The notes under the pieces: generated by a model
The model's input: only the letters and a program-made list of their open reading frames with translations
What the model was told of the DNA's origin: nothing
Databases searched by the model: none
Made by a program: the position numbers and the translations under genes
Assembly: GCA_024638815.1 (NCBI GenBank)
Contig: JAHEJM010000019.1
Span: 1 to 46,347 of the forward strand
Direction: 5' to 3'
Length of the DNA stretch: 46,347 bases
Source of the DNA: Acidimicrobiales bacterium
Lineage (GTDB): Bacteria > Actinomycetota > Acidimicrobiia > Acidimicrobiales > SZUA-35
In this document: in pieces, positions 1-46,347 of the stretch
How the letters are laid out: the number at the start of each line of letters is the position of its first letter
How positions within the stretch are numbered: position 1 is the first letter of the stretch

Positions 1-84
1 ATCGACCGAGACTACGAACAACTCCGCATCGGCATGCACAAACTCCTCGACGACCTGGCCATCACCACACCCGCTGCGGCATAA
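1..84 (+). CDS. C-terminal end of an unidentified protein (partial)
   Basis: The first 27 codons read in frame 1 without interruption and end at a TAA stop. The start lies outside the window. The fragment is acidic and helical-looking, with residues such as RDYEQLRIGMHKLLDDL, and carries no motif I recognise. It runs towards hypB and ends 33 bases before the hypB stop, so the two genes converge. It might belong to a hydrogenase-related operon on the left, but nothing in the fragment shows this. The reading frame itself is only moderately supported because it is so short. Confidence 0.45.
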   Translation: MDRDYEQLRIGMHKLLDDLAITTPAAA

Positions 85-117
85 CCAACACCGTTGGGGA
101 TACGTTGAGGCAAGCGC

Positions 118-927
118 CTAGGTACCGGGCGAGGCGTTGGCAACCGACCGAAGCCAGTCGAGCCACAGGTCGAGGCCCGCACCGGTCTCGGCGCAGACCT
201 CGATCACGGCGACTCCGGGATTGACGGCATCGAGGCTGGATCGAAATGCATGGAGATCGAACCGAAGGTGGGGTAGCAGGTCGATCTTGTTGACCACCAC
301 CACGTCGACGGCTCGGAACATGGCCGGATACTTGAGCGGTTTCTCCTCCCCCTCGGTGATGGCGTAGACCATGGCCCTGGCGTCCTGGCCGACGTCGAAT
401 TCAGCTGGGCAGACCAGGTTGCCAACGTTCTCGATGATGATCAGGTCAAGGGCATCGAGATCGAGCCGCCCGAGCCCGGCCCTGACCATGGTGGCGTCCA
501 GATGACATTCGCCTCCGAAGCCGGCGTCGGTGTTGACCAGCGCCACCTGGGCGCCGAGATCGCTCAGTTGATCGGCATCGAGGCTGGTGGCGATGTCGCC
601 CTCGACGATTCCGATGCGGTACTCCTCAGCCAGGGCGGGGATCGTCCTGGTCAGCAGGGTGGTCTTGCCCGCCCCCGGCGACGACATGAGGTTGACGGTC
701 CGGATGCCGCGTCGAGCCAGATCGGTCCGGTTGGCCGCCGCCGTTCGATCGTTCTCGCCCAGTATCTGCTCCAGCACCATGATTCGCTCGGTGCCGGTCT
801 CGTAGCCGGAATGGTCGCCGACATCCCGCCCACTCCGGTTCCGGGGGCGGGTGTGGTGGTGCCCATCGTGCCCGTGCTCGTCGTGGTTGTGCACCGTACC
901 GTCGGCGTGTCGATGAAATCGGCCCAC
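118..927 (-). CDS. hypB: Hydrogenase nickel-insertion GTPase HypB
   Basis: HypB is the GTPase that, with HypA, delivers nickel to the large-subunit precursor of [NiFe]-hydrogenases in the cytoplasm. The 269-residue product opens with a histidine-rich tail (residues 5-25, e.g. HNHDEHGHDGHHH) typical of nickel-storing HypB proteins. The P-loop SPGAGKTT lies at about residues 83-90. The metal-binding motif GGECHLDA, the switch segment ENVGNLVCPAEFD, PLKYPAMF and the guanine-specificity motif NKID follow in the family order. The longer NTDAGFGGECHLDA form differs from the shorter NTGKGCHLDA form of E. coli HypB; I believe it is common in actinobacteria. The GTG start shares one base with the hypA stop, so the pair is translationally coupled. 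Confidence 0.96.
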   Translation of the reverse strand: MGRFHRHADGTVHNHDEHGHDGHHHTRPRNRSGRDVGDHSGYETGTERIMVLEQILGENDRTAAANRTDLARRGIRTVNLMSSPGAGKTTLLTRTIPALAEEYRIGIVEGDIATSLDADQLSDLGAQVALVNTDAGFGGECHLDATMVRAGLGRLDLDALDLIIIENVGNLVCPAEFDVGQDARAMVYAITEGEEKPLKYPAMFRAVDVVVVNKIDLLPHLRFDLHAFRSSLDAVNPGVAVIEVCAETGAGLDLWLDWLRSVANASPGT

Positions 928-1307
928 TAGGGGTTCTCCTCGAATGTCCCAGCGGTTTCGGGGTCGGTGGAGCCGGTGGCCAGGTCGAAGGACTCGATCA
1001 CGAACTCCTCACCGCTTTTCAACACTACGTCGATCGATTGGCAGCTTCCACACCGCAGGATGGGGTGGGCCAACGTGGTCGTGGCCCCGCACTGGCGGCA
1101 GGACACGGTGGCCGGGACGTGGTCGACGTGGAGTTCACAGCCCTCGAAGTCGGTTCCCGCCGTCCGGGCCTGCCAACAGAATTGCAGCGTGTCGGGTACG
1201 ACCTGACGAAAGTGGCCGATTGTGAGGTTGACACTGCGGACCGGTCGGCCATCGGCGTGGCCGGCCACTGTCTCCATGATGGCTCCGCACAACGAGAGTT
1301 CGTGCAT
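927..1307 (-). CDS. hypA: Hydrogenase maturation nickel metallochaperone HypA
   Basis: HypA binds nickel through its N-terminal Met-His-Glu and passes it to the hydrogenase precursor together with HypB. The 126-residue protein starts MHELSLC, which fixes the start at the ATG at 1307; a longer frame reaching 1352 would bury this essential N-terminus. The structural zinc site is visible as two CxxC pairs, CRQC and CGSC, in the C-terminal half, with the usual spacing. The usual family length is 113-120 residues, and here an acidic tail follows the ...VIESFDLA segment. The gene is first in a leftward hypA-hypB pair and faces away from the flavin monooxygenase at 1397, leaving about 90 bases for two promoters. 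Confidence 0.95.
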   Translation of the reverse strand: MHELSLCGAIMETVAGHADGRPVRSVNLTIGHFRQVVPDTLQFCWQARTAGTDFEGCELHVDHVPATVSCRQCGATTTLAHPILRCGSCQSIDVVLKSGEEFVIESFDLATGSTDPETAGTFEENP

Positions 1308-1335
1308 TTCTTGGAGCCTACTGGCGCTCGCAGAG

Positions 1336-1366
1336 TTGCATTCGGTGTCCACTGCCGGTGTAGCGT
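1336..1366 (+). promoter_or_regulatory. Possible promoter of the flavin monooxygenase and downstream hyp genes
   Basis: In the short divergent gap there is a TTGCAT hexamer at 1336-1341 and a TAGCGT hexamer at 1361-1366, separated by 19 bases. The GTG start at 1397 lies about 30 bases further on. The spacing is one or two bases longer than ideal. This is a pattern match only and could be fortuitous. Confidence 0.3.
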
Positions 1367-1396
1367 GGTCCCAGCCTGCTCACCAGGGGTTCGGCC

Positions 1397-3418
1397 GTGG
1401 AGTTTCATCTCAATGGATTCAGGCCGGGGGATCCGGCCATCGTCGATCCGGAGGCGGCATTGCCGCCTCCGGCGGGTCGACGTCGCCTTCCCGCCGACGT
1501 CGATGTGTTGATCGTCGGCTGCGGACCGACGGGCCTGACCCTGGCGTCCCAACTGTCGGTCTTCCCGACTCTCTCGGTGTGCATCGTCGACCTCAAGGAT
1601 GGGCCCCTTCGCCTGGGTCAGGCCGACGGGATCGCCTGCCGAAGCATGGAGATGTTCAACGCCTTCGGGTTTGCCGACAAGGTGATGAAGGAGGCGTACT
1701 GGGTCAACGAGACCGTCTTCTGGAAGCCGAATCCCGAGGCCCCTGATCGGATCTGTCGTAGTGACCGCATTCAGGATGTCGAGGATGGACTGTCCGAGTT
1801 CCCCCATGTGATTCTGAACCAGGCCAGGGTCCATGACTTCTTCCTCCGATTCATGGCCGACGGCCCGAGCGCCCTGAGCCCCGACTATGGCCGACGCCTC
1901 ATCGGGCTGGAACGCCCCGACGACCCGGCGGTGCCGATCACGGCCCGATTCGAGCGCACCGACGACGCCCACCCCGGTGAGATCGAGACGATGCGGGCCC
2001 GCTATGTGGTCGGCTGTGACGGGGCTCGAAGCACCGTTCGGAGATCCATCGGTCGGATCTTGACCGGCGACACCGCCAACCAGGCGTGGGGGGTGATGGA
2101 CGTGTTGGCCGTCACCGACTTCCCCGACATCCGGTTCAAGTGCCTGGTGTATTCGGCCAACCACGGAAACATGGTGATCATCCCCCGCGAGGGCGGCTAT
2201 CTCGTCCGTTTGTACATCGAGCTGGACAAGCTCGGTGAGAGGGAACGGGCGGCCGACCGCAACATCACCATCGAGCGGCTGGTGGTCGAGGCCAACCGCA
2301 TTCTTGCCCCCTACGCCGTCGAGGTTCATGAGGTGGCGTGGTGGTCGGTGTACGAGATCGGACAGCGCCTGACCGACAAGTTCGACGACGTACCCGCCGC
2401 CGAGACCGACACCCGGTTGCCCCGGGTGTTCATCGCCGGCGACGCCTGCCACACCCATAGTCCAAAGGCCGGTCAAGGCATGAACGTGTCGATGCGGGAT
2501 GGCTTCAACCTGGGTTGGAAACTGGCGTCGGTGCTGACCGGCCGGTCCAGGCCCGAGTTGCTGCACACCTACTCGGCCGAGCGACGGGCCGTGGCCGGGG
2601 AGCTGATCGATTTCGACCGCGAACTGGCCCGACTGTTCAGCGCCCGGCCAAGGACCTCCGACGACGACGAGGGCGGTGTCGATCCGGGCGAGTTCCAACG
2701 GTACTTCCAGCAGCACGGGCGGTTCACGGCGGGTGTGGCCACCCGATACGAGCCGTCCATGGTGACCGGCGACGGTTTGCATCAATCGTTGGCCCGGGGG
2801 TTTGTCATCGGCACCCGATTCCATTCCGCTCCCGTGGTTCGGCTGGCCGACGCCAAACCGATGCACCTGGGGCACACCGTGACCGCCGATGGTCGGTGGC
2901 GCCTTTTCCTGTTTGCCGATCGTGCCCTACCGGACGAAGCCGGCTCCCGGCTGGCGATGTTGTGCCGTCTTCTCACCGACGATCCGTCGTCACCCGTCGT
3001 GCGGTTCACGCCGGCCGGGGCCGATGTCGACGCCGTCATCGATGTGAGAGCCGTGATCCAGCAGAGCCACCGGGAGCTGGTCATCGGTGAGGTTCCTCCG
3101 TTGTTGCGGCCGACCAAGGGTCGATACGGCCTGATCGATTACCACAAGGTCTTCTGCCCCGACGTCAAGGACGGCCTCGACATCTTCGACCACCGGCAAC
3201 TCGACAGGGAGTCGGGGGCTACCGTGATCGTGCGTCCCGACCAACACGTGGCCCATGTCCTGCCACTCGACGGTTTTCATGAGCTTGCCCACTTCTTCGA
3301 GCGGTTCATGGTGCCGGCCCGTCGTGCCATCACGACCGCAGGGTCCGAGACCAGTGGTTCACGGAGCGCCATCCGGGACGACGAGAACAAGGCCGTCCGG
3401 TTGGATTTCGGCCCCTAA
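1397..3418 (+). CDS. FAD-dependent aromatic hydroxylase (phenol 2-monooxygenase / 3-hydroxybenzoate 4-monooxygenase type)
   Basis: This looks like a class A flavoprotein monooxygenase that inserts one oxygen atom into a phenolic ring using NAD(P)H and O2. The 673-residue product has the dinucleotide-binding motif VGCGPTGLTLA at about residues 40-50. The second FAD/NADPH motif GCDGARSTVRRSIG comes mid-protein, and the ribityl-binding GD motif FIAGDACHTHSPKAGQGMN lies near residue 347. A C-terminal thioredoxin-like domain of the phenol hydroxylase family completes it, which explains the long length compared with the usual 390-400 residues of PobA-type enzymes. Translation starts at GTG 1397. 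The gene sits between divergent hypAB and hypFCDE, an odd place for a catabolic enzyme. The substrate is unknown. Confidence 0.85.
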   Translation: MEFHLNGFRPGDPAIVDPEAALPPPAGRRRLPADVDVLIVGCGPTGLTLASQLSVFPTLSVCIVDLKDGPLRLGQADGIACRSMEMFNAFGFADKVMKEAYWVNETVFWKPNPEAPDRICRSDRIQDVEDGLSEFPHVILNQARVHDFFLRFMADGPSALSPDYGRRLIGLERPDDPAVPITARFERTDDAHPGEIETMRARYVVGCDGARSTVRRSIGRILTGDTANQAWGVMDVLAVTDFPDIRFKCLVYSANHGNMVIIPREGGYLVRLYIELDKLGERERAADRNITIERLVVEANRILAPYAVEVHEVAWWSVYEIGQRLTDKFDDVPAAETDTRLPRVFIAGDACHTHSPKAGQGMNVSMRDGFNLGWKLASVLTGRSRPELLHTYSAERRAVAGELIDFDRELARLFSARPRTSDDDEGGVDPGEFQRYFQQHGRFTAGVATRYEPSMVTGDGLHQSLARGFVIGTRFHSAPVVRLADAKPMHLGHTVTADGRWRLFLFADRALPDEAGSRLAMLCRLLTDDPSSPVVRFTPAGADVDAVIDVRAVIQQSHRELVIGEVPPLLRPTKGRYGLIDYHKVFCPDVKDGLDIFDHRQLDRESGATVIVRPDQHVAHVLPLDGFHELAHFFERFMVPARRAITTAGSETSGSRSAIRDDENKAVRLDFGP

Positions 3419-3483
3419 CCGGTGGGAGGCTGCTGGCAACGACCGGGTCATCGTCTGCGTGTGCAATCGGCTTGAGGCCTACG

Positions 3484-5988
3484 ATGGTCGATGAATCGAT
3501 GGAATCGCCACGACAACGACCAGTGGGGTCACCGAGAATGGTCCGGGAGCGCATCGAGGTAACCGGCGTCGTCCAGGGGGTGGGCTTCCGTCCCTTTGTC
3601 TATCGCCTGGCCACCGAACTGGGTTTGTCCGGTCTTGTCGGCAACGATTCGGCCCGGGTCTTCATCGAGATCGCAGGTTCGCCCGGGGCGGTCGATCGTT
3701 TCGGGCGACGCCTGGTCGACGAGGCCCCGCCGCTGGCCCGGATCGCCGAGGTTCATCGCTCACCGTTGGCCGCCCCCGAGCCTGCCGCCGAGCCGGTGTT
3801 CCGCATCGTGGCCAGCACGGCCACCGACGGGGCCAGGACGCTGGTGCCGCCCGACAACGCGGTCTGTGCCGAGTGTGTGGCCGAGCTGTTCGATCCGGCC
3901 GACCGCCGCCACCGGCACCCGTTCATCACCTGCACCAATTGCGGTCCCCGCTTCACCATCATCACCGACCTGCCCTATGACCGACCGGTCACCACCATGG
4001 CCGGTTTCGAACTGTGTGACGCCTGCCGGTCCGAGTACACCGACCCCGGCGACCGTCGCTACCACGCCCAACCCATCAGCTGCCACGATTGTGGCCCGAG
4101 GCTGTGGTTCGAAGACCGGCGCTCGGGTCGGTCCGACGCCGGTGAGGTGGATCCGATAGGGGCCGCGGCGGCGATGCTGATCGACGGCGGCATCGTGGCC
4201 ATCAAGGGCCTGGGGGGCTACCACCTGGCCTGTGACGCCACCGACGCCGAGGCGGTGGGCGAGCTGCGCCGCCGCAAGCACCGACCCGACAAACCGTTGG
4301 CGGTCATGGTGGCCGATCTCGATCGGGGCCGTCGGCTGGCCGCCATCGGCCGCTCCGAGGCCGACCTGCTGGCCTCCCCGGCGGCCCCGGTGGTGTTGCT
4401 CCGTTCTGTGCCCGATTCGCCCCTGGTGGCCGATGTGGCTCCCGGCAACCCATTGGTCGGCCTGATGTTGCCCTATACCCCGGTGCATCATCTGTTGATG
4501 ACCGAGGTCGGGCGTCCGCTGGTGATGACCAGCGCCAATGTCTCCGGCGAGCCCCTGGCCGGCGACCGGGCCGGGATCGACGCTTTGATCACCCTCTATG
4601 ACGGGCTGCTCGATCACGATCGTGCCATCGCCTCGCCCTGCGACGACTCGGTGGTTCGGGTCATGGGTGATCGGCTGCTGCCGGTCCGCCGGGCCCGGGG
4701 TTACGCCCCCATCCCGGTGACCCTAGCCGAGAACCTGTCCGACGGGCCGCCACTGCTGGCCGTGGGCGCCGAGCTGAAGAACACCTTCTGCCTGGCCGTC
4801 GGGGGGCGGGCCTGGGTCAGCCAGCACCTGGGCGACATGGAGAACCTGGCCACCGTCCAGGCCCTGGAGACCACGGTCGATCGGTTCACGCGCCTTTACG
4901 ACGTGACCCCCGGACTGTTGGTGGCCGACGCCCATCCCGGGTACCTGTCGTCGGGCTGGGCTCGGCGGCGACCCGAGCCGCTGGTCGAGATCCAGCACCA
5001 TCGGGCCCATGTCGCCGCGGTGGCGGCCGAGGCCGGCCTGGCCCCGTCGACCGTCGTGATCGGGTTCGCCTTCGACGGCACCGGCTATGGCGACGACGGC
5101 GCCATCTGGGGTGGTGAAGTGTTCTTTGGCCCGGTGTCCGATCTGACCCGGGTCGCCCACCTGGCCCCGATCCCGTTGCCCGGCGGCGATGCCGCCATCG
5201 CCAACCCGTGGCGGGTGGCTCTGGCCCACCTGCACGCCGCCGGCCTCGATTGGGCCGGCACCCGGCCCGCCGAGTGGGCCGAGCCGGACGAGGTTGCATT
5301 GCTCCGGGCCCAACTGGCCGGCAACGTGGCCTGCCTACCGACCACCAGCATGGGTCGACTGTTCGACGCCGTGTCGTCCCTGGTCGGCCTGCGCCACACC
5401 ATCAGCTACGAGGCCCAGGCCGCCATCGAGCTGGAGATCGCCGCGGCCGAAGCATCAGAAGCTGGGGTCGCCGCCACTCCCGAGGAGGTGACCGACGGTG
5501 TCGGCCGCCGGTACCGCTTCGGGCTGGGGCGGGCCGGAGTCGATGAGCCGATCGTGATCGATCCCGCTCCGGTGCTGTCGGCCGTGCTGGCCGACCTCGA
5601 CCGTGGCGAGGTGGTCGGCCCGATTGCGTGGCGTTTTCACCGGGCGGTGGCCGATGTGGTGGCCACCGTGGCCGAGACGCTGCTGGCGGAGCCCGCACCG
5701 GCTGAGAACGAGGCCGTTGCCGTCGCCCTCTCCGGTGGTGTGTTCCAGAACGTGCTGGCCACTGCGCTGTGTCTGGATGCTCTGGGTGGCGTGGTCGACC
5801 GTTCCGGCCGCAACATCGAGCTCTTGACCCACCATGCGGTGCCGCCCAATGATGGAGGTCTGGCCCTTGGTCAGGCCTATCTTGGATTGCACCGGACCCT
5901 CGTCGAGGCCGACCTCGAGCATCAGCAGAAGAACCAGGAGCACTGGCATGTGTCTGGCAGTACCGGGAAAGATCGTGGAGATCCGTGA
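3484..5988 (+). CDS. hypF: Carbamoyltransferase HypF (hydrogenase cyanide-ligand synthesis)
   Basis: HypF takes the carbamoyl group of carbamoyl phosphate and, with HypE, makes the cyanide ligands of the [NiFe] centre. All four domains are visible. The acylphosphatase-like domain (about residues 19-105) holds GVVQGVGFRPFVYRLA. Two zinc fingers follow (CAEC/CTNCGPRF and CDAC/CHDCGPRL, about residues 127-205), then a YrdC-like domain with SANVSGEPLA. The Kae1-like domain holds the HHRAH motif near residue 505 and ALSGGVFQNV. I chose ATG 3484 because GAGG lies six bases upstream; ATG 3538 (MVRERIEV) is an alternative that starts closer to the conserved domain. At 834 residues it is slightly long. 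Its 3' end overlaps hypC by 41 bases in another frame. Confidence 0.95.
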   Translation: MVDESMESPRQRPVGSPRMVRERIEVTGVVQGVGFRPFVYRLATELGLSGLVGNDSARVFIEIAGSPGAVDRFGRRLVDEAPPLARIAEVHRSPLAAPEPAAEPVFRIVASTATDGARTLVPPDNAVCAECVAELFDPADRRHRHPFITCTNCGPRFTIITDLPYDRPVTTMAGFELCDACRSEYTDPGDRRYHAQPISCHDCGPRLWFEDRRSGRSDAGEVDPIGAAAAMLIDGGIVAIKGLGGYHLACDATDAEAVGELRRRKHRPDKPLAVMVADLDRGRRLAAIGRSEADLLASPAAPVVLLRSVPDSPLVADVAPGNPLVGLMLPYTPVHHLLMTEVGRPLVMTSANVSGEPLAGDRAGIDALITLYDGLLDHDRAIASPCDDSVVRVMGDRLLPVRRARGYAPIPVTLAENLSDGPPLLAVGAELKNTFCLAVGGRAWVSQHLGDMENLATVQALETTVDRFTRLYDVTPGLLVADAHPGYLSSGWARRRPEPLVEIQHHRAHVAAVAAEAGLAPSTVVIGFAFDGTGYGDDGAIWGGEVFFGPVSDLTRVAHLAPIPLPGGDAAIANPWRVALAHLHAAGLDWAGTRPAEWAEPDEVALLRAQLAGNVACLPTTSMGRLFDAVSSLVGLRHTISYEAQAAIELEIAAAEASEAGVAATPEEVTDGVGRRYRFGLGRAGVDEPIVIDPAPVLSAVLADLDRGEVVGPIAWRFHRAVADVVATVAETLLAEPAPAENEAVAVALSGGVFQNVLATALCLDALGGVVDRSGRNIELLTHHAVPPNDGGLALGQAYLGLHRTLVEADLEHQQKNQEHWHVSGSTGKDRGDP

Positions 5989-6241
5989 CGAGCGGGGTAC
6001 CAGGATGGCCACCATCGACTTCGACGGCATCCACAAGGACATCTGCCTCGCCTACCTGCCCGAAATCGAGGTCGGCGACTATGCCATCGTCCACGTCGGC
6101 TTCGCCATCTCCCAGGTCGACGAGGTTTCGGCCCTGGAGACCCTGGCCATGTTCAGAGAACTCGGCATCCTGGATGAGGAACTGGGACCGGAACCGGCGT
6201 CGACCGAGCCGGCGGCCGGTGAGGGAGCGGGCGGAGGATGA
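5948..6241 (+). CDS. hypC: Hydrogenase maturation chaperone HypC
   Basis: HypC is the small chaperone that carries the Fe(CN)2CO group with HypD and docks on the hydrogenase large-subunit precursor. The 97-residue protein begins [12 protein letters not shown], with the indispensable cysteine at position 2, which decides the start at ATG 5948. The motif [17 protein letters not shown] is also typical. After it comes a low-complexity acidic and alanine-rich tail ([16 protein letters not shown]) longer than in most homologues. The start lies inside the end of hypF and the stop overlaps the hypD start (ATGA), indicating coupled translation of hypF-C-D. Confidence 0.95.
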
Positions 6242-7371
6242 AGTATCTCGACGAGTTCCGGGATCCGGCCCTGGCCCGAAACCTGCTGGCCCGTATCAAC
6301 CGGCTGGTGGCCGACCGGTCGGCCGATGAGCCGCCGCTGGCCATCATGGAGGTGTGCGGGGGCCAGACCCATGCCATCATCCGCAACGGCATCGACCAAC
6401 TCCTGCCCGACGCCATCGAGCTGATCCACGGTCCGGGATGCCCGGTCTGCGTCACCCCGTTGAACATCATCGACAAGGCGTTGGCCATCGCCGCCCGACC
6501 GGACGTGGTCTTCTGCTCGTTCGGCGACATGCTCCGGGTGCCCGGCACCGGCCGTGATCTTAACTCGGTTCGCAGCGAGGGCGGCGATGTTCGCATCGTC
6601 TATTCGCCCCTCGACGCGGTCAATCTGGCCGAGGACAACCCCGACCGCCAGGTGGTGTTCTTCGCCATCGGGTTCGAGACCACGGCCCCGGCCAACGCCA
6701 TGGCCGTGCACCAGGCTCGGGCCCTGGGGCTCGACAACTTCTCAGTCCTGGTCAGCCATGTGCTGGTTCCCCCCGCCATCGAGGCCATCGCCTCGTCACC
6801 CACCAGCCGGGTCGACGGATTCCTGGCTGCCGGCCATGTCTGTTCGGTCATGGGGACCCGGCAGTACGGACCGCTGGTCGAGCGGTTCGGTCTGCCCATC
6901 GTGGTCACCGGGTTCGAACCGCTCGATGTGCTGGAGGGCATCCGGCGGGCGACGGCCCAACTGGTCGAGGGGCGGGCCGAGCTGGACAACGCCTACCCCC
7001 GGGTGGTCAGCGAGCCGGGCAATGTGCCGGCCCAGCAGATGGTGAACGACGTGTTCACCGTCTGCGACCGCCAATGGCGGGGCATCGGCATGATCCCGGC
7101 CAGTGGATGGTGCCTGTCCGATCGCTATGCCGAGTTCGACGCCGAAACCCGGTTCGAGGTCGGCACCATCGACACCCCGGAGTCGGCCGTCTGCCGTAGC
7201 GGCGAGGTGCTACAGGGCCTGATCAAGCCCAACCAGTGCGAGGCCTTCGGCGGCCAGTGCACGCCGAGGACGCCGCTGGGGGCGACCATGGTCTCCAGTG
7301 AGGGAGCGTGTGCCGCCTACTACCAGTACCGGCGGCTCGACGGCTCCCCGGCCGAGGTCGGCGTTGGCTGA
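6238..7371 (+). CDS. hypD: Hydrogenase maturation protein HypD (Fe-S scaffold)
   Basis: HypD is the [4Fe-4S] scaffold on which the Fe(CN)2CO group is assembled with HypC and HypE. The 377-residue product shows the three catalytic-face cysteines expected of the family: C40 in [11 protein letters not shown], and C68 and C71 in [13 protein letters not shown]-terminal cysteine set follows ([23 protein letters not shown]) that fits the cluster ligands. [10 protein letters not shown] is a usual N-terminus. The gene starts on the ATGA overlap with hypC and runs into hypE. Confidence 0.96.
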
Positions 7372-8524
7372 GCCGGGCTCAGGAGCCGGGCCCGGAAACC
7401 AGCCCGTTGCCCCCGACTTCGCCAACTGGAGCTGCCCGTTGCCGCTGCGCAACCACGATCGCATCGTGATGGGTCACGGCGGTGGCGGGCGACTGTCGGC
7501 CGAGCTGATCGAGCACCTGTTCCTGCCCGCCTTCGTCTCCGGTGTCGACGATGGCGGCGACAAAGCCGGCGCCGGGCCCGTCGAGCTGCACGATGCGGCG
7601 GTGGTGTTGAGCGAGGGACTGGCCCCGGGGGAGCGGCTGGCCATCTCCACCGACTCCTACGTGGTGCGGCCCCTGTTCTTCCCCGGCGGCTGTATCGGCG
7701 ACCTGGCGGTCAACGGTACGGTCAACGACGTCTCGATGGCCGGGGCCCGACCGGTGGCTCTGAGCGCCGGATTCGTCCTGACCGAGGGGCTGGAGCTGGC
7801 GGTGCTGGGGCGGGTGGTCGAGTCCATGGGGGCGGCGGCACGATCGGCCGGAGTCCGGGTGGTCACCGGCGACACAAAGGTCATCGACCGGTTCATCGAC
7901 GGCTCACCATCGGCCGGTCGTGGTGACGAGGGTCTGTACATCAACACCACCGGAGTCGGGGTCATCCCGGCCGGTGTCGACATCCGCCCCACGAGGGCCG
8001 CTCCCGGTGATGCGGTCATCGTCAGTGGTCCCATCGGTCTTCACGGCGTGGCGGTGATGTCGCAACGGGAGGGGCTGGCCTTCGGCACCTCGTTGGCCAC
8101 CGACTCCGCCCCCCTCAACGGGCTGGTGGCGGCCATGGTCGAGGTGGCCGACATTCACATGCTGCGGGACCCGACCCGGGGTGGGGTGGCGGCGTCGCTG
8201 TGCGAGATCGCCGACACCGCCGGGGTCGGGATCGCCTATGAGGAGTCGTTGCTGCCGGTACCCGACGAGGTGGCCGCGGCCTGCTCGTTCCTCGGCCTCG
8301 ACCCGGTCAACGTGGCCAACGAGGGCCGTCTTCTGGCCATGGTGGCCGGGGCCGACGTCGACATCGTCCTGGCCGCCATGGCCGGCCACCCTCAAGGCCG
8401 GCAGGCCTGTGTGATCGGGCGGGTGGTCGAGGACCACCCCGGCATCGTGGTGGCCAAGACCCCGTTCGGTGCCACCAGGGTCGTTGATCTCCCTCTGGGT
8501 GAGCAGCTCCCCCGCATCTGCTGA
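7364..8524 (+). CDS. hypE: Carbamoyl-dehydratase HypE (hydrogenase maturation)
   Basis: HypE dehydrates the thiocarbamate on its own C-terminal cysteine to thiocyanate, supplying cyanide for the active-site iron. The protein belongs to the PurM/AIRS-like ATP-binding fold. Visible motifs are GHGGGGRLS near the N-terminus, [19 protein letters not shown] and [17 protein letters not shown]. The diagnostic C-terminus PRIC carries the acceptor cysteine as the last residue. The start is uncertain: TTG 7364, overlapping the hypD stop by eight bases, gives 386 residues with a roughly 25-residue Gly/Pro/Ala-rich lead-in; no ATG lies nearer than IVMGHGGGG. It ends the hyp run. Confidence 0.94.
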
Positions 8525-8543
8525 GCCGTCGCCGGGAAACCCG

Positions 8544-9647
8544 ATGTCGCACGCGGCCGGCAGCCGGGGCATCATGAGCCCGGTGTTCGAACGGGTGGTG
8601 GACGACGCAGTGAGGGCCGGCATCGAGTTGGCCGAACGTGGTGCCCCCGACCGCCTGCTCCGGGCCGGGATGCGGGCCGCCATCGGTCGCCGACTGGCCG
8701 CCGAGCGAGCCCGGGGAGACGAGGAGCGCCGCCAATGGCTCGAGGCCTGGTCGAACGGGCCGGTGGCCCTGGTGCCCGAGGAAGCCAACCGCCAGCACTA
8801 TGAGGTGCCGGCCTCCTTCTTCGAACTCATACTCGGCCCCCGGCTCAAGTACTCGGCCGGGCTGTGGGAGCCGGACGACGATCTGGCAGCCTCCGAGCTT
8901 CGCATGCTGGATCGCACCATCGATCAGGCCGGTGTGGCCGACGGGATGCGAGTGCTCGACCTGGGCTGTGGCTGGGGTTCGGTCTCGCTCCGCGTGGCCG
9001 AGCAGTTTCCGTCGGCCACCGTGCTCGCCGTCTCCAACTCGGCCTCCCAGGGGGAGTTCATCGCCGCCCGGGCCTCGGCCGCCGGTCTGGGCAATGTCGA
9101 GCATCGAGTGGTCGATGTCAACGGACTGCATCGGCCGGGATTGACCGCCGACGGTCGATTCGACCGGATCATCAGTGTGGAGATGCTGGAGCATGTGCGC
9201 AATCACCGCCGCCTGTTCGGCCGGCTGCGAGACCTGTTGACCGACGACGGTCGGGTCTATGTCCATGTCTTCGCTCACCGGGACCGGTTCTACCCGTTCG
9301 AGGATGAGGGCTCGGCCAACTGGATGACCCACTACTTCTTCAGCGGCGGGGTCATGCCGTCGGCCGACCTGTTCCCTCGCATCACCGCCGAGTACGAGAC
9401 CGGTCTGGTCGTCGAGGGGACCTGGTGGTACCCGGGCCATCACTACGCCCGCACCCTCGATGCCTGGCTCGAACGTATCGACGCCGATCGGAACCGGATC
9501 GAGGCCGTACTGGGCCCGGTCTACGGGCCCGACACCAAACGCTGGATCCAGCGGTGGCGTATGTTCATGATGGCCTGCTCGGAACTGTTCGGCTTCGACG
9601 GCGGCACCGAGTGGGGTGTCGTCCACCACCGGATGGCCCCGTCGTAG
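8544..9647 (+). CDS. SAM-dependent methyltransferase of the coclaurine N-methyltransferase / CFA-synthase-like family
   Basis: This is a class I SAM methyltransferase with the cyclopropane-fatty-acid-synthase-like architecture. The N-terminal helical part contains NRQHYEVPASFFELILG and LKYSAGLW. SAM motif I is VLDLGCGWGSVSLRVA, followed by SVEMLEHVRNHRRLF. The segment YFFSGGVMPSADLFP is the signature I know from plant coclaurine/tetrahydroprotoberberine N-methyltransferases and their bacterial relatives. Whether the substrate is an amine or a lipid cannot be told. I chose ATG 8544 (367 residues); ATG 8574 (MSPVFERV) is possible. It follows hypE by 19 bases on the same strand and may be co-transcribed, with no obvious link to hydrogenase maturation. 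Confidence 0.85.
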   Translation: MSHAAGSRGIMSPVFERVVDDAVRAGIELAERGAPDRLLRAGMRAAIGRRLAAERARGDEERRQWLEAWSNGPVALVPEEANRQHYEVPASFFELILGPRLKYSAGLWEPDDDLAASELRMLDRTIDQAGVADGMRVLDLGCGWGSVSLRVAEQFPSATVLAVSNSASQGEFIAARASAAGLGNVEHRVVDVNGLHRPGLTADGRFDRIISVEMLEHVRNHRRLFGRLRDLLTDDGRVYVHVFAHRDRFYPFEDEGSANWMTHYFFSGGVMPSADLFPRITAEYETGLVVEGTWWYPGHHYARTLDAWLERIDADRNRIEAVLGPVYGPDTKRWIQRWRMFMMACSELFGFDGGTEWGVVHHRMAPS

Positions 9648-9670
9648 GCCCGGCGTTCTCCGCTCACCGC

Positions 9671-9716
9671 GGTTCTGGTAGCATGAACGCCGATTTTTCG
9701 GAGCTGCTGGTACCAG
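9671..9716 (+). promoter_or_regulatory. Probable promoter region with a CTGGTACCAG palindrome
   Basis: The 100-base gap before the hydrolase contains TTCTGGTAGCAT, an extended -10-like TGGTAGCAT, at about 9672-9683. A perfect 10-bp palindrome CTGGTACCAG lies at 9707-9716. The palindrome would sit just downstream of a start site set by that -10 box, a good place for a repressor. Its core GGTACC is shared with the palindrome at 20495-20516 near the MarR gene, so related regulators could be involved. Confidence 0.4.
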
Positions 9717-9750
9717 AAGGCGGCCATCGACGTGGCACAGTGGCGGGGTG

Positions 9751-10596
9751 ATGGAGCCGAGCTTCCAGGACCGGCGCCAGGGTCGGTCGGCGTGGCGGGA
9801 GTGCGGTGCCGGTCCGCCCGTCGTCTTCCTTCATGGGCTGGGGGGAACCCGTGAATCGTGGAATCCCCAACTGGCGATGCTTGGAGCCGACCACCGTTGC
9901 ATGGCATGGGACATGCCGGGCTACGGGGAGGCCGGGCCGGAGGCTGAGCTGACGTTCCCGATTCTTGCCGATCGGGTGGTCGAGTTCCTGGACGACGCAG
10001 GGGTCGATCCCGACCGGCCGGTGGACCTGGTGGGACTGAGCTTCGGGGGCATGCATGCTCTTCACACCGCGCTTCGACACCCCCAGCGGGTTCGCCGGCT
10101 TGTTCTGGCCGACACCAGCCCGGCCTTTGGGCTGGACGGCACCACGGCCGAGGGCTGGAAGCGGGCCCGGCTCCAGCCGCTCGACCGCGGATCGACACCG
10201 GCCGGGATGGCGGCCGAGGTGCTCGATGTCATCGCCGGTCGGCCCCTGGCTCCCGACATCCGGATCGACCTGATCGCCGGCTTTGCCCGCATTCCCACCG
10301 ATGGGCTGCGCGCTGCCGTCCAATGCCTACCCGACCATGATTTGAGGGGGCGGCTGGCCGAGATCGAACAGGAGGCCCTGGTCATCGTGGGCGAACTCGA
10401 TACCGAGACCCCGGTGGCCTACGCTGAGGCCTTGGCTGCCGGCCTGCCCCGGGCTCGGCTGGAGATCATGGCCGGAGTCGGTCACCTGAGTCCCTCGGAA
10501 GACCCGGTGACGTTCAACCGGCTCGTGCTCGAGTTCCTGGCCCAACCCGATCCGGCCGGCGATCCCACACCCCACAACCGGGAGAACATGCATTGA
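9751..10596 (+). CDS. Alpha/beta hydrolase (3-oxoadipate enol-lactonase-like)
   Basis: This 281-residue cytoplasmic hydrolase has the oxyanion-hole motif FLHGLGG, the nucleophile elbow GLSFGGMH (Ser), the acid in GELDTETP and the histidine in GVGHLSPSEDP. These are in the order expected of the alpha/beta-hydrolase fold. The closest feel is PcaD-type enol-lactonases. NicD-type N-formylmaleamate deformylases belong to the same fold, which matters because a NicX-like dioxygenase lies two genes downstream. GTG 9748 directly precedes ATG 9751, and I took the ATG. The stop overlaps the TTG start of the next gene. The substrate is not determined. Confidence 0.8.
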   Translation: MEPSFQDRRQGRSAWRECGAGPPVVFLHGLGGTRESWNPQLAMLGADHRCMAWDMPGYGEAGPEAELTFPILADRVVEFLDDAGVDPDRPVDLVGLSFGGMHALHTALRHPQRVRRLVLADTSPAFGLDGTTAEGWKRARLQPLDRGSTPAGMAAEVLDVIAGRPLAPDIRIDLIAGFARIPTDGLRAAVQCLPDHDLRGRLAEIEQEALVIVGELDTETPVAYAEALAAGLPRARLEIMAGVGHLSPSEDPVTFNRLVLEFLAQPDPAGDPTPHNRENMH

Positions 10597-11825
10597 CCCT
10601 GACAGATCTGGCCCACGCCGACGGCATCCTCACCCCGGAGCGGGCGGCGTTGGTGGAACGCATGGCCGGACTTGGGAGCGACATCGCCGCCCGATCGGCT
10701 CACTACGACCGGACCGCCGGCTTCCCCACCGAGAACTGGCGGGACTTCGCCGCCGCCGGTCTGCTCGGAGTCTGCATCCCGGTCGACGACGGGGGACTGG
10801 GCGGGGACTTCGTGGGCTACGCCCTGGTGGCCGAAGAACTGGGCCGCCACTGCACGGCCACCGCACTGACGTTCAACATGCACGTGGCCACCACCCTGCT
10901 CACCGGCCAGATCGCCGATGACATGGATCTCGCCGACGACGAACGGGCGGTCCTTCACCGGCGTCGCCGCACACTGCGGGCCGGCATCATCGAGCGTCAC
11001 ATGATCCACAGCCAGCCCTTCTCCGAGGGCCTGGCAGCCGGCGCCACCGCCGGCTACGCCACCCGGGCCGTGCCGGTCGACGGCGGCTACCGGGTGACCG
11101 GGCGCAAGATCTTCGCCTCCCTCAGCAGCGCGGCCCACGTCCACAACATCGTGTGCCTGGTCGAGGGCGACTGCCGTGTCCGGCTACTCGGGGTACCGGC
11201 CGACAGCGAGGGGGTCGAGGTGGTGGGCGATTGGGATCCCATGGGTATGCGGGCCACCGATTCCCGGGATCTGGTGCTGAACGATGTGTTCGTGCCGGCC
11301 GACAATGAGTGGATTCCCCCAGGCATGTTCGATCAGGCGGCCCGACGTTGGCCCTACTTCTACATGACACTGTCGTTCGCGTACCTGGGCCTGATGCGGG
11401 CCGTCATGGACGCCACCGCCGCCTATCTCATCGGCGATGGAGGGCCTCGGGCCCGACGGAGCCATCCCATCAAGCAGCAGGGATGGGCCGAGATGAACCT
11501 GGTGTACGAGCGGGCCCAGGCCCTGTGCTACCGGGTGCTGGGCGAGCTCGGCGTCGACCCGTCGCCGGCGGCAGTACGCCGGGCGTGGAGCTCGATGGTC
11601 ACCACCATGGAGGGCGCCCCGACCCTGGCCTCGACCGCCATCCGGGTGTGCGGCGGCCGGTCCATGCTCCGGCCTTCGCCCCTGGAGCAGCACTATCGGG
11701 ACTCGCGTGCCGGGGCCACCATGTTGCCATGGAGCGTCGAGGTCTGCCTGGATCGGCTCGGTCGGGCCGGGCTGTTTTCCGATGACGGCGACGACGCCGA
11801 TCCCGATCGGGAGTCCCCGGCATGA
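10593..11825 (+). CDS. Acyl-CoA dehydrogenase family flavoprotein
   Basis: The 410-residue protein has the three-domain layout of acyl-CoA dehydrogenases. The N-terminal helical domain carries NWRDFAAAGLLGVCIP and the central beta domain includes GGYRVTGRKIFASLSSAAH. The C-terminal helical domain ends in the conserved RVCGGRSMLRPSPLEQHYRDSRAG stretch. The IFASLS wording resembles flavin monooxygenase-like or DszC-like members as well as true dehydrogenases, so oxidation of a CoA ester is not certain. It starts at TTG 10593, with GGGAG about eight bases upstream, and overlaps the preceding stop. Its stop overlaps the next start (ATGA), placing it firmly in the operon. Confidence 0.82.
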   Translation: MTLTDLAHADGILTPERAALVERMAGLGSDIAARSAHYDRTAGFPTENWRDFAAAGLLGVCIPVDDGGLGGDFVGYALVAEELGRHCTATALTFNMHVATTLLTGQIADDMDLADDERAVLHRRRRTLRAGIIERHMIHSQPFSEGLAAGATAGYATRAVPVDGGYRVTGRKIFASLSSAAHVHNIVCLVEGDCRVRLLGVPADSEGVEVVGDWDPMGMRATDSRDLVLNDVFVPADNEWIPPGMFDQAARRWPYFYMTLSFAYLGLMRAVMDATAAYLIGDGGPRARRSHPIKQQGWAEMNLVYERAQALCYRVLGELGVDPSPAAVRRAWSSMVTTMEGAPTLASTAIRVCGGRSMLRPSPLEQHYRDSRAGATMLPWSVEVCLDRLGRAGLFSDDGDDADPDRESPA

Positions 11826-12901
11826 TCGGGGATCCCGGTGCCGGGATCGGAGGCGGCCATCACATCGAGTGGCCGTGGGTCGAACGCTACGCCCGCCAGT
11901 TCGAGGCGTGTCGGGTGTCGGGCGGCGAGGTGGCGGTGGTGCTGTCGGAGACTCGGAGCCGACCAATCGTGGTGGAGACGGCCCGCCTGGCTCTGGCCTC
12001 CCTCGGGGTGGTTCCGGTCGAGGTGGTGGTGCCGACGCCGCCCAACCCCGGCCCGTTGCCCATCCGATCCACCGGAGCCTCGGTGGCCATCGACGACAAT
12101 CCGGCAGCCATGGCCGCCCTGCGGGCCGCCGACTTCGTGGCCGACTGCACCGTGGAGGGTTTGCTCCACGCTCCCGAGCTGACGTCGATCCTGGAGGCCG
12201 GGACCCGCATTCTCATGATCTCCAACGAACACCCCGAGAACTGCGAACGGTGGCCGGTGGACGACGGGCTGGCCGGCCGGGTGGCCAGGGGGCTGGCCCT
12301 CTTGGAGGCGGCATCGATCATGACGGTGACCTCCGATGCCGGCACCGACCTGACCGTCGACCTCGACGGCTCGTTCCGGGCCGGTTCCCACGGCTGGTGC
12401 GATCGGCCCGGCACCATTGCCCACTGGCCCGGCGGTCTCGTGCTCGCCTTCCCCGCCGCCGGTTCGGTTCACGGCACCGTGGTCATGGCCCCGGGAGACG
12501 TGAATCTCACGTTCAAACGTTATGTGGAGTCGACGGTCCGGCTCACGGTGGTCGACGACCACATCACCGCAATTGCCGGTGAAGGGGTGGACGCCGAACT
12601 GTTCTCGTCCTACCTGGCCGCCTTCGGTGAACCCGAGGCCTACGCCACCAGCCATGTGGGCTGGGGCCTGAACCCGTCGGCTCGATGGGAGTCGATGGCC
12701 ATGTGGGATCGGTCCGACCTCAATGGCACCGAGCTGCGGGCCTTTGCCGGCAACTTCCTGTATTCGACCGGGGCCAACGAGGTGGCGGGACGGTTCTGCC
12801 GGGGCCACTTCGACCTGCCGATGCGACGATGTACCATCGCCTTGGACGGCGAGCCGGTGGTGACAGCCGGGGCGCTGATCTCGGATCTCGGTCCGGACTG
12901 A
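11822..12901 (+). CDS. NicX-like (M29-fold) iron ring-cleavage dioxygenase
   Basis: The 359-residue product resembles 2,5-dihydroxypyridine 5,6-dioxygenase NicX, a mononuclear iron enzyme built on the M29 aminopeptidase fold. I recognise SHVGWGLNPSARWE, followed by GTELRAFAGNFLYSTGANE and GHFDLPMRRCTIALDG near the C-terminus. His278, His329 and Asp331 align with the iron ligands I recall for NicX (His265, His318, Asp320), including the HxD pair. ISNEHPENCERW and DAGTDLTVDLDG are family-like middle segments. Related M29-like proteins of unknown function exist, so the exact substrate is an inference. The start overlaps the acyl-CoA dehydrogenase stop by four bases. Confidence 0.75.
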   Translation: MIGDPGAGIGGGHHIEWPWVERYARQFEACRVSGGEVAVVLSETRSRPIVVETARLALASLGVVPVEVVVPTPPNPGPLPIRSTGASVAIDDNPAAMAALRAADFVADCTVEGLLHAPELTSILEAGTRILMISNEHPENCERWPVDDGLAGRVARGLALLEAASIMTVTSDAGTDLTVDLDGSFRAGSHGWCDRPGTIAHWPGGLVLAFPAAGSVHGTVVMAPGDVNLTFKRYVESTVRLTVVDDHITAIAGEGVDAELFSSYLAAFGEPEAYATSHVGWGLNPSARWESMAMWDRSDLNGTELRAFAGNFLYSTGANEVAGRFCRGHFDLPMRRCTIALDGEPVVTAGALISDLGPD

Positions 12902-13012
12902 TCGGACCCGGGCCCAACCCCGAGCACATGTGGGGAGTGGCAACCCAGGGCACCGAACCCCGACCGGCCGCACCGCGATCCGGTCAGAACAGAGGAAGGC
13001 TGGAGGAACAGC

Positions 13013-14443
13013 ATGCAAACCCAATTGGTGATCAAGGGTGACCGTCGGGATGCCTCCGACGAGGGAACCATCGATGTGATCAATCCGGCCGACGGCTCGG
13101 TGGTGGCCACGGTGGCCGCCGGCACCGTAGACGACATGGTCGCCGCCTGCGATGCCGCCGCGGCCGCTCAGGTCGGCTGGGCCGCCACCGCACCTCGGGA
13201 TCGGTCCGAGCTGCTGCGGTCGTGCTATCGGGTCATGACCGACAACGCCGACATGCTGGCCGATCTCATCGTGGCCGAGAACGGTAAAGCCCGGTCCGAT
13301 GCGCTGGGCGAGGTGTCGTACGCCGCCGAGTTCTTCCGGTGGAACGCCGAGGAGACGGTCCGCATCCGGGGCGTCGTGGCCACCAACCCGGCGGGTACCG
13401 CCCGAATGATCGTCCACCACCCGCCGGTGGGCGTGGTCCTGATGATCACCCCGTGGAACTTCCCGGCGGCCATGATCACGAGGAAGCTGGCTCCGGCACT
13501 GGGGGCCGGCAACACCGTGGTCATCAAGCCGCCGAAGGAGTCACCGCTCACCGCCCTGGCCCTGGCCGACCTTTTCGAGAACAAGGTGGGGGTGCCGCCC
13601 GGTGTCATCAACGTCGTGGCCACCGCGTCGGCCTCCAAGCCGGTGCAGGCGGCCATGAATCACCAGGCTGTGCGCATGGTGTCGTTCACCGGCTCCACCG
13701 AGGTCGGTCGTGTGCTGCTGGAGCAGGCGGCCGGTCGGGTCCTCAAGACGGTCATGGAGCTGGGGGGCAACGCGCCGTTCGTGGTCTTCGCCGATGCCGA
13801 TCTCGACGCTGCGGTCGAGGGGGCGATCGCGGCCAAGATGCGGCACTCGGCCGAGACCTGCACCGCCGCCAACCGGTTCTACGTCGAGGAACCGGTGCTG
13901 GAGGAGTTCGGGGCCAAGTTGGGCCGGGCCATGGCCGATCTCAAGGTTGCGCCCGGCAACGAGGATGGAGCCCAGGTCGGTCCCCTCATCAACGCCGGGG
14001 CGGTGGAGAGTGTCGACAGGCTGGTTCGTTCCGCCGTGGACGGCGGGGCCGAGGTCGTTACCGGCGGTCGCGCCGTCGATCGACCCGGCTTCTTCTATGC
14101 CCCCACTGTGCTGTCCGGCGTCGCCCCCGACGCCGAGGTGTGCCGCAACGAGATCTTCGGTCCGGTAGCCCCTCTGGTGCCGTTCCGCGATGAGGACGAG
14201 GTGATCGCCCTGGCCAACGACACCGAGATGGGTCTGATCGGCTATGTGTACACCACCGACCTGGCCAAAGGCCTTCGTGTCAGCGAGCAGATCAAGGCCG
14301 GCATGATCGGCCTGAACCGGGGTGTCGTTTCGGACCCGGCCGCCCCGTTCGGTGGCATGAAACAGTCGGGACTCGGTCGGGAAGGCTCCACCGAGGGCAT
14401 TTACGAGTTCTGCGAGACCCAGTACATCGCCACCAACTGGTAG
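13013..14443 (+). CDS. Succinate-semialdehyde-type NAD(P)-dependent aldehyde dehydrogenase
   Basis: The 476-residue enzyme is a full-length aldehyde dehydrogenase. It shows the cofactor-site motif TPWNFPAAMITRKLAPALGAG, the Rossmann signature VSFTGSTEVGR and the general-base glutamate in VMELGGNAPFVVF. The catalytic cysteine lies in SAETCTAANRFYV, a GabD-like context, and the C-terminus has PFGGMKQSGLGREG. The likely product class is a dicarboxylic semialdehyde oxidised to the acid. GGAGG lies about ten bases before ATG 13013. The last codons, YIATNW and TAG, are the first half of the 32-bp repeat unit that continues beyond the gene. Confidence 0.88.
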   Translation: MQTQLVIKGDRRDASDEGTIDVINPADGSVVATVAAGTVDDMVAACDAAAAAQVGWAATAPRDRSELLRSCYRVMTDNADMLADLIVAENGKARSDALGEVSYAAEFFRWNAEETVRIRGVVATNPAGTARMIVHHPPVGVVLMITPWNFPAAMITRKLAPALGAGNTVVIKPPKESPLTALALADLFENKVGVPPGVINVVATASASKPVQAAMNHQAVRMVSFTGSTEVGRVLLEQAAGRVLKTVMELGGNAPFVVFADADLDAAVEGAIAAKMRHSAETCTAANRFYVEEPVLEEFGAKLGRAMADLKVAPGNEDGAQVGPLINAGAVESVDRLVRSAVDGGAEVVTGGRAVDRPGFFYAPTVLSGVAPDAEVCRNEIFGPVAPLVPFRDEDEVIALANDTEMGLIGYVYTTDLAKGLRVSEQIKAGMIGLNRGVVSDPAAPFGGMKQSGLGREGSTEGIYEFCETQYIATNW

Positions 14444-14660
14444 TGGTGGCCCGATAGATCGCCACCAACTGGTAGTGGTGGCCCGATAGATCGCCACCAA
14501 CTGGTAGTGGTGGCCCGATAGATCTCCACCAACTGGTAGTGGTGGCCCGATAGATCTCCACCAACTGGTAGTGGTGGCCCGACAGATCGCCACCAACTGG
14601 TAGTGGTGGCCCGATAGATCTCCACCAATTGGTCGTGGTGGCGCGATTCACCGCCACCAG
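14429..14660 (+). repeat. 32-bp hairpin-forming tandem repeats (seven units plus a degenerate eighth)
   Basis: Units begin at 14429, 14461, 14493, 14525, 14557, 14589 and 14621, with a decayed eighth at 14653, giving an exact 32-base period. Each unit contains CCACCAACTGGTAGTGGTGG, in which CCACCA can pair with TGGTGG around an eight-base loop. Units differ by a few substitutions, chiefly GATCGCC versus GATCTCC; the last units drift. The first unit includes the final codons and TAG stop of the aldehyde dehydrogenase, so the array appears to have grown by duplication of the gene end. It fills most of the gap before the glutamine-synthetase-like gene and could attenuate or protect the transcript. 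Confidence 0.95.
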
Positions 14661-14689
14661 CCGGTAGTTGGAGGGAACCAGGGAGTGAC

Positions 14690-16003
14690 ATGAGCGACTA
14701 CAAGAGAATCAGGGTGATGTGGCCCGACCATCTGGGCTTGGCCCGGGGCAAATACCTGCCGGCCCGGCTGGCCCATCGAGGCACCAATCATTGCGTCACC
14801 ACCTTCGCCCTCGGCTATGACCGGAGTCTGATTCCGGCTCCCGGCTCGTACCTGCTGGAAGGACTGATCGACGTCCACGCCGGTTTCGATCCCGAGGCTG
14901 TCCGCCCCGGCTGGGAGGACGACAGCACCGGAGTTGTTGTCGGTCATCTCAGTCTCTACGGGCAGCCCTACCCGGTTGCCGCCCGCCATGTTCTGGAGCA
15001 GGCAGTCGACGCATGGCAGGAGCTGGGCTACCGGGTCAAGGTCGGCATCGAACTGGAGGCCTATCTGCTCCAGCCCTCGGCCGACGGTGGCTGGGAGCGA
15101 TACAAGAACCCCAGGGCTCTTGTCTACGGCACCGGGCCGTCCAACGATCCTCATGGAGTGATGGACGACATCATGGCCTCCGCCGAGCGGTCCCGTTTTC
15201 GGGTCGAGTCGATCAATGCCGAGTTCGATGAATCCCAGTACGAACTGACGCTCGAGTATGACGATCCGGTGGATGCCGCCGACGACATCTTCCTGTTCCG
15301 CATCATGGCCCGAGAGGTGGCGCTCCGGCACGGCCTCGATCTGACATTCCTCGGCAAGCCGTTCAACGACCTCAGTGGCAGCGGGGTCCACGTCAACATG
15401 TCCCTGGTGGACGCCGACGGTGAGAACGCCCTGGCCGGTTCCGCCGCCGAGGACGGCCTGTCCGACCTGACCCGGCGGTGCATCGCCGGGCTGTGTGCCC
15501 ATCATCAGGCCCTGACTGCGGTAACGGCTCCCACCGTCAACGCCTATCGGCGGCTCCAGCCGGCGTCGCTCAGCGGGTACTGGGCCAACTGGGGCTACGA
15601 CCATCGCTGTGTTGCGGTCCGGGTCCCGGCCGCCCGGGGAACGTCGACCCGCCTCGAAAGCCGGCTGCCCGACGGTGCGGCCAACGTGCACCTGGCCGTG
15701 GCCGCCGTGCTGACGGCGGCCCGACTCGGGGTGGTCGACTCGCTGGAGTGTCCGCCGGTCGAGACCGGTGACGGGTTCGACGACGTCAACACCGACGTGT
15801 GCGCCTCCCCGGATCTGGCCCACGCCCTCGATCGGCTCGAGGAGGACACCGCCTTCGTCCGGGCACTGAGTCCGGATCTGGTGGCCAACTTCGTGGCCAA
15901 CAAGCGGGCCGAGTGGGATCGATTCATCGAGGCCGAGGGCACCTATGAGTCCGAAGGTGGCGTCACCGATTGGGAGCTGAACGAGTACCTGCCCTACCAC
16001 TGA
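14690..16003 (+). CDS. Glutamine synthetase family gamma-glutamyl ligase
   Basis: The 437-residue protein has the glutamine-synthetase fold but lacks the residues that mark a housekeeping GlnA. Metal- and substrate-site motifs are present in variant form: KVGIELEAYLL, NAEFDESQYELTL, SGSGVHVNMSL and NAYRRLQP. The final ARGTSTRLESRLPDGAANVHLA follows in two steps. Such proteins usually ligate glutamate to amines (PuuA- and GlnA3-like) or act on aromatic amines. Pairing with a semialdehyde dehydrogenase and a NicX-like enzyme suggests amine or nitrogen-heterocycle catabolism. ATG 14690 is preceded by GGAGGGAACCAGGGAG. It follows the repeat array and probably belongs to the same transcript. Confidence 0.82.
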   Translation: MSDYKRIRVMWPDHLGLARGKYLPARLAHRGTNHCVTTFALGYDRSLIPAPGSYLLEGLIDVHAGFDPEAVRPGWEDDSTGVVVGHLSLYGQPYPVAARHVLEQAVDAWQELGYRVKVGIELEAYLLQPSADGGWERYKNPRALVYGTGPSNDPHGVMDDIMASAERSRFRVESINAEFDESQYELTLEYDDPVDAADDIFLFRIMAREVALRHGLDLTFLGKPFNDLSGSGVHVNMSLVDADGENALAGSAAEDGLSDLTRRCIAGLCAHHQALTAVTAPTVNAYRRLQPASLSGYWANWGYDHRCVAVRVPAARGTSTRLESRLPDGAANVHLAVAAVLTAARLGVVDSLECPPVETGDGFDDVNTDVCASPDLAHALDRLEEDTAFVRALSPDLVANFVANKRAEWDRFIEAEGTYESEGGVTDWELNEYLPYH

Positions 16004-16013
16004 GCGCCTTCGT

Positions 16014-16032
16014 GCCACCCTGCCACGGTGGC
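16014..16032 (+). terminator. Possible stem-loop after the glutamine-synthetase-like gene
   Basis: GCCACC at 16014-16019 pairs with GGTGGC at 16027-16032 around a seven-base loop, eleven bases after the stop codon. There is no T tract. It could terminate the long operon, and its CCACC/GGTGG stem resembles the upstream repeat hairpins. Confidence 0.35.
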
Positions 16033-16147
16033 GCGGCGCCGATGCCGGTACCGGTGACCGAACCGAGGGTTGGGCCCTTCGACCCACTGCTGGATCGTTC
16101 GCACCAAACTGCTCCAGCCCGGGGCCGGAGCCGACGATTCCACCCCG

Positions 16148-17359
16148 GTGCGAAGAAGTGTGGCGGTTCTGCTGATGTCGTGTCTCATCGCCGTGGGCTC
16201 GGCAGTCTCTACGTTGCTGTTCCCGGTCCCGGTCGAGGCCCGGTCGATCGATCGCATCCTGGTGGAGACCGGCGCCACCTACGGAGAACTGGATCGGGAG
16301 TATCTCCAGGTCATCAACACCTTCCGGCGGGCCAACGGGCTTCCCGATCTGTACCTCAGAGCCCAACCGTCCCACTGGCGGACCTACAACTCCTGTCTGT
16401 CCGACCTCAATGTGTGGCGTCACAACAACGGGGTGGCCATGGGCCATCTCGGCAGCGGCCAGGTCGGACGGTGCGGCTCGTTCCCCGAACTGGCCCTGAC
16501 CGGCGAGGTCTGGGGCGGCTGGGGAGGCACGGCCACCGACGCCGTTGCCGCCCGGCTGTCGACCGTGTGGTATGCCTCCGACGCCCACCGATCCATCATC
16601 CTGTCCAATGCCGACTGGGTCCAGGTTCACATGGTGAGCTACCGAACCGCCAACGGCAGCGTCTGGCACCTGGGCCAGCTGCAGTTCGGCGTCGATGATC
16701 CCGGCCGGGATCGCTGGTTCACGGCCGCTTCCCCCGACACCGGTCGGCACAACCCGGCGGCGACACCATCGGAGAGCGATCCCCACCATCCCCTCCATGT
16801 CGGTCGATTCCACGGCATGGGATGGAGGGGGGAGCTACTGGCTCCTCGTGGCACCCCGGGCTCCGCCTATCGTGGCTGGGCCGATCCGGCGGCCGTTTCA
16901 CTCGAGCCGGCGCTCGACGGGGCCAAGCCCCATCGCTACTACCGGTACGGCACGGCCCGGCTCTATGTCGCCTACTTCGGTCGATCGCCGGATCGTGCCG
17001 GCTGGGCCTACTGGAATCGGCGGCGCGCCCTCGACGGCGTGGGTCTGGGCGACATCTCCGAGGCGTTCGCCGGTTCCGACGAGTTCCGAACCCGCTACGG
17101 CTCGGTCGACAACTCGCAGTTCGTGTCCATGGTGTATCGCAACGTCCTGGGCCGGTCACGCGATCGGGCCGGCCATCGCTATTGGCTCGGCCTACTCGAC
17201 CGGGGCGCCATTTCCCGGGGTGAGATGATGGTGCACTTCTCCGACTCGGCCGAGTTCACCCGGGTTGCCGGACCCCGGCTGACCGGGCGGCACTGGAACG
17301 GCGACATGGCCGACAGCTACCGCCGCGCTCTGCCGACCACGGTGGGTCTCGGCCTGTAG
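16148..17359 (+). CDS. Secreted CAP-domain protein with C-terminal DUF4214 domain
   Basis: The 403-residue product starts with a signal peptide (MRRSVAVLLMSCLIAVGSAV..., cleavage near VEA-RS) when read from GTG 16148; an upstream TTG at 16070 would bury it. Residues of roughly 40-200 look like a CAP/SCP1 domain, with INTFRRANGLPDLYLR, AMGHLGSG and SDAHRSIILS. The C-terminal 100-odd residues match DUF4214: YVAYFGRSPDRAGWAYW, FAGSDEFRTRYG, then a second copy MVYRNVLGRSRDRAGHRYW and FSDSAEFTR. It is therefore exported and may act at the cell surface. It is followed tail-to-tail, after 28 bases, by the leftward HpaD-like gene. Confidence 0.8.
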   Translation: MRRSVAVLLMSCLIAVGSAVSTLLFPVPVEARSIDRILVETGATYGELDREYLQVINTFRRANGLPDLYLRAQPSHWRTYNSCLSDLNVWRHNNGVAMGHLGSGQVGRCGSFPELALTGEVWGGWGGTATDAVAARLSTVWYASDAHRSIILSNADWVQVHMVSYRTANGSVWHLGQLQFGVDDPGRDRWFTAASPDTGRHNPAATPSESDPHHPLHVGRFHGMGWRGELLAPRGTPGSAYRGWADPAAVSLEPALDGAKPHRYYRYGTARLYVAYFGRSPDRAGWAYWNRRRALDGVGLGDISEAFAGSDEFRTRYGSVDNSQFVSMVYRNVLGRSRDRAGHRYWLGLLDRGAISRGEMMVHFSDSAEFTRVAGPRLTGRHWNGDMADSYRRALPTTVGLGL

Positions 17360-17387
17360 AGCCGGCGTGGTCGGTCAAACCGGCCGG

Positions 17388-18269
17388 TCAGCTCAGGTCG
17401 AACCAGATGTGGGTCTGGCCGGTGCCGCTGACCGACTCGTAGTGGCCGAACTGGGTGCCGGGGGTTTTGCAGTCGGCGCCGCCGAGAGCACCGACCATGG
17501 ACAGGTAGTGACCGAAGTAGCCCTCGGGGGCGAAGGCCGCGTAGTTCGGCATGTTCTCGATGACGGCGGCGTGGTCACCGGCCAGCAGCCGGCCGATGAC
17601 GTGACGGTCGGCGGCGGCCGCCTCCGGGGTCCGGATGTGGACATCGGGGTCGGCGGCCTCGTGGTCCCGGAATTGACGCAGGGGCCAGAATCGGTGGCTC
17701 AGACCTCCGGATGCCAACACCACGACCCGCCGATCGACCCGGCCTATGGCCTCGGCCAGGAGCGAGCCGTAGAGCAGGAAGTCATCGGTCTCCGCCGTCT
17801 GGCATACGCTGGCCGAGACCCAGCGCTCGTTGCCGTCGGGGCGTTGCAGGAACTTCAGCAGGTTGACGGTGGGGTAGTGGATGGGCAGGTGGGGATCGTC
17901 GATGGCCGTGATCCAGGTGTCATCTCGGTCTTCGGACAGCCCGGCCCACGTTTCGGCCAACTCCCGGTCGCCTCGTAGATCGTAGGGGACCTGGCTCATA
18001 CCACGGGGTAGTTCCTCGGAGGTGTAGCTGCCGTGGCGTCGATCGTGGGCGGCGACGACGTGTTCGATGGTGGTGAACCAATGGGTGTCGAACACCACCA
18101 CGGTGTCATAGTCGAGGCCGCTCATCTTCTGCCGGTAGAGATCGTGAAGGCCCTGGAACAGTGACGTGTCCTGCCCATGGTTCAGTTCTCGGCGCTCGGC
18201 CTCGGGCAGTACCAAGGTCGGCACATGAGACACCAGTCCCGCTCCGACCACTTCACCCATTGCCATCAT
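17388..18269 (-). CDS. Class III extradiol ring-cleavage dioxygenase (HpaD-like homoprotocatechuate 2,3-dioxygenase)
   Basis: This protein of about 290 residues belongs to the LigB-type extradiol dioxygenases, which use iron(II) to open catechol rings. It shares with E. coli-type HpaD the N-terminal SHVPT, NHGQD, VVVFDTHWFTT, GSYTSEELPRGM, VLASGGLSHRFW and the C-terminal SGTGQ. These are a histidine-rich active site in the right order. The presence of HpaG-like and HpaE-like genes at the other end of the cluster supports 3,4-dihydroxyphenylacetate or a close analogue as substrate. ATGs at 18269, 18266 and 18260 are all possible starts. It lies 46 bases downstream of the P450 in the same leftward operon. 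Confidence 0.83.
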   Translation of the reverse strand: MMAMGEVVGAGLVSHVPTLVLPEAERRELNHGQDTSLFQGLHDLYRQKMSGLDYDTVVVFDTHWFTTIEHVVAAHDRRHGSYTSEELPRGMSQVPYDLRGDRELAETWAGLSEDRDDTWITAIDDPHLPIHYPTVNLLKFLQRPDGNERWVSASVCQTAETDDFLLYGSLLAEAIGRVDRRVVVLASGGLSHRFWPLRQFRDHEAADPDVHIRTPEAAAADRHVIGRLLAGDHAAVIENMPNYAAFAPEGYFGHYLSMVGALGGADCKTPGTQFGHYESVSGTGQTHIWFDLS

Positions 18270-18315
18270 CCATTCTGCTCACCGATCTGCTCTCCATCCC
18301 GCGGCCGTGACGTTC

Positions 18316-19599
18316 TCAATGGACTCGCACCGGCAGGTGCTTGATGCCGGAGATGAAGTTGGATCGCAGCCGATCGGGTTCACCCATCAGCTCGATTCGG
18401 TCCACCCGCTTCATCAGCTCCTCGAACACCAGCCGGATCTCCATCCGGGCCAGCCAGGCACCGAGGCACAGGTGGGGACCGTTGCGGCCGAAGGCCATGT
18501 GGTCATTTCGCTCCCGGGCCAGGTCGAAGCGGTAGGGGAGAGGAAAGCCCTCGTCGTCGTGGTTGGCCGAGTTGTACCACATGACCACCTTGTCCCCGGC
18601 CTTGATCCGCCTGCCCCGCAGCTCGACATCCTGAGTGGCGGTGCGGCGAAAATGCATGGTGACCGATCCGGTGCGCAGGATCTCCTCCACCGCAGTGGGA
18701 GTGAGTTCAGGATTGTCCTTCCACGCCCGCCACAGCTCGGGGTGGGCGGCCAGCACCCACATCCCATGAGCCATGGTGTAGCGGGTGGTGTCGTTGCCGG
18801 CCGCCACCAGCAGGGTGAAGAAGTTGTTGAACTCGTGGTCGGTCAGGGGCCGGCCGTCCCGGGCCGGGGCCAGCAACTGGCTGATGATGTCGTCGGTGGG
18901 CTTGCCCCGGCGGGCTGCCGCCTGCTCCTGGGCATAGGAGAAGATCTGAATGGAGGCCGGACTGCGGAACGGGACCATACGGAACTGCTCGGTGTCGGTC
19001 AGGTCAACCGGGTAGTCGGTGAACTCGGGATCGGTGTTGCCCAGCAGGGCGTCGCCCCAGGCCACGAGCTTGTGGCCGTCCTCATCGCTGGTGCCCAGCA
19101 GGCGGCCCAGCATGCGCATGGGCAGCTGTTCCGCGATGTCGGTGACGAAGTCGAACTCACCCTTGGGTAGGGCTGCCTCCACCACCTCGGCGGCCAGCCG
19201 GCGGATGCCGTCCTCATAGGATTCGACGGTGCGCCGGGTGAACCCCTTGGACACCAGGCGGCGGTATCGGGTGTGCTCCGGAGGGTCCATCTCCATCAAG
19301 GTTCGACGGGCCTCGGTCTCGTCCGGATCCATTTCCTCCAGCCGGATACCCCGGGTCGAGGTGAAGGTCTTGACGTCATGGCTGACCTGCAGCGCGTCGT
19401 CGTAGCGCAGTATCGACCAGAAACCCGAACCGTCGGACTCCTCGGTCCAGTGCACCGGATCGGTGGCCCGAAGGCGATCGTAGGTGGCGAAGGGAACCCC
19501 GGCGATATAGGTCTCGTGACTGGTCAGGTCGGCGTCGTCGGGACCGAGATCGTCCAGATAGGGATCGACGAAGGTGGCTGCGGTGGCGGCATCTGCCAT
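18316..19599 (-). CDS. Cytochrome P450
   Basis: The 427-residue soluble bacterial P450 shows the I-helix oxygen-activation motif AAGNDTTR, the K-helix ExxR in VEEILR and the haem loop FGRNGPHLCLGAWLAR, with the ligand Cys378. Its wording resembles CYP125/CYP142-like actinobacterial families that hydroxylate steroid or terpenoid side chains, but I cannot assign a family number. The start at ATG 19599 gives MADAATAATF; a longer open frame to 19779 overlaps the upstream gene and adds nothing conserved. It begins nine bases after the acetoacetate-decarboxylase-like gene ends. No ferredoxin or ferredoxin reductase is adjacent, so electrons must come from elsewhere. Confidence 0.93.
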   Translation of the reverse strand: MADAATAATFVDPYLDDLGPDDADLTSHETYIAGVPFATYDRLRATDPVHWTEESDGSGFWSILRYDDALQVSHDVKTFTSTRGIRLEEMDPDETEARRTLMEMDPPEHTRYRRLVSKGFTRRTVESYEDGIRRLAAEVVEAALPKGEFDFVTDIAEQLPMRMLGRLLGTSDEDGHKLVAWGDALLGNTDPEFTDYPVDLTDTEQFRMVPFRSPASIQIFSYAQEQAAARRGKPTDDIISQLLAPARDGRPLTDHEFNNFFTLLVAAGNDTTRYTMAHGMWVLAAHPELWRAWKDNPELTPTAVEEILRTGSVTMHFRRTATQDVELRGRRIKAGDKVVMWYNSANHDDEGFPLPYRFDLARERNDHMAFGRNGPHLCLGAWLARMEIRLVFEELMKRVDRIELMGEPDRLRSNFISGIKHLPVRVH

Positions 19600-19607
19600 G
19601 GTCCTGG

Positions 19608-20483
19608 TTACTCCGGATTCTCGGGCTGGGGCGCCGAATCGGCTCCGACCATCGGATTGGGGGCGGCCCAGACGGTGGTGCCCGGGCCCATCGAGGTGCC
19701 GACCTGGCGGTAGTAGGCCCCGATGATCTCGAACGGCTGCAGCAGGTGCAGTTCCTCGGTCGGCGTCTCGGGCAGGCACAATTCGGCCTCGCCGGCATAG
19801 ACCGGTCCGACGTCGTGGTCGAAGCCCCGCATGGTCACCAATTCGTCCAACGAGTCCCGGCCGTCCATCTCGATGGCCGGCATCTGCCGGGAGTGCAGCA
19901 TGGGGTGGCCGTTCACGAAGCCCGGGGTCTCAGCGGTGCCGGTGATGGTGAAGGTGGCTTCGGCCAGGCGGCGGCCCCAGGTGCTGAGCGTGGCCCCGAA
20001 ACGCCCGCCCGGCTCAAGCCGAGGCCCGGCCCGGCCGTGGGTGACGGGCCGGGTCATCCAGATCTCGGCCAGCTTCTTGGGGTAGCCCTGGAGGTGACCC
20101 CTGGCCATGGCGAAGTCCTTGTCGACCCAGATGTAGGCGGCCCGGCTGTAGGTGGTACCCCGGTGGCGGCAGCGGATGACGATGAACGTCTCCTTGTACT
20201 GGGCCCGGGCCGGATCCAACAGCTCGTCGAAGCCGTCACCGCACGATTGCCAGTCGGCCCAGATGATGGCCACCGCACCCGGGTCCTCGTCGGCCGGTTC
20301 GAGCGCCGGTGGCAACAGCGCCGTCACCTTGGCCGGGTCGGTCCGGAATTCGACGGTCAACATCTCCCCGCTGTAGTGCCAGGGCTGGTTGGCCAGAATG
20401 GTGCCGATCCCGGTCGGGGTACGGGGGTACATGAGGCCCTTGAGCCGTCCGTCGGAACCGGATTGCCCCTGCTCGCTCGACAT
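19608..20483 (-). CDS. Acetoacetate decarboxylase family protein
   Basis: The 291-residue product belongs to the acetoacetate-decarboxylase fold. The Schiff-base lysine pair sits in HLQGYPKKLAEIW (Lys136-Lys137), the position used for decarboxylation or aldol chemistry in this family. PPALEPADEDPGAV and YKETFIVIRCRHRG are also family-like. Members act as decarboxylases, aldolase-dehydratases or cyclases, so the reaction is open; in this cluster it may process a ring-cleavage product. Translation starts at ATG 20483, only a dozen bases downstream of a strong palindrome that probably controls it. It is the first gene of the leftward arm. Confidence 0.82.
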   Translation of the reverse strand: MSSEQGQSGSDGRLKGLMYPRTPTGIGTILANQPWHYSGEMLTVEFRTDPAKVTALLPPALEPADEDPGAVAIIWADWQSCGDGFDELLDPARAQYKETFIVIRCRHRGTTYSRAAYIWVDKDFAMARGHLQGYPKKLAEIWMTRPVTHGRAGPRLEPGGRFGATLSTWGRRLAEATFTITGTAETPGFVNGHPMLHSRQMPAIEMDGRDSLDELVTMRGFDHDVGPVYAGEAELCLPETPTEELHLLQPFEIIGAYYRQVGTSMGPGTTVWAAPNPMVGADSAPQPENPE

Positions 20484-20494
20484 GGCCCAAGGGT

Positions 20495-20516
20495 AATCGT
20501 TTGGTACCAAACCATT
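20495..20516 (-). promoter_or_regulatory. Near-perfect 22-bp palindrome, probable MarR operator
   Basis: The sequence centred on GTTTGGTACCAAAC is an inverted repeat over 22 bases with a single mismatched symmetrical pair. It sits in the 58-base gap between the MarR-type gene and the acetoacetate-decarboxylase-like gene, about 11 bases before the start codon. MarR proteins bind such palindromes as dimers. Binding here would block transcription or translation initiation of the leftward operon. Confidence 0.7.
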
Positions 20517-20541
20517 CAACCGGGCCGCCGTTGGCCGGTGA

Positions 20542-21132
20542 TCAGGCCGGCGTGTCGGTGCCGTCGGTGTCGGTCTCGTTGTCGGCTTCGCCGGTGTTGC
20601 GTACGACCTGTCGCAGCAAGCGGGCAAGCTGACGGCGGTCCGAGGCCGAGAGACCGGCTGTCATTTCCGACTCGTAGCGATTGAACCGGGGAAAGAGGTC
20701 CTTGATCACGCCGAGTCCGTCGTCCGAAAGCCCGACCACCACCTTGCGCCGGTCGCTGGCGACCCGTGACCGCTCAACCAGGCCCTGACGCTCCAAGGTG
20801 TTGACCATGCCGGTGAGCGTGCCCTTGCTCAGGTCACACTCGGCGGCCAGTCGGCCGGTCTCCATCTCGTCCCATACCCACAACACCCAGAGAATGGTGA
20901 AGCCACCCCACGAGATCCCGTAGTCGGACAGGATGGTGCGTTCGGCCACCCGGCGGACGGCGGCCGCCGCCCGGTAGATGTTGGAGATCGCCAGCATCGA
21001 CTCGAAGTCGAACGGCTGGTCGCCGAGTTTGGCCTGGACATCCCGTTCGGCATCGAGCAGTCGTTCGAGGCCGACGTCGGCGGTGGGGCCGTCGTTCTCG
21101 GTTCTGGTCGGTGGAAGGTCGGTCTCGGCCAT
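20542..21132 (-). CDS. MarR-family transcriptional regulator (candidate regulator of the ring-cleavage cluster)
   Basis: The 196-residue protein is a winged-helix MarR regulator. A helical dimerisation segment is followed by the recognition region LAAECDLSKGTLTGMVNTLERQGLV and the wing ASDRRKVVVGLSDDG. MarR proteins of hpa clusters (HpaR) repress the ring-cleavage genes and release DNA when bound by the aromatic substrate, so this is the natural local regulator. ATG 21132 was preferred to TTG 21138. An acidic, threonine-rich tail follows the last helix. It lies upstream of the leftward arm on the same strand and faces away from the FAH-type gene across about 130 bases. Confidence 0.9.
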   Translation of the reverse strand: MAETDLPPTRTENDGPTADVGLERLLDAERDVQAKLGDQPFDFESMLAISNIYRAAAAVRRVAERTILSDYGISWGGFTILWVLWVWDEMETGRLAAECDLSKGTLTGMVNTLERQGLVERSRVASDRRKVVVGLSDDGLGVIKDLFPRFNRYESEMTAGLSASDRRQLARLLRQVVRNTGEADNETDTDGTDTPA

Positions 21133-21230
21133 GGGCAAAGAGCATCCTAATCGCCGGCTCCGATAGGGCCACGATCGGTCGGATCACCCCATCCGGTTCG
21201 GGTCGGGCGGCGGATTCGACCGACCTTGGA

Positions 21231-21252
21231 TCTGATTTGGTGCCGAACTACT
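21231..21252 (+). promoter_or_regulatory. Possible second, weaker MarR site before the FAH-type gene
   Basis: TTTGGTGCCGAAC at 21236-21248 matches the core of the palindrome at 20495-20516 at most positions, with its right half degenerate. It lies about 12 bases upstream of the FAH-type start, the same relation to the gene as the stronger site. By my count 14 of 22 positions agree. Confidence 0.4.
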
Positions 21253-21260
21253 CTCGGGCC

Positions 21261-22142
21261 ATGACCGAGTATCGCCGGATCCTGCTCGACGGCTACCCAA
21301 CCGAGGTGGTTCGGCAACTCGACGGTGGTCGTGACGAACTGGTGGCCGGTGACGGCCGTCGGGTGGCCACCGCCGAGGCCGTGCACCTCCCGCCGGCAGA
21401 GCCGACGAAGATCATCTGCGTCCACCTCAACTACCGGAGCCGGGTGGAGGAGTTCATGGCCCGATTGCCGCCGGCCCCCACCTACTTTCACAAACCGGTC
21501 ACGGCGCTCAACGCCCACGGCGCCGATGTGGTTCGGCCCGAGGGTTGCCGTTGGCTCAACTACGAAGGCGAAATCGCCATCGTCATCGGCCGGACCTGCC
21601 GCAATATTGCACCCGACGAGGCCGCCCGGTACATTGCCGGCTACACGGTCGGCAACGACTACGGCCTTCACGACTTCCGCGACACCGACGCCGGCTCCAT
21701 GCTCCGGGTGAAGGGGTCCGACACCCTTTGCCCGCTGGGACCGGGCCTCGTCACCGACTGGGACTTCCGCCACAAGCGCATCCGGACCGTCGTCAACGGT
21801 GAGGTCCGCCAGGACGGCAACACCGACGAGATGGAATGGGACATGCACTACCTGGTGGCCGACATCGCCCGCACCATCACCCTGGTGGCGGGCGATGTGC
21901 TGTTGTCCGGTACACCGGCCAACTCCCGAACCGTGTATCCCGGTGATGTCGTCACCGTCGAGGTCGAGGGTTTGGGCGCCCTGACCAACAGCATCGTGTC
22001 CGGACCCACCCCCATCCGGGCCGACGTCGGGGCCCAGCCCAGCAATTCCGAAGAGGTCCAGTCCACGGCCAAGGGCGGCGACTGGGAGTTCCGAGGCAGA
22101 CGCAAACCCCGCAAACCGGGGGAGGAGGCGGTCGACGAGTGA
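21261..22142 (+). CDS. Fumarylacetoacetate-hydrolase-family enzyme (HpaG-like isomerase/decarboxylase)
   Basis: The 293-residue protein has the FAH catalytic fold. The metal-binding acidic residues lie in WLNYEGEIAIVIG and VGNDYGLHDFRD, with LLSGTPANSRTVYPGD near the C-terminal end of the domain. HpaG-type members decarboxylate 5-oxopent-3-ene-1,2,5-tricarboxylate and isomerise the product in homoprotocatechuate degradation, which fits an HpaD-like and an HpaE-like enzyme next door. Only one FAH domain is present, against two in E. coli HpaG. About 45 residues after the fold form a charged tail ending RGRRKPRKPGEE. The GTGA overlap couples it to the aldehyde dehydrogenase. Confidence 0.82.
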   Translation: MTEYRRILLDGYPTEVVRQLDGGRDELVAGDGRRVATAEAVHLPPAEPTKIICVHLNYRSRVEEFMARLPPAPTYFHKPVTALNAHGADVVRPEGCRWLNYEGEIAIVIGRTCRNIAPDEAARYIAGYTVGNDYGLHDFRDTDAGSMLRVKGSDTLCPLGPGLVTDWDFRHKRIRTVVNGEVRQDGNTDEMEWDMHYLVADIARTITLVAGDVLLSGTPANSRTVYPGDVVTVEVEGLGALTNSIVSGPTPIRADVGAQPSNSEEVQSTAKGGDWEFRGRRKPRKPGEEAVDE

Positions 22143-23632
22143 AGGGCGCAGGGGCGGTGACCGTACCCGGAGAGGCGGCTCGATACACGGTGGGTGGGGT
22201 GTCGGTGCCGGTCGACCACTTCGTCGGCGGCCGGTGGATCGGCTCCGAGCACCGGTTCGAATCCCGCTCCCCTCTGGACTGGCACGGCCCCGTCCTGGCC
22301 GAGGTGGCCCGGGGCGATGCCACCACCGCCGAGGCCGCGGTTGGCGCCGCCGTTGACGGGTTCCGGGCCTGGTCGGCCTTCACCGTGGCCGAGCGGGCCG
22401 AGGTGTTGAACCGCCTGGCCGATCTGATCGAAGCCAACACCGACGAGATCGCCAAAGTCGAGACCCTGGACATGGGGTTCATGTACGAATCGATGCGGCA
22501 ACGGCTGGTGGTCCGGGGTGCGGTCAACTTCCGAACCTACGCCGAGCTGATCATCACCCACGAGGAGCGGGCGTGGGCGGCCAAGGGATTGCACAACACG
22601 GTCCAACGCATGCCGGCCGGCCCGGCGGTGGTGATCACCCCATGGAACGCCCCGTTCATGCTGAGCACCTGGAAACTGGCCCCGGCCCTGGCCGCCGGCA
22701 ACAGCGTGATCCACAAACCGGCCGAATGGTCGCCGCTGTCGGCGGCGCTGCTGGCCGAACTGACCGTCGACGCCGGCTTTCCGGCCGGGGCCTACAACCT
22801 GGTCCAAGGTATCGGCGAGGAGGTCGGTGCGGCCCTGGTGGCCGATCCCCGGGTTCGCCGCATCACCTTTACCGGTTCACCGGAGACGGCCCGGCACATC
22901 GGCCGGGCAGCAGCCGACAACATCGTGCCCTTCACCGCCGAACTGGGTGGCAAAGGGCCGCTCCTGGTGTTCGCCGACAGCGACCTGGACGCGGCCGCCC
23001 ACCGCGCCGCCTGGCAGTACGACGACTCGGGCCAGGTCTGCCTGGCCGGTACCAGGCTGCTGGTGGAGGCTTCGATTCGGAATGAGTTTCTGGAGCGGTT
23101 CAACCGACACGTCGACCGGCTGGTGTTGGGCGACAGCCGCGACCCCGACACCGACATCGCCCCCATGGTCCATCCCGAGCATCGGGACCGGGTCCACGGT
23201 TTCGTGGAACGGGCCAGGGCCGGCGGTGATCGTATTCTCCGGGGCGGTGAGCCGGTCGAGGGCAGCCTGCACTACCAGCCGACCCTGATCGAACCGGTGT
23301 CCAACCGCAGCGAGGTGGTTCAGCGGGAGATCTTCGGCCCGGTCTTGACCCTGCAGACCTTCAGTGACGAAGCGGAAGCCGTCGCGCTGGCCAACAGTAC
23401 CGACTACGGGTTGTCGGCCATCGTGTTCACCACCTCGGCCCACCGGGCCGAACGGGTGGGGCGGGCCATCCGGGCCGGGCTGGTGTGGGTCAACACCTTC
23501 CTGGTTCGGGATCTGACCGCACCGTTCGGGGGTTGCGGCATCAGCGGCATCGGCCGGGAGGGTGGTGATCACGCCCTCGAGTTCCACAGCGATCTCAAAA
23601 CACTGATGATCCTGGACGGCTCGGTCGACTAG
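22139..23632 (+). CDS. Aldehyde dehydrogenase, HpaE-like (5-carboxymethyl-2-hydroxymuconate semialdehyde dehydrogenase candidate)
   Basis: The 497-residue protein is a complete aldehyde dehydrogenase. It contains TPWNAPFMLSTWKLAPALA, ITFTGSPETARHIG, the general-base glutamate in AELGGKGPLLVF and the catalytic cysteine in DSGQVCLAGTRLLVE. REIFGPVLTLQTF and APFGGCGISGIGREG complete the family pattern. In the homoprotocatechuate pathway this step oxidises the ring-fission semialdehyde before HpaG-type decarboxylation. The position downstream of the FAH-type gene, with a GTG start overlapping its stop, supports this role. Substrate specificity cannot be read from the sequence. Confidence 0.88.
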   Translation: MKGAGAVTVPGEAARYTVGGVSVPVDHFVGGRWIGSEHRFESRSPLDWHGPVLAEVARGDATTAEAAVGAAVDGFRAWSAFTVAERAEVLNRLADLIEANTDEIAKVETLDMGFMYESMRQRLVVRGAVNFRTYAELIITHEERAWAAKGLHNTVQRMPAGPAVVITPWNAPFMLSTWKLAPALAAGNSVIHKPAEWSPLSAALLAELTVDAGFPAGAYNLVQGIGEEVGAALVADPRVRRITFTGSPETARHIGRAAADNIVPFTAELGGKGPLLVFADSDLDAAAHRAAWQYDDSGQVCLAGTRLLVEASIRNEFLERFNRHVDRLVLGDSRDPDTDIAPMVHPEHRDRVHGFVERARAGGDRILRGGEPVEGSLHYQPTLIEPVSNRSEVVQREIFGPVLTLQTFSDEAEAVALANSTDYGLSAIVFTTSAHRAERVGRAIRAGLVWVNTFLVRDLTAPFGGCGISGIGREGGDHALEFHSDLKTLMILDGSVD

Positions 23633-23796
23633 TCCTGACCGGATCGATGGCCCATCCGGTCGCCCTCCCGACCTCTTGTTCGTTCCCGTCCCGCCCACTC
23701 GACACTTTGTCCCTCGTCGTCGCGCCCTCCCGACCTCTTGTCCCGTGTCGTCCCAGGAAGGGGACGAGAACCCGCAAATCCTCGGGGGAGACCGGG
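23633..23796. other. Convergent intergenic gap with a 19-base direct repeat
   Basis: The gap between the two convergent genes holds CGCCCTCCCGACCTCTTGT at 23661-23679 and again at 23723-23741. No coding potential or clear terminator hairpin is seen. The repeat is probably a small local duplication. Confidence 0.5.
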
Positions 23797-24081
23797 TCAG
23801 TCGCCGAAGCCCTCGTAGGCGGCATCCATGGTCTCGGCCGAATAGGAACGGAAGGCGATCATGGTGTTGGTGCCGGTGATGCCCGGCAGCTTGGCGATGT
23901 ACTCGGTCACCACCCGGGCGATGGCCTCGTGATCGGCCACCTTGACGATGGCCACCAGATCGACGTCGCTGCCGGCCACCGAATGGGCCTCACTCACCCC
24001 GTCGATCTCGGTCAGCTCGGCCCCGAGGCGGGCGATGGCCTGCGGCTCGGCCGTTATCAACACGATGGCGGTGATGACCAT
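23797..24081 (-). CDS. Stand-alone Lrp/AsnC-type effector-binding domain protein
   Basis: The 94-residue product corresponds to the C-terminal RAM/AsnC ligand-binding domain without a DNA-binding helix-turn-helix. MVITAIVLITAEPQAIARLG opens the alpha-beta fold. The characteristic sequence DGVSEAHSVAGSDVDLVAIVKV and PGITGTNTMIAF follows. Such small proteins assemble into oligomers that bind amino acids or related ligands and may modulate full-length Lrp proteins. A strong ribosome site (AGGGGAGGAACC) precedes ATG 24081. It stands alone, back to back with the sulfotransferase operon. Confidence 0.88.
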   Translation of the reverse strand: MVITAIVLITAEPQAIARLGAELTEIDGVSEAHSVAGSDVDLVAIVKVADHEAIARVVTEYIAKLPGITGTNTMIAFRSYSAETMDAAYEGFGD

Positions 24082-24174
24082 TGGTTCCTCCCCTGGGATG
24101 AGATGTGGATGTGAATCCAGAGCCCAATGGTAGCTGGGTCAACCGGCCCCAGTCGTCGTGGCCGGGAATCGTGG

Positions 24175-24212
24175 CTGGTAGTCTCGACGGGATCGGGCGC
24201 CGCCCGATCCCG
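24175..24212 (+). promoter_or_regulatory. Promoter-like box and strong leader hairpin before the sulfotransferase operon
   Basis: CTGGTAGTCTCGAC at 24175-24188 gives a TAGTCT -10 candidate (24179-24184). It closely resembles CTGCTAGGCTCGAC before both large genes downstream. Starting at the end of this box, CGGGATCGGGC (24188-24198) and GCCCGATCCCG (24202-24212) form an 11-bp stem with a three-base loop. The hairpin would lie at the 5' end of the transcript, about 80 bases before the start codon, or it may act as a terminator for transcription coming from either side. Confidence 0.45.
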
Positions 24213-24290
24213 CCACTTTCATCCCATCGGTTCCGCCGCCGTGACTATCATTCCGCCCCGCCCTGATCCGCCTTCCAACCGGGCATCTCC

Positions 24291-25118
24291 GTGACCGCCG
24301 TTCTGGTCGCCGGACATCATCGGAGCGGCACCAGCCTGCTGGCACAACTGCTGGACCGAGCCGGGTTGTTCATGGGGGAGCGGCTGATGGGGGCCACCGA
24401 GGCCAATCCTCACGGTCACGTGGAGGATCTCGATGTCGTCGACATCCACGATCAGATATTGGCCGACAACGGATTGACGTGGCAGGTCGATCAGGAGTTC
24501 ATCCCCACCGTGAACCTCGATCTGGAGCGTCGCATCGGTGACCTCGTGGCTCGGCGGCGGGAGCTGGGCCGACCGTGGGGGGTCAAGGATCCCCGGATCT
24601 GCCTATTCCTCCCGCTGTGGAAGCACGTGTTGCCCGAGGCTCGGATTCTTGTCACCTTCCGGCCTCCGGCCGCCTGTATCGAATCGATGGAGCGCCGGTC
24701 GGCACGGGATCTCATCGAGGGTAGGGGAGACCCCGGCCACAACTGGCGGTTCTGGACCGAGCCCGATCATGGTGCTCGCCTCTGGTTGGTCCACAACCGA
24801 GCCTTGCTCCGGGCCGTCCGGGCCTACGGCGATGATGTCATCGTTGTCGGCTTCGACCAGCTCTCAGCCAACCGCGATGTCGTCGGGCTGCTCAACCAGC
24901 GATGGCATCTCGACCTCGAACCGGTGCCACCGGCCGCCATTCTCGACCCTGCGGCTATCACGGCTGGCGATGGTCCGCTCGAGGTGGTCGACGATCGCCT
25001 GCGCCGCGACATTGAGCGAGTGTGGATCGAGCTGATCGATCGGCAATGGCGGCCCCAACCCCCGATCACGGCGGTGACCGACCAGGCCCGAACGACGAGC
25101 CGGAAGGAAGCGGTGTGA
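24291..25118 (+). CDS. PAPS-dependent sulfotransferase family protein
   Basis: The 275-residue protein carries the 5'-phosphosulfate loop GHHRSGTSLLAQLLDRAG at residues 8-25. The 3'-phosphate region is VLVTFRP-like (RILVTFRPPAACIESMERRS), preceded by WGVKDPRICLFLPLW. This order is that of bacterial sulfotransferases acting on carbohydrates or small molecules with 3'-phosphoadenylyl sulfate as donor. It begins at GTG 24291. Its stop overlaps the GTG start of the coiled-coil gene, so it is the lead gene of a coupled three-gene operon. The acceptor is unknown; neighbouring glycosyltransferases suggest a glycan. Confidence 0.8.
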   Translation: MTAVLVAGHHRSGTSLLAQLLDRAGLFMGERLMGATEANPHGHVEDLDVVDIHDQILADNGLTWQVDQEFIPTVNLDLERRIGDLVARRRELGRPWGVKDPRICLFLPLWKHVLPEARILVTFRPPAACIESMERRSARDLIEGRGDPGHNWRFWTEPDHGARLWLVHNRALLRAVRAYGDDVIVVGFDQLSANRDVVGLLNQRWHLDLEPVPPAAILDPAAITAGDGPLEVVDDRLRRDIERVWIELIDRQWRPQPPITAVTDQARTTSRKEAV

Positions 25119-25732
25119 AGCCCCCGTCCATTCGGCATCCCGAGATCCTCCTGCAGCCCCCCGACGAGTTGTCGGCGTCGCGGCGGGCCTCGATTCTCGA
25201 CCACGAGAACCGATTGTTGCGAGCCCGATTGGAGGGAAGGGGTCGTGTCGAGGCCGACCCCGAGCTTCACCGTCGGCTGGCAGAGGCAACGACCGAGAAC
25301 CATCGGCTCAACGTCGAACTCGACGAGGCTCGCCGCAAACTGGATCACAGTCGCGGCCAGGAGGCCGAACTCCGGCGCCGACTTCAGGGTCAGACTCAGC
25401 AGGTCGTCAACCTGGGTGATCGGATCGCCGCCATGGGCCAACAGCTCAAGGGTCACGACGGCCGGATGCAACAGTTGTCACGGCAGATCGGAGAGGTCCA
25501 ACGGCTACACCACGATGCCGAGCGACGGGCCGACGTCGAGAATGAACTGAGGGAGGCGGCCAGGCGGATTGAACTCCTGGAGTCGGAGCTGGCCATGTCT
25601 CACTCCGACCTGGCCCAGGCTCGCGCCGATCTGGGGCGACTGCTGCTCCGATTGCGGTCCACGCCGCTGATTCATCTGTTCCGGCGGTGGAGCGGCTTCA
25701 GGATCATCGAATCGCGCTGGGGTGGTCGGTGA
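25115..25732 (+). CDS. Coiled-coil protein of unknown function
   Basis: The 205-residue product is dominated by heptad-like, charged sequence from about residue 25 to 185, for example ENHRLNVELDEARRKLDHSR and AARRIELLESELAMSHSDL. A short basic/aromatic C-terminus (LRSTPLIHLFRRW, ESRWGGR) follows. There is no signal peptide or membrane helix. Similar coiled coils often accompany or are fused to glycosyltransferases and methyltransferases in surface-polysaccharide loci, where they may measure chain length or scaffold enzymes. That is inference. GTG 25115 overlaps the sulfotransferase stop and the gene's own stop overlaps the next start. Confidence 0.75.
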   Translation: MKPPSIRHPEILLQPPDELSASRRASILDHENRLLRARLEGRGRVEADPELHRRLAEATTENHRLNVELDEARRKLDHSRGQEAELRRRLQGQTQQVVNLGDRIAAMGQQLKGHDGRMQQLSRQIGEVQRLHHDAERRADVENELREAARRIELLESELAMSHSDLAQARADLGRLLLRLRSTPLIHLFRRWSGFRIIESRWGGR

Positions 25733-26871
25733 GGCCGATCGATCAACCCACGAAACCAGGATCGTCCGGACCGACCCCGGATCATCTCCCCCCGGTGGAG
25801 CGGTCCATTGATCGCAAGGAGAGTCGGCCGGATCGTTCCGATTCCGTGTTCGTGATCGACGATCCGGTCGGGTTTCCGTGGGAGCGTCCCCGGTTCGACC
25901 AGTGGGTGTTGCTGGTCGATGGGCGTCCACTCGCCCGGTCCGACGTGGGCCACTGGGTCACAGCCCGCATGGTCCATTGCCTTCGGCCCACCGATTTCGT
26001 CGTCCTAGGTCCCGACCAACAGCTTGACCATCAGGGGTCGACTCTGCCGGCCGGTCTGGTGAGGGCATCGTCCTCGATGTCGATGGCGGCCGTAGCCGGT
26101 ACCGTCGGGTCCCGACTTCTCGGCTGCCGGCCGGAGCGGCTCGGTCTCGACTCGGCCGCCGTCGTGTTGAACAGCGTGTCGGACGTAGTGGTGGGGTACC
26201 TTGTCGCCCGAGGGCGGGGAAGGGGAACGAATGGGTGGACGGACTCGGTGTACCAGCCGCTGCCGGACGGGCCTCTCGCCTGGTCCGGGTGGGGCGGGCC
26301 GTCGCTGCCGCTGCCTCCGCTCGGTGATCGGCAGTGGCTGCGGATGCCGTCGGAAACCGACGAAGGTCCGATGTGGATTCCCCCGACCGACCGGGCAGGC
26401 AACGCAGCAGGTGACACCGATGACGCCGGCGGTTCGCTGGGGGTTCACTCGCCGGTGTGGGGACTCGACGCCGGGACCGTTGAGCGGGTCGAGTCCGGCC
26501 GGCGACCGGCGGTGGTGGGCGTCCACGTCATGGTGACCAGGCTGCCGACTCGCAGGGCCGATCGTGTCGATTGGACCGCCGGCCTGTGGGAGCAGGTGGT
26601 CACCGACGGGTTCCTGGCGTTCACCCTTCCCTTCGAGGCTGGTTCCGCCGGAATTTGCGATGTGGGTACCGTCACCGCCGGGTTCGAGTCGGGTTCACCG
26701 ATGGCTCGTGATCACGGCCAATTGATCGAGGAGCTGCTGGAGGCGACGGCGGGCCGGATTGTCACCGACGAGCTGGTGGTCCACCGTCCGCCGCCAGACG
26801 GCGAGCATCAGTGGGTCACCCTGATTCTGCGCCGACTCGGTGACGGTAACGGTTCGCACGGCGCCCGATGA
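25729..26871 (+). CDS. Unknown protein coupled to the sulfotransferase/coiled-coil operon
   Basis: I do not recognise this 380-residue protein. It begins at GTG 25729 on a GTGA overlap with the coiled-coil gene. The N-terminal 45 residues are polar and rich in Pro, Asp and Arg. The rest alternates hydrophobic strands such as FDQWVLLVDG and AVVGVHVMVTRLP with Gly/Pro loops; it has no signal peptide, no evident membrane helix and no cofactor motif I know. The segments WVLLVDGRPLARSDVGHW and GICDVGTVTAGFESGSP are possible landmarks for a search. Codon usage matches the neighbours, so it is likely a real gene of the glycan-sulfation operon. Confidence 0.7.
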   Translation: MRPIDQPTKPGSSGPTPDHLPPVERSIDRKESRPDRSDSVFVIDDPVGFPWERPRFDQWVLLVDGRPLARSDVGHWVTARMVHCLRPTDFVVLGPDQQLDHQGSTLPAGLVRASSSMSMAAVAGTVGSRLLGCRPERLGLDSAAVVLNSVSDVVVGYLVARGRGRGTNGWTDSVYQPLPDGPLAWSGWGGPSLPLPPLGDRQWLRMPSETDEGPMWIPPTDRAGNAAGDTDDAGGSLGVHSPVWGLDAGTVERVESGRRPAVVGVHVMVTRLPTRRADRVDWTAGLWEQVVTDGFLAFTLPFEAGSAGICDVGTVTAGFESGSPMARDHGQLIEELLEATAGRIVTDELVVHRPPPDGEHQWVTLILRRLGDGNGSHGAR

Positions 26872-27144
26872 TCGGCTCGGTCCGTGTCATTGCCGACTCC
26901 GAGATGTTCTTGGGGCGCTCGTTGCCGCTCGTCATCGGCCGACGCCCGCCGACGCTCCTACTGCGCCGGTCTGAATCGATGTCTGTTGGCCGATGAGCTG
27001 ATTCCTTCGTCCTCGTCGAGGTACCCTGCCGACTGCTAGGCTCGACAGAGCACCGCCGCCACACGCACACGCCGCCGCCGCCGATGTCTGGATCCGGGGT
27101 TGTTGGACCCGGTCGAGGTTCGTCGTGTACGGGAGGAGATCACG
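26872..27144. other. Gene-free leader region, right half duplicated at 28845-29012
   Basis: No convincing gene lies here. A 42-codon open frame from ATG 26868 (overlapping the preceding stop) to 26996 is possible but has no recognisable content. From about 26975 the sequence closely matches 28845 onwards, including the -10-like box and a CCGCCGCCACACGCACACG stretch. It therefore appears to be a promoter and 5' untranslated leader of roughly 100 bases. Confidence 0.6.
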
Positions 27145-27900
27145 TTGTCGCCGCCGCGCAAGATCGTCGTTCATTATCACATCTTCAAGAATGCCGGGAC
27201 GTCGATCGAGCGGTCATTGGAGGCCCATTTCGGTAACAGCCTGTTCCGTTTCGAGACGGAACGGCCCGACGGTCACCTCCGCCCCGACGATGCCGGGCGA
27301 CTGATCGAGGCCAATCCGGCTCTTCGGGCCATCAGCTCTCATCAGCTGCATCCGCCCATACCCGAAGGGCCGTTCGAGATCTTCCCCCTGGTAGCGATTC
27401 GAGAACCCATCAGACGGGTTCGTTCCGCCTATCTTTTCGAGTGGCAGAAACAGCCGGGCCTGGTCACCCCCAAAGGATCCTTTCGAGACTATGTGGAGTG
27501 GCGTTTGGCCAATCCCCGGCCCGGGGTGGTGGCCGATTTCCAGGTGACCCACCTGTCGAGATGTGTACTGGAGGATCGGGACCACGACTGGACCGATCTC
27601 GAGGCCGGTTTCGAGGTCGCAGTGGAGTTCTTGTCCTCGCTACCCGGTTTCGGTCTGGTTGAACGGTTCGAACAGTCGGTCCAGGTTCTCAACCGGGAAC
27701 TGTCGGCCTTCTATGGCCATCCGATCGAGATGCTCCAGTTCCGCCGGGACAACGTGACCCAGGATCCCGCCATTTCGCTCGACGACAGTCACGAGCTGAT
27801 CCGGGGCGAGCTGGGCGACGAGCTTTTCGACGAGCTGCTGGAGCGGAACCGGTTCGACCGGCGGCTCTATGAATGGGCGGTCGAGGCCTTCGAGCGGCGA
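26975..27900 (+). repeat. Left copy of a duplicated leader plus sulfotransferase-domain segment
   Basis: This segment is homologous to the one beginning near 28845, shifted by about 1,868-1,870 bases. The non-coding leader (about 170 bases) is very similar, with a few substitutions and single-base indels. The coding part is diverged but clearly related over about 240 codons. It is a tandem duplication whose end within the coding region is approximate. Confidence 0.8.
27037..27042 (+). promoter_or_regulatory. Candidate -10 box of the sulfotransferase-methyltransferase gene
   Basis: TAGGCT in CTGCTAGGCTCGAC matches the copy at 28906-28911 and the related TAGTCT box at 24179. No good -35 hexamer is evident. 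It would give a leader of about 95 bases. Confidence 0.45.
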
Positions 27901-28818
27901 TGGGGTCGTCCGGCATCGTCGATCGAACCGCCCATCGCCGGTACCCGGACCGGCGGGAATGGCCGTGCCGAGCTCGTGGGGGCGTCGGTCGCGGTGGGCG
28001 TCACCAATCCGGCGCACGAGACCGTTCAACCCAGGAGGACACGACAGCCCATGGCAAACACCGTCGACATCGAGGATGCGCTCTGGCTCCATATCGACAC
28101 CGATCTTCCCGCCGACCGGCTTCGGGCCGAGCTGGCCCGTTTCGAACCGTGGGGCCACAAGATCACCTTCAGCAGCGGGGTGTCGACGGCCGAGTTCGAG
28201 CGCCGCATCCCGTTCAACCAGACCTCGATCCAGAAGCTCCGGGTGGTGGAGCGCGAGGTGGATCTCGAGCCCTATCGGGGCGGCCGTGTGCTCGACATCG
28301 GCAGCAACAGCGGCCACAATTCGATTCGTCTCGCCACTACTTTGGACATGCGGGCGACCGGTGTCGACGTCACCGAGCGCCATATCGAGGTCGCCTCGAT
28401 GCTGGCCAAGATCAGTGGCGCCGAGGCCCGGTTCCTGTTGGCCGACGCCGAGACCTACTGCGAACCCGACAGCTTCGACATCGTGCTTCACTTTGGCACG
28501 CTCTACCATCTCCCCAACCCGCTTCAGGCGCTCGCCACCTCGTTCGCCAATCTCCGTCCCGGTGGGCTTTTGGCCCTGGAAACCCAGCTCTATGACCATC
28601 CCGACGACGAGAACCTGTGCTACTTCATGAACATGCACAACAACGACGCCTCGAACTTCTGGGCGTTGAGTACGTCGGTGGTCTCCCGATGCCTCACCAT
28701 GGTCGGCTTTGTCGATGTGGCCGAGCATTTCCGGGTACAGCCGGCGTCGTTGGCCCCCGGCATGTCGAGGGTGATCATGACCGCCCGCAAGCAGCCGGAG
28801 GCAAGAAGACCGGCCTGA
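27145..28818 (+). CDS. Sulfotransferase-methyltransferase fusion protein
   Basis: The 557-residue product joins two enzymes. Residues of about 1-250 are a carbohydrate-type sulfotransferase: HYHIFKNAGTSIERSLE is the 5'-phosphosulfate loop and REPIRRVRSAYLFEW the 3'-phosphate motif. From residue 303 (MANTVDIED) a SAM methyltransferase follows with VLDIGSNSGHNSIRLA near residue 382 and LHFGTLYHLPNPLQA, resembling CmoB/DUF1698-like families. The start is TTG 27145, six bases after GGAGGAG; the upstream ATG at 27084 is out of frame here although in frame in the paralogue. AGGAGG at 28033-28038, 12 bases before ATG 28051, suggests that a free methyltransferase may also be made. Confidence 0.82.
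   Translation: MSPPRKIVVHYHIFKNAGTSIERSLEAHFGNSLFRFETERPDGHLRPDDAGRLIEANPALRAISSHQLHPPIPEGPFEIFPLVAIREPIRRVRSAYLFEWQKQPGLVTPKGSFRDYVEWRLANPRPGVVADFQVTHLSRCVLEDRDHDWTDLEAGFEVAVEFLSSLPGFGLVERFEQSVQVLNRELSAFYGHPIEMLQFRRDNVTQDPAISLDDSHELIRGELGDELFDELLERNRFDRRLYEWAVEAFERRWGRPASSIEPPIAGTRTGGNGRAELVGASVAVGVTNPAHETVQPRRTRQPMANTVDIEDALWLHIDTDLPADRLRAELARFEPWGHKITFSSGVSTAEFERRIPFNQTSIQKLRVVEREVDLEPYRGGRVLDIGSNSGHNSIRLATTLDMRATGVDVTERHIEVASMLAKISGAEARFLLADAETYCEPDSFDIVLHFGTLYHLPNPLQALATSFANLRPGGLLALETQLYDHPDDENLCYFMNMHNNDASNFWALSTSVVSRCLTMVGFVDVAEHFRVQPASLAPGMSRVIMTARKQPEARRPA
28033..28053 (+). promoter_or_regulatory. Internal Shine-Dalgarno and ATG within the fusion gene
   Basis: AGGAGG at 28033-28038 is followed after 12 bases by ATG 28051, which opens the methyltransferase domain (MANTVDIED). 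The spacing is longer than the usual 5-9 bases. The codons just upstream encode an unconserved-looking Gly/Thr/Arg linker, as expected of a former intergenic region. Confidence 0.5.
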
Positions 28819-28844
28819 GGCGATCGGGTTTTGCTGATCGAGCC

Positions 28845-29770
28845 ATCGATGTCCTTCGCCGATGAGCTGATTCCTTCATCCCCGTCTCGGTACCCTGCCG
28901 ACTGCTAGGCTCGACGGAGCACCGCCGCCACACGCACACGACGCCGCCGCCGATGTCTGGATCCGGGATTGCTGGGCCCGGTCGAGTTGGTCGTGTCCGG
29001 GAGGAGATCACGATGTCGTCGCCGCGCAAGATCGTCGTCCACTATCACATCTTCAAGAACGCCGGAACATCGATCGAACGCTCCTTGGAGACCGTGTTCG
29101 GTGACGGCTTGTTCCGTTTCGAGACGGCACGGCCCGACGGTCACCTCGGCCCGGAGGATGCCGAGAAGCTGATCGCCGAGCAGCCTCGACTCCAGGCCGT
29201 CACCTCCCACCAGCTCCATCCTCCCCTGCCATCGGGGGGATTCGACGTCTTCCCCCTCGTCGTCCTTCGCGAGCCGATCAGCCGGGCCCGTTCCGCCTAC
29301 TTGTTCGAATGGCAGAAGCAGCTCGGTCTGGAACAGCCGAAGGGCACCTTCGCCCACTACGTCGAAGAGAAACTGGCTGGTCGACAGCCTGGGGTCATTG
29401 CCGATCTCCAGGTCGCTCACCTGTCCCGCCGACTCCTGATCGACAGAGGCCTGGCCTGGTCCGATCTGGAGGCCGGACTCGAGCTCGCCATCGAATTCCT
29501 GGACGGCCTTCCGGTGTTCGGTCTGGTGGAGCGGCTCGAGGAGAGTCTGGGCTTGTTCAACGCCGGCCTGGTCGAGTTCTACGGCCATGGTCGAGTTCAA
29601 CTCGAGCCCAGAAGAGACAACACAACCCAGGATGCCGGCCTTTCGTTGCACGAGATCCATCAGCGGATGGCCGATGAACTGGGGCCGTCCTTGTTCGAGG
29701 AACTGGTCCAACGGAACCGTTTCGACACGGAACTCTATCGTTGGGCCACCGAACGGTTCGCCGCGACGAT
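28845..29770 (+). repeat. Right copy of the duplicated leader plus sulfotransferase-domain segment
   Basis: This is the partner of 26975-27900. It begins CATCGATGTCC and includes the shared GATGAGCTGATTCCTTC, GGTACCCTGCCGACTGCTAG and ATGTCTGGATCCGGG blocks. It continues into the N-terminal sulfotransferase domain of the following gene. The downstream limit is approximate. Confidence 0.8.
28906..28911 (+). promoter_or_regulatory. Candidate -10 box of the sulfotransferase-glycosyltransferase gene
   Basis: TAGGCT in the same CTGCTAGGCTCGAC context as 27037-27042, about 100 bases before the start codon. Conservation between the duplicated leaders is consistent with function but may only reflect recent duplication. 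Confidence 0.45.
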
Positions 29771-32435
29771 GTCGGCCACGGTTCCGGCCGCCGAGAGTGA
29801 CCGGGCTCGGTTGGACGTGACCTCGAGCCCCGCATCCCCGTCGCCGGTCATGACATCCCCGGTGCAGGTGGCAAAGCTGGAACGACGGGTCCAATGGCAG
29901 GACGCCGTGCTGTCGGACCTCGAGACCACGCGACGACAGGAACGGGATCGGCTGGAGCAGATCGAATCCCGATACTACGAGACGCGTCGACGGTTGTTGA
30001 CTCTGGAGGCGGGGGCCAGCCTGGAAATCCCTGAGCCCCAGACGACGTCGCGCCGTGGTCGACTCCTGGCCCGGCTTCAAACCCGTATCGATTCGATCCA
30101 GCGACGGTATCAGTTTCAGCCGGGACACGATGATGATCTGCTCTACCTCCAGCGGGTGGTGGCCGAGTCGGGGCTCTTCGACCCCGAGTACTACCTGGGG
30201 CACAACCCCGATGTGGTCGACGCCGGGGTGAACTCGGTGGTCCACTACGTGGTGCACGGCGGGCTCGAGGGTCGGGCACCGTCGGAACTGTTCGATTCGG
30301 CCTGGTATCTGCACCACAACCCCGATGTTCGTCAAGCGGGGGTGAATCCGCTGGTCCACTATGTCCTGCACGGCCGGGACGAAGGTCGACCCGCTGTGGC
30401 TCCCGACGGTTCGCCGACCGAGCCCGACTCCAATCCTCATGGCATTCCCGGGCCCGATGAGTACGAGGAGATCTGCCGCTCGTTGCAGTTCGAACGGTTC
30501 GATGAACCCGACGTGTCGATCATCATCCCCATCTACAACGAAGTCGGCTACACCCTGTCGTGCCTCGAGGCGGTCTCGGGCTTGCAGACCCGTTACCGCT
30601 TCGAGGTTCTGGTCATGGACGACGCTTCCGATGATCCCGACGTGAAGATTCTGGAGGGCATCCGAGGGCTGCGCTACATCCGAATCGACGAGAACCTGGG
30701 TTTCCTCCGTAACTGCAACCGGGGTGCCGAGCACGCCCACGGCCGATATCTCGTCTTCCTCAACAACGACACCCGCGTCGACCCGCTGTGGCTCGACGCC
30801 CTGGTCGACACCTTCGACGAGCATGAAGACGTGGGTCTCGTCGGCTCCAAGCTGGTGTACGGCGACGGACGTCTGCAGGAGGCCGGAGGAATCATCTTCT
30901 CCGACGGGTCGGGTTGGAACTACGGACGATTGGAGGACCCCGACCGTCCTGAGTACAACTACGTCCGGGATGTCGACTACGCATCCGGAGCGTCGATCAT
31001 GATCGAGCGGGTGTACTTCGATCAACTGGGTCGGTTCGACGAGGATCTGGCACCCGCTTATTACGAGGACACCGATCTGTGCTTCCGGATCAGGGCTGAC
31101 GGTAAGCGGGTCCTGTACCAGCCTCGGTCGGTGGTCACCCATTTCGAGGGGATCTCGTCGGGAACCGACCTGACGGCCGGGGTCAAGATGCACCAGGCCG
31201 TCAACAAGGTCGCCTTCGAACTCAAGTGGCGGGATGTGCTGCGCCGAGCTCACCAGCCCGACAGTTCCCAGTTGGTCCGAGCGGCCGACCCGACCCCTCG
31301 AGGCCACATTCTCATCATCGATGCCGCCACACCGACGCCCGACCAGGACTCAGGGTCGATCGACATGTTCAATCTGATCAAGATCATCAGGGACATGGGC
31401 TACCGGGTGCACTTCATTCCCAGCAACGGGATGCAGCACGCAGGGTCCTACACCGCCGATCTTCAACGATTGGGGGTCAAGTGCGTCCATGAGCCCTACT
31501 ACACGACGGCCGGCGCCTACGTCGCGGAGTGCGGCGACATGTTCGACGCCGTCATCCTCTCCAGGGTCAACGTGGCCACGGCATGCCTCAACGACGTTCT
31601 CCTCCACTGCCCATCGGCTCGCCTTGTCTTCTACACCGTCGATCTTCACTTCCTTCGTGCCCTGCGCTCGGCCGAGGTCCGCAACGATCGACGAGCTCTC
31701 CGCCTGGCCGAGGAGCTGCGGCAAACCGAGTTGGCCATCATGGACCAGGTCGATGCCACAGTCGTGCTCAGCCGTCGGGAGAAGGACCTCCTGACCGACC
31801 TGGGCAAGTCCAACATCTCGGTCATTCCCCTGATCCGTGAACAGCTACCCCCGCCTCGCTATGGGTTCGAGCACCGCGACGGAGTCATGTTCGTCGGAGG
31901 GTTCCGCCATCCGCCGAACGTCGACGCCGTCGATTGGCTCCTGGCCGAGATCTGGCCCCTGGTCCGGACCGAGCGTGAGAAAAAGGGCCTGGATCCGATC
32001 ACGTTGCGGATCATCGGGAGCAACATCCCGCGACGCCTGCGCGACCATGGCGACGATGTCGAGATCTTCGGCTTCGTCGAGAATCTCGATCCCATCTTCG
32101 AGCGAGCCCTGCTCAGCGTGGCACCGCTTCGCTACGGGGCAGGCCTGAAAGGGAAGATCGCCACCAGTTTCGACTTCGGGGTGCCGGTGGTCGGCACGTC
32201 GGTGGCCTTCGAGGGCATGCCGGCCGAAGGCCTCGACGACATCGCCCTGGTAGCCGATACCGCTTTGGACCTGGCCCGACTACTGGTCGACGTTGCCGGG
32301 GACGGTAGGCGTTGGGCCCGTGTCTCGACGGCGAGTCGGGACTACATCGGACGCCACTACTCCCTCGACTCCATCCGGCCCAAGGTGATCAATCTGCTCG
32401 AGGGCGACCGACACGTCACCCCGGACATTGCGTAG
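29013..32435 (+). CDS. Sulfotransferase fused to two glycosyltransferase domains
   Basis: The 1,140-residue protein starts at ATG 29013, seven bases after GGAGGAG. Domains in order: a sulfotransferase (about 1-250; HYHIFKNAGTSIERSLE, REPISRARSAYLFEW) paralogous to the preceding gene, then a short coiled coil (about 284-326). Two repeats of the form YYLGHNPDVVDAGVNSVVHY...HG..EGR follow (about 387-462). A GT-A glycosyltransferase 2 domain comes next (about 500-712; VSIIIPIYNEVGYTLSCLEA, NNDTRVD, YYEDTDLCFRIR), and a GT-B/GT4-type domain (about 762-1130; GVMFVGGFRHPPNVDAVDWL, PLRYGAGLKGKI) ends the protein. It probably builds and sulfates a surface polysaccharide or glycoprotein glycan at the cytoplasmic face. 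Confidence 0.88.
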   Translation: MSSPRKIVVHYHIFKNAGTSIERSLETVFGDGLFRFETARPDGHLGPEDAEKLIAEQPRLQAVTSHQLHPPLPSGGFDVFPLVVLREPISRARSAYLFEWQKQLGLEQPKGTFAHYVEEKLAGRQPGVIADLQVAHLSRRLLIDRGLAWSDLEAGLELAIEFLDGLPVFGLVERLEESLGLFNAGLVEFYGHGRVQLEPRRDNTTQDAGLSLHEIHQRMADELGPSLFEELVQRNRFDTELYRWATERFAATMSATVPAAESDRARLDVTSSPASPSPVMTSPVQVAKLERRVQWQDAVLSDLETTRRQERDRLEQIESRYYETRRRLLTLEAGASLEIPEPQTTSRRGRLLARLQTRIDSIQRRYQFQPGHDDDLLYLQRVVAESGLFDPEYYLGHNPDVVDAGVNSVVHYVVHGGLEGRAPSELFDSAWYLHHNPDVRQAGVNPLVHYVLHGRDEGRPAVAPDGSPTEPDSNPHGIPGPDEYEEICRSLQFERFDEPDVSIIIPIYNEVGYTLSCLEAVSGLQTRYRFEVLVMDDASDDPDVKILEGIRGLRYIRIDENLGFLRNCNRGAEHAHGRYLVFLNNDTRVDPLWLDALVDTFDEHEDVGLVGSKLVYGDGRLQEAGGIIFSDGSGWNYGRLEDPDRPEYNYVRDVDYASGASIMIERVYFDQLGRFDEDLAPAYYEDTDLCFRIRADGKRVLYQPRSVVTHFEGISSGTDLTAGVKMHQAVNKVAFELKWRDVLRRAHQPDSSQLVRAADPTPRGHILIIDAATPTPDQDSGSIDMFNLIKIIRDMGYRVHFIPSNGMQHAGSYTADLQRLGVKCVHEPYYTTAGAYVAECGDMFDAVILSRVNVATACLNDVLLHCPSARLVFYTVDLHFLRALRSAEVRNDRRALRLAEELRQTELAIMDQVDATVVLSRREKDLLTDLGKSNISVIPLIREQLPPPRYGFEHRDGVMFVGGFRHPPNVDAVDWLLAEIWPLVRTEREKKGLDPITLRIIGSNIPRRLRDHGDDVEIFGFVENLDPIFERALLSVAPLRYGAGLKGKIATSFDFGVPVVGTSVAFEGMPAEGLDDIALVADTALDLARLLVDVAGDGRRWARVSTASRDYIGRHYSLDSIRPKVINLLEGDRHVTPDIA

Positions 32436-32565
32436 CGCTGCATGGTGAAGGCGAACACCCCGGCTCAATCATTTCAACCAATGGCGCTGTCGTATGGACC
32501 GGGTTTCCGGCAAGGCTCTATCATTCACCTTTCACGATGACGAGCAAAGTTGAGGTTCTATCGCA

Positions 32566-33195
32566 ATGCCAGTCCCAGCTCCAGTAGGTCCGTCGTATCC
32601 GTCGGGGGTCCTTTTCGAGTCGATCGTACCCGAACGGGTTCGATCCGATATCTCGTCGACCACGGCCGTAGTGGGGTTCGCCCTGCTCACTGCGGCGGCG
32701 GCCCAGCTCACGATCCCGCTCGGATTCACTCCGGTGCCGCTGACCGGCCAGACCTTCGCCGTACTGTTGAGCGGAGCGGTGCTGGGGTCCCGACGGGGTG
32801 CCATGTCACAATTGCTCTACGTCGCTCTCGGCGCAATCGGCTTGCCGTTCTACGCGGGTGCCGAGGGGGGCTGGCAGGCCGCCACTGGCTCGACCGCCGG
32901 CTATCTGATCGGATTCGTCGTCGCCGCCTTCGTTGTCGGGGCAATGGCGGAACGGGGCCAGGACCGGCGGCTACCGACGGCACTGCCGGCGTTCCTGGCC
33001 GGAACCGTCATCATCTACGGCTTCGGCGCCCTGTGGCTGGCCCAGTCGCTTGGTGTGCCGTTGGCGGCCGAGGCCGGTGAGCCAAGCGCCATCGCCTATG
33101 GGGTGGCCCCCTTCCTGGTCGGTGATCTGATCAAGGCCGCCTTTGCCGGCCTCCTGGTGCCGGCGACATGGCGACTGGTGGAGCGGTCGATCTGA
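32566..33195 (+). CDS. bioY: BioY family biotin transporter substrate-binding (S) component
   Basis: BioY is the membrane protein that captures biotin for an ECF-type transporter. The 209-residue product has about six hydrophobic helices and the family segments AAAAQLTIPLGFTPVPLTGQ, TFAVLLSGAVLGSRRG and ALGAIGLPFYAGAEGG. GSTAGYLIGF and APFLVGDLIKAAFAG follow near the C-terminus. No energising BioM/BioN ATPase and permease genes are next to it; it may act alone or share a general ECF module. A 130-base gap separates it from the glycosyltransferase gene. The unusually long N-terminus (about 40 residues before the first helix) leaves some doubt about the start. Confidence 0.93.
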   Translation: MPVPAPVGPSYPSGVLFESIVPERVRSDISSTTAVVGFALLTAAAAQLTIPLGFTPVPLTGQTFAVLLSGAVLGSRRGAMSQLLYVALGAIGLPFYAGAEGGWQAATGSTAGYLIGFVVAAFVVGAMAERGQDRRLPTALPAFLAGTVIIYGFGALWLAQSLGVPLAAEAGEPSAIAYGVAPFLVGDLIKAAFAGLLVPATWRLVERSI

Positions 33196-33277
33196 TGGCG
33201 CCGTGATCCGACGGCCAACACCGACCAGCTGCTGATCAGCTTCGAAGGAGCTGTCCGGTCCTCGACGGTGGCCTTGA

Positions 33278-33293
33278 CCGGTCAGCTGACCGG
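33278..33293. terminator. Perfect 16-bp palindrome at a convergent gene end
   Basis: CCGGTCAGCTGACCGG lies between bioY and the leftward DsbA-fold gene and includes the latter's stop codon. It could help terminate either transcript. A smaller palindrome, GCTGATCAGC, is at 33231-33240. Neither has a T tract, so the role is uncertain. Confidence 0.35.
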
Positions 33294-34067
33294 GCCGGTC
33301 ACCTCGAAACCGTCATCGGTGAACTCCACCACCTCACCCCGATTGATGCTCACCCAATCCCGAGCCTCGAGGTAGGTGGAGAAGCTCCGGCTGATGTGCT
33401 GTTCGTCCCGTTTGGTCTTGGGTCGCTGCAGCTCATAGAGGTGGGGGAACTCGGTCCAGGCCGTGACCGCACGCCACAGCCGCACCGCGGCCTCGCCGTC
33501 GGGGGGATCGACCAGGACCGGACCGAACAGGCAGTGCTCTCCCGATGTCTGCTCACCTCCGGACGAAGCCGGACCCGACCGTGAGCCGAAGAAAAGGGTG
33601 GGGACCCCGTATCCCCCGGCGGCCACCACTCGATCGTGATCGGCCTTGATGTCGTCATGGGTCGCTTCGTCGGCCAGGGCGTCATCGACCAGCGAACCGG
33701 GCAGCCCAAGCTCGGCCACCACCTGTCGGGCCACCCCCGGATCGTGCACCTTGCGGCCGTGTTCGTGAAGGGCGACTCCGGCCTCGGCATACCAGCGATC
33801 GACCAGATCGGGATCCCGATGCCGAAGCAGGGCGGCGATCCGCAGCAATGACCATCCGTAGGACCACGGTCGTTCCCACGGGTGCTTCTTGCCGGCGACA
33901 AGGTTGATTTCCTCCAGGCTGAAGAATCGCCAGTTGATCCTCAGCCCGGTCCGATCCCGAACCGAGCGAATCCACTTCGAGGTCTGGTAGGCGTAGGGGC
34001 ACATCAGGTCGAAGTGGAAATCGACCGTGGCCGGATCAATCGAAGTCGAGTCGGTGTCGGTTGTCAC
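33282..34067 (-). CDS. DsbA-family thioredoxin-fold protein (mycothiol-dependent oxidoreductase-like)
   Basis: The 261-residue protein begins its fold with [18 protein letters not shown], the strand and active-site turn of DsbA-type proteins. The motif is CPYA, so only the first cysteine of the usual CxxC is present. It resembles the actinobacterial Rv2466c-like group (CPWC), in which the partner thiol is mycothiol, and the FrnE/isomerase branch. [13 protein letters not shown] contains the cis-proline loop, and GPVLVDPP is also typical. GTG 34067 is the start, facing the XRE gene across 47 bases. A single-cysteine site points to glutathione-transferase-like or mycothiol chemistry rather than disulfide formation. 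Confidence 0.75.
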
Positions 34068-34078
34068 AGCAACGCCAT

Positions 34079-34107
34079 TTGTTCCTCACTACGGTGGTTC
34101 TTAGGGT
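34079..34107 (+). promoter_or_regulatory. Promoter of the XRE gene, probably giving a leaderless transcript
   Basis: TTGTTC at 34079-34084 and TAGGGT at 34102-34107 are separated by 17 bases. The -10 box ends seven bases before ATG 34115, so the start site should fall on or next to the start codon. Leaderless mRNAs are common in actinobacteria. Confidence 0.5.
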
Positions 34108-34114
34108 AGGGCCC

Positions 34115-34543
34115 ATGACTTCCGCCAGCGAATTCGACAGTCCGTCCTCTCGGCTTGCACCCGTCGACAACTCGGCCGACACCTTCGGCGGTCGGCTGCG
34201 AGCGGCCCGGCGTGCCAGCGACCTCTCCAGAGGCGAGTTGGCCGACAAGCTCGGGTTCAAGGCCAAGACGGTGAAAGCGTGGGAGCGGAACGAACTCGAG
34301 CCGAGGCCCGACAAGATGACCAAGCTGGCCGGCTTGCTCAATGTGTCGCTGAAGTGGCTGCTCACCGGCGATGATGCCGAACGGCAAGGCCCGACCGCCG
34401 GCTTGGAGCGGCGCTCGCTGCGACCCGGTTCGATCGATCTTCAGGGGGTTCTGACCGAGTTGCGGGCCATCAGGACCGAGCAGGCCGGGCTGGCCGATCG
34501 GCTGGCCCGCCTGGAGGTGGAGCTTCAGCGTCTTTCCGATTGA
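34115..34543 (+). CDS. XRE-family helix-turn-helix transcriptional regulator
   Basis: The 142-residue protein has a Cro/C1-type helix-turn-helix at about residues 30-85: GGRLRAARRASDLSRGELAD, then LGFKAKTVKAWERNELEPRP and LAGLLNVSLKWLLTG. A C-terminal helical segment (LTELRAIRTEQAGLADRLARL) may mediate oligomerisation. The ATG at 34115 was chosen because a consensus-like promoter ends seven bases before it; upstream codons would be untranscribed. It diverges from the DsbA-like gene, a natural target. Confidence 0.88.
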   Translation: MTSASEFDSPSSRLAPVDNSADTFGGRLRAARRASDLSRGELADKLGFKAKTVKAWERNELEPRPDKMTKLAGLLNVSLKWLLTGDDAERQGPTAGLERRSLRPGSIDLQGVLTELRAIRTEQAGLADRLARLEVELQRLSD

Positions 34544-34593
34544 GGGCCCGGATCTTCACCGTACCCGTGTGCTTCGGCTGTCGGCGCCTGGTG

Positions 34594-35820
34594 TCACTGT
34601 CGCCTCAGCAGGGCCGTGACCAGCAGGAAGCCGAGAGCGCCGGGCAGGGCGATGACGGCGATCGAGCTGCCGACCGAGAGCGACGTGGCCGCCAGCGCTC
34701 CCACGGCGATGGGCAGTGCCAGGTCGGCAATGCGCAGCCCGGCGGTGAGCGCCCCCAGGCCCTCACCTTTGCGCCCCGGTCGCTGGGCCGCCTGGTCGTA
34801 GAGCGTGGGCAGCATGGCGGCGGCCCCGAAACCGCCGGCCAGATAGCCGGCGAGGCTGATGCCGGGTGCCGGTCCGAGGGTGGCGGCCGTCAGGCCGACG
34901 CCGGCCAGGACGGTCGACCACCGCATGAGCCGATCCGGACCGAATCGGGCCGACAGGCGGTCTCCGATGAACCGGCCGGCGGTCATGCCCCCGGCCACGG
35001 CCACGTAACCCAGAGCGCCGACACCGCTGCCGACGTCGAAGTCGTCGGTGATACGGAAGGCGGCCCAGTTCAGGGATGTCCCCTCGACGGCGATGGCGAA
35101 TACGCCGGCCAGGGCGAACAGGACCAGCATGCCGGAGCCGTAGGGGACCGGGCGAGGGGTCCCGGCCGCCGGGGCCGGAGTGGACGCCACCGGATCGGCC
35201 TTCGACGACGCCATATCCACTACCGGCAGGTTGCGGACGACGCCGACGATGGCGAGCAACAGGACGCCGGCCACCACCATCACGTGATGGCCCACGTCGA
35301 CGCCGACGGCCGACGCCCGGGACGCCACCAGCCCACCGGCCAGCGTGCCCAGACTCCACAGGCCATGCAGCCGGTTCATCACCGGCGTCGATCGTCGGGC
35401 ACTGAGCCAGGAACCCTGAAGGTTCATGGACACGTCCACGAACACATCGAACACCAACATGCCGATCAGCCCGGCCAGCAGGATGGGCCAGGAGGGGGCC
35501 AGGCCGATCACGACCAGCGAGAGGCAGATGACGGTTCCGGCCCCGGCGATGACCCGACGGGTCCCGAAGCGCTCGATCACCCGACCGACGGCCGCGCTCC
35601 CGGCCAGGCTGGCTCCGCCGGCCGCCGACAACATCAACCCGATGTCGTCCACCCCCAGTTCCAGCCGGTCCCGCAATTCGGGCAAGCGGGGGACGAATGA
35701 GGCGAACAGGGCACCGTTGACGAAGAACTGGACGGCGACCGCCACCAGAGCCCGGCCGTCCTCCGGATGGAGGCGATCGCTTGCCGATGGTTCGGTGCCG
35801 GGCGATGCCGGCGATTCCAC
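34594..35820 (-). CDS. Major facilitator superfamily transporter
   Basis: The 408-residue membrane protein shows about twelve hydrophobic helices with the central hydrophilic loop (SSKADPVASTPAPAAGTPR) near residue 215. The first half contains GRVIERFGTRRVIAG, the loop 2-3 signature of the family. The layout resembles the YbjJ/fucose-permease-like branch, in which substrates include sugars or drugs. The GTG start at 35820 is followed by a charged segment before helix 1. It converges with the XRE gene across 50 bases and diverges from the sugar ABC transporter. The substrate is unknown. Confidence 0.88.
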   Translation of the reverse strand: MESPASPGTEPSASDRLHPEDGRALVAVAVQFFVNGALFASFVPRLPELRDRLELGVDDIGLMLSAAGGASLAGSAAVGRVIERFGTRRVIAGAGTVICLSLVVIGLAPSWPILLAGLIGMLVFDVFVDVSMNLQGSWLSARRSTPVMNRLHGLWSLGTLAGGLVASRASAVGVDVGHHVMVVAGVLLLAIVGVVRNLPVVDMASSKADPVASTPAPAAGTPRPVPYGSGMLVLFALAGVFAIAVEGTSLNWAAFRITDDFDVGSGVGALGYVAVAGGMTAGRFIGDRLSARFGPDRLMRWSTVLAGVGLTAATLGPAPGISLAGYLAGGFGAAAMLPTLYDQAAQRPGRKGEGLGALTAGLRIADLALPIAVGALAATSLSVGSSIAVIALPGALGFLLVTALLRRQ

Positions 35821-36056
35821 CAGGCCAGGCTAACCGCGGTCGAGTACGGTCGGCCGTGAGGACGATCGGACAAATCGAATCGCTCCAGCCCAGAGTGCCC
35901 CACGGGCGGCGAATCTGCTACGGTCCTGAATGCTGGTACTTGAGTGATCGAGGCCTAGCACGGACATTTGCCTGTAGTTCGTCCGCAGGGTGCGGACCGT
36001 CGAGGAGCCCTCGATGAGAATACGTGGTGCATCGCACCGACAGATCAGGGGAGAAT
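35821..36056. promoter_or_regulatory. Divergent regulatory gap with two adjacent hairpins before the sugar ABC operon
   Basis: The 236-base gap contains CTGCTACGGT (a TACGGT -10 candidate near 35920). Two adjacent inverted repeats follow: GTCCGC/GCGGAC at 35981-35997 with a five-base loop, and TCGAGG/CCTCGA at 36000-36014 with a three-base loop. They lie about 45-75 bases before the start codon, within the likely leader. GGGGAGA at 36048-36054 is the ribosome site. No coding region is seen. Confidence 0.45.
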
Positions 36057-37388
36057 ATGACTGACATTGTCAAACCGTCGCCCAGCCCGTCCGAGGTCGG
36101 TTTTGTGCTGGGTCGACGCAGCGTGCTCAAGGGGGCGGTGGCCCTCGGCGGCGCCGTGGCTCTCGGTGGCACCCTTGCCGCCTGTGGCGACGACGACGAA
36201 TCGAGTGAGGCCGGATCGGGTGGCGAAGCGGCCAGCGGTACCCTTCGCGTCGGCTCCAACTACTCCGACGCCAAGCCCAACGAGGCGTTGAAGGCCGTGC
36301 TCGACGCCTTCCCCAACGAGGATGTCACCATCGAGCTGAACGAGGTGGATCACAACACCTATCAGGAACAGATCGTGGCCTACATGCAGGATCCGCCCGA
36401 TGATGTGGCTCCCTGGTTCGCCGCCTACCGCCTCGTTCCGCTGGCCTCGGCCGGCCTGCTGATGGACATCAGCGATGTCTGGACCAACTCGCTCGACGAC
36501 ATCCTGTCCGAGGGGTTCAAGCAGGCGTCCACGTATGACGGCAAGCAGTATCTGGTGCCCTGGACCTTCTACTCCTGGGGTATCCACTACCGCAAGAGCG
36601 TGTGGGACTCGATCGGCGCCACCCCGCCCGAGACCTACGAGGACCTGCTGGCCCTGTGTGCCGAACTCCAGGGCCAGGGTGTCACCCCGTTCGCCTTCGG
36701 CAACGACGGCCGGTGGCCGGCAATGGGCACCTTCGATCAGCTCAACTTTCGCCTCAACGGCTACCAGTACCACGTCGATCTGATGGCGGGCAACGAGAGC
36801 TGGACCGACGACCGGACCAAGGAGGTGTTCGCCCGCTGGGCCGAGCTGCTGCCCTATCATCAGGAGAATCCCAATGGTCGAGAATGGCAGGACGCCGCCC
36901 AGGCCCTGATCGACGGGGAGGCGGCGATGATGACCATCGGCAACTTCGTCGGCGACATCTTCCCCAACGAGGACCTGGACGATCTCGACTTCTTCCCGTT
37001 CCCTGTCCTCAACGACGAGCACGGCACCGACACGGTGGAGGCACCCATCGACGGCTGGGTCGTGGTGGCCGAGCCGGAGAACGAGGCGGCGGCCAAGGAG
37101 GTCGTGGCCCATTTGGGTACGGCCGATGCCCAGAACACCTTCCTGTCCATCGCCCCCGGCGTGCAGGCTCCAGCTGAAGGGGTCGACACCAGCGCCTACA
37201 ACGCTCTGCAGGCCAAGTCGGCCGATCTGGTGCAGAACGCGGCCAATGTCACCCAGTTCCTGGATCGTGACACCCTGCCGGCGTTCGCCAACGAGGCCGG
37301 GCAGGCCTTTGCCGATTTCATGTCTGACCCGTTCAATATCGACGCCATTCTCGAGGATCTGCAGAGCAAGGCCGAGGCCCTTCTGTAA
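36057..37388 (+). CDS. Sugar ABC transporter substrate-binding lipoprotein
   Basis: This 443-residue extracytoplasmic solute-binding protein of the MalE/UgpB type starts at ATG 36057. The N-terminus carries a twin-arginine motif (GRRSVLKGAVALGG) followed by a lipobox (GGTLAACGDDD). It is probably exported folded by Tat and anchored as a lipoprotein. The mature part begins with an acidic low-complexity linker and has family features such as FKQASTYDGKQYLVPW, AMGTFDQLNFRLNGY and ALIDGEAAMMTIGNF. It is the first gene of a three-gene carbohydrate importer with two permeases downstream. The sugar is unknown. Confidence 0.92.
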   Translation: MTDIVKPSPSPSEVGFVLGRRSVLKGAVALGGAVALGGTLAACGDDDESSEAGSGGEAASGTLRVGSNYSDAKPNEALKAVLDAFPNEDVTIELNEVDHNTYQEQIVAYMQDPPDDVAPWFAAYRLVPLASAGLLMDISDVWTNSLDDILSEGFKQASTYDGKQYLVPWTFYSWGIHYRKSVWDSIGATPPETYEDLLALCAELQGQGVTPFAFGNDGRWPAMGTFDQLNFRLNGYQYHVDLMAGNESWTDDRTKEVFARWAELLPYHQENPNGREWQDAAQALIDGEAAMMTIGNFVGDIFPNEDLDDLDFFPFPVLNDEHGTDTVEAPIDGWVVVAEPENEAAAKEVVAHLGTADAQNTFLSIAPGVQAPAEGVDTSAYNALQAKSADLVQNAANVTQFLDRDTLPAFANEAGQAFADFMSDPFNIDAILEDLQSKAEALL

Positions 37389-37495
37389 TTGACAAACGTC
37401 CCGGCGGTCCGACCGTGGGGCATCGAAGTGGTGGGTTCCGCCGGGCATCGTTCCGGTGGAACCCCACCGAACAAACAAAAGGGGGCAACAACCAC

Positions 37496-38518
37496 ATGAC
37501 GGCCACCCCGTCCTCAACCGAGGAGGCGGTCGGCGCCGATAGGGCCGACACCGCCGCCAGCACCAAGAAGGTCGGGCGACTGGGGGGTCACGGCATTTCG
37601 CAGTTCACCGGCACCGACCGCCGCGTGTTCCTGGCCATGTTGCTGATCCCGCTCACCGTCCACGTCCTTATCGTCTGGGTTCCCACCATCCTCTCGATTG
37701 GCCTCTCCCTGACCAAATGGAACGGGATCGGCCTCGACACCATCGAGTGGGTCGGCGTCGAGAACTACGACCAGATCATCCTGGGGGCGTTTCAGACCGA
37801 CTTCTTCCAGGCCGTTCTCAACAACGTCTGGTTGCTGCTGTTCCTGTTCTTCGGACCGACGCTGCTCGGCATGTTCCTGGCCTACCTGTTGGACAAGAAC
37901 CTGCGGGGCAGCCGCATCTACCAGAGCGTCTTCTATACCCCGGTGGTGCTCTCGCTGGCCGTGGTCGGCTTCATCTGGCAGAACATCATGTACGACCAGC
38001 AATACGGCCTGGCCACCTGGGCCTTCGGTGGCGGCGAGGCCGTCGACTGGCTGGGTAACCAGGAGTTCGTGATCGAGTTCGGTGGCTACGGACTGTCCAA
38101 GAACTTCATCGCCATCCTGGCCGCCATGGCCTGGCGCCACACCGGCTACATCATGGTGCTGTACCTGGCCGGGTTGAAGAGTGTGGACGTCTCGCTCAAG
38201 GAGTCGGCGTCGCTCGACGGCTGCAACGAGTGGCAGACATTCCGCCACGTGCTGTTCCCCACGCTCAAGCCCATCAACGTCATTGTGGTCGTCATCACGG
38301 TCATCGAGGCACTGAGGGCCTTCGACATTGTCTATGTACTCAACACGCCGAGGAACACCGAGCTGTTGTCGATTCTCACCACCGACAACCTCATTGGTGA
38401 GGGCGCCGACAACATCGGGAGAGGCTCGGCCTACGCCACCGTGCTCTTCGCCCTCTGTATCGGCTTCGTTCTCTGGTATGTCACCAATCACTATCGCAAT
38501 CAGGAGAGTTCGGTATGA
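37496..38518 (+). CDS. Sugar ABC transporter permease (MalF/UgpA-like)
   Basis: The 340-residue inner-membrane protein has about six transmembrane helices after a polar N-terminus of some 45 residues. The ATPase-contacting EAA loop is visible as KESASLDGCNEWQTFRHVLF followed by PTLKP. Helices such as FLAMLLIPLTVHVLIVW and ALCIGFVLWYV flank the core. ATG 37496 is preceded by GGGGGCAACAACCAC. It overlaps the second permease gene by four bases (ATGA), indicating coupled synthesis of the two halves of the channel. Confidence 0.93.
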   Translation: MTATPSSTEEAVGADRADTAASTKKVGRLGGHGISQFTGTDRRVFLAMLLIPLTVHVLIVWVPTILSIGLSLTKWNGIGLDTIEWVGVENYDQIILGAFQTDFFQAVLNNVWLLLFLFFGPTLLGMFLAYLLDKNLRGSRIYQSVFYTPVVLSLAVVGFIWQNIMYDQQYGLATWAFGGGEAVDWLGNQEFVIEFGGYGLSKNFIAILAAMAWRHTGYIMVLYLAGLKSVDVSLKESASLDGCNEWQTFRHVLFPTLKPINVIVVVITVIEALRAFDIVYVLNTPRNTELLSILTTDNLIGEGADNIGRGSAYATVLFALCIGFVLWYVTNHYRNQESSV

Positions 38519-39450
38519 CCGATGTAGCCGAGCCGACAACGTCGGCGGCCGAGGTTGTGAAGTCGGGGAATGGGCGACCGGCCCCCAGGAAGAAGCCGGT
38601 ACGACCGGCTCGCATCGGACTCCACCTGTTCCTCATCGTTCTCGGCGTGCTGTGGCTGGTGCCCCTCGTCGTCTCCCTGTACGTTTCATTCCGTCCCTTC
38701 AGCGAAACCCAGGCGAAGGGTTTCCTGTCGATGCCCGACTCCTTCAACCTGGACAACTACGATTCGGCTCTGGACCAGGGTGACTTCATCGACAAGTACT
38801 GGAACACCGCGCTCATCCTGGTGCCGTCGCTGATCCTCACCTTGTTCCTGGCCTCGATGATCGCCTTTGTGGCCAGCCGGTACTCGTGGCGGTTCAACGT
38901 CTTCTTCCTCGTGCTGTTCACCGCCGGCAACCTGTTGCCGCCCCAGATCATGGTGGCCCCGCTGTTCCAGGCCTTCCGGCGGATTCCACTGCCGGATTTC
39001 ATGTCCAACTCCGGCAACCTGAACGGCTCGAACTGGGCCATCATCCTCCTCCATGTAGGCTTCCAGATGGGGTTCTGCACCTTCGTGCTGAGCAACTACA
39101 TGAAGTTGTTACCAAAGGAGCTCAACGAGGCGGCCGTGGTCGACGGGGCCAGCCTGTGGACCGTGTACTCCAAGGTTGTCATGCCCTTGACCCGTCCGGC
39201 CCTGGCCGCGCTGGCCACCCTGGAGTTCGCCTGGATCTACAACGACTTCTTCTGGGCCGTCATCTTCGAGCAGCGAGGCGACGACCGGCCCATCACCTCG
39301 GCTCTGGCCAACCTCGGTGGACAGTTCGTCACCGACACCAATGTGGTGGCGGCGGCGTCAATCTTCGTCATCATCCCGGTGATGATCGTGTACTTCGCCC
39401 TGCAGAAACACTTCATCGCCGGTCTCACTTTGGGATCAACCAAGGGCTAA
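38515..39450 (+). CDS. Sugar ABC transporter permease (MalG/UgpE-like)
   Basis: The 311-residue permease pairs with the preceding one. It shows a hydrophobic first helix (LHLFLIVLGVLWLVPLVVSL) after 45 polar residues. The EAA loop LNEAAVVDGASLWTVYSKVV followed by MPLTRP, and the C-terminal QKHFIAGLTLGSTKG, are the usual end of this family. No ATPase gene follows, so the transporter must borrow one encoded elsewhere, as MsiK-type ATPases do in actinobacteria. The operon ends in a long hairpin. Confidence 0.94.
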   Translation: MTDVAEPTTSAAEVVKSGNGRPAPRKKPVRPARIGLHLFLIVLGVLWLVPLVVSLYVSFRPFSETQAKGFLSMPDSFNLDNYDSALDQGDFIDKYWNTALILVPSLILTLFLASMIAFVASRYSWRFNVFFLVLFTAGNLLPPQIMVAPLFQAFRRIPLPDFMSNSGNLNGSNWAIILLHVGFQMGFCTFVLSNYMKLLPKELNEAAVVDGASLWTVYSKVVMPLTRPALAALATLEFAWIYNDFFWAVIFEQRGDDRPITSALANLGGQFVTDTNVVAAASIFVIIPVMIVYFALQKHFIAGLTLGSTKG

Positions 39451-39465
39451 CCACCCCTCTCCTTC

Positions 39466-39517
39466 GAACTTTGAGCGTCGGACGACCCAGTTTGGGGTCG
39501 TGGGCGGCTCAAAGTTC
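39466..39517. terminator. Long 52-nt hairpin between convergent operons, probable bidirectional terminator
   Basis: GAACTTTGAGC (39466-39476) pairs with GCTCAAAGTTC (39507-39517). Inside it ACGACCC pairs with GGGTCGT around a short loop, with an unpaired bulge between the two stems. It lies 16 bases after the permease stop and nine before the convergent HTH gene end. The inverted repeat is perfect over 11 outer and 7 inner base pairs. Confidence 0.75.
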
Positions 39518-39526
39518 CGGGCGAGA

Positions 39527-39901
39527 TCAGGGGCGGATGGCGTTGAGATAGCTGTAGAGGGTGACCCGGCTGACTTCCAGCAGTTGGGCGATGTCCTCGA
39601 CCGCACCCCGAAGCAGGAATGCTCCCTGCTCGTCGAGCCGACGAACCGCGATCTGCTTCTGCTCGCGGGTCATGTCGGCCAATCCCACGCCCAGTTCCCG
39701 TTCCACCGACCGCATCAGTCGGTCCAGCGCACCGTGCAGTTCCGGACCACGGACATAGCCGACGATCTCGTCCTTCCATGCCAGCTCGATGTCGGTGGGC
39801 CCGGCCTCGTCGGCGCCGACCATGGAGCCACCGAGAGCCTCGATCACCGGTAGCACCGAGTCCAGAAACACTGACACCTCGGACTGGAGTCGATCCGTCA
39901 T
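39527..39901 (-). CDS. Helix-turn-helix regulator with C-terminal HTH_22-type domain
   Basis: The 124-residue protein has an alpha-beta N-terminal half (TDIELAWKDEIVGYVRGPEL). The C-terminal half is a helix-turn-helix of the kind seen in DauR/YheO-like regulators: MTREQKQIAVRRLDEQGAFL, LRGAVEDIAQLLEVSRVTLY and SYLNAIRP. It probably binds DNA. It starts on an ATGA overlap with the thiamine-binding DUF77 gene, suggesting the pair senses and responds to a small molecule. No target is evident. Confidence 0.72.
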   Translation of the reverse strand: MTDRLQSEVSVFLDSVLPVIEALGGSMVGADEAGPTDIELAWKDEIVGYVRGPELHGALDRLMRSVERELGVGLADMTREQKQIAVRRLDEQGAFLLRGAVEDIAQLLEVSRVTLYSYLNAIRP

Positions 39902-40152
39902 CGCTCGGCGCTGGCCACCCTGAGTGAGACCGCGGTGGCCCCGGCGTCGAAGCTGTCCTCGAGCAGCGAGCGCACGATGCCCAGGACCTGGTCCAGCGAG
40001 CCGGCGGCAGTGGTGGCGAACGGTCCCATCTCGGGATCGAGGCCGGCGTGGCGCAGCACATCGACCGCAGCGATGACATGCCGGCCGGGCTCGTTCTCCT
40101 TGAACGGCTCGACGAACACCTCGACGTGGACCTGGCGGGCCTCGGTCGCCAT
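39898..40152 (-). CDS. MTH1187/DUF77-family thiamine-binding protein
   Basis: The 84-residue product matches the small ferredoxin-like DUF77 (MTH1187/YkoF-like) proteins that bind thiamine or related ligands. HVEVFVEPFKENEPGRHVIA opens the fold; DVLRHAGLDPEMGPFATTAA and GSLDQVLGIVRSLLEDSF correspond to the conserved helix-strand section. Usual length is about 95-100 residues. It is first in a leftward pair with an HTH regulator, so it may deliver a ligand signal to it. The ATG at 40152 has only a modest ribosome site. Confidence 0.75.
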   Translation of the reverse strand: MATEARQVHVEVFVEPFKENEPGRHVIAAVDVLRHAGLDPEMGPFATTAAGSLDQVLGIVRSLLEDSFDAGATAVSLRVASAER

Positions 40153-40230
40153 GCCCCGACTGTAGCCGATGGCGTCAGCCCGGTCCGAGGAAACGGGGCC
40201 ATGGTCCCTGCGGTGCGGTTTCAGCTCTGG

Positions 40231-41004
40231 TCATGCCGGGGCAAGGAGGTCGGCCGTGTGGAGCGATCGACGCAGGTCGGCGGCGAATCTGGCGGTTGGT
40301 GCTCCGTCGACGATCCGGTGGTCGACGGTGATCGTCAGTGGCAAGACCAGGCGACTGACGATTTGGTCGTCGACAACTTGCGGTTGGGGTGCAATACCGC
40401 CGACGACGATGGTCAGTGACGACAGGGTCGGGGCGGAAATCCCGAAGCCGCCACCTCCTCCGAACATGCCGACCGAGGTGAGCGAGACGGTGCCGGTCCG
40501 CTGTCTCAGGTAGATTGATCGACTCGCCAGCTTGTAGCCAAGTCTCACGAGTCCGGGCACGGCGGCGATTGACGGAAGCTCGCGATTCGACAGCCGCCCA
40601 CCCGGACTGGCTTTCGGGTCGTGCTGAATCGTGCGGATCTCCTCGCTGATATCGGCGACCGTGCGTGAGTCGGCATCGACTACCAGGTGAGCGAGAGGGA
40701 AAGCACCTGTGGGGGTCGTCACCTCGACCAGCGTTGCGATGTCGACATGGCTGTGCAGAATCAGGCGGCCCCGCCAGTCCCGGTAGCCGTGAACCTCGGG
40801 GTGACGAGCCACGGCTCTCCCCACGCAGGCGGCGACGAACGCCGTCATCGACAAGGGGGGATCCGCGGCCAGGAGTCGGCGTCGGGCCGACGTGACATCC
40901 ACCTCGATCAGCCCGTGGATGGGAATCTGGGCCCGCCCGGTCCTCAACGCCTCGGTGACCAGCCGTCTGCTGCGAGGAATCGTGCGTACTTCGATCGATC
41001 GCAT
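40231..41004 (-). CDS. Stand-alone 2-oxoacid dehydrogenase E2-type acyltransferase domain
   Basis: The 257-residue product corresponds to the catalytic core of dihydrolipoamide acyltransferases without the lipoyl and peripheral-subunit-binding domains. The active-site signature is TVDHRIVDGAP (HxxxDG). GFGISAPTLSSLTIVVGGIA and PLSMTAFVAACVGRAVARHP are other family segments. A five-glycine run (MFGGGGGFG) lies where trimer-contact residues are usual. It may be an acyltransferase with a different acceptor, as it cannot swing its own lipoyl arm. It stands alone, leftward, 79 bases from the DUF77 gene. Confidence 0.8.
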   Translation of the reverse strand: MRSIEVRTIPRSRRLVTEALRTGRAQIPIHGLIEVDVTSARRRLLAADPPLSMTAFVAACVGRAVARHPEVHGYRDWRGRLILHSHVDIATLVEVTTPTGAFPLAHLVVDADSRTVADISEEIRTIQHDPKASPGGRLSNRELPSIAAVPGLVRLGYKLASRSIYLRQRTGTVSLTSVGMFGGGGGFGISAPTLSSLTIVVGGIAPQPQVVDDQIVSRLVLPLTITVDHRIVDGAPTARFAADLRRSLHTADLLAPA

Positions 41005-41156
41005 GTCTTGATTCGGCGTCAGGGCGGCCCGGAGTGGCCAGAGGCCAAGGTCCCTATCCCGAGGGTCGTAACCGAACGATAACTTGACAAAACGTTAAAT
41101 GATCTGAAAGCCTTTCCCCGTTCGAGGGCGTAGACCGTGGGAGACTTGACACTCGA
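41005..41156. promoter_or_regulatory. Divergent promoter region before the BMP-type ABC importer
   Basis: The gap has an unusually A/T-rich patch around 41070-41110. It contains a perfect TTGACA at 41084-41089 and AACG...CGTT inverted copies on either side. A second TTGACA lies nine bases from the rightward ATG, and GCGTAGACC before it could serve as a -10. Promoters for both directions are likely, but I cannot place them exactly. Confidence 0.4.
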
Positions 41157-42302
41157 ATGAACCATCGATTGTCGGGCCTGCTCATTCCTGCCGCCGCCGT
41201 GGTGGCAGCCCTGCTCATCGGCGCGCTCATGATCCTGGCCCTGGGGGCCAACCCGGTCGACGGCTACCGGGAGCTGTTCATCGGGGCATTCGGCAGTGGC
41301 GACGCCCTGGCCGATACTGCGGTCCGGGCCATGCCCCTGCTGCTCGTCGGTGTGGGAATCTGCGTGGCCTTTCGGGCCAAGGTCATCAACATCGGCGGTG
41401 AGGGACAGATCATTGCCGGGGCCCTGGTGTCGACGGTGACCGTCTTGGTCGTGCCCGGACTGCCGTCGCTCATCCTGATCCCGCTGGTGTTGGTGGCCGG
41501 AATGATCGGCGGCGGATTCTGGGGTGCCATTCCCGGAGCCCTGAAGGCCTACCTCTCGGTCAACGAGATCCTGAGCACGATCATGTTGAACATCGTGGCT
41601 GTGCAGATCATGAACTATCTGCTGCGTGACCCCCTGATCGATCCCGAGGAAATCGAGCGAGGAACCAGAATCCCCCAGACCGAGCGGCTGTCGGAAAACG
41701 CCGACCTGCCCATCCTGCTCGACGGCACCCGACTGCACCTGGGTGTGGTGGTGGCGGTGATGGCCGCCGTGGTGGCCTGGGCCTTTCTGTGGCGAACCAC
41801 CATCGGCTTCAAGGTCAGGGCGGTGGGCCAGAACCCGGCCGCCGCCGGGTATGCCGGCATGCCGGTCAAGCGGATGACATTGTTGGCCCTGACCTACTCC
41901 GGGGCCATGTGCGGGCTGGCCGGAGCTGTGCTGGTTTTCGGCAGCCAATCCCACCGTCTCATTACCGACGGCTCGTCCGCCGGTTTCACCGGATCGGCCG
42001 GCTTCAACGGCATCGTGGCCGCCCTCTTCGGCGGACTCCATCCGCTATGGACCATCCCGTCGTCGTTCCTGTTCGGCGGCCTGCTGGTCGGCGCCAACGC
42101 CATGCAGCGAGCCATCCAGATCCCCTCGGCGCTGGCGGTGGGGCTCAACGGTCTGGTCGTCGTGTTCGTGGTCAGCAGCAACCGCATACGGGACCGCATG
42201 CGCCAGCGGTCCGAACTGGCCGCTGCGGCCCGGGCACTGGCTCGCCGAGAGGCCGAGGATGAACAGCACACCGACGACATCGGCGGCAAGGTGGTGGCAT
42301 GA
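41157..42302 (+). CDS. BMP-type ABC transporter permease 1 (nucleoside-type importer)
   Basis: The 381-residue membrane protein belongs to the BPD_transp_2 permeases that serve purine-nucleoside importers (YufP/NupP-like). An N-terminal helix (LIPAAAVVAALLIGALMILA) is followed by PLLLVGVGICVAFRAKVINI, GGEGQIIAGALVSTV and SVNEILSTIMLNIVA. FKVRAVGQNPAAAGYAGM is the cytoplasmic loop that contacts the ATPase. ATG 41157 starts it. The stop overlaps the next permease start, and the C-terminus is a charged 40-residue tail (RQRSELAAAARALARRE). Confidence 0.93.
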   Translation: MNHRLSGLLIPAAAVVAALLIGALMILALGANPVDGYRELFIGAFGSGDALADTAVRAMPLLLVGVGICVAFRAKVINIGGEGQIIAGALVSTVTVLVVPGLPSLILIPLVLVAGMIGGGFWGAIPGALKAYLSVNEILSTIMLNIVAVQIMNYLLRDPLIDPEEIERGTRIPQTERLSENADLPILLDGTRLHLGVVVAVMAAVVAWAFLWRTTIGFKVRAVGQNPAAAGYAGMPVKRMTLLALTYSGAMCGLAGAVLVFGSQSHRLITDGSSAGFTGSAGFNGIVAALFGGLHPLWTIPSSFLFGGLLVGANAMQRAIQIPSALAVGLNGLVVVFVVSSNRIRDRMRQRSELAAAARALARREAEDEQHTDDIGGKVVA

Positions 42303-43237
42303 TGAGCGAGTTCTTCACCACGTCGGTGCTGATCGCCACCTTCGCCGCCGGGGTTCGTCTTGCCATGCCGTTTCTGCTGGCCGCCCTGGGCGAAACCATG
42401 GGCCAACGCAGCGGTGTTCTCAACCTCGGCGTCGACGGTGTCATGCTGCTCGGTGCGTTCTTCGCCTACTGGACGGTACTGGAGACCGACTCCCGACTGG
42501 GCGGGGTGATGGTCGGCCTGCTCGTCGGTCTGCTCATGGGGGTGCTGTACGCCGTCGTCACCCTGGTTTTCCAGGCGGAACAGGGAATCAGCGGCATCGG
42601 CATCTTCCTGTTCGGCCTGGGCATGAGCGAGCTGCTGTTCCAGGAGCTGGTGGGCACACCACTGCCCATTTCGGCCTTCACCGAGACCAAGATTCCGATT
42701 CTGGGCGACATCCCGTGGCTGGGAGAGATGTTCTTCACCCACAGTCCTCTGGTGTATGCCGCCATCGTGCTGGTGTTCATCCTCACCTGGGTGATCAACA
42801 GCACCACCTTCGGCCTCAACGTGCGGGCGGTGGGGGAGAATCCGGAGGCGGCAGACTCGCTCGGTGTCAGCGTCAACCGAACACGGGCCATCACCATCGT
42901 CATCGGCAACTCCCTGGCCGGGGTGGCCGGGGCCGCCCTCACCATCGAACTCGGAACCTTCCAGAACAACCTGACCAACGGCATCGGCTTCATTGCCGTG
43001 GCCCTCGTCTACTTCGGGGCCTGGCGGCCCTTCGGGGTCCTGGCCGGTTCCCTGCTCTACGGCCTGGTCACCGCCACCGTGACCCAGCTCAAGGTGCTCG
43101 ACATCGTCAGCGGGGCCACGGCCAGCCTGGCCACCACCGCCCCGGCCGTGCTCACCGTGATCGCGTTGGCCGTCATCGCCCGTCGCACCGCCGATCAGCC
43201 CGCTGCCCTGACCGTTCCCTTCAGCCGCAGCGGCTGA
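42299..43237 (+). CDS. BMP-type ABC transporter permease 2
   Basis: The 312-residue partner permease (YufQ/NupQ-like) shows GETMGQRSGVLNLGVDGVML and FQAEQGISGIGIFLFGLGMS. The loop NVRAVGENPEAADSLGVSVN is shared with the first permease. Together they form the channel for a nucleoside or nucleobase, judged from the family. Two ATGs lie in tandem (42299 and 42302), the first overlapping the upstream stop. A 76-base gap with AAGAGGAGAGACAG leads to the binding-protein gene. Confidence 0.93.
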   Translation: MMSEFFTTSVLIATFAAGVRLAMPFLLAALGETMGQRSGVLNLGVDGVMLLGAFFAYWTVLETDSRLGGVMVGLLVGLLMGVLYAVVTLVFQAEQGISGIGIFLFGLGMSELLFQELVGTPLPISAFTETKIPILGDIPWLGEMFFTHSPLVYAAIVLVFILTWVINSTTFGLNVRAVGENPEAADSLGVSVNRTRAITIVIGNSLAGVAGAALTIELGTFQNNLTNGIGFIAVALVYFGAWRPFGVLAGSLLYGLVTATVTQLKVLDIVSGATASLATTAPAVLTVIALAVIARRTADQPAALTVPFSRSG

Positions 43238-43313
43238 GACCCGAACGCTTCCAACCAAGCAACCCGCAAGATGCCGACACAACGTCGGTGAATCAGTCAA
43301 GAGGAGAGACAGA

Positions 43314-44387
43314 ATGACAACCAAACCGAGGTGGAAACTGCTGCTGGCGCTGTTTGCCGTGCTGAGCGTGCTGGGCGCAGCGTGCGGTGACTCCGACGAC
43401 AACGCCGACGATGATGGTGGTGACGAGTCGGTCACCGAGACCGAGGAGTCCAGCGACGATACCGAGACCGAGTCCGGTGATGATGCCGCCGGCGACGGGG
43501 GATCAAGCGACGGTATCCGGATCGCCATCGTGGCCCCCAGCGCCGAGAACGACCTGGCCTTCACCCAGAGCATCGTGGAAGGGGTTGACGCCCTGAACGG
43601 TGTCAGCGACGTTGCCATCACCCCCGGCACCTTCGTGGTCGAGGACGCCGCCACCGCCATTCGCAACTATGCCGACGAGGGCTACGACCTCGTGATCGCC
43701 CACGGCTCCCAGTACGGGGGTCCGTTGCAGGAGATCGCCAAGGAGTTCCCCGACACCGCCTTCGCCTGGGGCACGGCCGAGGACACCTTCGGTCTGGACA
43801 ATGTCTCGTCCTACACCGCAGCAGCCGATGAGGGGGGCTACGTGCTCGGGGCCCTGGCCGCCTCCATGTGCTCGAAGATCGGTGTCGTCGGCCCCATCGC
43901 CGTAGGCGACGCCAAGCTGTACGTCGACGGCTTCACCCTGGGGGCCGAGGACAACGGCGCCGAGGTCGACGTGGTCTACACCGAGTCGTTCTCCGACACC
44001 CAGCTGGCCTCGGAGACGGCGTCGGCCTTCGTACAGAACGGTGCCGACTGTCTGACCGGAACGGCCCAGATGACGGTGGGTGCCATCGGAGTGGCCGAGC
44101 AGGAGGGTCTTCTGTGGTTCGGCACCCAGTCCGATCAGACCCCGGCCGCCGCCGATGGTGTCGTGGTGGCCAACCAGGTCTACCAGTGGGAGTTCGTGCT
44201 CCAGGATCTGGTCGACGACGTCGTCGCCGGCGAAACCGGGGGCAACATCTACGGAATCACGCTGGAGAACAGTGGCCTGGCCATCGACTTCGGAAGCGTG
44301 GAGGTCACCGACGACATGACCACGGTGGTGGACGACACCAGCGCCGCCGTCATCGCCGGCGAGGTTACGACGATCATCGACGGCTGA
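43314..44387 (+). CDS. BMP-family ABC transporter substrate-binding lipoprotein
   Basis: The 357-residue basic-membrane-protein-family lipoprotein has a signal peptide with lipobox LGAAC (Cys24). A long acidic linker of Asp, Glu and Ser (DDNADDDGGDESVTETEESS) follows, then a periplasmic-binding fold. Family segments are RIAIVAPSAENDLAFTQSIV, DLVIAHGSQYGGPLQEIAKE and AFVQNGADCLTGTAQMTVG. In related PnrA/BmpA proteins this fold binds purine nucleosides, so a similar ligand is likely but unproven. It lies between the permease genes and the ATPase gene, six bases before the latter. Confidence 0.93.
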   Translation: MTTKPRWKLLLALFAVLSVLGAACGDSDDNADDDGGDESVTETEESSDDTETESGDDAAGDGGSSDGIRIAIVAPSAENDLAFTQSIVEGVDALNGVSDVAITPGTFVVEDAATAIRNYADEGYDLVIAHGSQYGGPLQEIAKEFPDTAFAWGTAEDTFGLDNVSSYTAAADEGGYVLGALAASMCSKIGVVGPIAVGDAKLYVDGFTLGAEDNGAEVDVVYTESFSDTQLASETASAFVQNGADCLTGTAQMTVGAIGVAEQEGLLWFGTQSDQTPAAADGVVVANQVYQWEFVLQDLVDDVVAGETGGNIYGITLENSGLAIDFGSVEVTDDMTTVVDDTSAAVIAGEVTTIIDG

Positions 44388-44393
44388 TCCCCC

Positions 44394-45917
44394 TTGTCCG
44401 ACCTGCCGTCCCACACCGACATCCCGATGCTGGAAATGCGGGGAATCACGAAACGGTTCCCCGGGGTTCTGGCCAACGATCACGTCAGCTTCGATGTTCG
44501 GGCCGGCGAGGTTCACACGCTGCTCGGGGAGAACGGGGCGGGCAAGAGCACGCTGATGAAGATCCTGTTCGGGCTGTATCGAGCCGACGAGGGCGAGATC
44601 CTGTTCAACGGCAAGCCGTTGCAGATCTCGTCCCCGTCGGCGGCCATTGCCGCCGGCATCGGCATGATCCATCAGCATTTCATGCTGGTGCCGATCCTGA
44701 CGGTGACCGAGAATGTGGCCCTTGGACTGTCGTCGTCAGGGCTCCGGCCCGATCTGGCCGATGTCGAGGACCGGGTGCGGGCCTTGGCCGACGAGTACGG
44801 CTTGCAGGTCGATCCTCGAGCCGAGGTGTGGCAGCTGGCGGTCGGGGAGCGTCAGCGGGTGGAGATCCTCAAGGCGCTCTACCGCGAGGCCCGGCTTCTG
44901 GTACTGGATGAGCCCACTGCAGTGCTGACACCCCAGGAGGTGGACGACTTCTTCGTCACCCTGCGCAAACTGGCCGAGGACGGTCGGGGGTTGATCTTCA
45001 TCTCCCACAAACTGCACGAGGTCCTGGCTCTGTCCGATCGCATCACCGTGTTGCGTGACGGTCGGGTCACCGGTCACACCACGCCGGCCGAGACCAGTCG
45101 CCAACAACTGGCCGAGATGATGGTGGGTCGACCGGTCAAGTTGGCCCCGGACAAGCCGGAGGTCGAGTTCGGCGAGGCCCGCCTGACCATCCACGATCTG
45201 TCGGTTCGAGGTGATCGGGATCACACTGCGGTCGACGGAGTCTCGTTCGAGGTTCGAGCCGGCGAGATACTGGGGATCGCCGGTGTCTCCGGGAACGGTC
45301 AGCGGGAGCTGGCCGAGGCTGTGGCCGGGCTGCGACCACCCGATCAGGGGTCGATCCGGCTCGATGGTGTCGAGGTGGCGGGTGCGTCACCTCGGGAGAT
45401 CCGGGCCGCCGGGTTGGCCTACGTGCCCGAGGAGCGCATGCGTGACGGAGCCATCGGTGCCTTCACCGTCAGCGAGAACCTGATGCTGCTCGATCACGAT
45501 TCGCCGGCCTACTCCCGGCGGGGGTGGCTCGACCTCGGGTCTCTGAACGAGCGGGCCGAACAACTGGTCGAGCGCTTTGCCGTCAAGACTCCGTCGGTCC
45601 ACACCGCCACCCGTTCGCTGTCGGGGGGCAATATCCAGAAGGTCATCTTGGCCCGGGAGATCACCTCGGGCCCGGCGGTGCTGCTGGCGGCCCAGCCGAC
45701 CCGGGGGGTCGACATCGGAGCGGCCGAGTACATCCATCACCAGCTGGTGGAACAGCGTGGGGCCGGAACCGCCATCGTCGTCATCTCCGAGGATCTCGAC
45801 GAGGTGCTGGCTCTGGCCGATCGGGTGGCGGTGATGTTCGAAGGCCGGATCGTGGGCGTGGCCGATCGCGCCGATTGCACGCCTGAGGGCCTCGGACTGC
45901 TCATGGCCGGAGGCTGA
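44394..45917 (+). CDS. ABC transporter ATPase with two nucleotide-binding domains (BMP-type importer)
   Basis: The 507-residue protein is a tandem ATPase of the YufO/RbsA type that powers the adjacent permeases. Domain 1 has Walker [10 protein letters not shown], a signature region [15 protein letters not shown] and Walker [13 protein letters not shown]. Domain 2 has the usual degenerate Walker [10 protein letters not shown], the canonical signature [15 protein letters not shown], and [14 protein letters not shown] after it. The first signature (AVGER) departs from LSGG, as is normal for these proteins. TTG 44394 lies six bases after the binding-protein stop; an ATG at [10 protein letters not shown] is an alternative start 11 codons in. 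Confidence 0.93.
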
Positions 45918-46016
45918 CCGTGACGGCTTGGCCCGGTCAGGCGGAGGAGGTCCTTTGGCCGGTGAGCCCGAGGTCAAACCGGGAATAGGGGCGCGGTCGG
46001 TGTAGGTTGGCTGGTC

Positions 46017-46347
46017 ATGGCTCCCGACTCCGATCATGGCCGCCACGACGCCATCGTCATCGGTTCCGGCAGCGGTGGGCTCACCGTGGCCGTCGGTCTG
46101 GCCACGCTGGGCCGCTCGGTATTGCTCATCGAACGCCATCAGATGGGCGGCGACTGCACCAACACCGGGTGTATTCCCTCCAAGTCCCTGCTTCACCACG
46201 CCGGCCGCCGACCGTCGTCGGTCAACGACGGCTCGGACGTCCTGGCCCGGGTTCGAGTCCGCCGGGACGAGCTTCGCCATCACGAGGAGGAGCACTTCGG
46301 CGGGATGGACGGTATCGATCTCCGCTACGGCCGGGCCGAACTGCTCG
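46017..46347 (+). CDS. FAD/NAD(P) disulfide oxidoreductase, N-terminal part (partial)
   Basis: An open frame from ATG 46017 runs off the window. It encodes the start of a class I pyridine-nucleotide disulfide oxidoreductase (dihydrolipoamide dehydrogenase/mercuric reductase type). The FAD dinucleotide fold is AIVIGSGSGGLTVAVGLATL, and the redox-active disulfide motif GGDCTNTGCIPSKSLLH follows at about residue 50. The C-terminal NAD and dimer domains lie outside the window, so lipoamide, mercuric or another substrate cannot be distinguished. It is 99 bases downstream of the ABC ATPase on the same strand and probably has its own promoter. Confidence 0.88.
   Translation, partial: MAPDSDHGRHDAIVIGSGSGGLTVAVGLATLGRSVLLIERHQMGGDCTNTGCIPSKSLLHHAGRRPSSVNDGSDVLARVRVRRDELRHHEEEHFGGMDGIDLRYGRAELL

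Follow-up and report, generated by a model that had tools for sequence, protein, structure and literature searches.

The locus considered here raises the question of how a single enzyme module came to head two neighbouring but differently built proteins, and what such proteins might do together. It lies in a window of 46,347 nucleotides from an uncultured actinobacterium, the whole stretch of DNA that was analysed, and comprises two genes, A and B, each beginning with a sulfotransferase (ST) module. In a local DNA alignment, 26975-27879 matches 28845-29747; past the ST module the two have no common architecture, A continuing into a methyltransferase and B into a coiled coil, NPDV repeats, a GT2 glycosyltransferase (GT) domain and a GT4-like domain (Table 1). 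The explanation that we favour, and hold to be probable as a whole, is that an ST was joined to enzymes of glycan assembly, that the duplication of the module is the older event and that the 5' ends of the two genes were afterwards gene-converted.

Table 1. Coordinates of the two genes, their parts and the separate sulfotransferase gene of the window
Feature	Position	Strand	Basis or remark
Separate ST gene, Sulfotransfer_3 (other Pfam family)	24291..25118	+	37.2 bits vs 27
Coiled-coil ORF adjoining the Sulfotransfer_3 gene, true start unsure	25022..25732	+	
Leader of gene A	26975..27144	+	91% identical to 28845-29012
Tract alike in both copies, leader and first 50 codons	26975..27296 vs 28845 to about 29164	+	change point
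-10-like TAGGCT in A leader	27037-27042, inside ACTGCTAGGCTCGA 27032-27045	+	by eye
Ribosome site GGGAGGAGATCACG, 14 bases	27131-27144 (A, before TTG) and 28999-29012 (B, before ATG)	+	
Gene A, ST-methyltransferase fusion, 557 aa, TTG start	27145..28818	+	
ST module of A	27145..27894	+	63% protein identity to B module over 249 residues; invariant residues
Linker of A, weakly periodic, AGGAGG at 28033-28038	27895..28050	+	no stop in any forward frame
Class I SAM methyltransferase domain of A, from in-frame ATG	28051..28815	+	Pfam
Leader of gene B	28845..29012	+	matches A leader, E 5.8e-62
Gene B, ST - coiled coil - 2 NPDV repeats - GT2 - GT4-like, 1140 aa, ATG start	29013..32435	+	
ST module of B	29013..29770	+	AlphaFold2 and Foldseek
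Coiled coil of B	29862..30011	+	single long helix, residues 283-335, moderate-confidence model
Two NPDV repeats	30177-30275 and 30291-30389	+	present in L009 and L010 as well
GT2 domain core of B	30516..30896	+	PF00535, 94 bits vs 23.3
GT4-like domain core of B	31881..32288	+	PF13692 (Glyco_trans_1_4), 62.2 bits vs 27

The sulfotransferase module

Both copies score under the cut-off of Pfam Sulfotransfer_2 (11.8 and 11.5 bits vs 22), so that the ST reading had to rest on profile, fold and relatives; amongst three relatives, L043 (23.1) and L017 (24.0) pass this cut-off and L044 has no match. A single-sequence search found no solved ST relative of the module. A profile built from 26 sequences, however, matches heparan-sulfate 6-O-sulfotransferase (5t03) at an E-value of 1.6e-8 and the 2-O-sulfotransferase at 0.018, and the match on which the sequence-only reading depended thus survives a profile search. 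The AlphaFold2 model of the B module has a mean pLDDT of 94.3, and its best Foldseek match in the PDB is heparan-sulfate 2-O-sulfotransferase (4ndz; E 2.4e-6, query TM 0.58); ranks 1-16 are all sulfotransferases, with just 2 matches at E <=0.001. Four residues, K15, H66 (presumably the base), R86 and S94, are invariant in 26/26 alignment rows. On profile, predicted fold and relatives, the assignment of both modules to the PAPS-dependent carbohydrate O-sulfotransferase type, within the heparan-sulfate ST superfamily, holds, their activity being predicted from this kinship. With the Pfam domains of their partners, this upholds the earlier proposal of a carbohydrate-type ST at the head of two different fusions.

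Could the modules instead be catalytically dead, or act on a protein, lipid or small molecule? The Pfam scores leave some room for this, as does G353, where the ST has, by eye, a P450 on one side and an ispG-like gene on the other and no evident glycan locus around it. We nevertheless consider it quite improbable, as the cofactor-motif residues are invariant, the best solved relatives are carbohydrate sulfotransferases, the fusion partners are glycosyltransferases and glycan genes stand beside relatives (GT61 and a Wzt-type ABC gene in L008, an acyltransferase and a GT2-GT4 protein in L007, GT61 in G027).

A phage origin of the ST was rejected, there being no match in phage records, and so was a plasmid origin, with distant matches in 4 plasmid records and none covering >80% of the query. 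Viral contigs held no relative of A. The ST fold as such is nevertheless not confined to cells, since viral proteins named sulfotransferase have it too (5 matches at E <=0.001, the best of them, at 4.6e-7, to a protein of an uncultured Caudovirales).

Fusion partners and their recurrence

In B, no Pfam family was found at the NPDV repeats, and the GT2 domain contains LNNDTRVD and YEDTDLCFR, which we take to be its acidic motifs. The usual GT4 catalytic motif has a pair of Glu residues, the second of which was not seen, by eye, in B (GKIATSFDFG), L009 or L010; the GT4-like domain may therefore be non-catalytic. The full-length AlphaFold2 model (mean pLDDT 68.7) is informative for the ST and partly for the coiled coil only. 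Fusion B recurs in each of the other three genomes of the genus that carry the ST. L009 (1186 aa) and L010 (1233 aa) have it whole, and in G027 it is divided between two contigs, with the stretch from ST to GT2 at the end of one and the GT4-like part at the end of the other. Since the whole architecture is repeated in L009 and L010, an assembly misjoin, which the sequence-only reading had named as a possible undoing, is ruled out for B. A GT2-GT4 protein without the ST is found in G030.

Fusion A, by contrast, was found in no other genome of those searched (39 of the family and 397 of the order, own genome counted). Its methyltransferase domain matches Methyltransf_25 (53.3 bits vs a cut-off of 27); identity as the tRNA methyltransferase CmoB was rejected (NCBIfam equivalog, 59.6 bits vs 275). 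Matches to the domain occur in 2/39 family genomes (E <=1e-10) and 2/397 order genomes (E <=1e-15), own genome counted, and the nearest relative, in G322, is stand-alone, with 36-37% identity starting at residue 13 of the stretch from 28051.

These observations bear on a different account of A, in which ST and methyltransferase are two genes, fused in the contig only through a small error of sequencing or assembly within the linker, or else each translated from its own start, at 27145 and at 28051. Besides the stand-alone relative and the lack of the fusion in the other genomes searched, the linker itself speaks for it: its periodicity is weak (GC by codon position 0.70/0.70/0.74), its chance of being open is about 40%, and as it is open in three forward frames, the open frame in A is weak evidence. 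Moreover, an AGGAGG stands 12 bases before ATG 28051, the sole AGGAGG-N4-13-ATG on the plus strand of the window. The reading frame nonetheless runs without a stop from 27145 to 28815, and third-position GC is still high across the linker. We regard separate genes as somewhat unlikely, and an assembly misjoin at A has to be reckoned with.

The shared leader and the mosaic 5' ends

Nucleotide and protein alignment of the two gene starts bears out the very similar leader of about 170 bases and the kinship of the ST modules, and the ribosome site is the same 14 bases right before both start codons. No further copies of the leader were found in the genome (4.7 Mb, 227 contigs). The earlier claim that the leader was copied along with the module, as a single event, was not supported. 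Identity between the copies drops at 27296 (range 27275-27299), from 285/319 positions before this point (89%) to 398/602 after it (66%), with a change-point log-likelihood ratio of 32.6 vs <=8.9 in 500 permutations. Third codon positions are identical between A and B at 32/41 sites in the 5' tract vs 62/116 thereafter (p 0.006); the same control on six other pairs gave p 0.14 to 1. Upstream of the orthologues in G027, L009 and L010 the leader is unmatched (scores 20-23 vs shuffled maxima of 23-27) apart from a -10-like string, ACTGCTAGG, seen again before the G027 gene. A tree of the body only, with the alike part removed, places A outside B, G027 and L009 with a moderate support of 88/89, a fork that is under the program's star threshold (95/80) and open in the all-column tree. 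The trees comprise 19 rows (both window copies, G027, 14/24 listed loci, G089 and G353), other available rows being omitted, and long-branch warnings were issued.

The drop in identity, the leaderless orthologues and the body-only tree together argue against a simple recent copy of the leader. We infer that the two ST modules represent an old duplication, which seems to predate the separation of some species in the genus, and that their 5' ends were homogenised later by gene conversion.

Regulatory or translational constraint might also keep the leaders and 5' ends alike, as hinted by the strong ribosome site and by the recurrence of ACTGCTAGG before the G027 gene. We consider such constraint unlikely, given that the leader is otherwise without a match before the three orthologues and the B-G027 pair has no 5' excess of identity. 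An RNA element in the leader likewise found no support, 27046-27160 folding worse than its 200 shuffles (z +2.55), and Rfam gave one match only, at 30555-30614 inside gene B, far under the gathering score. The promoter candidate TAGGCT, recognised by eye, was not listed by a sigma-70 scan. Gene conversion on an older duplicate is the reading we retain.

A probable sulfated surface glycan and the known systems

Fusions of STs with GTs are also found in other, related genomes. An ST of the Sulfotransfer_3 type is followed by a coiled coil and GT2 in G089 (cut after GT2) and by a coiled coil, GT2 and GT4 in G054 and G079; the separate ST gene of the window resembles the N-terminal part of these proteins. 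G536 has two Gal-3-O-ST-GT2 fusions, their ST being distantly related to the window type (profile E 4.2e-22), and in L017 the window's ST type is joined with RgpF. As their STs come from other Pfam families of the superfamily, the Gal-3-O-ST and Sulfotransfer_3 fusions are probably separate events from B. GT2-GT4 proteins gave 30 matches in 27/397 genomes, own counted. Amongst the 9 scanned with Pfam (L062 as 945 of 1107 open residues), L081 and L083 have an ST-type N-terminus, assigned by pairwise BLAST since Pfam gave no ST match for the former and E 0.038 for the latter; the other 7 gave none at E 0.05. For the remainder, inspection covered no more than the 420 N-terminal residues of the longest frame, and the G089 protein (L046) was found via its neighbouring ST.

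A and B are most likely enzymes of a sulfated surface glycan, whose substrate, shared product and enzymatic steps we infer. In B, the coiled coil and NPDV repeats would tether the ST to the GT2 and GT4-like domains, and a cytoplasmic protein (no 19-residue hydropathy window exceeds 1.55 in A or B) would add sugar and sulfate onto one growing lipid-linked glycan. A would be a diverged ST duplicate continued in the same frame by an O-methyltransferase of the sugar type, and a possible second start might yield this methyltransferase in free form. The functional coupling suggested earlier becomes more plausible with the ST-GT fusions of related genomes, and still has the standing of a conjecture. 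A bolder version, which we find rather doubtful, holds that in this actinobacterial group STs of three Pfam families were each fused to GT2-type GTs, extension and sulfation forming one processive step, and that A is a fresh module swap in which a gene-converted leader and 5' cassette gave a new catalytic tail the same promoter and expression.

It speaks against the glycan reading that Pfam scans of 30 window ORFs gave neither a Wzt-type exporter nor another GT, and the ABC genes at 37415-45917 look importer-like. APS kinase is present in the genome (230 bits); being common, with 11/14 control genomes also having it, it carries little evidential weight.

If it has happened repeatedly, the joining of ST and GT would mark which GT works on the sulfated glycan and would offer single soluble proteins for assaying coupled sulfation and elongation. 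Sulfated polysaccharides are thinly documented among actinobacteria, and the authors of one report state that proof of their production by experiment is still to come (PMC13390465). Amongst open-licence papers, whose silence is no proof of absence, no title or abstract named a bacterial ST-GT fusion.

The heparan-sulfate 2-O- and 6-O-sulfotransferases (Sulfotransfer_2) are animal Golgi enzymes. The window copies have their fold and PAPS-site motifs in common with them, by profile and structure search, but are bacterial, without a membrane segment, fused to a GT or methyltransferase and under the family cut-off. Animal NDST, a Golgi membrane protein of another ST subfamily, likewise joins an ST to another glycan enzyme, though its partner is a deacetylase. 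A glycan cluster of another actinomycete, wps-1 of Actinoplanes missouriensis, likewise combines a methyltransferase and GTs with two STs that belong to different families, one of them the heparan-sulfate type, but all its genes are separate and its sulfated product is a predicted one (PMC13390465). The sulfated capsule cluster of Cobetia marina, for which the capsule structure is solved, has GT, ST, PAPS and ABC-export genes; the available text names ST genes and GT genes and mentions no fusion (PMC11766843). The proteins of G536, G054, G079 and G089 are like B in that they are GT proteins with an N-terminal ST, and differ from it in that their STs come from other Pfam families.

Shared leader and sulfotransferase module of genes A and B

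The two neighbouring genes on the + strand, gene A and gene B, are alike at their 5' side, where DNA alignment pairs the region from 26975 onward with that from 28845 onward over ~900 bases. The first 170 bases constitute a non-coding leader with 91% identity between the copies and only two matches in the whole genome. The start codons listed in the table were picked because an identical ribosome site lies in front of both. The N-terminal modules that follow (~250 residues) share 63% identity, and beyond them the genes diverge. The sequence-only reading, which had described a very similar leader, a common ribosome site and a shared module preceding different partner domains, was borne out. An 800-aa antisense ORF overlies gene B (28905-31307, - strand) and is probably a by-product of high G+C.

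Fusion genes of the window and of other genomes
Feature	Location	Strand	Description
Gene A	27145-28818	+	557 aa, TTG start; shared module, then class I methyltransferase
Gene B	29013-32435	+	1140 aa, ATG start; shared module, then coiled coil, two NPDV repeats, GT2 and GT4-like domain
Gal-3-O-sulfotransferase-GT2, two copies	L089 6901-8634 and 11956-14226		G536, same class; second copy runs off contig
Window-type sulfotransferase with rhamnan synthesis F (RgpF) domain	L017 5998-7719		Marine proteobacterium

The module had been read as a carbohydrate-type sulfotransferase (ST), an assignment that required testing since the Pfam family Sulfotransfer_2 scored below cut-off on it, a hint only. A single-sequence search with the module found no sulfotransferase. 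A scan of the genome collection detected relatives at 24 loci, 20 of them with a stand-alone open frame of 251-311 residues. The best solved profile match is a 6-O-sulfotransferase of the heparan-sulfate type (E 1.6e-8), the best solved fold match of a model built from 26 sequences (mean pLDDT 94.3) is heparan-sulfate 2-O-sulfotransferase (E 2.4e-6), and two of three scanned relatives pass the Pfam cut-off; together these uphold the ST assignment, with the A and B copies themselves below that cut-off. K15, H66, R86 and S94 are invariant in 26/26 rows of the ST alignment; in the animal enzymes such residues bind the sulfate donor PAPS or act as the base. APS kinase, needed for PAPS, is present in the same genome, as it is in 11 of 14 control genomes.

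Recurrence of the fusions and their neighbourhoods

The ST module is found in 4/39 genomes of the family (own included), all within the window's genus (4/12). In each of the three others it heads the B architecture, complete on contigs of G032 and G033 (L009 and L010) and lying in G027 as pieces at two contig ends, which we read as one gene. B is therefore established in the genus; G030, a further species, carries the GT2-GT4 part (GT, glycosyltransferase) without ST. The methyltransferase part of A has one good match among the searched genomes, a stand-alone gene adjoining an NAD-dependent epimerase (G322), and one weak match (G023), so that A is known from one genome. Among the genomes searched, recurrence in relatives thus holds for B and not for A. 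ST matches occur in 9/397 genomes of the order (own included), two at just E 3e-4 and 8e-4, and, at E <= 1e-15, in 2/296 of the class (own included).

Neighbours of the B orthologues are, in L008, GT61 and a Wzt-type ABC gene; in L007, an acyltransferase and a further GT2-GT4 protein; and in G027, GT61. Pfam scans of 30 ORFs in the window detected no Wzt-type exporter and no further GT. Two more ST-like genes were recognised by eye in L007, one reaching 16.9 bits vs 27 in Pfam and the other giving no match. L008 also holds a 1543-aa ORF (15244-19875) close to the G033 fusion, with repeats seen by eye.

Fusions of GTs with STs of other families occur in genomes of the same order and class. G089 encodes Sulfotransfer_3 (38.4 bits, cut-off 27), coiled coil and GT2, interrupted by a contig end. 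In G054 and G079 a Sulfotransfer_3-like ST, below the Pfam cut-off and known from similarity to the window gene at 24291-25118, is joined to GT2 and GT4; the G054 protein also resembles that of G089. G536 combines Gal-3-O-sulfotransferase with GT2 in two copies on one contig (50.9 and 50.8 bits, cut-off 27). Its ST is a distant relative of the window's (profile E 4.2e-22), and the ST families are therefore not unrelated. As ST families and partner layouts differ, we infer that the fusions arose separately. Amongst nine GT2-GT4 homologues scanned with Pfam, seven contained no ST.

Further arrangements were observed. In the window, a Sulfotransfer_3 gene and an overlapping coiled-coil ORF (24291-25732) jointly resemble the N-terminal half of the G089/G054 ST-coiled coil-GT proteins. 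L081 of G054 carries a stand-alone window-type ST head to head with the Sulfotransfer_3-like-coiled coil-GT2-GT4 gene (4427-5221 and 5206-8526), and L043 (2930-5035) a window-type ST module that runs on into a long C-terminal stretch having no Pfam match at E 0.1.

History of the pair and the junction of gene A

Identity between A and B is uneven, with a change-point at 27296 (27275-27299): 285/319 positions agree before it and 398/602 after (log-likelihood gain 32.6, against <= 8.9 in 500 permutations). Such alike 5' ends could reflect constraint on the 5' end, and other gene pairs were therefore compared. Third positions of A and B are identical at 32/41 in the first 50 codons against 62/116 (p 0.006); B and G027 show no such 5' excess (19/32 against 69/125, p 0.70), nor do the five remaining pairs (p 0.14 to 1). 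The leader as a whole has no match upstream of three orthologues tested, its sole recurring piece being the -10-like string ACTGCTAGG, in G027. A tree without the first 55 residues places A outside B, G027 and L009 (support 88/89), a fork left open on all columns. The simplest account, drawn from one pair in one genome, would be an old ST duplication with recent gene conversion of the leader and first 50 codons.

The open frame of gene A is unbroken across its linker (27895-28050), where codon periodicity is weak and all three forward frames are open (chance openness ~40%). AGGAGG lies 12 bases 5' of ATG 28051, the sole instance of AGGAGG-N4-13-ATG on the window's + strand, and similarity to the stand-alone methyltransferase starts 12 residues past this ATG. 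We read the motif and ATG as a remnant of a formerly separate gene, and perhaps the start still works.

Proposed function and comparison with known systems

The B protein has no strongly hydrophobic stretch and is most likely a soluble enzyme that would extend and sulfate one lipid-linked glycan, its coiled coil presumably keeping it in oligomers. By eye, its GT4-like domain is without the usual second Glu and may therefore bind rather than transfer. A would sulfate and methylate.

Literature searches (titles and abstracts; open-licence literature) turned up no mention of a bacterial ST fused to a GT. As far as the consulted portion of PMC13390465 goes, an actinomycete cluster holds two STs, a methyltransferase and GTs, its sulfated product is termed unproven, and bacterial sulfated polysaccharides are said to be reported in cyanobacteria only; the last statement is contradicted by the sulfated Cobetia capsule in the consulted part of PMC11766843. 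The pairing of A and B is real and in part understood, and its enzymes are of known kinds in a new form: ST, methyltransferase and GT are separate genes in the cluster as described in that portion of PMC13390465, whereas in gene B ST and GT are fused and in gene A ST and methyltransferase share one open frame.
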